Shown here: piece after piece, positions 1-64,000 of the stretch | How the letters are laid out: every line of letters starts with the position of its first letter | How positions within the stretch are numbered: position 1 is the first letter of the stretch | From: Clavelina lepadiformis | Taxonomy: Eukaryota; Chordata; Ascidiacea; Aplousobranchia; Clavelinidae | Direction: 5' to 3' | Length of the DNA stretch: 64,000 nucleotides | Assembly (NCBI RefSeq): GCF_947623445.1 | Contig: NC_135246.1 | Location: forward strand, 1,118,501 to 1,182,500 | Made by a program: the position numbers and the translations under genes | The notes under the pieces: generated by a model | The model's input: the letters and a program-made list of their open reading frames with translations, nothing else | The model's database searches: none | What the model was told of the DNA's origin: nothing

Positions 1-950
1 TGAGAAAGGCAAGGTTATAATCAGAAAAACGAATGTTTTTCAAACGGAAAATCAGCCTGCTGTTTTCAAATAGCACCCTTTGATTGTTAACTGCTCAGTA
101 ATTGATAGGCTGCTATTAGTGACATAACACAAGATTCATGACATAATGAACCGCAAGTTGTTGTTTGCTCGAGCTGCAAGCACTTGAAACAAATCCACAT
201 CAGCTGATCAATTTTTTAAAGAACTAAACCGCTCTTGGTTTTGTCACAAACTACAGCCACCAACAACAGTCAGTGAGTCACTAACAGAATTCTATTCAGC
301 AAAAACACCCGTCGTTGTGGTTATGACCGCGCCTTAGTGCTTTAGTACAGCATGGACTAACGTCACCAATTGATGATGTGCAAAGTTTGTTACATATTTA
401 GTCATTTCACTATGCATGAACTTTTCCCCAACAAAACTTAAAGACGTAAATTTGGAAATGGTTGCGTGCACTAAGCATGAAGCTTAAATTGTACTGGGTA
501 GGCTACATGTTTCTTTTGATTGCAGGTCGGTGTCGAAATAGCATGCTGACGTTAGTTGTTGGTGAGGTTAATGGTTATGCCTCTGTTTGCAAATTGTTAT
601 TACAACGACCAAATTTGTACTGTGTGTTTGTCATGTGGTGAATTGGCATGAAGATGAAAAGTTTCGGCGTGCATACTGATGAGCTTAGTTCGTGGAAGTG
701 CCACACCTTGCATAATGGCCGGGATTGTTGTTACACGGCTATTGTACTAAATGTGTGGCAGGGCTTTGCACACATGAGATTTACAGACATGTTTTGCAAA
801 ACGGTCACCGCAGTCAATCTTTTCACTTTTACATGAAAACGAACCAATGCAGATTAGTTTGTTTCAAAAACAATTTGCAACAATTATGAAGCAAAAATTA
901 AAAGTACACTGCATGTTGTTTTGCCAAAATCTGTTATTATGCGCTCACTA
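1..950. other. Left flank, no gene recognised
   Basis: AT-rich sequence before the segmental duplication starts. I see no splice-framed exon, RNA gene or repeat end here; the short open frames have no recognisable motif. Confidence 0.5.
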
Positions 951-1816
951 CTTCATTTCATAATTGTCCATGCTTTTTTGTTAATTATGGTACATAATTT
1001 TGGCTTTTAGCGACAATTTTTGTTTTTACTCTAACTCATAACAAGTAATCAAAGAATTTAAAGTGTAGTGCGGGCTTTCACGACATATTTGGCGTTTTTT
1101 GCATATGATGCTGCGCACATATGTCAAAGAAACGATTACAAGTACGTGAGTACATGCCAAGAATGACGTTAGGTATTTGTGGCACATGCCACCTGTAAAG
1201 CTAGCAACGTGGTACGAGGCAGGTGGTCGGTTACGACTGTTGTTGTAATTGCTGGTTCACAAAAAAGAAAAATTTCATAACGGACTTGTACGGATTGCCT
1301 GAAATGAATACAAGACGTAGATATTGTTCTATATTACAGACGCATTTTTATTATATCTATGGTAAAAGATGGACAAAAAAGAAACGGACTTACAAATTCT
1401 AAAGATTGTTGTAAGGCAAGATTATCTGGTAGAAAGTCATCAGAGTTATTTCAAATTTGTAAATAACGTTGTCATTGATACCATTTTAATCCAACTGCAC
1501 GAGGACATATTTTGCGATAACAAATAAACATGATCATGTTCAATGGTAGAGTTCGTCATGTGCAATATAAACGGGTTTAAACGAAAATGGGTTTAAAAAA
1601 TAACTTTGTGGTGAAAATGTTTTGGAAATTCCTGAAAAATTACTTTTGTCTTCTCATTCCACTAAGCTTTTTTTGCTGTCATTATGTCGTTTTGTCGCTT
1701 TCAAAACCTACGAAATTGCTTGGGAAGAAGATGTCGTAAAAAGGATAAAATAGAAACAAGTTACTGCAGTGCGGTGATTTGTATTGAAAATAAGATTCCT
1801 CTCTTAAGAAAAACGT

Positions 1817-3118
1817 TTAATCGTTTTTCTCGTCATTGGTCGAGTCTTCGAGCAGCTGCTAAAATACAAATAAAAAAATATCAATAAATGAGAGCTAATT
1901 ACCTGCTGCAACATTATAATCCGTATATGAGTAGCCTTGCTTTAGTAAATCACCAGTTTAATTTTTCACTTGAACATTAGGCTACATGCTATTTGTCTCG
2001 GTTTAAAGCTTTTTTCAAATCACTGAGTATTTCTTTTACATGCACCCACAAAGCTAGGCCTGTCAATCGCGATCGCAGTCATTCATGCCCGCACTTGAAT
2101 CCCCACATTTTTTACAGGTACCCGCCACTTATTTTTACCTATTCGCACGACCGCAGTAAAGCTACAACGGGTACCAGCAACCATCTCACGGGTTCGGAAC
2201 TGCAAGTGCATTGGCGCGGGCATACCTGCGCGCCCACAGGAGCTAACATACTATTACAGTTATACCGTGCCTTACAGTGTATTAGTATTCACGCATAAAC
2301 TCCCTCACCTGTGTTTCTTCAACTTGTGTTAATTTTTTCTTCGTCACGCACCACCGCACAGTTACAGCAAAAGCATAGACAAAACTAGCAATCGTAAAAA
2401 TCCACATCATCCAAGAAAAACTTATACCCTGGACAATTCCCGCGCCAATTAGCGGCCCTGTAAGCAGCGGTCTCTTTTATGCTTTTCCTCGGCGGGACAA
2501 TCACATGAGGTCAGTGTAATATTTACCAGCACAATTCCCAGTATTCATTGCAATGTCGGCCAACGCGTAGATACTTCCATAATCAGAGTCAAATAGGGCC
2601 TCACACAATACAGCCATATGAGGATAAATGCTTCCAGATATCACACCGATTCCGAAACCTGTCACCACGTTTGGACCAATCGTGGAGATAAAGCTGCAAG
2701 ATAGAGATATGTTTCAGCATGTGGTTTAAGTCATTTAGCTGCGCTAATGGTAAGTTACTTGTTGTGGAAACACATAAAAGTATCGCTGTTTGCATTAGTA
2801 GAAAAATTCCATCAAAGGAAAGACTTGAATTAGAGCAAAAAAATTGTTTTAACAAAATGGATTATAAAATGGCAAGAAAATAACAAATGTGGAAAGGAAT
2901 TAGGTTCATTAGCCAAATAAAGTCAAGTTTTGGACTGCAGCGAGTGAAATATAGAAGAAAGGTAAAAGATTTAACGTCGGTACGTCATAGTTATATTGGG
3001 ATATGTGAGAGATGAACCGACCGGAAAATTTCTAGAAATTGATGAAGACAAAGAAGAACTCAGATAATATTAAAATTGACAAGGCAATGCAAAGATATTA
3101 AACATGTGGTCATGTGGC

Positions 3119-3151
<33 letters not shown>

Positions 3152-5294
3152 TATTTATTTGATTGATTTATTTGATTTTTATTTGATTGCTTTCACAAAC
3201 TATGGCTGCATGTTTTTATTCTTCTTATTCTCTCTACAGAATCTTGATACGCACGTTTTTAAAACGCAGAAAGTGAACTATAAAAGGATGCATTAAATAA
3301 GCGTTAATTAATGAAAGCACGAGGAGTAGCGTCATCAAAAATGCGTAATTTAACGCATCATGAACGCAAAATGCAAAAGAACGGAACGAAGACGTTATAG
3401 ATCCTTCAAAAATATAGTTACTCGTTTGGAATAGGAATTGATGTACGAGGAAATTCAATTACTTTGTTCCCTTTTTAAGCTAACAGACTCTTACCTTGAT
3501 GAAAATGGCAATGCAACAAGTCCTACGGCGAGGATAAGTGCGCCTACAACTGCGACAGCTACCGGCCAGCGTTTCAATGGAGTAAAATTGGTCAAATTTG
3601 GTGTCAGGCCAAAAACCACATACATTGGCAAGAAAGTCAAACCTAAGAACAGGTTAATTATAAAACACTCAAATAGAGGTAAGGCTAAAGACAGGTAAGG
3701 AATTGCAGCGCATAAAAACATACCTATTTCCCAATTGGGGGGATGAAAGCGCCCAATTAACCAGGCTGGCATCGTACTGTTAATCGCTGCCAAAACGATA
3801 CCTCCCAGTAGAAGCGTAGCAAGGTCAATGAGAATGTCGATGTTCTTGATCATTTTCCACATGTTCGTTGGCTTTCTTTCCTATTACAGTTTGTTTCATG
3901 ACTCCATAGATATCAAAAGGTAAAGTAATTGCATAGAAATTAAAAATTCTTCTTAAAATCTTTCAAACTTACTTGTTCAATTCGTTCGATCTTTAGACAA
4001 CTGTAAAATATTTGCAAGATTCCAAACAAAGCTATCAACCCGGCAAGAAGAAAAAAAGTGGCTTCTTTACCAGTAAAAGCGGTCATTACGCTCCCGTAAG
4101 GTGGTCCAACTTTGTTAGAACATTGAAATTTACTTTATTTAGAGTTGGTGGCTAAGATACCAAGCATATTGAACAAAGCACTTACTTGCCGTGCCAACAC
4201 CTATCATGCCATAAGAAAGACCGATCATTTCTCCTCTTCGATCCGGGTCAGGAAACGTCCTAGCCAACAGGGTCATCCCTCCCGCCGCGTTACATGCAGA
4301 ACCTATGCCTTGTACCGCTGCCGATGCCAGTAGAACTGGATAAGACTGCCCCAATGCATACCCTGTTCGTACATTTAACACAGTAATTGCAAAGTTAAAG
4401 ACATATCCAGAAACAAAGCAAAGAATGATTAAATTTATAAGAAGGACTTATCTGAAACGATAAGGTTTATGCTAAGAAAATCAAGGGAAAGATATTGAAC
4501 TAAACATTGCTGTTGGTACTGATAAAACTTAAGTGAATGTTTTGCTGGGCCCACCCGTTTTAAAAAGTTGAATCGAAATACCAGCCGTTGTCAGTTCAAT
4601 ATAATGACGTCATCACGTCAGTAAATTGTGACACAACAAAACAAACCTATTGCAGTTAGGCAGAGGATTACTGCCCCAGCAAACATGGGAATGCTGTATC
4701 CAATCCTGTCAATCAACGGTCCTACCAGCAAGTCGGTAACAACTTGTACGGCAGGTTTGACGGCAAATATTAAGGCGATTTTTACAGCTTGCGTTGCAAG
4801 ATAAGCTTTTTCTGCTTCTTGGAGATTTTGTGCCGCGGCTGTTGGTGAAATTAGAATCATATTTACAGTCGTTGCTTCCGAAGTGGCGTTTGTTGATGTA
4901 TCTAAATGTCCGCTTTCCTTCAACTCTGATTGAGATCTTAAATGTATTTTCCATAGCACTACTGGAGCGATTGGAACTGCAAAAAGGAAATTAAATTAAA
5001 TCGGCCAACGTAAAGGCTACGTCGTAAACTGGATTTTTCCCAAAACAACTCATATCTGTTTATCTCAATTTGAGCTTCAATATCCACTGGTGCTGAAAAA
5101 ATGCCTTTTGTCAAATAGTAATCAAAGTAGATTGTAGGGTTAACCTGAGTAGAATTAAGGGTTTGGAAGTAATAAGATTCTGAAAACTTAAACTCACTCA
5201 TAGCTGTTTGAAGTGTGTAATCGAGGAATACCATTGAAGCTACGATAACCACAGCAAATATGCTGGAGCTTTGCATTTGTTGTAAAAGATTCAT
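1817..5294 (-). CDS. Vesicular amine transporter-like protein, copy 1 (SLC18A family)
   Basis: Predicted 467-residue, 12-TM major-facilitator transporter of the SLC18 (VMAT/VAChT) family, which exchanges vesicular protons for cytosolic amines. Exons on the minus strand: 5294-5198, 4976-4647, 4362-4186, 4109-3973, 3880-3724, 3642-3495, 2693-2527, 2457-2309, 1858-1817. All junctions are GT-AG and the phases close to a stop. Family marks are the TM1 motif FLDY (Asp25), a glycosylatable lumenal loop after TM1, GPLIDRIG followed by PMFAG, RTFPDPDRRGEMIG, and YALADIA in TM10 (Asp395). VMATs have a further Asp in TM11; here I see Ser or Phe there, aligned by eye, so substrate is uncertain. The last exon encodes a short acidic tail. 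A splice acceptor lies just upstream of the ATG (after 5309), so the 5' UTR is cis- or trans-spliced. Confidence 0.9.
2085..2223. repeat. Nested fold-back sequence in SLC18 copy 1 intron 8
   Basis: Outer arms ATGCCCGC...ACTTG (2085-2097) and CAAGTGC...GCGGGCAT (2203-2223) and inner arms GGTACCCG (2117-2124) and CGGGTACC (2168-2175) are inverted repeats, giving a nested hairpin that is GC-rich against its surroundings. It may be a small fold-back element. Confidence 0.55.
3118..3180. repeat. TGAT-type microsatellite
   Basis: About eight TGAT units followed by imperfect TTTAT/TTGAT units in intron 6 of SLC18 copy 1. The corresponding site in copy 2 (about 8950-8975) has only a single short remnant. 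Confidence 0.9.
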
Positions 5295-5584
5295 TCTATT
5301 TTTTCCAGCTGAAAACAACGTTAGTTTTAGCGTTTAAATATTTTTTGATTGGCATTACTCATATACTGTAGTTATGACTTGTTGTATGGCGCACTATAAT
5401 CATTCATATACAACGATTGATGTTTTTTTTTTCACAACAATTTTTATTATATGACTAACTTTAGTCTGCTAATTCCATGTTCTTTTTTCATTTTACCTTT
5501 GACGAATTGAAACTTCTTTCAAATTGTTTTCACCTTATTGAAGGAAACCTCAGCCGGTTCTTTTCTTCTTTTAGCGGCGAAAAT

Positions 5585-5620
5585 TTAACGAAGCTCACAA
5601 AAGGTGAGCTTTTCAATCAA
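5585..5620 (-). promoter_or_regulatory. Conserved upstream element, SLC18 copy 1
   Basis: On the minus strand, TTGATTGAAAAGCTC, a short spacer, then TGTGAGCTTCGTTAA, about 290-330 bp upstream of the ATG. The same two blocks at the same distance occur upstream of the diverged third gene. A TATA-like TATATAAC lies about 50 bp further upstream (5672-5679), so the element may be in the 5' leader or outron. The function is inferred from conservation only. Confidence 0.5.
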
Positions 5621-7663
5621 GATCGTTCCAAGACTGGCATATCGACAAACTCACGTTGTGAGTAAATTGCGTTATATACCAGCCGTAACCTCCTCCTCGA
5701 CGTAATAATACGCAGATGTTAACTTCGGGTCCCTTCCTGTCACTTCGAGTGCTTCCTTACTGCGCATCGCGCTGCTAATACCAACAGTTTGCATTTTGCT
5801 TGTTTTTAATTTTTTTCATTTTGCTTGTTTGCTTGTTTTGCTTGTTTTCTAAAAGTAAGGCCTTAGTTGCTGAAGGAAAAGTGGCGTTGGGTATCGTTTG
5901 ACGGCTGAGTTGAATGGCATAATTCAGATTTACAAGCATTCCTGTGCTCGTTAACCATTAGGCCAACACTAGTTGGCGTACCCATGTGGTGTTCATTGCA
6001 ATCCCTAAATAGTCGCACCTTAAGTGAATGTCCAAATATTGACAAGCGAAATTATTACATTTTGTCAAAAATGCTCTTCACTGCGTCGATGATTCCTTTA
6101 GCTGTGCGGCGTTCCCAGCACCTACTCGGAGGACAAGCAAACGCACAACAAAGTTTCCCAGCTGCTTAGTGTATTCCGTGATGCAAAATTCCGTTTATTC
6201 GGTTTTTGAAAGGGATCTTTGTGAAAATATCTCTTAAATTTATGCTGTATTTTGCATTACAATTCAAATTTTATGTGATTTTGACAATCCCTGCTTCCAT
6301 TAAACCATTCTTACTTCTTCCTATTCTATTCTATAGCTCTTTTGTCATTCAACACATTTTGGTTGTTGGGTTACTCGCAAGAAATATTGACTATTAATCG
6401 CGCAAACAAAATATTGCAAGTAACTTTGCCGTTAGCTGGCTAACTGTACACGGAGCAACGTTAAACATGTAGTTCAAAGTAGAGGGTAGCCTGGAACAGG
6501 TTTTATTTATTGTTTCTATGGCTGTGAAAATAAGTGGCTTCGTTGGAGATGCATCAGGCAAATTTTAGCATTGTGTTTTTAATCCCAAGATCAACTAGCT
6601 AAATTACCCAAACCCACAGAATAATCAAGGCATTGTGGATATAATCTTGCCAGGTCCTTCGAGGCAACTTTTGCGCAGATCAAAACAAAAGAGAAAAATC
6701 AAAAAACTCTTTCACACACTACAAAGGAAAGCATGAGACAGTTAAAGGTTGAATTATTGTCGAATTATTGAATTCAAAATCGTCCATGATTTTTTGTTAA
6801 GTATGATGCATGCTGGACTTTTACATGTAATATCGTTGATACAAAATAAACTTTTAGCGACAATTTTTGTTTTTACTCTAACTCATAACAAGTAATCAAA
6901 GAATTTAAAGTGTAGTGCGGGCTGCCACGACATATTTGGCGTTTTTTGCATATTATGCTGCGCACATACGTCAAAGAAACGATTACAAGTACGTGAGTAC
7001 ATGCCAAGGATGACGTTAGGTATTTGTGGCATACGCCACCTGTAAAGCTAGCAACGTGGTACGAGACAGGTGGTCGGTTACGACTGTTGTTGTAATTGCT
7101 GGTTCACAAAAAAGAAAAATTTCATAACGGACTTGTACGGATTGCCTGAAATGAATATAAGACGTAATTATTATTTTGTATTATAGACGCATTTATATTA
7201 TATCAATGGTGAAAGATGGACAAATAAGAAACGGACTTACAAATTCTAAAGATTGTTGTAAGGCAAGATTTTCTGGCAGAAAGTTATCAGAGTTATTTCA
7301 CATTTGTAAATAACGTTTTCATTGATATCAATTTAATCCAACTGCACGAGGACATATTTTGCGATAACAAACAAACACGATTATGTTCAATGGTAGAGTT
7401 CGTCATGTGCAATATAAACGGGTTTAAACAAAAATGGGTTTAAAAAATAACTTTGTGGTGGAAATGTTTTGGAAATTCCTGAAAAATTACTTTTGTCTTC
7501 TCATTCCACTAAGCTTTTTTTGCTGTCATTATGTCGTTTTGTCGCTTACAAAACCTACGAAAATCCTTGGGATGAAGATGTCTTAAAAAGGATAAAATGG
7601 AAACCAGTTATTACAGTGCGGTGATTTGTATTGAAAATAAGATTCCTCTCATAGGAAAAACAT

Positions 7664-10600
7664 TTAATCGTTTTTCTCGTCATTGGTCGAGTCTTCGAGC
7701 AGCTGCTAAAATACAAATAAAAAAATATCAATAAATGAGAGCTAATTACCTGCTGCAACATTATAATCTGTAATTGCGTATCCTTACTTTAGTAAATCAC
7801 CAGTCTAATTTTTCACTTGAACATTACATGCTACTAGTCTCGGTTTAAAGCATTTTTCAAATCACTGAGCATCTCTTCTACATGCACCTACAAATCTAGG
7901 CTTGTCATCCGCGACCGCAGTCATTCATGCCCGCACTTGCATGCCCACATTTTTTACAGGTACCCGCCACTTATTTTTACCTATTCGCACGACCGCAGTA
8001 AAGCTACAACGGGTACCAGCAACCATCTCACGGGATCGGAACTGCAAGTGCATTGGCGCGGGCATACCTGCGCGCCCACAGTAGCTAACATACTATTACA
8101 GTTATACCGTGCCTTACAGTGTATAGGTATTCACGCGTAATTTTCCTCACCTGTGTTTCTTCAACTTGTGTTAATTTTTTCTTCGTCACGTACCACCGCA
8201 CAGTTACAGCAAAAGCATAGACAAAACTAGCAATCGTAAAAATCCACATCATCCAAGAAAAACTTATACCCTGGACAATTCCCGCGCCAATTAGCGGCCC
8301 TGTAAGCAGCGGTCGCTTTTATGCTTTTCCTCGGCGGGACAATCACATGAGGTCAGTGTAATATTTACCAGCACAATTCCCAGTATTCATTGCAATGTCG
8401 GCCAACGCGTAGATACTTCCATAATCAGAGTCGAAGAGGGCCTCACACAATACAGCCATATGAGGATAAATGCTTCCAGATATCACACCGATTCCGAAAC
8501 CTGTCACCACGTTTGGACCAATCGTGGAGATAAAGCTGCAAGATAGAGATATGTTTCAGCATGTGGTTTAAGTCATTTAGCTGCGCTAATGGTAAGTTAC
8601 TTGTTGTGGAAACACATAAAAGTATCGCTGTTTGCATTAGTAGAAAAATTCCATCAAAGGAAAGACTTGAATTGGAGCAAAAAAATTGTTTTAACAAAAT
8701 GGATTATAAAATGGCAAGAAAATAAAAAATGTGGAAAGGAATTAGGTTCATTAGCCAAATAAAGTCAAGTTTTGGACTGCAGCGAGTGAAATATGGAAGA
8801 AAGGTAAAAGATTTAACGTCGGTACGTCATAGTTATATTGGGATATGTGAGAGATGAACCGACCGGAAAATTTGTAGAAATTGATGAAGACAAAGAAGAA
8901 CTCAGATAATATTAAAATTGACAAGGCAATGCAATGATATTAAACATGTAGTCATGCGTGGCTGTTTATTTGATTGCTTTCACAAACTATGGCTGCATAT
9001 TTTTATTCTTCTTATTTTCTCTACAGAATCTTGATACACACGTTTTTAAAACGCAGAAAGTGAACTATAAAAGGATGCACTAAGTAAGCGTTAATTAATG
9101 AAAGCACGAGGAGTAGCGTCAGCAACAATGCGTAATTTAACGCATCATGAACGTAAAACGCAAAAGAACGGAACGATGACGTCATAGATCCTTCAAAAAT
9201 ATAGTTACTCGTTTGGAATAGGAATTGATGTAGGAAATTCAATTATTATGTTGCCTTTTTTTAAGCTAACGGACTCTTACCTTGATGAAAATGGCAATGC
9301 AATAAGTCCTACGGCGAGGATAAGTGCTCCCACAACTGCGACAGCTACCGGCCAGCGTTTCAATGGAGTAAAATTGGTCAAATTTGGTGTCAGGCCAAAA
9401 ACCACATACATTGGCAAGAAAGTCAAACCTAAGAACAGGTTAATTATAAAACACTCAAATACAGGTAAGGCTAAAGACAGGTAAGGAATTGCAGCGCATA
9501 AAAACCTACCTATTTCCCAATTGGGGGGGTGAAAGCGCCCAATTAACCAGGCTGGCATTGTACTGTTAATCGCTGCCAAAACGATACCTCCCAGTAAAAG
9601 CGTGGCAAGGTCAATGAGAATGTCGATATTCTTTATCATTTTCCACATGTTCGTTGGCTTCCTTTCCTGTTATAGATTGTTTAATGACTCGCAATTCAAT
9701 TCGCGATTCAACGCACCCAAAATGACAGACCCCATGAAAATGACCCCCAAATAAATCAGAATGTCGAAGTCTTTTAATAATATCCACATGTTTTTTGGCT
9801 TCTCATCCTGTCATCGTTTAATTCATGATACCATAGATATCAAAAAGTAAAGTAATCGCAGAAATAATCATCTTTCAAACTTACTTGTTCAATTCGTTCG
9901 ATCTTTAGACAACCGTAAAATAACTGCAAGATTCCAAACAAAGCTATCAACCCGGCAAGAAGAAAAAAAGTGGCTTCTTTACCAGTAAAAGCGGTCATTA
10001 CGCTCCCGTAAGGTGGTCCAACTTTGTTAGAATAAGTTATTGAAATTTACTTTATCTAGAGGTGTAGGCTAAGACACCAAGCGTATTTAACATAGCACTT
10101 ACTTGCCGTGCCAACACCTATCATACCATAAGAAAGACCGATCATTTCTCCTCTTCGGTCTGGGTCAGGAAAGGTCCTAGCCAATAGGGTCATCCCACCC
10201 GCCGCGTTACATGCAGAACCTATGCCTTGTACCGCTGCCGATGCCAGTAGAACTGGATAAGACTGCCCCAATGCATACCCTGTTCGTACATTTAACACAA
10301 TAATTGCAAAAATAACGACATATCCAGAAACAAAGCAAAGAATGATTAAATTTATAAGAAGGACTTACCTGAAACGATAAGGTTTATGTTAAGAAAATCA
10401 AGGGAAAGATATTGAACTAAACATTGCTGTTGGTACTGATAAAACTTAAGTGAATGTTTTGCTGGGCCCACCCGTTTTAAAAAGTTGAATCGAAATAACA
10501 GCTGTTGTTAGTTCAAAATAATGACGTCATAACGTCAGTAAAATGTGACACAACAAAACAAACCTATTGCAGTTACGCAGAGGACTACTGCCCCAGCAAA

Positions 10601-11211
10601 CATGGGAATGCTGTATCCAATCCTGTCAATCAACGGTCCTACCAGCAAGTCGGTGACAACTTGTACGGCAGGTTTGACGGCAAATATTAAGGCGATTTTT
10701 ACACCTTGCGTTGCAAGATAAGCTTTTTCTGCATCTTGGAGATTTTGTGCCGTGGCTGTTGGTGAAGTTAGCGTCATATTTACAGTCGTTGCTTCCGAAG
10801 TGGCGTTTGTTGACGTATCTAAATGTCCGCTTTCCTTCAACTCTGATTGAGATCTTAAATGTATTTTCCATAGCACTACTGGAGCGATTGGAACTGCAGA
10901 AAGGAAATTAAATTAAATCAGCCAACGTAACGGCTACGTCGTAAACTGGATTTTTCCCAAAACAACTCATATCTGTTTATCTCAATTTGAGCTTCAATAT
11001 CCACTGGTGCTGAAAAAATGCCTTTTGTCAAATAGTAATCAAAGTACATTGTAGGGTTAACCTGGGTAGAATTAAGGGTTTGGAAGTAATAAGATTCTGA
11101 AAACTTAAACTCACTCATAGCTGTTTGAAGTGTGTAATCGAGGAATACCATTGAAGCTACGATAACCACAGCAAATATGCTGGAACTTTGCATTTGTTGT
11201 AAAAGATTCAT
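7664..11211 (-). CDS. Vesicular amine transporter-like protein, copy 2 (SLC18A family)
   Basis: Tandem paralogue of copy 1 with the same nine-exon plan and a predicted 467 residues: 11211-11115, 10893-10564, 10279-10103, 10021-9885, 9666-9510, 9428-9281, 8535-8369, 8299-8151, 7705-7664. The protein differs from copy 1 by scattered substitutions. TM1 Asp25, the GPLIDRIG/PMFAG signature, the RRGEMIG loop and TM10 Asp395 are all kept. Unlike copy 1, the intron between exons 4 and 5 carries a truncated extra exon 5 (9807-9706) of the type seen in the inverted third gene. Splicing into it would lead to an in-frame stop, so a full-length product requires skipping it. Intron 3 also matches the third gene better than copy 1 does, which suggests gene conversion. 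Confidence 0.88.
7927..8065. repeat. Nested fold-back sequence in SLC18 copy 2 intron 8
   Basis: Paralogous copy of the fold-back in copy 1, with the same nested inverted arms. It therefore predates the segmental duplication. Confidence 0.55.
9706..9807 (-). pseudogene. Truncated extra exon 5 inside SLC18 copy 2
   Basis: On the minus strand, after an acceptor ending GACAG at 9808, 34 codons reproduce the start of exon 5 of the inverted third gene (DEKPKNMWILLKDFDIL...) rather than the copy 2 exon 5 (ERKPTNMWKMIKNIDIL...). The match stops after GALN and is followed by a short AT-rich near-palindrome, then by copy-1-type intron and the true exon 5. There is no usable donor, and reading on meets TAA within about 12 codons. 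It is a conversion or insertion scar, possibly acting as a decoy or poison exon. Confidence 0.85.
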
Positions 11212-11499
11212 TCTATTTTTTCCAGCTGAAAACAACGTTAGTTTTAGCGTTTAAATATTTTTTGATTGGCATTACTCATATACTGTAGTTATGACTTGTT
11301 GTATAGCGCACTATAATCATTCATATACAACGATGGATGTTTTTGTTTTCACAACCAGTTTTATTATGACTAACTTTAGTCTGCTAATTCCATGTTCTTT
11401 TTTCATTTTACCTTTGACGAATTGAAACTTCTTTCAAATTGTTTTCACCTTATTGAAGGAAACCTCAGCCGGTTCTTTTCTTCTTGTAGCGGCGAAAAT

Positions 11500-11535
11500 T
11501 TAACGAAGCTCACAAAAGGTGAGCTTTTCAATCAA
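11500..11535 (-). promoter_or_regulatory. Conserved upstream element, SLC18 copy 2
   Basis: Same element as upstream of copy 1, about 290-325 bp upstream of the ATG, with the same TATATAAC further upstream (near 11588). Identity here may simply reflect the recent duplication. Confidence 0.45.
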
Positions 11536-12344
11536 GATCGTTCCAAGACTGGCATATCGACAAACTCACGTTGTGAGTAAATTGCGTTATATACCAGCCG
11601 TAACCTCCTCCTCGACGTAATAATACGCAGATGTTAACTTCGGGTCCCTTCCTGTCACTTCGAGTGCTTCCTTACTGCGCATCGCGCTGCTAATACCAAC
11701 AGTTTGCATTTTGCTTGTTTTTAACCTAAAAGTAAGGCCTTAGTTGCTGAAGGAAAAGTGGCCTTGGGTATCGTTTGACGGCTTAGTTGAATGGCATAAT
11801 TCAGATTTACAAGCATTCCTGTGCTCGTTAACCATTAGGCCAACACTAGTCGGCGTACTCATGTGGTGTTCATTGCAATCCCTAAATAGTCGCATCTTAA
11901 GTGAATGTCCAAATATTGACAAGCGAAATTATTACATTTTGTCAAAAATGCTCTTCACTGCGTCGATGATTCCTTTAGCTGTGCGGCGTTCCCAGCACCT
12001 ACTCGGAGGACAAGCAAACGCACAACAAAGTTTCCCAGCTGCTTAGTGTATTCCGTGATGCAAAATTCCGTTTATTCGGTTTTTGAAATGGAATTTTGTG
12101 AAAATATCTCTTCCATTTACGCTGTATTTTGCATTAAAATTCAAATTTTATGTGAATTTGACAATCCCTGCTCCCATTAAACCATTCTTACTTCTTCCTA
12201 TTCTATTCTATGGCTGTGTTGTCATTCAACACATTTTGGTTGTCGGTTTACTCGCAAGAAATATTGACTATTAATCGCGCAAACAAAATATTGCAAGTTA
12301 TTTTGCCGTTAGCTGGCTAACTGTTCACGTAGCAACGTTGAAAA

Positions 12345-12690
12345 TAGATGTTATTGCAGTTATGCTTTGTGCACAAAAATTTAAAGTATTTGAAGCATTC
12401 ACTGAATAGATAATTCTGTTTGTCCAGTTCAGATGGCGGGAAACATTTCTTCCGAACAAAGTTTCAAAGTTTTTTTCAATTTACCAAAAAAATTATCATC
12501 TATGTACAGACAAAAAAAAATTAACCGCTGAATTAGGAAAACAATCTTGTGATATTTGTCTATTTAAATCAATACAAAATGAAGGCGTTTATCGTTTAAG
12601 ACGTTTCTTTTTGTATGAAGCCTGATTCTCAATTTGGTTGAATAGACTTGAATAAGATAATGCCTGACGGCGGGAAGGGAAACATTAGTT
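12345..12690. other. Segment present only in duplication unit 2
   Basis: Unit 1 runs directly from the ACGTT at about 6460 to TAGTTCAAAG at about 6471, whereas unit 2 has about 345 bp between the matching points. The segment is AT-rich with no open frame and no clear terminal repeats. It could be an insertion in unit 2 or a deletion in unit 1. Confidence 0.6.
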
Positions 12691-12975
12691 CAAAGCGGAG
12701 GGAAGCCCGGACCAGGTTTTATTTCTTGTTTCTATGGCTGTGAAAATAAGTGGCTTCGTTGGAGATGCATCAGGCAAATTTTAGCTTTGTTTTTTTAATC
12801 CCAAGATCAACTAGCTAAATTACCCAAACCCACAGAATAATCAAGGCATAGTGCATATATACTTGCCAAATCCTTCGAGGCAACTTTTGCGCAGAGCAAA
12901 AAAAGGGAAAAAATCAAAAAACTCTTTCACACACTACGAAGGAAAGCATGAGACAGTTAAAGGTTGAATTATTGA

Positions 12976-13568
12976 CATAATTGATTTTAAGACACAGTAA
13001 TAACGGCCACATTTTCATAAACAATGAAAAGATATGTAAAATGATGCGATTGCATTGGGACAACGATAAATATTGCATTAGGTACTGGGTAGATTGCATG
13101 ATGGTTGGCCTGATACTAAGCACCCAACAAACAGTCTTATTAGGCTTGAGCAGCAGTCTAGGTTATGCACCTGTTTTCCCGTTCGTTCTTTGTGAGCTTT
13201 GTTCTTTTTGCACTTTGTTATAACAAGATGAGCGTCAAATGTTTCACTCCCAGCAGTCAATTGTGGCAAAAAAACGAATGGAGCCGATGCATAGAATCAA
13301 CAAATCTGATAAATCTGGCCACACAAACAAGTAGTCACAAGATGCTGATTAGGTTGCTTTCACGTCTATCTGAGAAGCCATTTTTCCCGTTCAAAACGAA
13401 CACATCCTGGGCAGACTGTTTGCACATAGTGTCGAGTGCGCAGCTTGGAAGCAACGGGAAGGAAACTGGAGTCGAGTGCTGCAACGTAGAAGGAAGGGGT
13501 TTAAACTGGTGTAAGGAGGAATTTTCTCATAAGGTTATTTTGTCCATGAGTCAGTCCTAGAGCGACTT
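12976..13568. other. Intergenic, upstream of SLC18 copy 3
   Basis: A 131-codon open frame (13165-13560) with a hydrophobic start crosses this region. Its 3' part shows weak nucleotide similarity to the non-coding upstream flanks of copies 1 and 2 (for example GTCGAGTGCGCAG...GGAAGC), so I read it as promoter-region sequence, not a gene. Confidence 0.4.
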
Positions 13569-13605
13569 TTGATTGAAAAGCTCGTTTTATTGTGAGCTTC
13601 GTTAA
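13569..13605 (+). promoter_or_regulatory. Conserved upstream element, SLC18 copy 3
   Basis: TTGATTGAAAAGCTC, spacer, TGTGAGCTTCGTTAA, 287-323 bp upstream of the ATG. The surrounding sequence is much more diverged from copies 1 and 2, so this block stands out as constrained. Confidence 0.5.
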
Positions 13606-13864
13606 CTCTACTTTGCAATAAGAAGGACGAGGTGAGCTAACTTCGAATAATCTAAAAACAATTGTAAAGAGATGTTTTGTTTGCGCATTTATTTGAGATC
13701 CAACGTCAAAGCCTAAAAACAGCATAAAACTAGCAAACAAATATGATCCGTAATTTCTTTGCTTTGGAGGTACAGTTGAATTTATCGTTTATTTTATCAA
13801 TGGTTATCCTACGGTAAGTCCCGTACGCGTGAAACGCAGTGTTGAGTAACTACAACTACACATT

Positions 13865-13891
13865 AACGTTGTTTTCAGCTGGAAAAGGAAA
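13865..13891 (+). promoter_or_regulatory. 5' UTR splice acceptor (cis or spliced-leader)
   Basis: The string GTTGTTTTCAG followed by CTGGAAAA sits just before the start codon and is conserved at the same place in copies 1 (around 5309-5320) and 2 (around 11226-11237), although the sequence between acceptor and ATG has changed length and frame. That pattern fits a 5' UTR acceptor, not coding sequence. In tunicates such sites often receive a trans-spliced leader; which applies cannot be told from DNA. Confidence 0.5.
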
Positions 13892-16451
13892 ATGAATCTT
13901 TTACAACAAATGCAAAGTTCGAAAATATTAGCTGTGGTTATCGTGGCTTCCATTGTCTTCCTCGACTACACACTCACAGGAGCGATAGGTGAGAGCTAGT
14001 TTTGAGAGCCCTGGTCAATTCAATCCTGATTGAATCTAAAATTGACCCAGTGGCCTATTTGTCTAAGTACTTTGAACCCGGTCAGATATATTGGGACTGA
14101 ATTGGGTTAAATTGTGATAAATGGAGTTGAATTGAGTAGAAAAGAATTAAGTTCACGACCGGTTTTACGTTGGCCGCTTTAAAGCTTAATTTTCTCTCTG
14201 CAGTTCCAATCGTTCCAACCTTGTTATGGAAAATACATTTAAGGTCCCAATTAGACCTGAAGGAAAGCAGCCATTTAGATACGTCGACAAACGCCACTTC
14301 CGAAGCAACGACTGTAAATATGACTCTAATTTCACCAACAGCCGCGGCACAAAATCTCCAAGATGCAGAAAAAGTTTATCTTGCAACGCAAGGTGTAAAA
14401 ATCGCAGCAATATTTGCCGCCAAAACTGTAACGGAAATGATCACCGATCTGTTCGTCGGTCCATTGATTGACAGGATCGGACACAGCGTTCCTATGTTTG
14501 CTGGGGCAGTGTTTCTCTGTACAGCTGCAATAGGTTTGTTTTGTTGCGTTGCATTTTACTGACGTCGTGATTTTCTTGTCTGTGCTTACAGGTTTTGCAT
14601 TGGGGCAGTCTTACGCTGTTCTATTGGTATCCCCCGCGGTACAAGGCATAGGCTCTGCTTGTAATACGGCGGCCGGGATGACAATGCTGGCTAGGACCTT
14701 TCCTGAGGAGGAGCAGAGGGGGAAAATCATTGGAATAACCTTCGGCATGTTAGGTGTCGGCTCAGCATGTAAGTGCTGTGTTAAATATGTTTGTTATCAT
14801 AGCCTACAACTCTAGATAAAGTAAATTTCAATAACTTATTCTAACAAAGTTGGACCACCTTACGGGAGCGTAATGACCGCTTTTACTGGTAAAGAAGCCA
14901 CTTTTTTTCTTCTTGCCGGGTTGATAGCTTTGTTTGGAATCTTGCAGTTATTTTACAATTGTCTAAAGATCGAACGAATTGAACAAGTAAGTTTGAAAGA
15001 TGATCATTTCTACGCAATTACTTTACACTTTGATTTCTATGGTGTCATGAATTAAACTACGACAGGATGAGAAGCCAAAAAACATGTGGATATTATTAAA
15101 AGACATCGACATTCTGATTTATCTGGGAGTTATTTTCATGGGGTCTGTCATTTTGGGTGCGTTGAATGGCACATTTACAACCTGGTTAATCGAGCGTTTT
15201 CATCCTCACAACTGGGAACTAGGTAAGTCTACGAACATGATTAAGTGTGCCCGTCATATCATGTATTTCATTATGAACTTGTTTTTAGGCTTGGCTTTCT
15301 TGCCATTGTTTGGTCTTTTTGGTCTGGCGTCAAACATGATTAATTTTACCCCATTAAAACGCTGGCCGATAGCTGTCGCGGTTTTGGGCTCAGTTATATT
15401 TTGCATTGGGCTTGTTGCGCTTCCATTTACACCAAGGTAAGGCAAAAGTACACGTAATCTTAATGATAATAGATTTGTTAACAGCACTGTTAACAGTTCT
15501 GTCACGTTAGTCACTTATTAAATTTCCCTGTGGGTTAAACTGCTTGTTTAGCTGCTGAGAAAAAAATTTGACTTTATTCGCTTTTTTTTAATCGTTTTCA
15601 TCTCGTAGCAAAACGCAATGAATGTTTTTTAAACATTAAAAAAAAAAAAACTTAAATCAACTTCACTTATGCGAGTTGTGCGTAGGTTAATAGCGTCTTA
15701 AGCGTCTTTACCACCAGCATATCATACGTCAAGTAAACCACGTGCGGAAACATATTTCCATCTTGCAGCTTTGTTTCCACAATTGGTCCAACCTTGGTGA
15801 TAGGTTTGGGAATCGGTCTGGTTACCGGAAGCATTTACCCAGACTTGGCTGTGTTGAGTGAGACCAGACACGACTCTGATTACGGAAATGTTTACGCCTT
15901 GGCCGACATTGCCATTATGGTTGGCTTTTTTGTTGGTAAGTACAGTTACGTTGTGTGACTGAGACGCCGGGCAAACATGTATAAGCGACCATTTTTCACA
16001 GGGCCGCTAATTGGCGCGGGAATTGTTCATGCTTTAAATTTTTCTTGGATGATGTGGATTTTAGCGATTGTTAGTATTGTTTACGCTTTGGCGTTAGCTG
16101 TTCGCTTTTACGTGACGAAGAAAAAAACAACACAAGTTGAGGAAACTCAAGTGAGTCATTTTATCAGCTTTCGTGGAGATGTGTGACTCGCGTTGAAAAC
16201 TTTGCATGAGCTTAAAACACTAATATAATGTTTATGTAAAAAAGAAACTGGTGTGACTTGTAATTTTATGAAGTAAGGTTACATAAACGCAATAATGACG
16301 TAACTATGCTAGAAACCTAACTATATCCTTAATATTTCCGAGACAAGGAATCACCTTAATTCCGTTACTTAACCATTTTTCACATATTTTTTAGCAATTG
16401 CTCGACGACCCGATCAATAATGAAAACAACGACGAAAAAGAAGTTTCCTGA
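13892..16451 (+). CDS. Vesicular amine transporter-like protein, copy 3 (SLC18A family)
   Basis: Third SLC18-type gene, inverted relative to the tandem pair; predicted 472 residues. Exons: 13892-13988, 14204-14533, 14592-14768, 14850-14986, 15066-15222, 15289-15436, 15769-15935, 16002-16150, 16395-16451. Exons 1-8 have exactly the same lengths and phases as in copies 1 and 2; only the last exon is longer. Features seen are FLDY in TM1 (Asp25), lumenal NAT and NMT sites, GPLIDRIGHS/PMFAG, EEQRGKIIG after TM4, SIYPDLAVLSE and YALADIA in TM10 (Asp395), and an acidic Asn-rich tail. Exon 4 is almost identical to the other copies while exons 2, 3 and 6 are clearly diverged. The gene is convergent with SELENOF. 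An acceptor after 13878 lies 13 bases before the ATG. Confidence 0.9.
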
Positions 16452-16805
16452 AGGAAGAAATTTTGTTTGCAACTTCCAAACCACCTCGCTTCAGCTTTGC
16501 CTGTTATTTCGACTGCATCCGACGTTTTTTGCAATTTCCTTGATTTTTGATAAAATAATACAGGCATAACAAATAAGCATTGTGGACTTAAGATGACCAA
16601 AATGTAATGTACTGCATAACTGTTTATTTAGGTTCCACAGTGATTGCACCCACAGAATTGCACTCACACAGAATTGCATACGTTCGGAGTTTCGAACTGC
16701 AAGAAACAAATACTGTAATATATAAGGAAACACGTTACGTACGTGCGATAGATAACAGTTAAATGAATTAGGAAAACGTGGCTAGCCTAACAGGTAAGTT
16801 ACACG

Positions 16806-16862
16806 CATAGATATAGTATAAACACTGTATCGTTTATAAATCGTGTTTATGCTATATCTATG
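16806..16862. mobile_element. Short fold-back element flanked by GTTACAC
   Basis: Two 20-base arms (CATAGATATAG...ATAAACAC and its complement) with one mismatch enclose a 17-base loop. GTTACAC lies within a base of each end, like a target-site duplication. It sits between the convergent SLC18 copy 3 and SELENOF genes. A MITE-like foldback or an RNA hairpin are both possible. The rest of 16452-17418 shows no gene. Confidence 0.5.
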
Positions 16863-17418
16863 GTTACACAGCAACAGAATCGTTCCATCACCTACTATTG
16901 TTCGAATAAATGTTAGAATTCATAACTTGCCCTTGGCACTTCTCGGTGGGGAGACAGGATGGACATTAAACAAATTCCATTATAGTTTTCTGCTTCGGTG
17001 TTAATATTTCTTTTTTATTTCGAAAACTTGGAGGAGCAAATGCTGCCTCTGTATTCAGGCACTAAAACCCTAGGTACACCCCTGATTACGTGTGGATGTA
17101 ATTTCGTATTGGTTTAATCCCTTGTGCGAGCAATTACGTTGCATGCAATGCCGTGGCCGACGTTTAAAACCAGTTTCAGTGTCCAGCAATAGGTTTAACT
17201 GACCAGCGACAGACTTATGGCCAAGATACCGAGCCCCAGAAAGACTTGAGTTATACCATTGGCTTTCAGCTATCTCCAAAGAATTTAAGCCGTTTCAGAG
17301 CAAACACATTGACTGAAACCGAATTAAAATATTGATACAATTTTATTCACATACTGAAATCTTTCCACCATTGACGCTTATTTTCACGTACAATGCGTTC
17401 TTGGTAGTTTCCGGGTCG

Positions 17419-17486
17419 ACCGCCAACAAACATCAGAAACTTCACACCGAGACGGTTTCCAGAAATTTCTTCATTGAGCTGGCAGC
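17419..17486 (-). promoter_or_regulatory. SECIS element of SELENOF (3' UTR)
   Basis: Read on the minus strand: helix I arms GCTGCCAGC and GTTGGCGGT pair over 9 positions with wobbles; the quartet has ATGA on the 5' side (17474-17471) and TGAT on the 3' side (17435-17432); helix II arms GAAATTTC and GAAGTTTC pair over 8 positions; then an unpaired AAA (17458-17456) and a small hairpin CCG-TCT-CGG, giving a type II-like apex. It lies about 190 bp downstream of the SELENOF stop codon. SECIS elements direct Sec insertion at UGA through SECISBP2 and EEFSEC. I folded this by eye. Confidence 0.88.
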
Positions 17487-17679
17487 AAGAGCATTTCAAT
17501 ACTCGGGAAAATTCACCTTTGACCTTTCCCCCAAAAGGTCAGTAGGAGAGCAACTAATGAACTGCATTGTTTTCAAATAATGGAGATATTTCACAACTAA
17601 ATAACAGACGCACGAGAGTAATACGTAGAATACATGATATGACATTGAAATCAAATATTGCAGAGCTTTGTGCAGATTT

Positions 17680-19562
17680 TTATCGGACCAGTTTCTCATT
17701 GAGGAACTCCTCGACGCTGTCGGTGTTCCACTTGCTGATGCTCAGAGTCTCTTGGACATCTTTATTCTCATCCAGGAGTTTGATTACCGGCTCCGCTCCA
17801 CGGATATACTGAATATTGAGACAAGTTGAAATCATAACCTGCGGCGGAATTAACTTTACATGATTTTAAAACAACCGACCTTAACATGTAGGTTTGAAAA
17901 AGTTCTGGATTTATCTCCTTTCACGAACGCTGTAACCGACATAAAAAAAACAGCTTAATGGGATAAAAGTAAAACACATCCACATTTAACCCAACTTGCT
18001 TGCAAACCATTTACACTTTTATCCAATCGATCTTGACAGCTTGATGGTTAGCGATAGATAGATAGCCTATTATTACTCAGTGATGGGATTTTATCAGTAT
18101 GTGTGATGAATCCAACAGTAACTTTGTTCCCAATTTCAATTGAGTTGTTCACAATATGTCATGGCAAACTGGAAGTCTGCAACGCTTATTTTGTCAATTA
18201 TGTTAGCCTGCTATATGTAGAACTACCGGCTGCAAGACATTGATGAAGGAAAGAGCCGAATTCAAACTGAAGTGAAAACGCATTGCTAAATGTTCACAGT
18301 TATTTGTGGGAGTTTTCTAAATATGTTGTAACTATGCGACATAAATTCTTTAATCTTGAACAATGCTGTTTGCAATAAATTTAAATTTCTTCTGTTTCAG
18401 GTAGATATTTTAATTTACAAAATATGTTAAGTTAAACGAATAATAATGCATGACCGATGATGTACAAAAAATATGCACTGTAGCGGTAGCTGTTGCCTTA
18501 TCATGCATGTGAATATCAAGATTTACGGTGGTTTGCTGTGAGGTCACCACACAATTTGTCAATTGCTGATGTCAAAGCCAATTATAAATCTAATTTCTAA
18601 GTGACAATTCCGACATCATAAATTGTTCAATCCCATCACCGTTGTAGCTTCTAAGTGGTTATTTTCATCCTACCTTGGACTTGGGGGTAGCGTCCAATTT
18701 TTCATCCGCAAACTTCTAATCGAGCAAAAGGAAATTTCTAAACACCAGAAAAAAGATGAGCCCACAACCAGTAGTGACTTGTTATGATATAACAGTGGAA
18801 GACAGAATGACATTGTGTCAATAAATGTACACTACAGAGATAACATAAAACTGGTCTAACACACCAACTCTACATGCCCTTTATTACGTGTTTAAGGCCC
18901 TAAAAGGTTGTGAAAGGAAAGTTAAATCATCATTTTGCAGTTTACATACATTCTGGGACAACGTAGAAACTTCCACCAATCTAATGCAAACACAAGCTAA
19001 CTCACACCGTGACTATTGGATGCCGCCATGACAATATACCTTTGATTTGAGGGTATCTTGGTAGCACTCATACACAAACTTCCAATATAGCATAATGCCA
19101 CTGTCAAGTAAACCGACAATCAGACTTGCATTGAAAATGTTTTGCTTAAATTTTAATTTCTCACACAATTAACGTGCGATAGAATCCTAGTACATTGGTA
19201 ATATAATTTAAGTTGTTTTAAATTGGAAAAAGAGATTTTACTATTTTAGTCCAGACATCAGTTATGCTGCTATAAGTTTCATTGTATTCCTGATATTTAA
19301 AACGCTCCGCCAAAGTGAGCTAATGAGGGCTTTATTGTATATTACATACATATCAATATAGAATTAATCTGTTAATTAATCTGCCACATACTTTGGTGCC
19401 GTCTTCTTCAGCTTCTGTCTGACAACATTGCAGACAATCACCCTGCAAAGACGTCAGATTGAACTGTGGCAAGAGATCACATGATCCACACATCAACTGC
19501 GACCCAAAGCCAAGTTCGGAACATTCCTGTGTGCTCAATTGTCCTCTGACATCAGAATGAAC
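17680..19562 (-). CDS. SELENOF: Selenoprotein F (15 kDa selenoprotein), 5' end missing
   Basis: ER-lumenal thioredoxin-like selenoprotein that in vertebrates binds UGGT and acts in glycoprotein folding quality control. Exons, minus strand: 19562-19392 (Cys-rich UGGT-binding region, STQECSELGFGSQLMCGSCD...), 18737-18674 (redox exon ending LEVCGUKIGRYPQVQ, Sec encoded by TGA at 18704-18702), 17929-17880 (AFVKGDKSRTFSNLHVK), 17808-17680 (YIRGAEPVIKLLDE... KWNTDSVEEFLNEKL, stop TAA). Phases 0-0-1-0 match the family. The CGU motif of vertebrate SELENOF is kept, and a SECIS follows in the 3' UTR. The exon with the start codon and signal peptide should lie above 19580 on this strand and was not recognised. 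A second UGA-bearing exon (19100-19040) lies between the first two listed exons. Confidence 0.93.
18078..18641. mobile_element. Possible hAT-type MITE in SELENOF intron
   Basis: The ends CAGTGATGGGATT and CAATCCCATCACCG form an imperfect terminal inverted repeat around 564 bp. The flanking octamers TTATTACT and TTGTAGCT agree at five of eight positions. No coding capacity. Tentative. Confidence 0.35.
19040..19100 (-). other. Duplicated selenocysteine exon of SELENOF (exon 3b)
   Basis: A 61-nt block preceded by TTGACAG and followed by GTATAT reads WHYAILEVCVUVLPRYPQIK in phase 0 with exit phase 1, exactly the phases of the main Sec exon (18737-18674, 64 nt). The TGA (19070-19068) aligns with the Sec codon; the redox motif is CVU instead of CGU. 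Nucleotide similarity to the main exon is plain across both UGA codons and donors. Because both exons enter in phase 0 and leave in phase 1, including both would break the frame, so they could only be used alternatively. It could be a mutually exclusive exon or a decaying duplicate; the changed KIG to VLP after Sec leans slightly toward decay. Confidence 0.75.
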
Positions 19563-20189
19563 CTGAATTAATGTAATCACTAATCAGGCATAATTATTAC
19601 GGCAAAATACAGTAACACAAACCAAATGCTTTGAACGAATTACAGAGATGTGACAAGGTTTAACCTAAGGGTAGTTCAATAACAAATGTAAAATCATGAA
19701 ACAATAAATGCATATATTCAATATATAACTAGGCCTTTAAGCTAAACATTAACAAATAAAACACATTAGATAAAAAACCTCTAATCAAGAAACACCTTAA
19801 ACAGAAACCATAAGCGAGGAGCAGAAAAAAAACATCTATATGACATATATTGCTCAATGTCCAAACCTGGAATGACCAAACAATAACATACAAACATCAC
19901 AAAAGAGTATTAAAAGTGTGACAAGTGTGTATAAAAGTGTGACAAGTGTGTATAACACTCGACATAGTAAAGGCATAACCTTTGTATTAATTAAGAAAGG
20001 CTGATTATCAAAGACGGAAGTTCAACAATGAATTTGGTGCATAAATTACTTTGTTATTCAACATAATCAAGATGTAGTATGCCTGATTTGTCAAAGTACT
20101 ATAGCAGTAATGAAAGATATGAAAGACAATGTTAAGCGCCACTAACATTTCAAACCATTCTGCTAAGTATGATTGAGGGTCAATTCCGA
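19563..20189. other. Upstream SELENOF intron or flank, no exon recognised
   Basis: AT-rich. It contains a short two-unit repeat of GTGTGACAAGTGTGTATAAAA around 19913-19955. I could not find the SELENOF signal-peptide exon here. Confidence 0.4.
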
Positions 20190-21290
20190 ATTGATATAAT
20201 ACAGAAGTTGAAAAAGTCTTTGAGAAAACAGCAAGAGTTATAACAGAAACGGAGCTTTAAGATATCTGAAGCAATTGCAGAAGAAAGAAAGCCTTACAGT
20301 GATGGTGACTTCATAAGAATTGTTTAGAGATGTTTGCCGAAAATACGAGTCTGGAGAAGAAATATCTAGCAGAGCAACCAAGTCTTTCTTGTTTTACAGT
20401 AGCTCGCTGAATAGATGACCTTTAGGAAAATATTGAAGTTTCTCTGAAGGAGAGAAAAAGCAAATGATAATGATAATGCTCCGCTTATAGTATCGCTTTA
20501 GACGAACTTGAGCGAACTTCAGCGATACTGCTCAGCTGGTTGTTTTCATTAGAGGAGTAACAGATAATTTTGACATAATTGAAGAATTTTTGGATATGGC
20601 AAGTATGAAATCAACAACTTGTCGAGATATTTGCGAGGAGCTCATAAAATTGATGAAAAAGTATGAAATAGATCCTTCGAAGTTAGTTGGTAGTTAGTTA
20701 GCCACCGACGGAGCGCCATCAATGATAGGGAAAAATAATGGATTTGTTAAAAGATTCTTGGATGTTATTCAAACTCAAGATGTTTTAGTGAGGCATCCAG
20801 CCATTGCATGAACCATCAAGAAAACTTGTGTTCAAAAGTACTGGACTTTGGTGAAGTCATGAAAAATGTTGTAACGTGTGTAAATTACATTCGAGCGCTG
20901 GGATTGAATCATCGGCAGTTTAGTCGTTTCTGGAAGCGCTTGACTCTTATCTTGACTCTTTACTCCTGGATGTAAATTATTTTTGTGCAGTTAGATGCAC
21001 TTTAAAGAGATTCTGGAATCTCATGGAGGATATTCAGACTTTTATGGAAAATAAAGATCAAGATGTTTCCTTTCTCAAAAATTGTCAATGGTTGAACAAT
21101 TTTGCTTTTTTAACTGACATCACTCAGCATCCGATCTGAATGTGGAGTCACCAAGTAAGAAATCAAGGAAGTCATACGATCAAGCTAAACCCAGCTCTTT
21201 CAGCTATTAAAGACGGCGAAATGTCCATTCAAAGGGCCTCAGTGGCTTTCAATACGCAAAGCATAATGACTCACTTTTTATTTTGCATCA
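20190..21290 (+). mobile_element. Dead hAT-superfamily transposase
   Basis: Fragments in several frames resemble the hAT transposases related to ZBED5, SCAND3 and GTF2IRD2: EAIAEERKPYSDGDFI (20270-20318), AQLVVFIRGVTDNFDIIEEF (from about 20532), LSKLVG-like followed by ATDGAPSMIGKNNGFVKRF (about 20704-20760), then HQENLC and NFAFLTDIT (about 21098-21122). The frame is interrupted by many stops (for example TAG between the GS and LATDGAP blocks) and shifts, so no functional transposase is made. Terminal repeats were not identified. It lies upstream of the recognised SELENOF exons, possibly inside its first intron. Confidence 0.75.
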
Positions 21291-23470
21291 CATCGTAAGA
21301 ATACGATAATCGTTACGGTTAAGTTACGCCTATAGGATATGCGAGGTATACTAAAAACGTTTTAAAACTTGGCCCGTCCATTGTATAAATGCCAAAGTAA
21401 AAACGTAATTATTCGCAAATCAATGAATAAACACAGTTTACTATGCATTGCTCATAACTCCAGTGTTCTTCTTTAGTCTTGTACAGAACAAACTGCAGTA
21501 CGGTTAAAGGCTAAATTCTTCATAAAAATACGTCCGCAAAAGCAGGGACAAGCGGACGCATTTATGGGGATGTCTGGCCGCATTTCAAAGGAGTGTCCAG
21601 AGTAACCCGGAAAAAGTAGTCTTGGAAGAAATAGTTTTGCTCCGTTTTCGCGTCAGTTGAAATTAATATAAAATTATAGTAAAAAAGTAAATTAAATTCT
21701 GCACAATATGGTGAAAACATTTTTTCTCTAGCCCTAGGCAAATGCATTTAATATGAGCTTTAAATCGCAAAGAAAAAATGTGGCCGCAATACCGCCATTA
21801 GACCCTAGAACAGGCCTGGCCAACCCGCGGCTCTTTGCCCGGTATTATGCGGCTCTTTCGTTCATATTCTATTTGTTTTTTAGCTTGTACAGTATAAATG
21901 ACTTGTAAATTTCTGTCATTTTCATGTTGGTGTGTAACATTTACAAAAAACGTAGTTGAACAAAGGTGTGTATGTGAGTGAGGAAGAGACGGGGTGATAT
22001 TCATGTGTGTCAAATCCTTGACATGTATTTTCCCTATTTTCCACAATGGTTTACATTATTACAAGCTAGCAATATAATCCACAAATTAACGTCCTACCAG
22101 GCCAAAGAGCATCAGCTGAAGTAACCTTCCAATGACATTTGACCCCACTTTGGAAGGCATTTTAACCTCAGGCCCCATTGCCCGATGAAGATATGTTCAA
22201 CAGTTCGGCAACTTATTATTACTTATCACTGAAATTTGATTATACGTTAAATTATATGTTAAAGCACCAAGTAAACATGATAAAAAGGATTTTGTGGCCT
22301 AATGTGAAGAATAAGAAATAATCAGTACCCGATAGACTCCATTTCGCAAGTTTTTCCGAAGGGTACAAAAAATTCTTGTTAAAAGCAATTTAATAAAGTG
22401 TATCTGATGATTCTTACTCATACGACAGTTCACTAACGTACCACCGTCCTTTTACAGAAGAAAAATTGATTTTCCCTTTCCAGCCCCAGCTGCATTAGCA
22501 CATGGGGTGGGAAACAACAAACAGTATTTAACCTATATACCAGCAGACTACCAGTAAGTTCGACTACCTTCAACTACCAGTAAGTTGTAAAGGCAAAGCT
22601 ATAGGTACCGGCAGGCATTAGCCTATGAAGAAGTAGGTCTACCAGTAGGCTATTATTCCAGAATTCAAGATGCTCACAGCCCCGACTGGCGTTAGCGCAC
22701 CTGTCGATTGCAAAGTAGGCTAATGCCGAATGCCGATTGCAAGTAAGCTACTACAATCTTAAAACCAGTAGGCTATACTTTGGTACCAGCAGAGCAAGGC
22801 TTAGGGCTTAAGGCAAAAATGTCTTTGCTAACGTGTCCCGTTGATAGACATCTTATATAAAATATCATTACCATGGGGAAACTTCCCTAACTCGAATTTA
22901 GTATACCTGAAAAGCAGCTGAACTGGTTCTGAAAGCGCATTAATAATTAATAAAAATACACGGAAAACAATATTTCTAACTCGATGCTCACTCTCCCCTA
23001 AACATTTCATCTAATTTTATTATGTGGCCAACTCTAAAGATGTTTGTTGCACCATTTTCCGTGAAGATAAAAACATATCTAAATGATTAATAAACAAGCA
23101 ATATCGGGTATAAACAATATCGTATAATATACAATATAACAATATACAATAACATAATAATATACATACATACATAACATACATAACATACATAACATAC
23201 ATAACAATATAATATACATATCAATATCGACGATAACAACCCAAATCAAATCACGGTCAATTCAGTTCATCAAGTTCAAGTTCATCAAGTCAAGCACAAG
23301 TTTGAATTGTAATGTCAATGTAAGTTCACCAACGCGATATCCCTTTGTGGTGGTAGTCGTAATAAGCTATACTATATGAGCAAAGTGATTCTGCACTTTA
23401 CACGTTAAACCCTTCGCAAAGAACATTGTAAGAAGAGATCAACCCGTAAACATGTCGCGTTAGCTTCTTG
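21291..23470. other. Repeat-rich gene desert
   Basis: No gene recognised. Near 21811 the string CAGGCCTGGCCAACCCGCGG with CTCTTTGCC resembles the end of a hAT non-autonomous element, but no matching right end was found. At 22540-22800 the words ACCAGTAAGTT and ACCAGTAGGCTA recur irregularly. Confidence 0.4.
23172..23206. repeat. 9-bp minisatellite (ATAACATAC)
   Basis: About four units of ATAACATAC within a longer ACATACAT/ATAT-rich tract (about 23100-23225). Confidence 0.8.
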
Positions 23471-23474
23471 ATTT

Positions 23475-23899
<425 letters not shown>

Positions 23900-24829
23900 T
23901 AGCGGAGGTATAGATGTATGTTGACACCGAATAACGACGGAAAATTTGACTTAACAAAACAGGGGAAACAATAAATAGGTAAAACAACTAGGTCTGCGGA
24001 TAGCTGCTGCACACAATAGCCTACGTTTTCATTTATGATATTTTGTTCTTATGATCAATCTCGAGCGTACCAGTATAACCAATGGAACAATATCATACCA
24101 TCATAGCTGCCTGATATGTACCGCCAAGTGTCAAGCTCCAAATAATATAATAAATATTATTTCCCATAAATAATGTGTTTTCGACATTTCCAACCACCCT
24201 AAAATTACAACTTCAAATGACGTATTACTGTTTGGTGCAACCACCTGAACATAAAAATACTAAAATAAATGACAGGCGGCATATACAAAGGCATTGCACA
24301 AAGTTAAATTCAAGGTAATAACAACAGCACCGGGTAAAAACAACTTTAGGTTGAATTTAAAGTTTTTAAATTAAATTTAATCAATAAATATATTTAACTT
24401 TTCTTCAAAAAATGAAAAATGAAAATGAGACGTCCTTGCTGAAATTGCATTCAACGATGATAATGATTTTGTTAGACTTGGGTTATAAATATGTACATGT
24501 ACATTTTACATTGTGCATCCTATACGTCAGCAACTCTTCGCAAGCATGTCCTCTTCATTTTTTATGTTTTTTGATTTAAATTCTAACATTGTTGTGTATT
24601 TTTCATGACTTTGTTGTTTTTTGCCTTTATTTGTTAAATATTTTTGATAAAAAGGAAACTGAAAAGTCAACAAATGTCCTACTGCGTTTTCCCATTTTAT
24701 TTTACTGACCACATGGTGTTGACAAAGAGTAAATTGGCTACATTCCATGACTAAAAGCTTTCACCATAACAGAAATGAAATACACGGTAAATTTATGCAA
24801 CTGTCATACCGACAATATACAGACTAGAC

Positions 24830-25072
24830 CAATGTTTCTTAACCACGGCCACATGGACCCCGGGGGCGCTATGGGACGTTATTTGGAGGCAAAACTAGAG
24901 GCCTCAATAATGTAGTATTGGAGGGAGAAGATACAAAAAGAGACACTTTAAGTTTCTCACATTTTTAATCTTTGGCTCCTTTTACCCGGAAACACGTGTT
25001 AGCTATTAAGGGCCACAGAGTTTGAGAGTGACTGTAAGGGGGTTACGAAATATGCAAGGGTGAGAACCATTG
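24830..25072. mobile_element. hAT-type MITE, 243 bp
   Basis: The terminal inverted repeats CAATGTTTCTTAACC and (complement of the right end) CAATGGTTCTCACCC match the common hAT terminus pattern CAGTGGTTCTTAACC. The flanking octamers GACTAGAC and GACTATTG match at their first five bases, a decayed 8-bp target duplication. No coding capacity. Confidence 0.65.
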
Positions 25073-26029
25073 GACTATTGTGTGAGAGTTAGATTATACA
25101 GTAGTTCGCATAACCAAAACGTGATTTGGATATTTGCTCTCTATCTTTTTGGCCAAAATCTCGAAAACGTAGTTTCACCTGTTAATGAACACTGCTAAAT
25201 GCATTTCAAGTTTTGTAACATTAAGGCGATGTTACCTGACTAGAAATTAAACTGAGTATGTTTTGGGTAGAAAACAAAACGACATGGTTTTTAAAGAAGT
25301 TTAAAAAACTTGGCCGAAAAGAGAATTTTGACAAACGACTCTTGATAAAAATCTGCGAACATTGCATCAAAAATATGACCAGAAATGATGTACAAAAGCG
25401 CTATTTGTTATTCAGGGCTGATTAAGTTTGTAACCCATTGTACTGTAGGTTGCACATTAATGAACTTTGCACTCCATACAGTAATGGCATTCGATCACGT
25501 GCATCGTCAAATATCAGCTTTAATTAATACAGCTAATACAGCTATTTATATTCTTTGAACACACATTAGCCTCACCAGCAAACAAAGGGTCTGTCTGGGG
25601 CGGAGAGGTCAGCTCGAGATCATGTGAGTTAGATTCGATTTTTCGCTGCGCTTCTGTGGCAATAACATCATTGAACAACGTGTGAACGACGGTTGTTTCG
25701 GTTCAATGGATCTTGTGACCAGTTCGAAATTCGGTCAATACCATATTAAAAAATCCAAAAAACAAATCAAAAATGTGGATGAGGAGGAAACATCGCCGGT
25801 TTTGACAAGATTTTCGTCAGTGCGTAGATGGAGATTGTGACACCTCATACCACATTAAGCAAACTAACTGGGTGAAAAATAAACTTTGTGGTCAGTGATA
25901 AGAAATTGTTTTACGAGTAAGAACTTAACGTGATAAAATCAAGAGTTATAGAATATGCACCGTTGTCGCCGACCATAATTTCCTGTACAAAAGCTGTAAA
26001 ATTTTGGCGTTGTTTGAGTTAATGGATAG

Positions 26030-26432
26030 TAGGGATGTGCCGCGAGGAAGATTATTCTGGTTCGTGCGAACCAGAATATCATGAAGGTCGACACGAAGGA
26101 ATCCTGAATCTATTCGTATTAGAACCAAACAATAAAATTTCATCCAAAAGTTGTCAAGTCTTGCTTGTAAAATGACGTAATCGATAAAAAAATATCGTTT
26201 TCTTTCGAAAAATAGTGTTTAAAAACGATTGAAAAAGCAAAATTGTTAGGAAAACGACCTACATTGTAAGTACTGCTGACTCTAGTTTAGCATTGTCGGG
26301 AAACTAGATTATCATTTTTAACAAAAGTCAATAAATGTATGAGTAATATTGTATTCGTGTTGGCCCGAATCTTCCATAAAGGCGATATTCGGCGAATCTA
26401 TTCGGGTTTGGGTTCGTATCGGCCCATCCCTA
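26030..26432. mobile_element. hAT-type MITE family A, copy 1
   Basis: A 403-bp element from TAGGGATGTGCCGCGAGG to CGGCCCATCCCTA, with ends inverted over TAGGGATG and GCCG. It is highly similar along its length to 51331-51756. The flanking octamers do not match, so the target duplication has decayed or the ends are slightly off. Confidence 0.75.
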
Positions 26433-26529
26433 GTTACAACTACTGATCTCTAATCGATAGATAACTCTAAAAGTGAAGCGCCATATGAAGACAAATTAAA
26501 AGGATTAAACATACTGAAAAACGATTATA

Positions 26530-27100
26530 ATCCAGCGTTGCCGTATCCTTATACGTTTATTAGCAAATAAGAAAGATGAAACTGCAAACCGCAATATGTT
26601 GAAGTAGCAGTTCTTCCCAAAACACGTCTTGTTTCGTTTTTCCTGATTGCACCAATTCAGCAAAAAGTAGGTTATTTTTGTCGAACTAAAAGACCTGTTG
26701 ACCCCAATAAAGTGCAGCGTGAAATCTTGTACAAACAAAAGGTCAATTGGGTCCAGCTTGTTGTTTGTATGGAAAACGAATTTTGCTTCTTTAATGAATG
26801 ACGATGCTTTTCGGACTTTGACTCAGCAAATAGGACAACGGGTTTAAGCCAGAGGGCGGTTTTAATTAATATTAACCCTCGTTTACACAAACTCCATTGA
26901 CATTGTTTGTGCTAATGTCTCGATAATTATAATTCAAAGGTAAAAAACTTATAGCGTTTTCAGTAGGCCTAAGTATTAATCCGGCCATGAGTTAATTTTA
27001 GTGATTTATAGGTGGAAAGGGCATGGGTCCTGTTTGGAAAAAAGAACTCGCAGTTCGCTGCACATTTCCGAAAAGCAGGAATTGTCAAATTTGCATGGAA
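26530..27100. repeat. Diverged tandem repeat A upstream of the P450
   Basis: Contains AAAGTGCAGCGTGAAA, TTAATTAATATTAACC, TAGCGTTTTCAGTAGGCC and AACTCGCAGTTCGCTGCAC, all repeated in the same order at 27258-27650, and in part at 28742-29200. Non-coding. Confidence 0.75.
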
Positions 27101-27257
27101 CATTTTCTTCGCTTCTGCACTGAAAACATTTAGTATCAAATTTTGTCAAATTCGTCGTGATTACCTAAGCTGGTTTACTTAAATTTTTAAAGTTCACTAA
27201 GTAGAAAATATCGTCTTCATGGGAACTTGCACAACTGTTAGCTCGGTAACCGGGGCC

Positions 27258-27650
27258 CGGGGACCCCAGTAAAGTGCAGCGTGAAACATTGTGCAACCAA
27301 ACAAACAAAATGTCAACTGGTTCAGGCTTGTTCAGGTGTTTGCAGTCGCTGCATTATACAATCAACTCTAATCTAGGGCAACGGGATCAAGTCAGGGCGG
27401 TTTTAATTAATATTAACCTTCGTTTACACAAAACTTCTTTGATATTGTTAGTTTATTAACAATTATGCTGACGTCTCGATAATTCAAAGGTCAAAAACTT
27501 AAGCTTATAGCGTTTTCAGTAGGCCTAAGTATTAATCCGGCCATGAGTTAATGTTAGGAATTTATAGGTGATAAGGGCATAAGTTCTGTTTGAAAATAAG
27601 AACTCGCAGTTCGCTGCACATTTCCGAAAAGTAGGAATTGCCAAATTTGC
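27258..27650. repeat. Diverged tandem repeat B upstream of the P450
   Basis: Second copy of the repeat at 26530-27100, with the same ordered blocks and several small indels. No gene. Confidence 0.75.
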
Positions 27651-28642
27651 ACGAAAAATGGTTATAGCGAATGGTTATTGCATATAGCGTTTTGAATAGA
27701 AACGAAATAATGGATCTACAGCAATTTTCGAAAATCACCTCAGATCAAACGTTTAACTGAGAAAATTACAACAACTGCTGTTATCTGCCACATTCTGGTC
27801 AGATATACATTGGTTAAACAATTATTTACAAAACGTGTATATAGTCACGTAAGATAAAGCATATCGTCGATATCCAAAGACAACACGAGTTGGACTCACA
27901 CCGCTAGATCCCACTCTCAATGTTTATTAACGATAACAGATAATTACCAAGTGCTGTGTAACTCTGGAACATATAAAATAATTTTTTTGGATGTACATTT
28001 ACGCGATTTTCACAAAAAGGAGGTAAGGAAACATCAGAAAGCCAAAGAATTTTCTCGATTATGATACTAATCAAATTGTGGAAATAACAATAAATTGTTT
28101 AGGCTTAATTCTTTTTGTAAACTGTGTCTTCTGAAAAATCTCGGCTTATGAAAACTCTATCCGAAAAGTGTGTTTGTGAAAACAGACATGATAATTCTTC
28201 TGATGTAATTACGACTACATTTTGGAATGTATATAAGTATTTGGACATTATGAACGTTGTGCTGACTTAAAGAAACAATAACGGATAACATAAGCAACTG
28301 AGTCAAAAGTAAAATAGACGAAGGAGTTTTAAAAAAACAACTAAAGCCTTCGGCTTTATGTTAGTACATCCGTAAACGTTAGTACAGCCCCCGCCATCGC
28401 CACAATGTATTGATTTTCGCATTTGAGGATCAGGTAAAAAATTTTAACTTGGTTAATTCTGTGCTATAGTGTTTGACGCGCTTGTGTTACAATGGCTACT
28501 ATGCTAGCACATTTTTGGCTAATCAGAAGACAAGGAAACTAAATCGAAGAAAGAGCAACTTTCTTGGCAAAGATAATTCATTTAATGACTTAGTCTGGAT
28601 GTTTGTGCTAAAGCGCCAAATGCGGTCATCTTGAACGATCTC

Positions 28643-28714
28643 AAAACGTCAAAACGTCAAAACGTCAAAACGTCAAAACGTCAAAACGTCAAAACGTCAA
28701 AACGTCAAAACGTC
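28643..28714. repeat. AAAACGTC x 9 perfect tandem repeat
   Basis: Nine exact copies of an 8-bp unit (72 bp). On the complementary strand each unit contains TGACG, the half-site bound by CREB/ATF factors, spaced every 8 bp. It lies about 0.9 kb upstream of the P450 start. Confidence 0.95.
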
Positions 28715-28741
28715 TGATAAAATCATGAACCAAATAGCACA

Positions 28742-29200
28742 GCGCGGCGACGTTTCCTTATCTCTTTGCTTACACAGTAGGAAGATTAAGCAGGAGACGG
28801 CAGTACGTTGGAGTAGCCGTTGCCTCCAAAACAGGCCTTATTGTGTTAACCATTGAAACAAACTTTTTACAAAAAGTAGGTTATTGGTATGAGTTGCAAA
28901 AGCTGTGCTGACCTAAAAACGTGTAGCGTGAAATCTGGGACGAACAAAATGGAAAACTCAACTTAGATTTATTTCTTTGTCTGAAGCTGAACATCATAAC
29001 CTTTGTCTTGTAAGTTATAATATTTTAAAAAATAAAGTGCTAAGTGATAAAGCACCCGAACTGTTTCCAGAAATTTTGAATTTATTTGTCTTTTATGGTG
29101 ACTAGCAATTAGGTCCAACCCTAGTTCGAGCAAAGTTCGCTGCATAGAAGAGGTCAAACGGGGTTAGGTAGACATTGAAGCAGGTTTACACAAAAGTTCT
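28742..29200. repeat. Diverged tandem repeat C upstream of the P450
   Basis: A third, more diverged copy: AAAAGTAGGTTATT, TGACCTAAAAACGTGTAGCG, TTCGCTGCAT. It lies about 0.4 kb upstream of the P450 start and could be derived from duplicated promoter-proximal DNA. Confidence 0.55.
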
Positions 29201-29601
29201 TTGAGTTTTTTGGCTTACGAAGAGATCTCGGTATTGCAGATATGAGAAAAAAGGTTTGAAAGGGTAAAGGCTTATAAGCTATACGGCTGTGAGGACTTTG
29301 ACACAGTGTGTTACAACACACGAGGCGCTAGTTTACTTTTGTAAAGATGCGATTGTCGATATTTCGTTTATAACAAGAGTATTGACTATGGGATAAATTC
29401 ACTTCAGTGACGGTTGTAGTTTATGCAGCAAAAAGTTACTTTAGAAAGAAGACACCGCAACTTCAAAGCGAAGAAAATGTCTGCTTCAACGCCAATGCTA
29501 TACTATAAAGCTTGTTTAAGACATTAACGACAATACAAAATCCCTAATTTGCAAGGATAAATTTTTTATTGTGTTTTTAGAGATTAACTGAAATAGAAGA
29601 A

Positions 29602-32600
29602 ATGATTGTGGAAGCATTGATACTATTTTCTATTTTGGTATTGCATGGGATTGTGGTTTGGTACCGAAGGCCACCAAAATCTGCACCGGGTCCTCGGGGA
29701 GTCCCCGTATTCGGTAATGCTTTCTTCTTAGGAAAAGAGGCTCACAAAACGTTCCGAGATTGGGGTAAGAAATATGGAAAGGTTATGAATGTTCGCCTTG
29801 GCAGTAAAGACTGGATTATACTCAATGATTTCCCCACACTACAAAAAGTAAGTTTATGAACAGGTGTAATTCTAACAATTTTATAACCAACTGGTAGCAG
29901 CTGTTTGCGTAATAATTATTATGTACCAGTATATAAATAAAGTCGTATAAATGTGTGCTTTACATTTTTAACTTTGTACAAATGTTAAAAAAAATAAATT
30001 TCATGTTTTCCGTGTATTGGGTTAACTTAATCACAAAATTACAGGCTGTCGTGAAGCAACAAGCCACGTTTTCTGGAGTTGCGACATCCCCCATGTTCTG
30101 GGAGCTTACGGGCGGGAATTACGGACTTGCATTTGTTGACTACACGCCTCGTTGGGTTACACACAGAAGACATCTAGTTTCCACGCTTCGTAGGTAAAGC
30201 AAATGCAAATATAACACAAATATACTTTTGATACTTTCACGTGCATAGGCCGATTGTACAGTTTGAATAGTCTATATTTTTTGATTTAAGTTTGGTTTTT
30301 GTTACCGACTTATAAAACGTTTTTGACTCTCTTGATTTTTGGTAGATTTGAAATCGGAAAACGCAGCATGGAAACCAAAATTCTCATCGAGGCATCGCAG
30401 TTGACTGAGTTTCTTCATTCGACCAATGGAAAAGCCCTTGACATCGGGGTAACAATTTTTAAACTAAGTCAGCGGCATCAAAACCATTTGCAAAATTTTC
30501 TGAAATTCTACTTAAAAAGTAGATCACCAATAATACCAAAAACTTTATAAAAAGTAGAATTTTGAAAACTACTAAAAACAGCTGCAAATACATATTTGAC
30601 GTTTTTCACACAACAATAATTTTGTTTCACTAAGGTTTATGAATATTTTATCACAGCCCGCAACTCAAAATAAAAAGATATTTCATATCATCGATTTGCA
30701 AACTACCGATGAGTTAACGATTTTTCTTTGATATTCATTTGTAAAAACACATGTTTACAAATTCTCTTGAGAACAAACGTATTTGAATAAAAAATATTTG
30801 ATATCATTGAGAAGGAAATATTATAAGCACCATAAATTTTGTTGATTCCTAATAAATAATGTTATATTGCTTTCCTTAAAATGAATTACTATACATTCTA
30901 TTTTCGTGTTTTTTATATGGAAACACTGTTTCTAGTTCTTTCTTGTGTTTAATGTACAGGATTTGCTTCACAAAATGACGACCAACATTCTTTGCCACGC
31001 CCTCTTTGGAAAAAGATTCGAATATAACAATCCAACGCTTTGCTCGCTGGTAGACATCATAAGTGTAATGTAAGTATGATAAGTATTTTTGTTTGTCCGT
31101 ATTATGTTGTTTGTACATTCAAACTTACATATAATTAATTTCAAATTAGATGTCGATTACTTACCTTTTCGTTTCCAATTATAATTATGATACAAATTTG
31201 CGAAAGAAATTCGAATTGTTTAAAATTGTGAAGAGGAAAATCTCTAATATTTTCGAATGCCCATCACTTTTTAAAGTAATTATGATGATAATGATAATTA
31301 TGGAGTTTCATTTGTATTGCTGAACTGACCAAAAGCATTCCGATATTAATATGTAACTGAAACAATGCAATCCTATTCAACATTAAAACTGACTAACTGA
31401 CTAACTACGGCAGCTTAAACCCATCATCAATATTTAATAGAATATATGTACATGTAGTTATTTTTAAGTTTTAATATAGGGTTTCTGAAGAACTTGGAAA
31501 ACCAATGCAGACAGCATTGCTCTTTCCTTGGGTTCGATATGTTCCTCCAGTGTCAAAAAGTTGTGATAAAATCTTGGATTGGAGAATACGCATGTTAGGT
31601 GAATGACGGATATTTTTTTCTATTTCTGACCGATTTCAGAATTATAGTCTTCAACGAGCTTCTCAGTCAAATGTTCTTCCACAGTTTGATATTAATAGTT
31701 AAACAGTTATTATTAAATAGTTAAGTAGTTGAATAAATAATATATAATAGGACAAAACTGCAGTAACATTAACACAGTATGTTGCGTATCCTTGGTTATT
31801 CACGCCCGATAACCGTTCTGCAATTAATTCCAGATCTCATTGATGAAGTTGTGGTTGAACACGAAAAGAGTTACGATGAAGATGATATGAGAGATTTTAT
31901 CGATTGTTATCTTAAAGAAATGAAAGCGGGAAAAGAACACTTTACGGTAATTTTCCGAAACATTTTTCTTTGTCGTTTGTGTTCATTGCAACATTTCATA
32001 AAACCATCAAACCATTTATGTAGAGGAAGCAACTACTTTATGAAATTTCCGATCTTTTCTTGGCTGGCACCGATACAACTTCAAACACCCTAAGATGGTG
32101 TCTGCACGTTTTTCTACATTACCCAGAGACGCAAAGCAAACTGAGAAAGGCAATTTTTGATGTGTTAGGTAAATATTTGCTGGGCTACATAGATAACGTA
32201 GTCAGCTCTTTTCAATTTGTTTCTTCATACTCTTTTAGGACCAACGGGCAATGTTAATATATCACATGAGACTGAGATACCATACGTCCAGGCTTTTATC
32301 TACGAGGTTTTGAGGTTTCATCCGCTATTGGGGATGGGTTATCGCAGTACTACTCAAGATACTGAACTTGAAGGCTACAGTATTCCAAAAGGCACACCGG
32401 TATGGCAAATACGAGCGGTTTAAATGTTACATCGGTCGTTATTATTTACACGCTTTTCACTTTTATAGCTATTTTGTAAAAATTTCTATCGCACTGATAA
32501 TTTTCGATCCTTCAGTTACTAAGAGCTATTTATGATGTTGTCAGGTTATAGCCAACCTTTGGGCAGTTCTTAGGGACCCCGATTTCTGGCATGAACCGGA

Positions 32601-32865
32601 GACATTTAACCCGGATCGTTTCATCGATGAAAAAGGAAACTTTTTCAAACCCAGTCACGTCATCCCATTTAATTTGGGAGGTCGACAATGCCCCGGTGAG
32701 CGACTTGCCCGAATGGAACTGTTCCTTTATTTGGTCACAATGGTTCAGCGATTCGAGGTTTTACCAGATCCAGAGGCGACTGAGCTACCTACCAAGGACG
32801 TGATAATTGGAGGGGGACTTTTTTTCTCCCCTCCATCGTTCAAGGTGGTTTTTAAAGAAGTTTAA
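29602..32865 (+). CDS. Cytochrome P450, CYP2 clan
   Basis: Predicted 488-residue microsomal haem monooxygenase using electrons from P450 reductase. Nine exons, as is typical of CYP2 genes: 29602-29847, 30045-30193, 30346-30448, 30960-31069, 31480-31598, 31834-31946, 32024-32168, 32239-32399, 32545-32865; all GT-AG and in phase. Motifs: N-terminal membrane anchor (residues 2-22), Pro-rich hinge PPKSAPGPRG, C-helix WVTHRR (about 119-124), RDFIDCYL, I-helix AGTDTTS (about 294-300), ExxR as EVLR (351-354), FNPDRF, and the haem loop FNLGGRQCPG with ligand Cys431. No break is seen. The substrate cannot be inferred; closest in feel to CYP2-like xenobiotic or fatty-acid enzymes. A fragment of a second P450 follows at 33.2 kb. 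Confidence 0.95.
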
Positions 32866-33184
32866 TTTTCTTTTGTGTGCTTGCTGCTACAATAATTTGG
32901 AAATTAATCTTATGTATACAAAATACTAATCGAGGAAAAAATGGTGTTTTACCAATTAATTTTTTCAGTTGTGTAGTGAATAGAAATTGCATGAACAACG
33001 TCTTCATCTAAACGTATGTGGTACAAATTTGCTTTTAATTGATTCTCAAAAGATTTTTAAAGAGCCATTCTGCAATAAAAATTTAAACACCATAGATTGA
33101 GTGCTGTAAGGTTTTTGAAGCAGTGAACATTCGGAGTTGCAAAGTCCGTTTTACGTGCTGGTTCATTGTATCTAAATGACATGG

Positions 33185-33510
33185 TTGACCACAGCAGTTC
33201 TTTTTCCTTGGCTTCGATATGTTCCTCCAGTGTCAAAAAATGCGAAAATGTTGTAGAGTCGTGACGGCGCATGATGTGGATAATCGACGAAAAGTTTCTA
33301 TTTAAAGATCTATTTCAGAGTTTTCGTCTTCAACCAGGTTTTTGGTGAAATTACATGGGTCTACTAGGATTCGGAGTGTTTCGTTTTTTCAGTTAGTAAA
33401 ATTTATTTGGTGTTTTCAGGCTATACTCTGTATTTGGGCAGTTCTAATGGACCCAAACTATTGCCATGAACCGGAAAAATTAAACCGAAACGTGTCATCG
33501 TCTCGCCTAC
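33185..33510 (+). pseudogene. Cytochrome P450 pseudogene fragment
   Basis: The block at about 33190-33290 matches exon 5 of the intact P450 (TTGGCTTCGATATGTTCC, CTCCAGTGTCAAAAA), and the following intron also matches (TTTCAGAGTTTTCGTCTTCAA against TTTCAGAATTATAGTCTTCAA). After TTTTCAG at 33419 comes a damaged exon 9 start (IWAVLMDPNYCHEPEKLN). Exons 6-8 and everything after the first 80 bases of exon 9, including the haem loop, are missing. The retained intron shows tandem DNA duplication rather than a retrocopy. Confidence 0.85.
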
Positions 33511-33850
33511 TGTTTTTAAATCGGTTTGTTTCCATGAGGATAATTTTTTTGCTTAGCTAAAATCTCTATTTTTTGGTGATAAACCGATAAAGTGGAATCT
33601 CAGAAGTTGAAGCTCAGAAGAGTTTCCTTTCTTCCTGCCAAGTATACCTAGAACACGATTGATAATTCTTCCGCGTTGGCGTATTTGTACAAAATCGAGT
33701 TTGGTGATTGATCGAGTGATTGTTATTGATAAAAGGCTCAGAGAACCAAGATTGATCACTGTAGGACATCTTTCGTGAGCCATCGTAAATTGTTCTGCTG
33801 TCCGTGACCAGTGGTTAAGGTAAAAAAGGCTTCTTTTATAGACAAGCTTC

Positions 33851-34302
33851 ATAATCATACAGACCATGTCTGGAAGCAGCTTGCAAGCAAGGTCACAGTG
33901 TCATACTCTATTCTAGGCTGCCGTAAGTTCTAACAACTACAAGTCAGCTCTTTCTTAGCTTCAAAGCTGTCCTCGATGATTGCGATAAGAGTCTCGCGGT
34001 TTACGGTTAAGAAGAGTAAGAAAATAACCAAAAAATTGCCACTGCTGCAGTATGTTACAGCGAAATCGATATGCTTGAAAAATTTTATGACATTTCTGTA
34101 GTAGCAATTGATTAAAACGCGGTATCTAACACAACAATTAGGAATATCTATGGCCTCTAAACGTTGTAGAGTCTATAAGCTGTTCTAAACGTACAGTATT
34201 AACAAAATGCAGGCTGACAAATCAAAGAAAGCTGTGCAGTATTGATTTACTTTCTTTTTCTTTTTGTGGTTGTTATTTAACACCATATAAATCGACAAAT
34301 GT
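33851..34302. repeat. Duplicated segment left of the tRNA-Pro cluster
   Basis: From ATAATCATACAGACCATG to AAATCGACAAATGTC, this segment reappears in direct orientation at 34824-35231 with moderate divergence, including GTTACAGCGAAATC and GTAGCAATTGATTAAAACG. Confidence 0.85.
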
Positions 34303-34343
34303 CTCTTAGCAACTATGCCATATCTTGACAACTACTCCTTAGC

Positions 34344-34472
34344 GGCTCGTTGGTCTGGTGATGATCCTTGCTTCGAAGAACTTTTGCTTTCATTTTACAA
34401 GAAATAATACAATATTAGTCCAGCAGAAAGATTCTTTCTCAGGGTGTTGGCGATAATTCCCGGACTGGGACT
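34344..34472 (+). pseudogene. tRNA-Pro pseudogene, split
   Basis: GGCTCGTTGGTCT and a diverged D-arm and anticodon 5' strand (34344-34374) match tRNA-Pro. The remainder appears displaced by about 65 bp, with a T-arm-like AATTCCCGGAC at about 34456. No anticodon loop can form. Confidence 0.6.
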
Positions 34473-34558
34473 GTAAATAAAAATATTTGTTGTCGTTTTA
34501 CACCAAATACCAAAAAATTCTTTTGATAATGTATGAAGCGAAAAGATGAAACCTTAGC

Positions 34559-34622
34559 GGCTCGTTGGTCTAGGCCTTGATTAGGATGCAAGAGGTCCTG
34601 GGTTCAATTCCCGGACGAGCTC
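34559..34622 (+). pseudogene. tRNA-Pro-like sequence with shortened D-arm
   Basis: A 64-nt match to tRNA-Pro with anticodon loop TTAGGAT (AGG) and a good T-arm, but about 8 nt of the D-loop/D-stem are missing and the first acceptor pair is G-T. Probably non-functional. Confidence 0.7.
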
Positions 34623-34692
34623 TATAAAGAATAAGTTTTGTGTGTAACTCGAAACATTGGATAAAGTTTGAACGTAAAGGTGTAACCTCAGC

Positions 34693-34764
34693 GGCTCGTT
34701 GGTCTAGGGGTAGGGTTCTTGATTAGGGTGCAAGAGATCCCGGGTTCAATTCTCAGACGAGCCC
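34693..34764 (+). tRNA. tRNA-Pro (AGG), possibly degenerate
   Basis: A 72-nt sequence with full acceptor arms GGCTCGT / ACGAGCC, a full D-arm (GGTCTAGGGGTAGGGTT), anticodon loop TTAGGGT giving AGG, and T-loop TTCAATT. There is a mismatch in the anticodon stem (A-G at the loop side) and in the T-stem (C-A) plus a wobble. It is the best of the three copies, but it may be a pseudogene or a tRNA-derived repeat. The 3' flanks of the copies resemble each other (TTTTACACCAAATA). Confidence 0.6.
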
Positions 34765-34823
34765 TGTGAAGAAAAATAATCTTTGTCATTTTACACCAAA
34801 TATCATAAAAATCTTTCATAAAA

Positions 34824-35231
34824 TATAATCATACAGACCATGCGCCTGTCTGGAAGCTGCTTGTAATATTCTTAACCTCAAATTTCTCCTCAATGATTAC
34901 GGTAAGAGTGTCCCGGTACACGGTTAAGAAGACTAATAAAATAACCAACAAATTTGCCACTACTGCAGTATGTTACAGCGAAATCAATATGCTTCATAAA
35001 TTGTATGATATTTCTGTAGTAGCAATTGATTAAAACGCGGTGTCTAACACGATAAATAGGAATATCTATGGCTTCTAAACCTTGTAGAGTCTATAATCTT
35101 TTCTAAATGTATAGTATTGTGACGGTTATGTCACGAGTCATGGGTTGTTTTGTAAATGCTGAAATTTTATTTTTGGATCTTGCATTTCAGTTGTTGTTGT
35201 TGTTTAACTCCATTTAAATCGACAGGTGTCA
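34824..35231. repeat. Duplicated segment right of the tRNA-Pro cluster
   Basis: Direct repeat of 33851-34302. The pair brackets three tRNA-Pro-like sequences. Confidence 0.85.
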
Positions 35232-35618
35232 AATATAATGTTAACAAACAATGGTAGACAAAGACTAAAACTTAATTAAATATAAGCGTATTGTCTACTA
35301 CTCTACTGTAGGCCTACTTGTTTCTAGGCTAGTCCGTTATAGTAAATACCAAAAGAAGATATCGCATGCATTTGTAATTGCGAACAAATCGATACAGCAT
35401 ATCGCAGAATCCGTAAAATAGTTCATTGCCTAACATCAAACTTTAAATTGAAAATGTTATGCACACAAACCATTATTTACAACAAAAAACTTTCTGCAAA
35501 CCTGTTTTGCAAAGTTTTCACATGTCCACTACTCCACTACGAAGCGTTTTGTACACTTACTTACACTTGTGCAATTGAAAAGAATAAACTGTACTTTTTA
35601 TCAAGTATTTGATTTTAG

Positions 35619-37306
35619 TCGAGAATCCTTGCGTTGGTAATCCTTGCTTGAATGATGGGATTTACAACCGAACTAGTCGGGCAACGTTCACCTGCTAATA
35701 TGAAAACAACTGGAAAGGCGCCATTTGCAATGAAAGTTAGTTAGGAAACCTGGGAGATATTTTTTGTGATATTTTGCCTTTAAACACAGATTACAACTAC
35801 AAATTTCTACAAACTAAACAATAATAGGCTTCTTTCCATTCACGTTGCTCTTTCAGGGGTGACTTGCAGAAGACCGCCATTCCAATCATTGCTACGGATT
35901 GCCGAAATAGATGTGGAATGTTATGATGCGGGTTGTAAAGTTTTCCTCTTTTGAGCAAATGGTTTAGAGCATTTCCTTGAAACCCGACATGTAATATGCA
36001 CATATGCCGGACTAAGGAACCAACGCCCCCCCTCAAGTGTGCAGTGAGTTTAATTGTGGGACAACCTTCTGTGTAAATCGTACACGTGGCTTGTGTTTGG
36101 AATGTTTTGTGATGACGTATATATTGTAAAAAAGTAAATGTTTACACATTTCAAACATCACAATACTATCAATACACGCAAAAAAATAGTTTAGTCGGTG
36201 ATGCTATGCATCCTGGCAAAGGAAAATGAAAACTTGTCCATTTGAACGCAAACAGTTTACAGTTCAGACTTTGCTATGTCACCCAAGTCTGGGAAAGAGT
36301 TTCGCAATGAATTGCAATAAGTCGTAAGTTCTCTCCCGCTTAAAATTTTTCTTGTATTGTTCGCACTTGTTAAACCGAATGGAGCCCATGTTGATCCTGA
36401 TCTCCATCTTGTGGTAGAGGTCAACGGGTCAGAAAACGATCAAACGCCAACGCCAACGGGTGGTGCAATATGCGAAGTAGAGTCAACAGAAATCATGGTT
36501 TGAAACAGGCAACTTTGTCTCAACGATGGAATTTATGAGTTTTAAAAGGAATTTTGTGGCGCTATTTTCAAGTTTTGATTAATTTGCAGTCTTAATTTAT
36601 TAATTAATTTAAAGTAATTTAATGCGCAATTTGTAAAGAACGTACCCTTGGTGCTTATGTCTTCAGATATGGGAAACAAGACATATAAGGGTTATAGAAT
36701 CCCATTAAATTCCGACGAAGCAGAAGAAACTTGCGCTTAATTGCCTGGGCGACTGCAGCGAAAACGGACAAAATGTTTGAAACACTCATGAGCCGTCTAA
36801 CACCGTCTAACACCGTCTAACGTGGGATTTATCACGTTGTAATGAAAAGTGTCGAAGGAACTTGGCGATGTTCTGATGGAAGCCGGGCTTTCTCTACGTG
36901 GGCAGCGTGAATTTCAACGTTGGGGCCAACCTGGTAACTGACGTAATTCTGAATTGTGTGGTACTTTGCAAACGATTAATGGCAAATGGAACGATATTAA
37001 TTGCCAAATATTGCATCGCTTTATATGCGAAATAGGTAAGCTACTGCTAAGTTGCTTGGTAAGCCACATCAATTTTTATGAGTTTAAAGAAAACCTTCTG
37101 CACCAAAGTGTTTTAAAAAAAGTATTAATATATTGCTAAAGAGTTAAATTCATGTTTAAAAACAAATTGTGTTTCACGGAACAGCTATCATTGGAACATT
37201 GATCCATGCAACAGCTATCCTTGTCAGAATAAAGGGAATTGAAGAAAGACAGAGAAGTCTTTTGCATGCGAATGCGTTGAACCTTATTTCGGAGATACTT
37301 ATTAAG
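35619..37306 (+). pseudogene. Decayed EGF / C-type lectin / EGF gene
   Basis: Three domain remnants in order. EGF-like exon 35619-35735 after TTTTAG: NPCVGNPCLNDGIYNR ... FTC, stop, YENNWKGAIC, where two expected Cys are Tyr (TAY) and TAA interrupts. C-type lectin exon 36667-37035: GYRIPLNSDEAEETCA then TAA, LPGRL, a GRLA-like region, DGSRAFSTW, then in another frame FQRWGQPGN and LCGTLQTINGKWNDINC, RFICEIG with a clean donor. Second EGF exon from 37184: DPCNSYPCQNKGN, TGA, FACECVEPYFGDTY. Three CCGTCTAACA units (36793-36821) disrupt the lectin frame. The domain order resembles lectin-type adhesion or immune receptors of tunicates. Clearly non-coding now as a full protein. Confidence 0.8.
36793..36821. 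repeat. 10-bp triplication inside the lectin pseudogene
   Basis: CCGTCTAACA is repeated almost three times. A 10-bp unit shifts the reading frame of the lectin domain. Confidence 0.9.
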
Positions 37307-38411
37307 CGGAAATTGAGCATTTTACCGACTAATGTGTTAATTCTGAAGAATCATCTTGGCAGAAGCAAGAAATCCTTCACATATCTAAATTTTAAATAGT
37401 TCTAAAGTTCTTTCTGTGTGTTTGCACGCAGTTATCTGTATTGTACATTCATCGAAGAAATGGTCCATGTTTTAAAACATCTTTTTCCAATTACTCTGTT
37501 CCAAATGCATAATAACAACGATGTAATAACAGCGGCAATTGCATGCATATATGTGTATTTGCTCTATTTAGCTTTATAACTTGCAGGTTTTGATTCATAC
37601 AGCAATTCTCCTTGACAAAATAACCAAAATTGCGGCCATGACGGACTTACGGTTGCTTACGTGCCCAGCAACCATGGTAGCACACACGGAACGAATTTGT
37701 TACTGTTCTTAAAACAAAAAGTTTGTGTGCATGTAGACCATATCTTTTTATAAGTTATTCCTGTAACATCCATTGTAGCCTATTAAAAACACATTCCATT
37801 AAAAATTATGGTTGGCCCATCGTGTTTCACTGTCGGTAAATTTTGTAGCTTTTACTCTTGCATGTTCTTGCATAAGCCACGGAATTTAACATTTCTTTGG
37901 TTTAGGAGCCGCTAAACACCAGAAAATGCCATAAAATCCTTGTTTGTTTTTTTATAGACTGAATTTACTAAAAGGCTGATTACTCGAAAATTTCTCCTTG
38001 GGGCTCTCTGAACTTTTTCATGTCAATTTAGTGTGCTTTGGACCATTCCAATTGGTATGTATGCTTTGGATCTTTACTTGGCTCTCGCAGGAAACACTCT
38101 ATTCATTCTTGATCATTCAAGAGTCATTCCTATAGTTTACTTTATTATGGCGTAGTAAGAACTCCCTATATTATGTCATGATTAAACAATAAATTTGCGT
38201 TCTTTACCATTTATTAATATCATTAACTGGTTAACTACTACATATTATTACAAATCTTGCAGAACACGAGTCAATAAAGGCAAAAATACATAGGCCTACT
38301 TTTGAATAAACACACAAAAGTAAAATTTCAATTTCTTAGCAAAATAGATGGCAATATACCGTATTACTGATATAATATTTACTAAAACCCTATAGCGATA
38401 TATCACAAACG
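37307..38411. other. Intergenic, no gene recognised
   Basis: AT-rich, between the lectin pseudogene and the 3' end of the sulfotransferase gene. No exon, RNA or clear repeat seen. Confidence 0.5.
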
Positions 38412-41400
38412 TTATATGGGACATCCACCGTGATTGTCAACCATATAGCGAGCTAGATCGTAGGACAACACTTTGTCTCTGTTCTCTAGTTTTAACAACT
38501 TCCTGTAAAGAATATTGACGAGATAAGTGTCGTTGTAGGTCTTCGGGATCGAATTGAAAAGATCTTTGAAATCAAACTTGCGTTTTATTATCCCGTTGCT
38601 ATCGTTCTGCAAACTCGTTGTAACTCCCCTCAGTTTTCTGAGTTTCGTGATATCGTCGTCCATTCTCTCACGTCCGTATTCATCCACTTTCCTCCATAAT
38701 GTGGCGTTGAAGTGACGGTATAAGAATATATCCTGCATAGAACTTACTTCAAGATTTTGTAGATATAAAGGCAAGTTAGCTTTTGCCTGATAACATTTAC
38801 CAAGTAGTTCTTGGTTTTCAGTGGTTCTGTTACAGTGATAGAAAGTTCATATTCAAGCTAAGATGCGTGATAAATTCACATGAATACGTTGTATAGCCTA
38901 CCGCCTTGAATTTGTCAGTAATCTTACCAGCTTAAACATTTTCTCAAACTTAGCGCATCTTTCTGGATAATCATCCAGGTTATAATGACGATAATTTTTC
39001 ACTTTTTTGTTTTCATCAAATAACATGTCTTCCCATGTCATGTTCATCACATTCTAAAAAATTACTCTCTTGAAGAAATCTTGTCTTTTTCACGGAAATT
39101 ATTAGATGTGGTTTGAACAATTTACTTTTAATAATTAATAAATAATTATTAATTTAGCGATTAGTAATTTAATTAGTAATTTCAACTAATTTTACCTTTA
39201 ACATAATCAACGATTCGTCCATGTGTTCATTTATCATTACCAGATCAATTCCGGAATCAAGTATCGCAATATTCTTCTTCATTTCCTCCTCGTCTTCAAG
39301 GTATGGATCTAATCCCAAATCGTAAGCTTGCGGATTTTTACTTCTGTTATACAAATATTTTGCAACTTTTGATATTTAGCGTAAAAATCTTAAAAATCAC
39401 GTAAAAATTAAAATCAACAAACTCACCTGAAGAAATAAGGGATATTTTGATGAAGATTTTCAAAAGCTAAATCAGAATATTCCAGCACGTCAATATTCCG
39501 ACCTTCAGCTATATGCAAGTATGGGTAAAGAAAACAGTTTGCTTGCAGTTGTTTCTCCACTTTGACCTTTAGTTCGCTCAAGCCTTCCCCTGGCATATGT
39601 TTACCGTAGTAGAAGTTGAACGATGATTGAAACTGTGCCCAGGGTTGGCGAATGATGGTAAATACTCTTTCAAAATTGACGTTAAGAATAATTTACATTG
39701 TACTTGATATTCACGAAAAGCTATCTAACAGTAAGCAGTAACAACGTGTTTATCAACTTTAACGTAGCTATTGATGTTACCATTACCTGGCTCTTTTTGG
39801 CATCATATTTTTAACTAGAGTTAGATTTAAGCGGCTATGTCTATAAATGGCCGTTTTCATGCATTCGTTCTTCTTGTCTGTTCCAGTGGCATTTTTCAAA
39901 CGAAACAAGAACCTTTGTTGCATACTGCCCGGGTATCCTCCAAGAAATGGATTTACATAGCAAAGCTCCTGGATTTACAAACTAGGTCTTATTAATAAAA
40001 AGTGAGCTTACAGTTGAACAGTCAGAAATTGACAACAAGCGGTGTCAGTCGACCGGTTTTTTCAAAGCTCGTCTTAAATTATAAACGCTTAGCAAACGGG
40101 TTGATAAATAGATATTTTACGTTTCTGTAATACATTCAGTTTTTTTTATTCATTCAATTTTTTATGCTTACTATAACACATTCATTGTGTACCTCCTGTA
40201 TGTTAATGTATAAGTACAGTGGAATTCGCAGTTTCAACAACTTCAAAACTTTTGCAATGTTAGAATAAACTAAAAAATACATTTAAGCATCAAAATCACG
40301 CAAGCGTGCACAATTTACCATTCATCATTTCTGCTTGAAATTAGAACTGACGGAAGAGCAAAACGTGACAAGTAGGACAATATGAAAGTTCGTGTACAAT
40401 GGCGTATAAAAATGGAGTCACTTTCAACGGTGTAAGGTTTTTCTCGGTTATTAAGGGACTCTAAGATTAATGTATTACACATAATAACTCCTTACCGGTG
40501 AATTGTAACATTTTTTATTAAGGGTATGTTCTATTAAATTTTAAAGAAATATTAGAAATGAAAGACGCCAACGAAAGGTAAAATTGGTTAGAGATAAATA
40601 TTCACCTGTTGTAAAGAATTCCTTTTAATGTAACGGACGGCGATACTCTTCACAGTTGTGCTTCCCGTCTTATGAGTTTTTACAAATACAAACGGTCTCC
40701 ACGTTAAGCACTGTTCAGGCTAAATATAAGCAAATATTGTTATCTTTATCTGCTTAGCGTGTTATTCAATTCAGAGACAGCTTAGCTACTGTATGGTCTG
40801 ATCTGTAGTCAAGGAAGTTTATGGCTTAGAAAAACCGCTAATGACTCAGTGTGTTTGTTTATGAAGTGAAATAACTTGAAGCACAGTTACACGCATGTTT
40901 TTTCGGTAGTTTTGTGCATGGATTAAGCTGCCTAAGTTACCTCGTGTATATACAGAGATGTAACCAGAATGAATCTGGTGCTAAAACACCATTTCAAAAA
41001 CTTTTCGTCTGCGAAACCCTGCAGGGTTATTTAAGTCGACAAGGAACCCTCAATACGCTAGAAACGTCAAATAAACATAAACGGTTTTTGCTTAATTTGT
41101 CGTTATTTAGGTTTGGTGAAGTGAAGAAGCTTAAACAAAATAAAGCGTTCATGTATTTATTTCCTAATTTCAGCCAAAGTTTCATCATATTCGTACAATA
41201 CAGTTTCTTAAAGTAAGTTTCTATGTTAACAGGGAGCCAAGCCTGATTGACACAAACATAGTATATAAAGATTATGTGGTAGTTTCACTCGTGTACGCGC
41301 TCGCCTCCAAATACATACCTTATCAGTTGGCTATTGCACCTGTTTAGTCACTTTCCTGAGCTAATTGGGATTGTTAAGTGCTAGGCTACTAACCAGTTAG

Positions 41401-42132
41401 CCTATTGTAACTTTTGCTAAGTCAAACAGAACCGGTAGGCCAGACTGCTATCTTTGCATACTGCGCGGCGGACATAAATTTCGTACTTTTGTAATGCGCG
41501 GTTGACCAATTTCCTTATCAATTTCGGGACATATTTGCACGGAACTTTGGTTCCAGTTGAGTAGAGTAAAAAAGAAACTAAACAGAAACACAAAACCGGC
41601 AAAAACTGCAGTCTGGCCCGTAGATGCGGTTATGGTAAATTAGGTGACAGACAACTTGGTCAAGGAGGGCAATGGGGGTTTGGTACAGTTGCTCACAGCC
41701 AAATCATCCCTCCGCCGAGAGGTATTAGTGCTCTTTAATAATTTGAGTAGGCTATTAAACGACATTGCTGTTATAAATATCGAATTTTAACCGTCTTTTA
41801 TGGATACAATTTCTCTATGGAACCCACAGTGAGAAACTCTGAGCTAAAGACTCCAGAAATAAGACAAACACAATGCAATGCGTACCAATAAGAATGAAAT
41901 CCCTTACCTGTCTATCATCGTACTGTTGAGCCATTGAAGCAGAGGAAATCTCTTTCTGACTTATGTTGCTAACTATTTTCAGGGGAAGATCCGCTGCTGC
42001 TATTCTATTTGTTGTTAATAGACTTTGATTGTAATAAAAAGCAATGGCATACAATGCAAATATCAAAGCTATTAACGCTTTAGTTTTTTTGAGTCGTCCA
42101 TTTAAATATCTCCAATTTATAACGTTGCTCAT
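38412..42132 (-). CDS. Galactose-3-O-sulfotransferase-like enzyme (Gal3ST family)
   Basis: Predicted 469-residue type II Golgi membrane enzyme that would transfer sulfate from PAPS to galactose of glycolipids or glycans (GAL3ST1-4 family). Exons, minus strand: 42132-41908, 40719-40606, 39968-39787, 39666-39427, 39343-39196, 39053-38928, 38786-38412; splice sites and phases fit throughout. Seen: a short cytosolic basic N-terminus, one TM segment (about residues 19-34), the PAPS 5'-phosphosulfate loop FVKTHKTGSTT (about 87-97), FTIIRQP and FQSSFNFYYG (3'-phosphate-binding region), NPQAYDLGLD, DLVMINEHMDESLIMLK, and YRHFNATLWRKV near the C-terminus. An upstream in-frame ATG at 42147 would add five residues; I prefer 42132 (MSNV). 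Stop TAA at 38414-38412. Which GAL3ST it equals cannot be told. Confidence 0.92.
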
Positions 42133-42147
42133 TTTAAGGAAAATCAA

Positions 42148-43745
42148 TCAAAATCTACAGCAGCAAATTAACTACACTCCCATATCATAACTCATAAACA
42201 CTATGTCTGTTACTTATCAATGAATAGGTTGAACTCTCATTCGATAAATATTGCACAAAAGCATTTTAACACACCGAGCCATTTTCACGCATCACAATTT
42301 TCTTGGTCACATGTTTCTGTGTTAATTACAGAATATTATCACCAGCTGAATAATTGCAAAATGTCTCGAATACTTCCATTCGAATGTCGAATGTCTCGAA
42401 TACTTCTTTGTTTGTTGTTCTTACTGACATGTCTGTTTCGATTCAAGGTTCTTCCGTTTTAACGATTCACTTTTTATATAGGTCAGACAGAGGACGGTAA
42501 CTGCCACAAAAGTACTTTCTTTGAAAGATTAAGATCACCTGATAACAAGACAGTTCTAATAAAGCTTTCGTCAACTTCATTTGTATTGACGTACAGCTTG
42601 GATACAGGTATTAGCTTCATATTATTAACATCATCCCACTGCATTTGTTAGAGCCCAGTGCTCTATGCAACAGAGATCTATCAATTGATTTCCGAACGTT
42701 GGCAGAGCAAAGAATAGCAAACCATCGCAAAGCGGATGCGTGAGACTGTGTTGTCGGGCTGTTGCGCGACTTGAAATGTGGCAGATAAACAATTCCTTGT
42801 CACACATACGCGCGTTGGTATGCCAACATGTATACGGATACTGAACACTCTAAATATGTTCGGTATTGACATGTCCCACTTTGCCCCACTTTGCCCTATT
42901 ACCGCCAAAACCAACCAAAGAGATTCCTTTAGATATGGGAAGTTCTAGTTTTATAACTTTTTCTTAGTTTTATGAATTTACTTGCCAAAAAATTTCAATT
43001 GAAAAACTGTTCTCAGCCCGAGGATTATGACACCATGCCATAATGCTAAATTTTGTCGTACAATGAAAATATGAACTTTTCCCACTCATTGAATTCACAA
43101 CACTGGGGCTTCCCCCTCAAACGGCGCGAAGCATTGATCAGGGGGTTTCAAGATTTTCGTCACCGTCAACATGCCAGCCTGACAAGAAAGTAGGGCAGTT
43201 TTCAACGAGAAATCGTGCTTTCAAAGACGCAATTTTTGGCGTGTCAGCGTGCACTGAAGCCTGAATTGTTTGTTTATTTGTTATAAATTGTCGTTCAAAC
43301 AACCCGTTTTTGTTTGTTTATGATAAGTCGACGTGATGAGTAAAATATTCGCAGTGCAGGTGCCACACTGTACACTATATGGTTTGTTAGACTGCTACCT
43401 ACCTTACAGGCTACAGCCATTGCATGTATAGCTTAAGATCGAATCCGGCCTAGCAAGCAATTTTTGCATGCGGTTCAGCTTTCATTCTTCAGTTCTTGTT
43501 GCAATTGCTCTGCTGCTGGTTGTGTTGTATTAAATGAAGTGAAACTAGCTCACAGAAAAAGTTGAGACTGGAACAGTGCCCTAAAGGAAGTAGCTTTCTA
43601 GGCTACATGCAGTATTTAAAAAAATTACTTTTGACAAAGTTACTTTATATGCAAGCATGTGCATGCACTGTAAATGTATTCCTCCTAACGATGTTGTTGG
43701 TGAATCTCAAAAGTATTTTTGATATTTCAGGATAATTAAGTGTTG
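42148..43745. other. Divergent intergenic region between Gal3ST and MLH1
   Basis: The two genes are transcribed away from each other, so both promoters should lie here. I see no clear TATA box. A small CCCCACTTTG direct repeat occurs at about 42878-42897. No gene recognised. Confidence 0.5.
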
Positions 43746-46700
43746 ATGGATGCCAGACAGACTGTTATAAGAAGACTCGATGAAAAAGTTGTTAATCGAA
43801 TTGCTGCTGGTGAAGTTATACAAAGACCTGCTAATGCTGTGAAAGAATTGCTCGAAAACTCACTGGATGCCGGCGCCACCTCTATAACTGTATGTTTTCA
43901 CCATTGTGGTTATTGATGTCATACACTTTAATCTTAAACTTATGAAAATCTCTGTTTTAATCAAACTTTGTGACCATTTTTTCACAACTTGCGGTCACCA
44001 AACTTATCTGTGCACATTGACCATTAAACATGTCAATGCCTTTTCTGAAGAAAATTTTTAAACACATGTTTAATTACAGTCAATTATAGTTATGTGCAAA
44101 TACTTTGACAAAATGCATCTATCCATAACTGAATGTAAGTGTAGCCAGGGCTCTGGCGTGACGTGCAATCATTGTCCAGCTCAAATCATGCGGAAACTTC
44201 CCAGGCAGAGGATATTATGCGTATTATAGTTCATGTCATACTATGACAGTCTTATCATAATTTCGAGGTTGTTCAATTAATATTTGAATTATATCATATT
44301 GTTATCCGTTATATCATATTGTTGTTAGTTGTAGTATGTATACTTGAAGGTATCCATCAAATTTGGTGGGTTGAAACTGTTACAAATACTTGACAATGGC
44401 CATGGTATACACAAGGATGATTTGGAAATCGTTTGCGAACGATTCACCACAAGCAAGTTGAAGGAATTTGATGATCTGAAAGCAATCAGCACATTTGGTT
44501 TCAGAGGCGAGGTGATTCTGTGAATTAAGTATAATTTAGTTTATGTAACTCTAAGACAAGATTTTGCACTTAAAATACCTGTAACTAATTTTTTTTACAT
44601 CGTGCCTTCTATGACAATAGTTCCTGGCTAGTACATCTATCATCTATAAATAATTGTATATATATGTGCATGCCTATGTATGTGTGTGCATTGTGCAATT
44701 GACTAACATGGTCAGTATGTTTGTCTCTCAGCTGCAAACCAGAAATCCTTTGTAACAGCGTTTGTGGTGTTATTGTTAACGGTGGGGAAATGTTAAAGTT
44801 AATTTTAAAATTATGTCTCAAATGATAGTATTGATGCATAGGACAAGTAATTGATTAGTATAGAAGACATGCGACACAATGAACAGACCTTCAAACCAGT
44901 TTATACATCGTCCATTGTCTCTACTTATATATGGTATATATATTACACATCTATGAGGATTAATTAACTTATAATATGTTCCTTGCAGGCATTAGCCAGT
45001 ATTAGTCACGTGGCGCATCTCTCCATAGTGAGTCGTACTCCAAACACACAGTGCTCATACAAGGCTTCTTATTTGGATGGTAAGTGCCACATAAAACCAT
45101 GTTTATATATTTCCCATACTTTCTGCTCAGTTACATTTATTTATGATTTTTCTTTTTTCTTTTTTAACGGTCAATAATGACGAAAATGTATTACAGTGTT
45201 GTTTGTTTGCATAAAATGTAAAAACACTTGCTAAATTATTCATTCAGCCAAATTTCTTGAGAGAAATTTGTCGTGAAAACATTGCAGATATTTTAATGTT
45301 CTGTTATCCTTTGCCCTGTATTTCTCGTAGTTATTACTCCTAGTAACACTTGAGCATCCTACAGTGGTTATCGTAATATTATCAGGAAGATTGAAAGAGA
45401 AGCCGAAGCCAACCGCTGGAAACGTTGGTACACAAATTACCGTAGAAGATTTATTTTACAATGTTCCCACCAGGCAAAAAGTCTTTAAAAGTCCATCAGA
45501 GGAACACCAAAAAATAGCAAATGTCATTACCAGGTGAGGGAACATCTCAATAAGTTTAAAATCAATTCGTGTCAACACCTCATCAAATGTGCATCATATT
45601 ATCCAAATTTTGCACGATGGTATAGTACGATATGATAATCTTTATTCTCGGACTGAGAAAAGCCTTTGTACGACTTAAACTCGGCGATGATTTCTAATCA
45701 TTCGAGCCTAATGATGTATATATGGAAGTTATATTCTCTGTTTGTGACAAAAATACTACTACGAGCATTTTTGAAAGGTATGCGGTTCATAACTCTGGTA
45801 TATCATTCACGCTACGGAAATTGGACGGTGAAGCAGCATTATCTAAAGGTGTGAGTGTAAAGACACAAGCCGGCGCAACTTGTATTGAAAATATTGCTTC
45901 CCTGTTTGGAAGATCTGTCGGCGGAGAATTAATTGAAGTACTTCAAGAAGATAAACCTTTTAAATTGAAAGTAAGTTGTTAGCTGTCGTATTTGATTTCT
46001 CCGATCTAAAACTACTAAACTATTGAATTAAAATTTATTTTTAAGTTGTGGAGTTACTTTAATTTGAGTGAATTCTTTTTTGTATTAAGCCAAGTCAAGC
46101 TAATGACTTTTCATTCAATGTACTGTGTATTATAACAGTTTAATTTTAAAGTAGTTTTGACTAAAACAGAAATTGGTATGAAAGGGTTCTGACGTTTCAA
46201 ATTAAAGTTCGAATTGTCTTGCCTTTTGAAGTAAAGTATAGTTGTTTGTCCAGATAAATGATCGTTTTACGTTTTATGTAGATCAATGGTTACGTCAGCA
46301 ACGCAAACTGTTCCATGAAAAAAATGGTCTTTCTTCTCTTCATAAACAATCGCCTTGTCGAGTGTTCTGGCTTAAGACAAGCACTTAACGCGGTTTACCA
46401 GGTAATGGGATTTTCTGCAGTCATTTCGCAGGATGATGCGTATTTCATGCACCAATGACATGTTGGATTCTACCTCAGGCATATCTACCAAAGGGTGGTC
46501 ATCCATTTGTATATTTAAGTTTGAAAATGGACACAAATAATCTTGATGTTAACGTTCATCCTACAAAACATGAGGTAATTTGATGATAGTGTAACACAAG
46601 CTAATGTTGCTGTTATCCTGTTAGCATTTTTTCAGCAAATATTATGTGTTACACTTCGACTTGTAAATAAAAGATCTTACTTGGTTTAGGTTGGTCATAT

Positions 46701-49700
46701 TGGGCAGTGCATGTTACATAATGTGTGATTTTTCAAATAAATGTAAATGCTGGATACTGGTTCTATTATTTCTATCCTGGTGTATTTTACATTTAATGTC
46801 ATGCAGGTGCGTTTCTTACATGAAGAAGCCGTCATAGAAAGTGTACAGACCGCAGTGGATGCTGCATTGCTGAAATGTGATTCTTCTAGAAAGTTCTACA
46901 CCCAGGTTGGTTTAGTATCAGTGGCTATTGGGATATGCTAACAGAAAAGTGTCTTGTGAGATAACTTTGCCTAGCATACCGTGCATGTATCCAATATACC
47001 AGAGCTTCTCAAACTATAGATCGCAACCTCGCTCATGGTCGGAAACAAATTTAACTTTTATAAATTGAATTGTTTTTTTTGTTATTTTTTATTCGCTTTG
47101 CATTTGTATGATTTCGCCGAAACAAAGACAAAAATACCACTTGAGATTTGTGATTGGACGTTTATTGTTTTAACATCATTAACCTGTAGGCTACCCATGA
47201 AGGCTACCTCTCAAGGGGTCGCATGGAAATTTACTTTCTAAAATAGGGTCGCAGAACAGCAAAGTTTGAGAAGCCCTGCAATATACAAGTATATACGGTC
47301 CCTGTGTTGTATATACAGTATCTAAACTAAGTTACTCTCCTCAGTTACGTTTTCTAGTGTATTCTTCGAATGTATGTATAGTTTGTGAGTAAACGCTCTT
47401 CAGTTTTACATTACTTTAGTACTCACTTTTACTTTCTTCCTCTCACTTAAACGCAATCATGATTTTTTTATTTGTATTACAGAAGCTGATACCTACCTCG
47501 TTGAAAGTTTCATCTGATGAAAAATCTTCATCAAAAGATAAACAGCCTACTCAGAACAACGCGGATGTAAGTAATTTGTGACACCTGTGGTTTTAAACTC
47601 CTGGTAAATGTTAAAATTCAAAGTAAATCCTATTAGCAGCACTTGCAATTACTATGATGCAGAAATGTATGTTTTTATTGGATTAACTACTCTCCCACCA
47701 AAATATTACTTTTAGTAAATGTTTAAACCAATGTTAATTTTCTCTATAAATCAGAAGCCAACAAAAAAATATGACCATCAACTAGTTCGCACCGACAGTA
47801 AATTGCAGAAACTCGATAGTTTTCTACAAAGACCACAGACCAGCACCGATCCAAAAAGGTATATTTTTGATTCGCTTAATTTTACTTGAGCGTGACCTAA
47901 AAGACAAAGACAAAGGCATTTGGTGATTACATGTTTTATACCATTTCTTTGTATAAAAGTTTAAAAAAACTGCCGCCAAAAAGAACGAACACAGACGAGA
48001 CCGTTACGAATTTTCCGAAGAGAAGACAGATTCGACTGACAAGCGTTCTAGAGTTGCAGGAATCTGTAGAATCATCGAAAGATGACGGTGGGCTTTATTG
48101 GTTAATATAAGACACTGTGTTTTGCACAGAAGACAGTCGTTTGCATGATCTCGTCTTCTAGTGAGTTGTCAATTGTGCAACAAAACTCTTTTACCTATAA
48201 TACCAGTATCTCTGTTTACTATTTGTAAGCGCGCCATCTGTGTATTCTACTTGAATTAGAAGTTATTTATAAGCGGTTAGATATTTAAGTAGGAAGATAT
48301 GAGCAGCGAAACTTTTTAAGAGGAAAATATGCTACTAACAGTTAAAAAATAACAAAAAAATCGGTTTTGATTACTTGCTTAAGAAGTGACTTTCAGAATT
48401 TTGATTTCAGTGCAAGAGAAAATTGTAGCATTTCCAGCAAAACTTTTCTGCACCGAATTCCAGCATTGTACTTTTTTCAGATATTACAAAACTGCTTCAC
48501 GATCACACTTTCGTTGGATGCGTTGACGCGGAATTAGCCCTGATTCAACATTCAACAAATCTTTATCTTGTCAACACCGCAAAGTTGACGCAGGAATTAT
48601 TTTATCAAATTATGCTGCGAGATTTTGGCAATTTTGCCATGTTTCAACTTTCCGTAAGTTACAATTGAAATAATATCATTCTCGGTTTTCAATTTATGTT
48701 CAACACTGTGGCAAAAAATGGAACACAGCTTTTGCTGTTTGGTTATAACAACTACAGTACTATATGATACCATACGCTGTCACATAAAATTAACAATAAG
48801 ATAAAACAGGGAAAATTTTGTTGTGTGGCGTCAAATCTTTATCCTTGTACTGAGAAAAGTCTTTGCCCAAACTTAACTCAGCGATGATTCCACAACATTT
48901 ATTGCATAATCTTACGTTTCTCACAGGAACCCGCATCAATCTTCGAACTCGCTATGCTCGGGTTAGAGTTGAAAGAATCTGGATGGTCACCGGCAGATGG
49001 CAGTAAGGAGAACCTTGCCAAATATATCGTCACTTTCTTATCAGGAAAAGCAAATATGCTCAAGGATTACTTTTGCCTTGACATCGTTGTAAGTATTTTC
49101 CCAACCGACAGTAAGCTTCTGTCTTTACGGCAATTTATCCTACTGTTTATAAACGGTGTTTTGAGGAGTTTTTGGTTTCGTATTTCAATCGTGTCACTCA
49201 CAATTTTGTTGTCTGTGTTTGACAGTGGCAGAGAGTGAAATTCACCAATTGTTTATAATTTGTCTATTTTCTCAGGACGAAAACATCGTTGGGATTCCCC
49301 TGCTATTGAAAAACTATTCGCCTGAGTTGGAGCGGCTCCCTTTGCTTGTTTTGAGGTTGTCGACTGAGGTTAATTGGGAATCGGAAAAAGCTTGCTTCGA
49401 CACGTTTTGTCGAGAAATGGCTCGGTAATTTCCTACTCGTATAACACAGCTGGGAAATATTTGAAAGTCGTTCCCAGCAACGCCCCGATTTTACGACCTA
49501 AATTTCCAAGATAAGTTTGTTTTATCGTTGGCATTTTACCGCAGTCAATATTCGACCCGCGTCATATGACAGCTCTAGTTAGTCCTTTGTAGCAGTGTCA
49601 TAATAGACATCTCACGTCTTAGGTTTTACACGGTGCGGAGAGGAATCACCGACAGTTCCGAACCTGAGGAGGCCAGCATTGCTAGCTCAGAATCATCTAA

Positions 49701-49881
49701 AACTGACTCTCCCGGCCCCGATGAGAACGGGAAGGCTGCGAGTTGCAATTGGACTATAGAACATGTCGTATACCCTGCGATACGTTCTTATCTTAAACCA
49801 GGTTCAAATGCCAAAGATGACGGCACTTTCATACAGCTCGCAAACTTGACTGACCTTTATAAGGTCTTCGAGAGATGCTAG
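43746..49881 (+). CDS. MLH1: DNA mismatch repair protein MLH1
   Basis: Predicted 703-residue MutL homologue, which dimerises with PMS2/PMS1/MLH3 in nuclear mismatch repair and meiosis. Fifteen exons: 43746-43889, 44350-44511, 44989-45079, 45386-45533, 45778-45970, 46282-46401, 46479-46574, 46807-46905, 47483-47566, 47755-47858, 47960-48087, 48481-48653, 48927-49088, 49276-49424, 49623-49881. GHKL ATPase motifs are intact: [27 protein letters not shown] (Glu34, Asn38), LDNGHGI (63-68), GFRGEAL (98-104), [12 protein letters not shown]. The transducer has FINNRLVEC and NVHPTKHEV; the linker keeps [18 protein letters not shown]; the C-terminal dimerisation domain runs from RLTSVLELQ to the conserved end DLYKVFERC. 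The linker is shorter than in human (756 aa). No damage seen. Intron 8 holds a MITE. Confidence 0.97.
45637..45692. repeat. Intronic repeat in MLH1 intron 4
   Basis: ACTGAGAAAAG, CTTTG and GCGATGATTTC in order; a similar ~50-bp block occurs in MLH1 intron 12 (48836-48888). Both lie a short distance upstream of the next exon. Confidence 0.7.
47000..47278. mobile_element. hAT-type MITE in MLH1 intron 8, 279 bp
   Basis: Termini CAGAGCTTCTCAAACT and AGTTTGAGAAGCCCTG form inverted repeats of the hAT type, followed internally by ATCGCAACC and GGGTCGCAG. A perfect 8-bp direct repeat CAATATAC flanks it (46992-46999 and 47279-47286). Non-autonomous. Confidence 0.92.
48836..48888. repeat. Intronic repeat in MLH1 intron 12
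   Basis: Second copy of the block at 45637-45692, same orientation, about three quarters identical by eye. Confidence 0.7.
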
Positions 49882-51322
49882 AATTGTGACATATGTGATG
49901 ACGTCATCTGGTCATTGAGCCGGAATGTACGATTCGAAACTCCGTGTTGGGTTTTCAACGCGAAGTTTGATGTCGATGCAGTGTTGGTTGTGTTATTCAT
50001 TTCTAATTTTCCGCTGGTTTTGTTTTGGAAGAACTAGACCAGAGAAAAATGACGTTTTGTTATCTTTTAAAATGTTCACTTAAAAGTTGAACCTAAATAG
50101 TGAATTAAAGATAGAAGAAAATGCCCTCAGTTAAATACAGTCAGACGACGTTAATCTGGATCACTCATTTTCGTCGAAAATGTCGGTTTAGACTTGTTGA
50201 TGTATTCGGATAATCAACATATAAAATTGCCGACTTCAAAAAACAAAACTCAACCAACACGATAGGCTACTCACAGTCTTCTTGCCTGTTTTTTTGTCGT
50301 ATTGAATAAATTTACGTTTACGTCATTTTACGTTTACGTATTTTACGTTTACGTCACAACACGCAGTTTGGACTAAACTAGATTAAGACGGGGTGAAACA
50401 TTTGTGAACCCAAAAAGAACCGTATTAAAGATTCATTTGTGTTCAAACTGACTGCTACAAGAAAAACATTAGAAATTATGGTCAATAAATGCACGTAAGA
50501 AACTGACTGAAGTGTGACAACTACAGTATAAGAACTTGCCCGATTAGTATGTGTGGCATCTGTCGAAATCCGGATTAGTCGTTTTTTTTTATTGATTTTG
50601 CATAAACCGTTCCTAAATTGTTAGATTCAAACAGCAAAGGTTTCCACATCAAAGGGGCAAAATCCATTCCTGGCACTAGATTCTTGCATAACAGACATGC
50701 CAGGGTTAGGATGAACGAAACCTGACTGTGTATTCCTCAATTGAATTCCAAGCGTAAAGGGCCTGGCACTAGGAAAACATGTTGCCGGTACAAGGAAACG
50801 ATATTATATGTACCTGTGTGAAAGAAAGATACGAGCTTGTCGTCAGATACTGACAAGTTGTAGACAATTAAAGCTATGCCGCTGGGCTGATATACCTCTT
50901 TGATGACGTAGCCTGAAGTCTAAATCACTGGCCTACGTATCTAGGAAATTTAGCAGGAAACATGTTATGTTACTAAGCATCATAAAGTTATTTGTCGTGT
51001 ACTTTTTATCGCTCGCTAAACTAAGCAAATAAACCTATGGCAACACAGTGTTTGCCTAATATTCTCATATAAGCGCTTGTTGCCTGTTTTAGCCTGAAAC
51101 TAGTGCGTATATGCTGCAGTAGAGAGACGCTAAAGTAGAAATACGAAATGTGCTGTGGTTTTTTCAAGAGTATTTTTAAGGTGAGAATTTGAATATTTCG
51201 TATTGTTTTATCAGCAGCGACCAAAACCGAAAAACTACAATTGCAATAAACGCAACGCAAGAATTATATAAAATCAATTGCAGTAGGGATAACAGATTTT
51301 GGGTAGGTTAAATACTTGAATG
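49882..51322. other. Intergenic downstream of MLH1
   Basis: No gene recognised. Possible poly(A) signals for MLH1 include AATAAA near 50305 and 50484. TTTACGTTTACGT repeats about three times at 50311-50355. Confidence 0.45.
50311..50355. repeat. TTTACG short tandem repeat
   Basis: Three imperfect units of TTTACGTTTACGT(CA) just downstream of a possible MLH1 poly(A) signal. Confidence 0.8.
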
Positions 51323-51330
51323 CATTCCAG

Positions 51331-51756
51331 TAGGGATGTGCCGCGAGGAAGATTATTCGGGTTCGTGCAAACCCGAATATCATGAAGGTCGACACGAACG
51401 AATCCCGAATCTATTCGTATTAGAACCAAACAATAAAATTTCATCCAAAATTTGTGAAATCTTGCTTGTAACATGATGTAATCGATAAACAAATCGCTTT
51501 CTGTCGAAAATTAGTGTTTAAAAAACGATTAAAAAAGCAAAATCGTCAGAAAAACGACCTTCATTGTAAATACTGCTTACTCTAGTTTAGCTTTATCGGG
51601 AAACTGGATCATCATTTTTAACAAAAGTCAGTAATTTTATAAGTAATACTGTATTCGGTTTCGCCATTGTTGGTATTCGTGTTCGCCCGAATCTTCCATA
51701 AAGGCGTTATTCGGCGAATCTATTCGGGTTTGGGTTCGTATCGGCCCATATTCCTA
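51331..51756. mobile_element. hAT-type MITE family A, copy 2
   Basis: A 426-bp element similar to 26030-26432. It is flanked by a perfect 8-bp direct repeat CATTCCAG (51323-51330 and 51757-51764), the target duplication expected of hAT elements. It contains an internal TATTCGGGTT...AACCCGAATA inverted pair. Non-coding. Confidence 0.88.
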
Positions 51757-52050
51757 CATTCCAGTACCAAGCCACATTTTAAAATTTGTTCAAGTTAATT
51801 TTGCAACATGACTTAGCATGCGATTGCCAGTTAGGAGTATTGAGCTCAATCATTCCAACTTGCTTATGTAGCCTAAACCTGTTGCTGGTGAAACATTTGC
51901 TTGTACAAGTATATAGCCTTTAGTAAAGTGTACTATGTAAACTGTAGGCAATTTCATAGAAATTTAAAATAGATGGTAGCCTATGTGTCCTGCAAGTTAC
52001 AATCCCTTAGGCTGAACTTACCGGTATGCTGTTTTGTACTTGTCTTGCAG

Positions 52051-52188
52051 TGCCTTCGGAAGACACTTTGCTGCTGTTGTGGAGCAGCTTTCTTCGCTTG
52101 CTGTCCGTGTTGCCGCAAAATAATTTGTTGTGTTGCCATCTGCAAGTGCTGCTGCGGTTGCTGTGATGACGACGAGGATGACGATTAA
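52051..52188 (+). CDS. Cysteine-rich terminal exon with acidic tail (unknown gene)
   Basis: After a strong acceptor (TTGTCTTGCAG) an open frame of 45 codons ends in TAA. It is extremely Cys-rich with clusters (LCCCCGAAFFACCPCC, ICKCCCGCC) and ends DDDEDDD. I do not recognise the family; Cys clusters beside hydrophobic residues could be palmitoylated or metal-binding. The upstream exon was not found: the frame stays open for 26 codons before the acceptor with an ATG at 51973, so an intronless reading of 71 residues (51973-52188) is also possible. The protein character (Cys runs, acidic end, clean stop) argues for a real exon, but expression is unproven. Confidence 0.45.
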   Translation, partial: CLRKTLCCCCGAAFFACCPCCRKIICCVAICKCCCGCCDDDEDDD

Positions 52189-52989
52189 TGCTACGTCATA
52201 AGCTAGCCAGTGTTTCCGACATCTACCTGTTCAACAAACTTGATTCTTAATTTCTTTTCTTCGGCCATTAATAATGAAATTAGTAAAAAGCGATACATTA
52301 CACTTTTCATGGGGCGTTTCCATCCGATATGATTTTCTAGTATTTAGTAGCAAATTGAAGCGGTGTAACCGTGTTTGTTGAAAGTTTATCTTACACGTCA
52401 TCAAATAGGCTATATTTTGCGTACGGGTTATTTAATTTCGTTGCATGTCAAGATGTTTTGAATGACTGTCTCGCCCAAATCTGTATCGCTATACTATTGC
52501 TTGCGACCTACGTGAAAGTGCTGAAATTGAAAAGTAAATCTAACTTCAAAACTGAATAGGCCTAGGCCTGTAGCATTAAATCTTGCAGCTTTTGTTTTGT
52601 GACTGTCAGTTTGCAAATAAGTCGAAAAGCTCGATCCCTGCATCTGTGTTCCTAAAGGGTTTCGTAAACATCATGAAGATCGTTTTGGAAGACGACTGAC
52701 AGACATGGATACGACATCAAAAGGAACTAAGATTTTTTATGACTCCAGAAAACAGTCTTCTACTTATTTGGAAGGCTGCGTGTTAATTGTGCTCGGCATC
52801 AGACCAATGTCGGAATTCGCATTAATAGTACTTGGGAAACGGAAAATGGTACCCACGTGAGTACTGTACGTACACGCTGTGGACGCCCTTGGTAGTCGTG
52901 ATAATCATAATGCAAATTAGTGAGCCCAGAAACGCAAGCGCATATGAAGCAATGCATTTAACCAAAGACTATAAAAAAGGAAAAATAAA

Positions 52990-53069
52990 AACTTAAAAGA
53001 ATACGTCACAAGCTTTAAGGAATACGTCCAAAGGAATACGTCACAAACTTAAAGGAATACGTCAAAGGC
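52990..53069. repeat. GGAATACGTC(ACA) tandem repeat
   Basis: Four imperfect units built on AAGGAATACGTCA with AAACTT spacers. Non-coding. Confidence 0.75.
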
Positions 53070-53501
53070 GTTTTTCGCCACAGTTTCAGCTTAATTTCTT
53101 TTCACATAGTAATATGACTATTGGTTAACCTGTAAGTTATAATAGTTACGTCATCTCCCCATGCTTCTTCAAATATTTGTTTTAATTTCTCGCGTTATTA
53201 TAACTCACGGTACGCAGCTCACTAACCACAAAATGTAGATTATCTACAATCCTTTCAAAGGCCCCTCGGAAATTCCACTTCAAAATGTTTAAGGATAGGC
53301 CTAATACTGCCTACCCAATAAGTCTAATACCATTGGAAAATCAACAATATCAAACAAATTTTTTCATCCCGTCTCACAATTAAGTCGAAAACCAAATCCA
53401 ATGAATTAACCCAACACCGAAAAGCAAAAGCACTCCGCCGCGTCAACAACACCCTGACTGACGTGTCAGAAATCTCGAATAAATTCGTAGTCCTACTCAT
53501 A

Positions 53502-53673
53502 ATGGTTGCATTGCAAAAAATCAGGATTTTAGCGGCAATCATAACTTTCGGGATAACGCTTTGCGGGATATTGTTGTTTATGGTAGTTAGTTTTCTGCTT
53601 TGCAGACCCGAAAACACCGTGTGCGTTTTCTTTATTGAGAGTGAAGGCTTGCAACCACCGCCGAGATTTAAAC
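53502..53673 (+). CDS. Candidate first coding exon with membrane anchor (unknown gene)
   Basis: ATG followed by 57 codons: a short basic start (MVALQKIR), a hydrophobic stretch of about 25 residues (ILAAIITFGITLCGILLFMV and onward), then RPENTVCVFF ... GLQPPPRFK, ending at a donor-like C/GTAAGG in phase 1. It could be the first exon of a type II or secreted protein on the plus strand. Its exit phase would suit the SUEL-domain gene 5 kb downstream, whose exons all enter in phase 1, but nothing else links them. The opposite strand is also open, so this may be chance. Confidence 0.3.
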
Positions 53674-56600
53674 GTAAGGTGGCAGTGTTGCGGTTAGAGT
53701 TGGGCTATTTGACAGCCCATCAGTTTGATTGTTAATCAGCAGGCGGTATTCCAAAAAGATACAGAAAGCTTTCTTTTGAATAAGGTTGACTAGAGTGAGT
53801 TACATGACCGGTCACCATGACAACTATTATCCCTATACTTGCTTCTATCACACGCCATAAATGGCATTTTAACTCAACGTTTGTAAATCACGTTAAAAGG
53901 CGTGATGAGACGCTCTCTTTCCAGATTAAGTTTTGTTTGCTTTTTTGACTCTTGAGATACTCTTGTGTACTTTATCGCAGATTTATCTCCGACCTGTGAG
54001 CTTAATCGTGGCTCCAACCGCTGTGTAAATGAAGACGTCCATTGAAAACATAGGCAGAAGAAATCCGTCTCTGACGACATATTTCTCTCGTCCGCAATAA
54101 CAGCCGAGTAAAAATGTTTTTAGTTGAAAAGGATCCAAAATACATTCGCGTCAAATATCGAAACAATTCAAAACGTTTTACTTTAAACGGCAGCAAGGCA
54201 TGTGACGTGTGTAATGTGAGATGTAGAAAGCACCAGAGAAGCCATTTACGTAATTGCACAGTTTTCACCGCATAATTTCCTTACTGCTGGAGGCTCTAAA
54301 AAGTTTAGGAAGTAAAATACAAATAATAACAAATAGTAAGTGGCCGGTTTTATATAAAAGGTGTGGTGGTGGCCGCCAACCACATTTAATGCTCAAACTC
54401 GTATAAAAGTAAATAATTATATTCTACAGTTACGTTGGCCCTCTAATACTATTTGGTATTTGTTATTGTTTATGAGCTCATAATCGTGATGTCAGTCGGT
54501 CGGTCACTTTCTCTACACCAGTGCACAATTTCTTTGTTTTCTTCAAGACGTCATTTGCAGTATGACGTCACGACCCTCGTTTCGGCGGAGAAAACAGAGA
54601 GAGAGAAAATTCACGCGCTTTGGGGGAGAAAAGAGGCAGATTTGAAGAATAGAAACAGCGGGACGCTTGATTACACACAAGCATTGTCGTAGTGGACAGA
54701 GGGTTAAATACGGACGGGTAACCCACAATCATTTTTAGCAGAAAAAAGTACAGTATACTGTAAGTTTTTCCAGGGCACTTGCTGACAGAGTGTCTTAGTG
54801 CGCTTACCATTTGCCCAGGCGAAAGGGAGACTGTTGATAGCTCTAAAAACAGTGTGCGCAGAAAGTGAGCATGTTGTTATTGCCATATTGTTAAGGTTTA
54901 GACCAGGTTTCAGGAAAGCCGCAGATGTAACTTTACTACTTGTGGCTGACAGGGGTAAATAGAGCTTTCAGTTTCACTTGCACCGAACGAAGTTCTTTCT
55001 ACATTTTGTTTAAAAGGTGGAAGTACCTATTCTGACTGACAAGTACGTCTAATAATTAATGCACCGTCTGTGGTTGAATGGTAAACATACACAGATAAAA
55101 ATGGTATCAACCGTCGGTTTTTTGAGGAAAACTTCGCATAGACACAGCGAGATCTGTGATTTCAGAAATTGACATTTTTAAAGGTTAACGCTGCTGAAAT
55201 TTGTAAACTGCTTAAAGCGTAAATAGACCCTTTAAGGTTTTCTAAGACACTTTTGGTTGTTGTTGAAAAAACTGGTTTATAGGGTAAAGATTTTGATATT
55301 AAAAGAACGTTTCCTATAGATAGGGCAAGTAAATATGAACTGACAGATCGCTCTTTTCGCAAAGGTGTGCTTGAAAGATTAATTTGACTCACAGGTTACC
55401 GGCATATTAAGTTACATCCTGTGAACACATTCGAGTCATTGGGACATACGACTCGTAGCGAGTCGCCTTAGTTGAAATCGTAGCCTACGATAGCCGACAG
55501 TGTATATTGCGGTTTGTGAAAAAATGTTCAGCGTGAAAAATAGCTACAGACAGAAGTAAGATTTCTTCAGTAAAGTTTGTACATGGATCGTGATACATAC
55601 CCAGCTATTACCTACTTCGAACATTTAATTACAAAGCGTAGTAGCCTAGCGTTCTATCAGGCAGATTAATCTTTGTATAAAAGTCGAAAATCGATTTCAG
55701 GTGACTTTCTTGTCACAGCATGAAAGTCAATGTCATGCTTTCACCCGTTTAAAAGTCAACGCTGCCAGCTAATGCATTCATACTGGCTGGTGAGCTATCG
55801 TAAATGGACGGGCCAAACATGATTTAAAATACGGCACAACATTTTTTATTGCATGCTGGGCTACTTATAAGAATAGGTTTAACTTTAGACTTGCTGCGTT
55901 GTAAATTTGGAATTATGAAAGTGATATACTACGCTTGGATTATTACCTAGAAGGCTGTGGGATGTAAAACTCCAAAAAGTGGATTACTTTCGTCAAAGTT
56001 TTTGAAGACTGGAACGGTTTTGATCTGAATCTCACGAATGGTCTCCAGCGCTGCAATTGTGACGCAATTATTTGTTATCGGGTTCATCATTGTGACGTCA
56101 TGTTTAGCAGACTACTATTCAAGTCAGTACAGTAGCATCACATAGTGCTTTAACGTAAAGTAAACTTACTTAAGCAAATTCGGTGGTATGCTACACTTCA
56201 TGATACTAAAACCTTAATGAATGGTTCACGGTTATAATCTTTCAATCGTTATTGGTTTGATCTGCTGTGAAATACGGTCAGGCGGATTACATTTGCAAAT
56301 CCGTAATTTAAAAGAATTAATTCACCGAAGGGTATTATCTATAATAATGGGTCGCCCATCGTTTGATGTCAGCTGCATTTTACGTCGATTTTGCGAACAC
56401 CTATAGTCCATTCAAACAGCACTGCTGCAATTTTATAGTCTCCAGAATACAATTGCCTGCAATTATGGTGGATAAAGACAGATGGGAATCTGCGTAAGTG
56501 GACCGTTTGACCATTGGACACATTTATTTGTCTTTTGGCCGAATCTGTATTTTTGCGCGTCGTTTGTCCAAGTAAACGGTAAACTGCTCCATAATCATTT

Positions 56601-57648
56601 AACGCTGCTGTTATGGTGTTGCGTTACTGCGATAGCATTTTTGGCAAGTTCAAATTCATCTTTGCAAACAAATAAATTTACAGGCTAATGGTTTTTGTTT
56701 AAGTAAACTTGTAAAATATTCCGTTGTTGGGTGTATTCTTCGTGGCTGTCAGTAAAGTCGTTTTGTTGATGCCTGGTTGTAGAAAGCTTTACGAAATTTA
56801 CGAGCCTTAAAAGTATCCAAAATCGAAAGAAGTCATAAGATAATTTCTGGTCTGCGGCTTTGAAATCGGTTTCAATTTTAAATGCATATTGTTTACCGTG
56901 TATCAACTCACCGTAGAATCGATCACAGATCCCGCAAGAAGCGGCTAACCTTGGTAGGCTTACTGGTTTTAAATTGACAGCAAAGTTTTTGTAAGGCGCA
57001 ACGTTTAGATTGAATGTTTACGACCAGGTGAATGGTCTGGAACTTATTTTCGACTTTTTCCAATGTAAGAAAAGAAGGTCATCAGAGGTCGTTTCACCTA
57101 AAACCCCCTGTCGCGTGTTAAACTGAAACGACCCAGACCAGAACGTTTAAAAATTGTTTCCAATTTCACTTTTATGGTTGGGAAGAGTGTGGTACTTTCT
57201 TGTGATTTTTAAACCCTTTCATCTAAGAAGTGTCGACAGACACTCGAGACAGCGGGGTTTCTATGTTAGTCCCGATTCCCACGATCATAGCAGCCTTCTG
57301 CAAACAGACCTAAATTAATCAAACATGAAAGTTGTGTTTTTTGTTGCCTGACAATTTGTAGACAGGTGTTTAACATACCATAAGGCAACGTCAAAATGAC
57401 AGGCATTAAAGACCCAAGTGCTTATGACTTTCGTAAAGGGCATGTTTTTACGTAATAGGTTACGTATCATCTATACTTCGGAATGACACCAAGAGCTCGT
57501 GTGAAGGAAATTATTTGTACATTCGATGTCCAATTATGACGACTATTGCAATACAGGTACTTAATGACATCATTCACTTAGCTATGTGACATCATATTGA
57601 TGAATGACTTTCCTAAACGGAAAGTGAGTTTGTAAGCGAATTGCACAA
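53674..57648. other. Gap with no supported gene
   Basis: AT-rich. A TATA-like TATATAAAAG lies at about 54351. Short frames on both strands carry no recognisable motif. Confidence 0.4.
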
Positions 57649-57984
57649 TTACAACATGAAGTTATTGATTTTAGAGCGCAATGTACGGCAGACAAGTTCC
57701 GAGTAGTCAGATGTGTCCGATTTATTCTTCAATTCTAAACACACCAGCAACATTACTTGGAAAGGAGAATACTGATTGTACGGCAGCGACGTCGATGGCG
57801 GTGAGTCTGCGGCTATTTCGAAAATTGATTTAACGATCTTGCTAATTTTGATCGATGTTACGGGCTGGTCCATTTCGATTTTCACGAATGTTTGTTGATT
57901 TTGCCAAAGTTGTTCTTCCAATATTTGTTGCCGTTCGTTAAACAAAACCCAGACGCGGAATTTTTTTTGTGCCGTTATTTGTTG
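57649..57984 (-). other. Unassigned open frame, minus strand
   Basis: About 110 codons open on the minus strand, ending TAA at 57649, with protein-like composition (NERQQILEEQLWQNQQTF, EMDQPVTSIKISKIVKSIF). The first ATG in frame is at about 57873. An AG acceptor may lie at about 57985. I recognise no family; it could be a last exon of an unknown gene or a chance open frame. Confidence 0.25.
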
Positions 57985-58798
57985 CTTTTATAATTGCGCA
58001 TGCTGCTTCATAATTTGTGGCTCCATTGCAAAATAGTCTTGATTTTAGTTTTAAATGAACCATAAAGCACGTTTTCGTTTCCTATTTAGGATTCCGTTTG
58101 TTTTACAAAATGGCGCAATTTTTCAGCAGTAGTTTGTTGACGCGGTTGTTGTTTTTGTTTTACAGCAGTTGGAATTTAAATAAAGTTCTCCCAAAGCACA
58201 ATTAACCAACTCCCGTTTATATTAGTGCCTCTCGCTTCAAATTGGAAGACTGCCCGCCAGTAAAAACGCGATGTGGTTTCTAAATTGCCTATTAGGCTAT
58301 TACCCTCGCAAACTCAATTGTTTGAAATGACTTTGGGAGTTCGTGTATATTTATGTCGATGAACGTGTGATGCGATGCTTCTCATTTTGACAAAAATTTA
58401 TTTGTTTAATATTGAAATACGAAATCGTTCACACGTTCTTACTCCCAAATTTCAACTTTAGCTATTTGGATGTGGTTTTAACCTGAACTAAGACTCACAA
58501 ATTACGATAAATTGTATTTTTTGCCCTGTTAAAACTTATGTTTATCGCAATTGTTGAGAAAATATTTTATAATTTGTCGCCTGATTTTAATACCTACACT
58601 GGATAAGATCAATTCGCAGAGTGCTTGGAAAGTAAGTTTGTCGAGTAAGGCCTCACACAATTTGATTGACGGGGTTAAAAGGTCTTTTAAAACTTGACAT
58701 TTAAATTATAACCTTACCATTTTAAACGTAGTAGCTTTTATAAACCTTCTAAAATAGTCTTCTAAACCGAGCCTTATAAATGCTTTTGTAGAAAACAG

Positions 58799-61700
58799 CC
58801 AACGAATGTCATGACCGAAGAGTTTGCCAATTACTTGTCCACGTCAAGGAATTCGGTCTGGACCCGTGCCCAGACACGACCAAATACCTCAAAGTTGGTT
58901 ATAAGTGCAGGATACGTAAGAGCCTTTTATTTTTGTTTGTTTTTTAATTAAAGTTTCCGCGCTTGGAAATCCCTGTGCTGAATCATTCGCAATCCATCGT
59001 CGCGTGACGTCACTCCGACGTAACTTAATCGGCGCGAAAGGCGGAAATTCTTTCACGCTGTTATGACGTTTAAGTTATAACTCATCGGTTCTATTCAATA
59101 AAAGCAGTCTCACGTTTCATTCTGTTCGGTTCCGTTTTTTCCCGCAAATTATATCAAATTGCCGACAACAATATGACCTTTCTTTATGAGGTCATAATAA
59201 ACTAAGCGAAACCGATGTGGTGACAAGAAGCTTCTATGACGTCATCATTTGTTTACATGTGGCAGAACCAAACGAGCTACAACGAAGGGGGTCATGTCGT
59301 CATCATAATGCTCCTCCTCTTCGGATAAGATGTCCGTATCACGCTCCGCACAACACTGTGATCGCGGTCTACAACGTGTCCATCGAACAGAAGGCGAAAT
59401 GCGGTGAACGGAAAAATCGAGGTTTCGTCTCTTTTCGACAGTTTCACGCTACTTTATTTCTGTGCTGCATTTACTTACAACTTTACGCATCACAATGCGT
59501 TGTGTAAACGCTTGAATGGGCCAGTTTTAAAAGATTTTAAACAGTTTATTGTTTATCCCAATCTTCTTCCATTAGGTTGCCATTTATCCCACCATTCCGT
59601 CATGGATGAAATCATAGCAAGATGCCACAGACAACAGAAGTGCGCAATCCCAATGACTAGAAAGCTTTGTGGAAATTATCTCCAAATGGAATACTCATGT
59701 CGTGAGTTTTAAAGATCTTACACTAGCGTAACAAAACCGTAAAAGGTATGAAAAATATCTTTGATTAAGGTAACACAAGAAAATTTACAAAATCGCATTT
59801 TTCTTAAAACAAATTAAAATTGATGATTTGAAACGTTTTTGCTGCTGCCCGCGACATGTCATTTAAAACAATAAATGATGAATAACAGCCTGCAGTTGTT
59901 GATACTACTGGGTGACCCTACAGGATAACCTTTATTTTTACGACCGCTTTTTCACCCCGTAATGCGCGCGTCTTTTTCGGAAACCATGCAATCGATCATT
60001 TTTATGAGTTATACACACGCCTCACTGTGCCACGTAGGTTAGTTGTGGTTATTGCTTAAAACACTGTGTTTAATTGAAAACATTTCCCAAATTTTTGGGA
60101 ATACTTTAATTTTTGATGTGGTCTTTGTCTTAACTTCACTCTTTCGCTTTTCATAAAAATTATGTTTTTTTCAGCGCAATTTTTGAAGTCCTGCTGAATA
60201 TGCTGATTAAATATACTGAACTTAATCCTATTTTCCATCCTGCGTAAAATGTTTTCATCAATTCAACTTAATTGATGTCCCAATGAAATAAAATATAATA
60301 ACTTCTATCTTTTATCGGTCGCCTTCAAAACATTGAATACTTGCCACAGTAAAAAGACAGCGGTGAAATGCGTAAGACGATATGCGCTACACGGTGTAAC
60401 TGAACCATAAGGTCTAGCAGTTTGTTATGAGAAATTGCTTCCAAGCTTTTTGGCTGTCGGCGAACTTTCAGTAATAAAAGGAGAAGCCGCCGCACACTTC
60501 TTTTGGTCTTACTTCGTCATTGTTTGCTTCATTTAAAGCAGTCAGGCTAAGGTTTGTGGAAAGAGAGGATTTGAAATGTATTAAGATAAGCAGAGACCGC
60601 CTTCTTTATCCAAATGGCATCAGGAAATTACTACTGGCAAGGGAAATGGGCTTACGTTTACCGTACCTTACGTTTCTAATATCATCGTCGTTTCATTCTT
60701 GTCGAAGTGTGAATGAAACTCAGTCTAGTCATTAAGGTGTAAACTACACCGGGCTGCTAGTATTCATTTGCATTGTGCACCTTCGCCGTGTACAGATGAT
60801 ATGACGCATTCTAGTTTGGCAAGAGAACTTAAGTGTACAGCATGCAACGGTTAGCTTCAAGTTAACATCTAAGATTTTTTGAATGACTGTGGTCTAAAAC
60901 AGACCCATATTTAGCGTAAGTGAATTTTTATAGCAAACTGGAGTAACAACGTTGCCTTTGCTGTGACAATTGTGCGATAAAATACGTCATTCAGACTCCA
61001 GATCATTTTTGTAAGGCAGCAGCTAGTTTGGGCATTATTACTGGTACAGATAAAGTTACCGTTGTGAAGACATTCTGCCTGTTCGCAGTTAGTCTAACCG
61101 CATTTTTCTTTTAGAATAGCATTTGTAGAAATAGTTTCTGCATTACGTAGTTGTGTGTTCACAAAATAGCTTCTTATGTGCGGTGTTCCTTACTTCCTTT
61201 TCGTATGGAGCGTGACTAGAAAAAAAACTTTTGGGTGGTCGCCTTTTCTTCGTATGTTAGTCGTTCATTTCAAGGCCTTGCTGTTTGACCAGAGAGTAAT
61301 GTAATACCTGTAAGTCAGTACGTGCTTGCCTTGTGTCGTCATTGGCGTTTTGTGTCGATTACATCCAAGGTGTTGAACGTTATAATGTTTGTGTAATGTT
61401 CTCAAGAAAATATGATTGTAACTAACATAAGTTTTAAGTAGCCTTGGGCGCTAGTTGACTTTATTAAAGCCAGGATTTATTTCTTATCATCATTCCTTCG
61501 ACGTCATATAGTAATGATTGTTGCGTGCTCGTTTCCAATTTTCAGAATTGGACTAAATTGACTGTAAGGTTTCTCAAGGCCTGATACCCGAGATGCTGTT
61601 ATGAATACAGTGTATTTGCTATGTTCTTTACAGGTTAATTGAAAGTAGGGTCATATTTAATATGTAATTTCAAAGTATGACACAGTGAATGGCTTTCCGT

Positions 61701-63060
61701 ATCTATGTAGTGATCTTCTGTGTGCAATGTTAAGCCGACAGTTATATTTAGTCCTTGCAATGTTGTTGGGTAAGTGCCAGGATATATGCTTGTGTTGGCA
61801 ATTTCAACAAACGTTAGCTGTGGCTGCTATTTGGTAACCTCATACTGTGGTTTACGTATGTGCCGGTAAGGCGGCGAGAAAGTTTAAGCAGGCCTAAAAA
61901 ATTTTTGCGTTTTTCTAAGCTTACATGGACCTTCATTTAAGTTTTCTTGATCTGGTATAAAGTGCACAACCTGATGACGTCACAATTTGCGAAGCTTGGG
62001 TCTAGTATACAAAAGCATCCTGTGGTTGTGCACTTGTATGCTTGACCCAGTTTGCTAATATACGTCAATGCTGCGACATTGCTGTTGACTGACCCGAAGA
62101 AGTTCTTTTTATCAGGCCATGCATTCAGTCGCCTGCTTTGCTGGGTATTGCCTATAACAGAATAACAGATCTCTTTGTCTGCTAATCCGATTCGGTCTTT
62201 TAATAAAAGAGAAGGCTGCCAATTAGATAAATTGAACTTCCCATTATACTCGGTCCTCTGGGAATTTGTATTGTGTGCCGGGATGCCCTTGCAGTTATTG
62301 ATCGAAAACAACCAAATCCGTTTGAAATATTCTCCTGTGTAATAACTAATAACTAATAACACATATTTAGTGACCAAATGCAAACATAAGCTTAATTGCT
62401 GTTTTACTGTGGGCAACGTAGTTCGTTGTAAATTCACGTTTGAGTTTGTTCGTTGACATTTCTCTTAGGTTTTAATCACTTTAAACGTATTAACTTGATT
62501 CGTAGTAGTGAAGTAGTCGATTTTATATATTGTAGTGCCGAAGAGTATTTTGACTAACAAGGTCCCTTCGTCGGAATTGATGACAATACCCCTGTCAGAG
62601 GCGAAAACACCAGCGACTTCAAAATACAGCACAACTACTATTATCACCACTTCGTCATCTACAACAGCAGCACAAACAACTACAACAACAACTACAGCAA
62701 GATACGTCAAACCGAAAAGTGAGCCTAATTTCGAACATGTATTCAATAATATACATAACAGTATTTATTTAATAATTGGTATAACTTGTGTGTAAACTGG
62801 AACACCCAAAGTCGTCATAAATAGTTATAGCACCTTATTAATACATGCAGAGTGTAATGTTTTATGTCTGTTTAATTTAATACATTGAAGTGCATTCTTT
62901 CGCCAAGTGGTATTTATCTCGTGTACCATTGCAGTCATTTCTCCTATCATCAAAACCGACACCAACCAATCAAAATCAAGGATTTTTCAAATTACTCAAC
63001 AGTCGCGTGTTTCTACGACTACATTGGAAACGACGGATACCACTAGCACAACCGATTTTG
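58799..63060 (+). CDS. Tandem SUEL-lectin membrane protein, partial (EVA1C-like)
   Basis: Five linked exons, all phase 1 to phase 1: 58799-58915, 59266-59403, 59576-59701, 62536-62718, 62935-63060. The first encodes the C-terminal half of a SUEL/rhamnose-binding lectin domain (NECHDRRVCQL ... FGLDPCPDTTKYLKVGYKC); the next two form a second SUEL domain (LQRRGSCRHH ... LRIRCPY ... CHLSHHSVMDEIIARC, HRQQKC ... LQMEYSC). The last two encode a Ser/Thr-rich stem (TTTIITTSSSTTAAQTTTT; RVSTTTLETTDTTSTTDFG) suited to O-glycosylation. Two SUEL domains plus a stem fit EVA-1/EVA1C, a SLIT-binding membrane protein; a latrophilin or other lectin is possible. The first half of SUEL1, the start and the TM exon were not found. 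The donor of the second exon (GTGAAC) is weak. Confidence 0.7.
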
Positions 63061-63297
63061 GTAAGGCATCAATATTTTTTGGGTGTGATACGATGAAGTG
63101 CAAATGTTTTAAATTTTTATTGTGAAATGCGGCTGCCACCATGATATGAAGATCACTTGAGAAACCTCCACAAAGGGGCTGCATGTTGGCTTGTTTTTGC
63201 TCCAAACAGTTCCTGTTTATCACAACGAAAAACAAAACGCTTATCGTTGACTTAAAATATTCACACGGACTTAATTCAAGTGTTAAAAGATCCTCCG
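63061..63297. other. Downstream of the last recognised SUEL-gene exon
   Basis: Probably intron of the SUEL-lectin gene. A short phase-1 candidate exon ending MK/GTATCC at about 63288-63310 is too weak to call. Confidence 0.3.
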
Positions 63298-63816
63298 TCA
63301 GCACAAATGAAGGTATCCATGACTATCTACGGTCATGTCTTTGCTTGCGTTCAGGGTCTTTGGCGCGTGAACCGGTGTCACGTATTTTGCTTCAATACTG
63401 CAAAGTTTTAGTTTCCTTTCCTCGTCTTCATTTTTGTCTTCCGACTTCCCTGCAGGGAAGATTTTCTGCGGACAAGGAGGAGCACCCAGCTGCATCCAGC
63501 TCCGCACGTCTTTCCGATCCGCTGAATCCGCGCTCCTACTTGCTTGGACCGCATTCATGTGGGTGTAATCCACCGAATTGGTGGTTGCGGGTGGGCTGAG
63601 ATTACTCTTGGGGAATTGAAAATGTCCCGGGTCCACCGTTTGGTCGGGCCACCTGTTGGGTAAAGGGGATCGGACATCCGTGTTTGGGGTAAAGATTTTC
63701 GGTGGAAGGGGCGGCAAGTTTGCGGACCTGACTGAGCTTTCTCCCGCAAATGGGGCGACACGACGACTGTCTTTTCGACTTCGTTTGGGTTTTGTGTAGT
63801 TCAAATTTCCCTTCAA
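63298..63816 (-). other. Long open frame at the right edge, minus strand
   Basis: About 172 codons open on the minus strand (a few more upstream), ending TGA at 63298. It is Pro/Ser/Lys-rich and hydrophilic (NLPPLPPKIFTPNTDVRSP, KSEDKNEDEERKLKLCS) and so would be intrinsically disordered. No family recognised. The region is locally GC-richer than its surroundings. It could be a coding exon of a minus-strand gene continuing past the window or overlapping an intron of the SUEL gene. A 138-codon frame is open on the plus strand at 63183-63599 too, which weakens the case. Confidence 0.3.
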
Positions 63817-63850
63817 ACTGGCGTTTGTTTCTTCACTGGCAGGTGGGGAT

Positions 63851-64000
63851 ACGTCGATATCTGTTCAATATTGTACCTTGTTCATGGCTGTGGTTATAAC
63901 ACACAGCACTTCTTCATAGTCTATTCACTATACAGTCTTTATTAATAAAGAAAACCTAGTTAATTACAGCAGTAGGTGTAGTTTTACATTTTCAAGTGAA
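63851..64000. other. Right edge
   Basis: AT-rich; nothing recognised. Confidence 0.4.

Follow-up and report, generated by a model that had tools for sequence, protein, structure and literature searches.

Mutually exclusive tandem exons, as found in Dscam and similar genes, are adjacent homologous copies of equal phase and near-equal length, and the use of both at once breaks the reading frame. The exact role of SELENOF (Sep15) in the control of folding in the endoplasmic reticulum is still debated. Among selenoprotein genes, ascidian SPS-ae uses alternative exons of one gene to set the active-site residue, giving Sec and Gly forms with an alternative 5′-end exon structure, as described in the available part of PMC4561486. 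Human Sep15 is itself alternatively spliced, but by a frame-shifting skip of exon 4 that involves no duplicate exon, according to the accessible sections of PMC3316567. Alternative Sec codons within one gene have been proposed before, since PMC2874816, in the portion at hand, assigns two human DI2 forms different TGA codons through splicing; they are not described in that portion as homologous duplicate exons, and the second DI2 UGA is mainly a stop according to the accessible sections of PMC3316567. Table 1 of PMC2874816, within the same portion, holds one Sel 15 entry for Ciona, and of the six invertebrates in the available part of PMC3473315, five have a single Sel15 each, whereas “Bf”, taken here as amphioxus, has two. 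Among the matches listed in a survey of titles and abstract openings, with subscription journals mostly outside its coverage, no description of a duplicated Sec exon in Sep15/SELENOF was found, in line with the first-pass annotation of this DNA, which knew of none.

The window analysed here is a stretch of 64,000 nucleotides from the ascidian Clavelina lepadiformis, and its minus strand carries a SELENOF gene with two homologous selenocysteine exons that we call A and B. Like animal SELENOF/Sep15 (PF08806, fly 2A4H), the gene combines a Sep15/SelM redox domain with a C-x-U/C motif and a SECIS in the 3′ UTR, and its Cys-rich N-terminal stretch is a candidate further common feature; unlike them, it has two candidate alternative Sec exons, and CVU besides CGU, where the fly protein has CTC. 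As in mutually exclusive tandem exons, A and B are adjacent and homologous, both run from phase 0 to phase 1, and the frame is lost when they are used together or skipped together. Unlike in Dscam-type pairs, what is exchanged is an active site with a Sec codon, for which a common SECIS is required, and unlike in SPS-ae, the UGA is kept in both forms and the two exons are homologous to each other and arranged in tandem. This anatomy, the homology of the exons, their phases, the frame logic and the one common SECIS are read directly from the DNA. As judged from these features, we consider it likely that A and B constitute a functional, mutually exclusive Sec-exon pair that arose by an old tandem duplication and swaps the redox motif.

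Exon 1 (22098-22178, minus strand, 81 nt) is putative. It holds a start codon and a hydrophobic, signal-like stretch followed by GT, and was picked by eye for its hydrophobicity and phase fit, a phase-0 join to exon 2 giving MGPEVKMPSKVGSNVIGRLLQLMLFGL followed by VHSDV. Just upstream of its start codon lies a 3′ splice-site-like TTTCAG (22229-22234, minus). The presumed Ciona spliced-leader 16-mer, which we take to mark the genome as that of an ascidian, occurs 836 + 647 times in it, against 0 for the backward control pattern, and among the matches listed a long tandem array of it, mostly in 745-bp steps, occupies at least 12.14-12.21 Mb of contig 6; given this genome-wide occurrence, the TTTCAG could be a spliced-leader acceptor. 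Intron 1 seems, by eye, to contain the decayed coding sequence of a DNA-transposon-like element in plus orientation (20100-21300).

Exon 2 (19392-19562, minus, ECSELGFGSQLMCGSCDLLPQFN...), with AG upstream and GTATGT downstream, encodes a predicted Cys-rich N-terminal domain, which we take to be the UGGT-binding domain and which presumably resembles its human counterpart; the Cys-rich stretch of the spliced protein is matched by no Pfam domain model. The two Sec exons follow on the same strand, exon A (19040-19100, 61 nt, TGA at 19070-19068) first in transcript order and exon B (18674-18737, 64 nt, TGA at 18704-18702) second. Exon 4 (17880-17929, minus, 50 nt, phase 1 to 0, AG/GT borders, AFVKGDKSRTFSNLHVK) is common to the A and B forms, and the coding part of exon 5, up to the stop codon TAA (17680-17808, minus), encodes the remainder of the Sep15/SelM domain (PF08806, 54.9 bits). 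The SECIS is located at 17422-17483 on the minus strand (Rfam RF00031 SECIS_1, E = 0.0017); the match spans model positions 1-64 of 64 with 32.4 bits, below the gathering score of 35. Genome searches returned SELENOF matches at this locus only, among the matches listed, and such searches miss short exons: the form B query gave no match to exon A, and the exon A query none to exon B.

Exon A translates as WHYAILEVCVUVLPRYPQIK and exon B as KFPFARLEVCGUKIGRYPQVQ. Each is preceded by AG, followed by GT and contains one in-frame TGA and no other in-frame stop; this TGA codes for the last residue of the C-x-U motif, CVU in A and CGU in B, with Sec predicted from the sequence. The exons lie 302 nt apart, and the one-codon difference between 61 and 64 nt keeps the frame. 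Spliced E1+E2+A+E4+E5 measures 492 nt and the same assembly with B 495 nt; both are open when TGA is read as Sec and end at the same TAA. A transcript with both exons (556 nt) or with neither (431 nt) is frame-shifted. The first-pass annotation had described two minus-strand blocks entering in phase 0 and leaving in phase 1, each with AG, GT, an in-frame TGA, LEVC-x-U and RYPQ, had joined them to a donor at 19392 and an acceptor at 17929, and had held that using both would break the frame; all of this is borne out, and skipping both exons breaks the frame as well. Because the both-exon and neither-exon mRNAs are frame-shifted, exclusion would require no special device beyond the choice of splice sites, and frame loss would eliminate double or null products at the protein level.

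The same frame shift can be read differently, with exon A acting mainly as a regulatory switch: mRNAs containing A and B, or those in which the UGA of A is read as a stop, would be unproductive and would tune the level of SELENOF, for example with selenium supply. Inclusion of both exons indeed shifts the frame into a stop in exon 4, and the exon-4-skipping, frame-shifting form of human Sep15 was found in 41 of 99 ESTs for the region (PMC3316567, accessible sections). A pure poison exon, however, need not retain LEVC-x-U, RYPQ and a phase fit to exon 4, and we regard the switch as improbable. The stop of the A+B transcript, counted on the spliced sequence, also ends 31 nt upstream of the last junction, under the 50 nt of the usual rule for nonsense-mediated decay.

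When Sec was replaced by Cys, the Sep15 profile PF08806 scored 106.3 bits for form B, 102.8 bits for form A and 73.6 bits for a protein with neither exon (cut-off 26), corresponding to gains of 32.7 bits for exon B and 29.2 bits for exon A. Both forms matched fly Sep15 (2A4H; E = 5.2e-25 for form B, 1.6e-24 for form A) ahead of SelM (2A2P). The stretch 19391-18738 contains A; its highest-scoring 20-codon match to exon B, at 57, was reached by none of 1000 dinucleotide shuffles of this stretch (mean 5.6, s.d. 5.0, maximum 27), and the best 20-codon match to fly Sep15 scored 56, again reached by 0 of 1000 (mean 8.8, s.d. 4.6, maximum 32). With AG and GT required in the right phase, 935 of the 1000 shuffles had any candidate at all, and the maxima fell to 4 for exon B and 13 for the fly protein. 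A resemblance by chance is very unlikely, because no shuffle reached the match of A and the exon adds 29.2 bits to the profile score. The exon is short, and a scan of every position on both strands of the window gave best scores besides A and B of 40 (minus) and 30 (plus); with 40 as the next best score, the window showed no third copy of the Sec exon. The stretch that scores 40, at 30269 (minus, YSNCTIGLCTUKYQKYICVI), looks unrelated and is probably a chance match. An identity of 39/60 nt between A and B appears too low for a duplicated-assembly error, and we therefore hold chance resemblance or an assembly artefact to be exceedingly improbable as an explanation of exon A.

Compared with the corresponding stretch of fly Sep15, the two exons score almost alike (56 for A and 57 for B as 20-codon matches; 56 and 58 over 20 residues). 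At the 13 residues identical between fly Sep15 and a provisional human Sep15 sequence, A keeps 9 and B 10, and against that human sequence A is farther, with a score of 57 against 79 for B. The redox motif of fly 2A4H is CTC, and the middle residue of CxU is thus not fixed in the family, so that a CVU motif does not by itself point to decay. This corrects the emphasis of the first-pass annotation, which had set CVU beside the CGU of other animals. The two copies seem to have kept different sets of old residues: A has Ala-Ile before LEVC as in fly Sep15, where B has Ala-Arg, and B has Lys after the redox residue as in the fly protein, where A has Val.

The copies agree at 39 of 60 nucleotides and 10 of 20 residues, and four of the ten identical residues are written with different codons. 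Their differences are spread evenly over codon positions 1, 2 and 3 (7/7/7). The NG86 dN/dS is ~0.5 (0.40/0.80) over 20 codons and ~0.26 over 15 core codons, numbers too small to serve as a main argument, and a value of ~0.5 could also be attained with one constrained and one free copy. Local alignment supports a likeness confined to the exons: none of 500 letter shuffles reached the score of the exons themselves, as against 477 of 500 for the 150 nt upstream and 111 of 500 for those downstream. The ungapped agreement of the flanks, for which no control was run, is 38/100 upstream and 28/100 downstream. The duplication of the Sec exon is real and old, and both copies are intact.

These figures bear on a rival account, in which exon A was functional for part of its history, recently fell out of use and is now fading. 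The 7/7/7 spread and the modest dN/dS agree with such a course, as does the greater distance of A from the provisional human Sep15 sequence. On the other hand, the frame, the single TGA in its place, and the AG and GT are all intact, and the profile and fly scores of A are nearly those of B. We simulated neutral evolution from B or from a composite, with 20,000 runs per setting, success being defined as the score of A together with an intact frame, TGA and AG/GT. An A-like copy was retained in 0.0001-0.0018 of the runs at 0.4 substitutions per site, in 0.0005-0.011 at 0.3, in 0.006-0.066 at 0.2 and in 0.056-0.29 at 0.1. The dS between the copies is ~0.8, and the branch length is only loosely known because this value rests on 12.8 silent sites. 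Neutral retention is thus not rare on a short free branch, in keeping with recent fading, and neutral decay ever since the duplication is unlikely save on such a branch. The simulations support constraint on exon A over part of its history, and in the single genome examined its sequence has probably been under selection for part of that time.

Splice-site strength was evaluated with an approximate metazoan donor matrix and by counting pyrimidines in the 17-nt acceptor tract. Donor scores are 7.37 for E1, 5.37 for E2, 5.41 for A, 8.65 for B and 6.48 for E4, and the acceptor tracts contain 9 (E2), 10 (A), 13 (B), 12 (E4) and 11 (E5) pyrimidines out of 17. The sites of A are weaker than those of B, as recent fading would have it, but they are on a par with those of exon 2, which stands against it. 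Among the 93 GTs scored in 19391-17930, the donor of A ranks sixth, behind the donor of B and four GTs not known to be donors (6.23, 6.08, 5.86 and 5.6). Taken together, the evidence makes recent fading unlikely, though it is the leading competitor. The first-pass annotation had offered mutually exclusive variants and a fading duplicate side by side. The sequence leans towards the variants, because the exons are alike where their flanks are not, A matches the fly protein as well as B does, the splice sites of A are not below those of exon 2 and double use breaks the frame; a recently fading duplicate is the less likely reading.

Two inner GTs of exon A, at 19073 and 19079, raise the further question of whether only its first part is used, adding a few residues before B. 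The 27-nt piece ending at GT 19073 would indeed join B in frame, but these inner sites reach donor scores of just 0.71 and 0.94, the outer one having 5.41, and such use would leave the retention of U and RYPQ in A unexplained; we think it very improbable. As for the mutually exclusive use of whole exons, the 302 nt between A and B are too long for steric exclusion, and an exclusion device such as competing RNA pairing or a very short intron is absent from some mutually exclusive pairs. At this locus, in this single genome, neither strong pairing elements nor a very short intron that could enforce exclusion were found; the search for pairing yielded only three inverted repeats, all weak and 14-15 nt long. 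A scan for splice-regulator motifs, run with no control, returned one TGCATG at 18507 and is uninformative.

In the spliced forms the UGA lies 403 nt from the SECIS for both A and B, a distance that exceeds the minimum of 51-111 bases given in the accessible sections of PMC3316567. For tRNA-Sec, the genome yielded 38 matches, one of them above the Rfam cut-off (75.3 bits); in a control, the same search gave matches in 14 of 14 genomes, above the cut-off in five. COX1 gave no match in the assembly, and a GH6 marker for tunicates matched neither this genome nor any control genome.

The mechanism that we propose starts from an old tandem duplication of the SELENOF Sec exon in an ascidian, which would have provided two alternative active-site exons. 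Exon 2 would be spliced either to A, which supplies CVU, or to B, which supplies CGU, and then to exon 4, and the single SECIS would be used by both forms, so that both proteins would contain Sec. The isoforms would differ only across a segment of 20-21 residues that surrounds the redox motif; the remaining redox domain, the Cys-rich domain and the putative signal peptide would be the same in both. On balance, we favour the view that one gene, with a single SECIS and a mutually exclusive pair of UGA exons, supplies CGU and CVU Sec centres on the scaffold of a UGGT partner, and that this arrangement has been selected in ascidians. We infer that exon A is currently included in mRNA and translated, and that the CGU and CVU centres are chemically distinct. 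If this is correct, isoforms differing only around the redox motif would amount to a natural swap experiment on the role of the Sec centre, and exon duplication would be able to multiply and diversify a Sec codon under one SECIS. Such pairs would escape gene finders that assume a single Sec codon in each gene, a limitation of earlier methods that is raised in the portion of PMC2874816 at hand. A pattern search for relatives, made with a single-protein query able to detect close relatives only, gave 5 matches in viral contigs and 33 in genome contigs, of which 0 were confirmed.

The remainder of the window holds several other features. An array of similar transporter-like reading frames extends over 3491-15440; its block at 3491-5333 is almost identical to that at 9277-11250 (minus), and the plus strand has related frames at 14140-15440. 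Two such frames were compared with Pfam: one gave weak matches to Sugar_tr and MFS_1, below their cut-offs, and the other had no match. A hairpin at 16796-16871 (minus) is weakly mir-142-like (27.8 bits, cut-off 57) and may be a small inverted-repeat element and not a microRNA. Two ordinary neighbouring genes were recognized by Pfam, one with a match to galactose-3-O-sulfotransferase at 38412-38846 on the minus strand (38.8 bits, cut-off 27) and the other with a match to the Mlh1 C-terminus at 48888-49238 on the plus strand (33.5 bits, cut-off 25).
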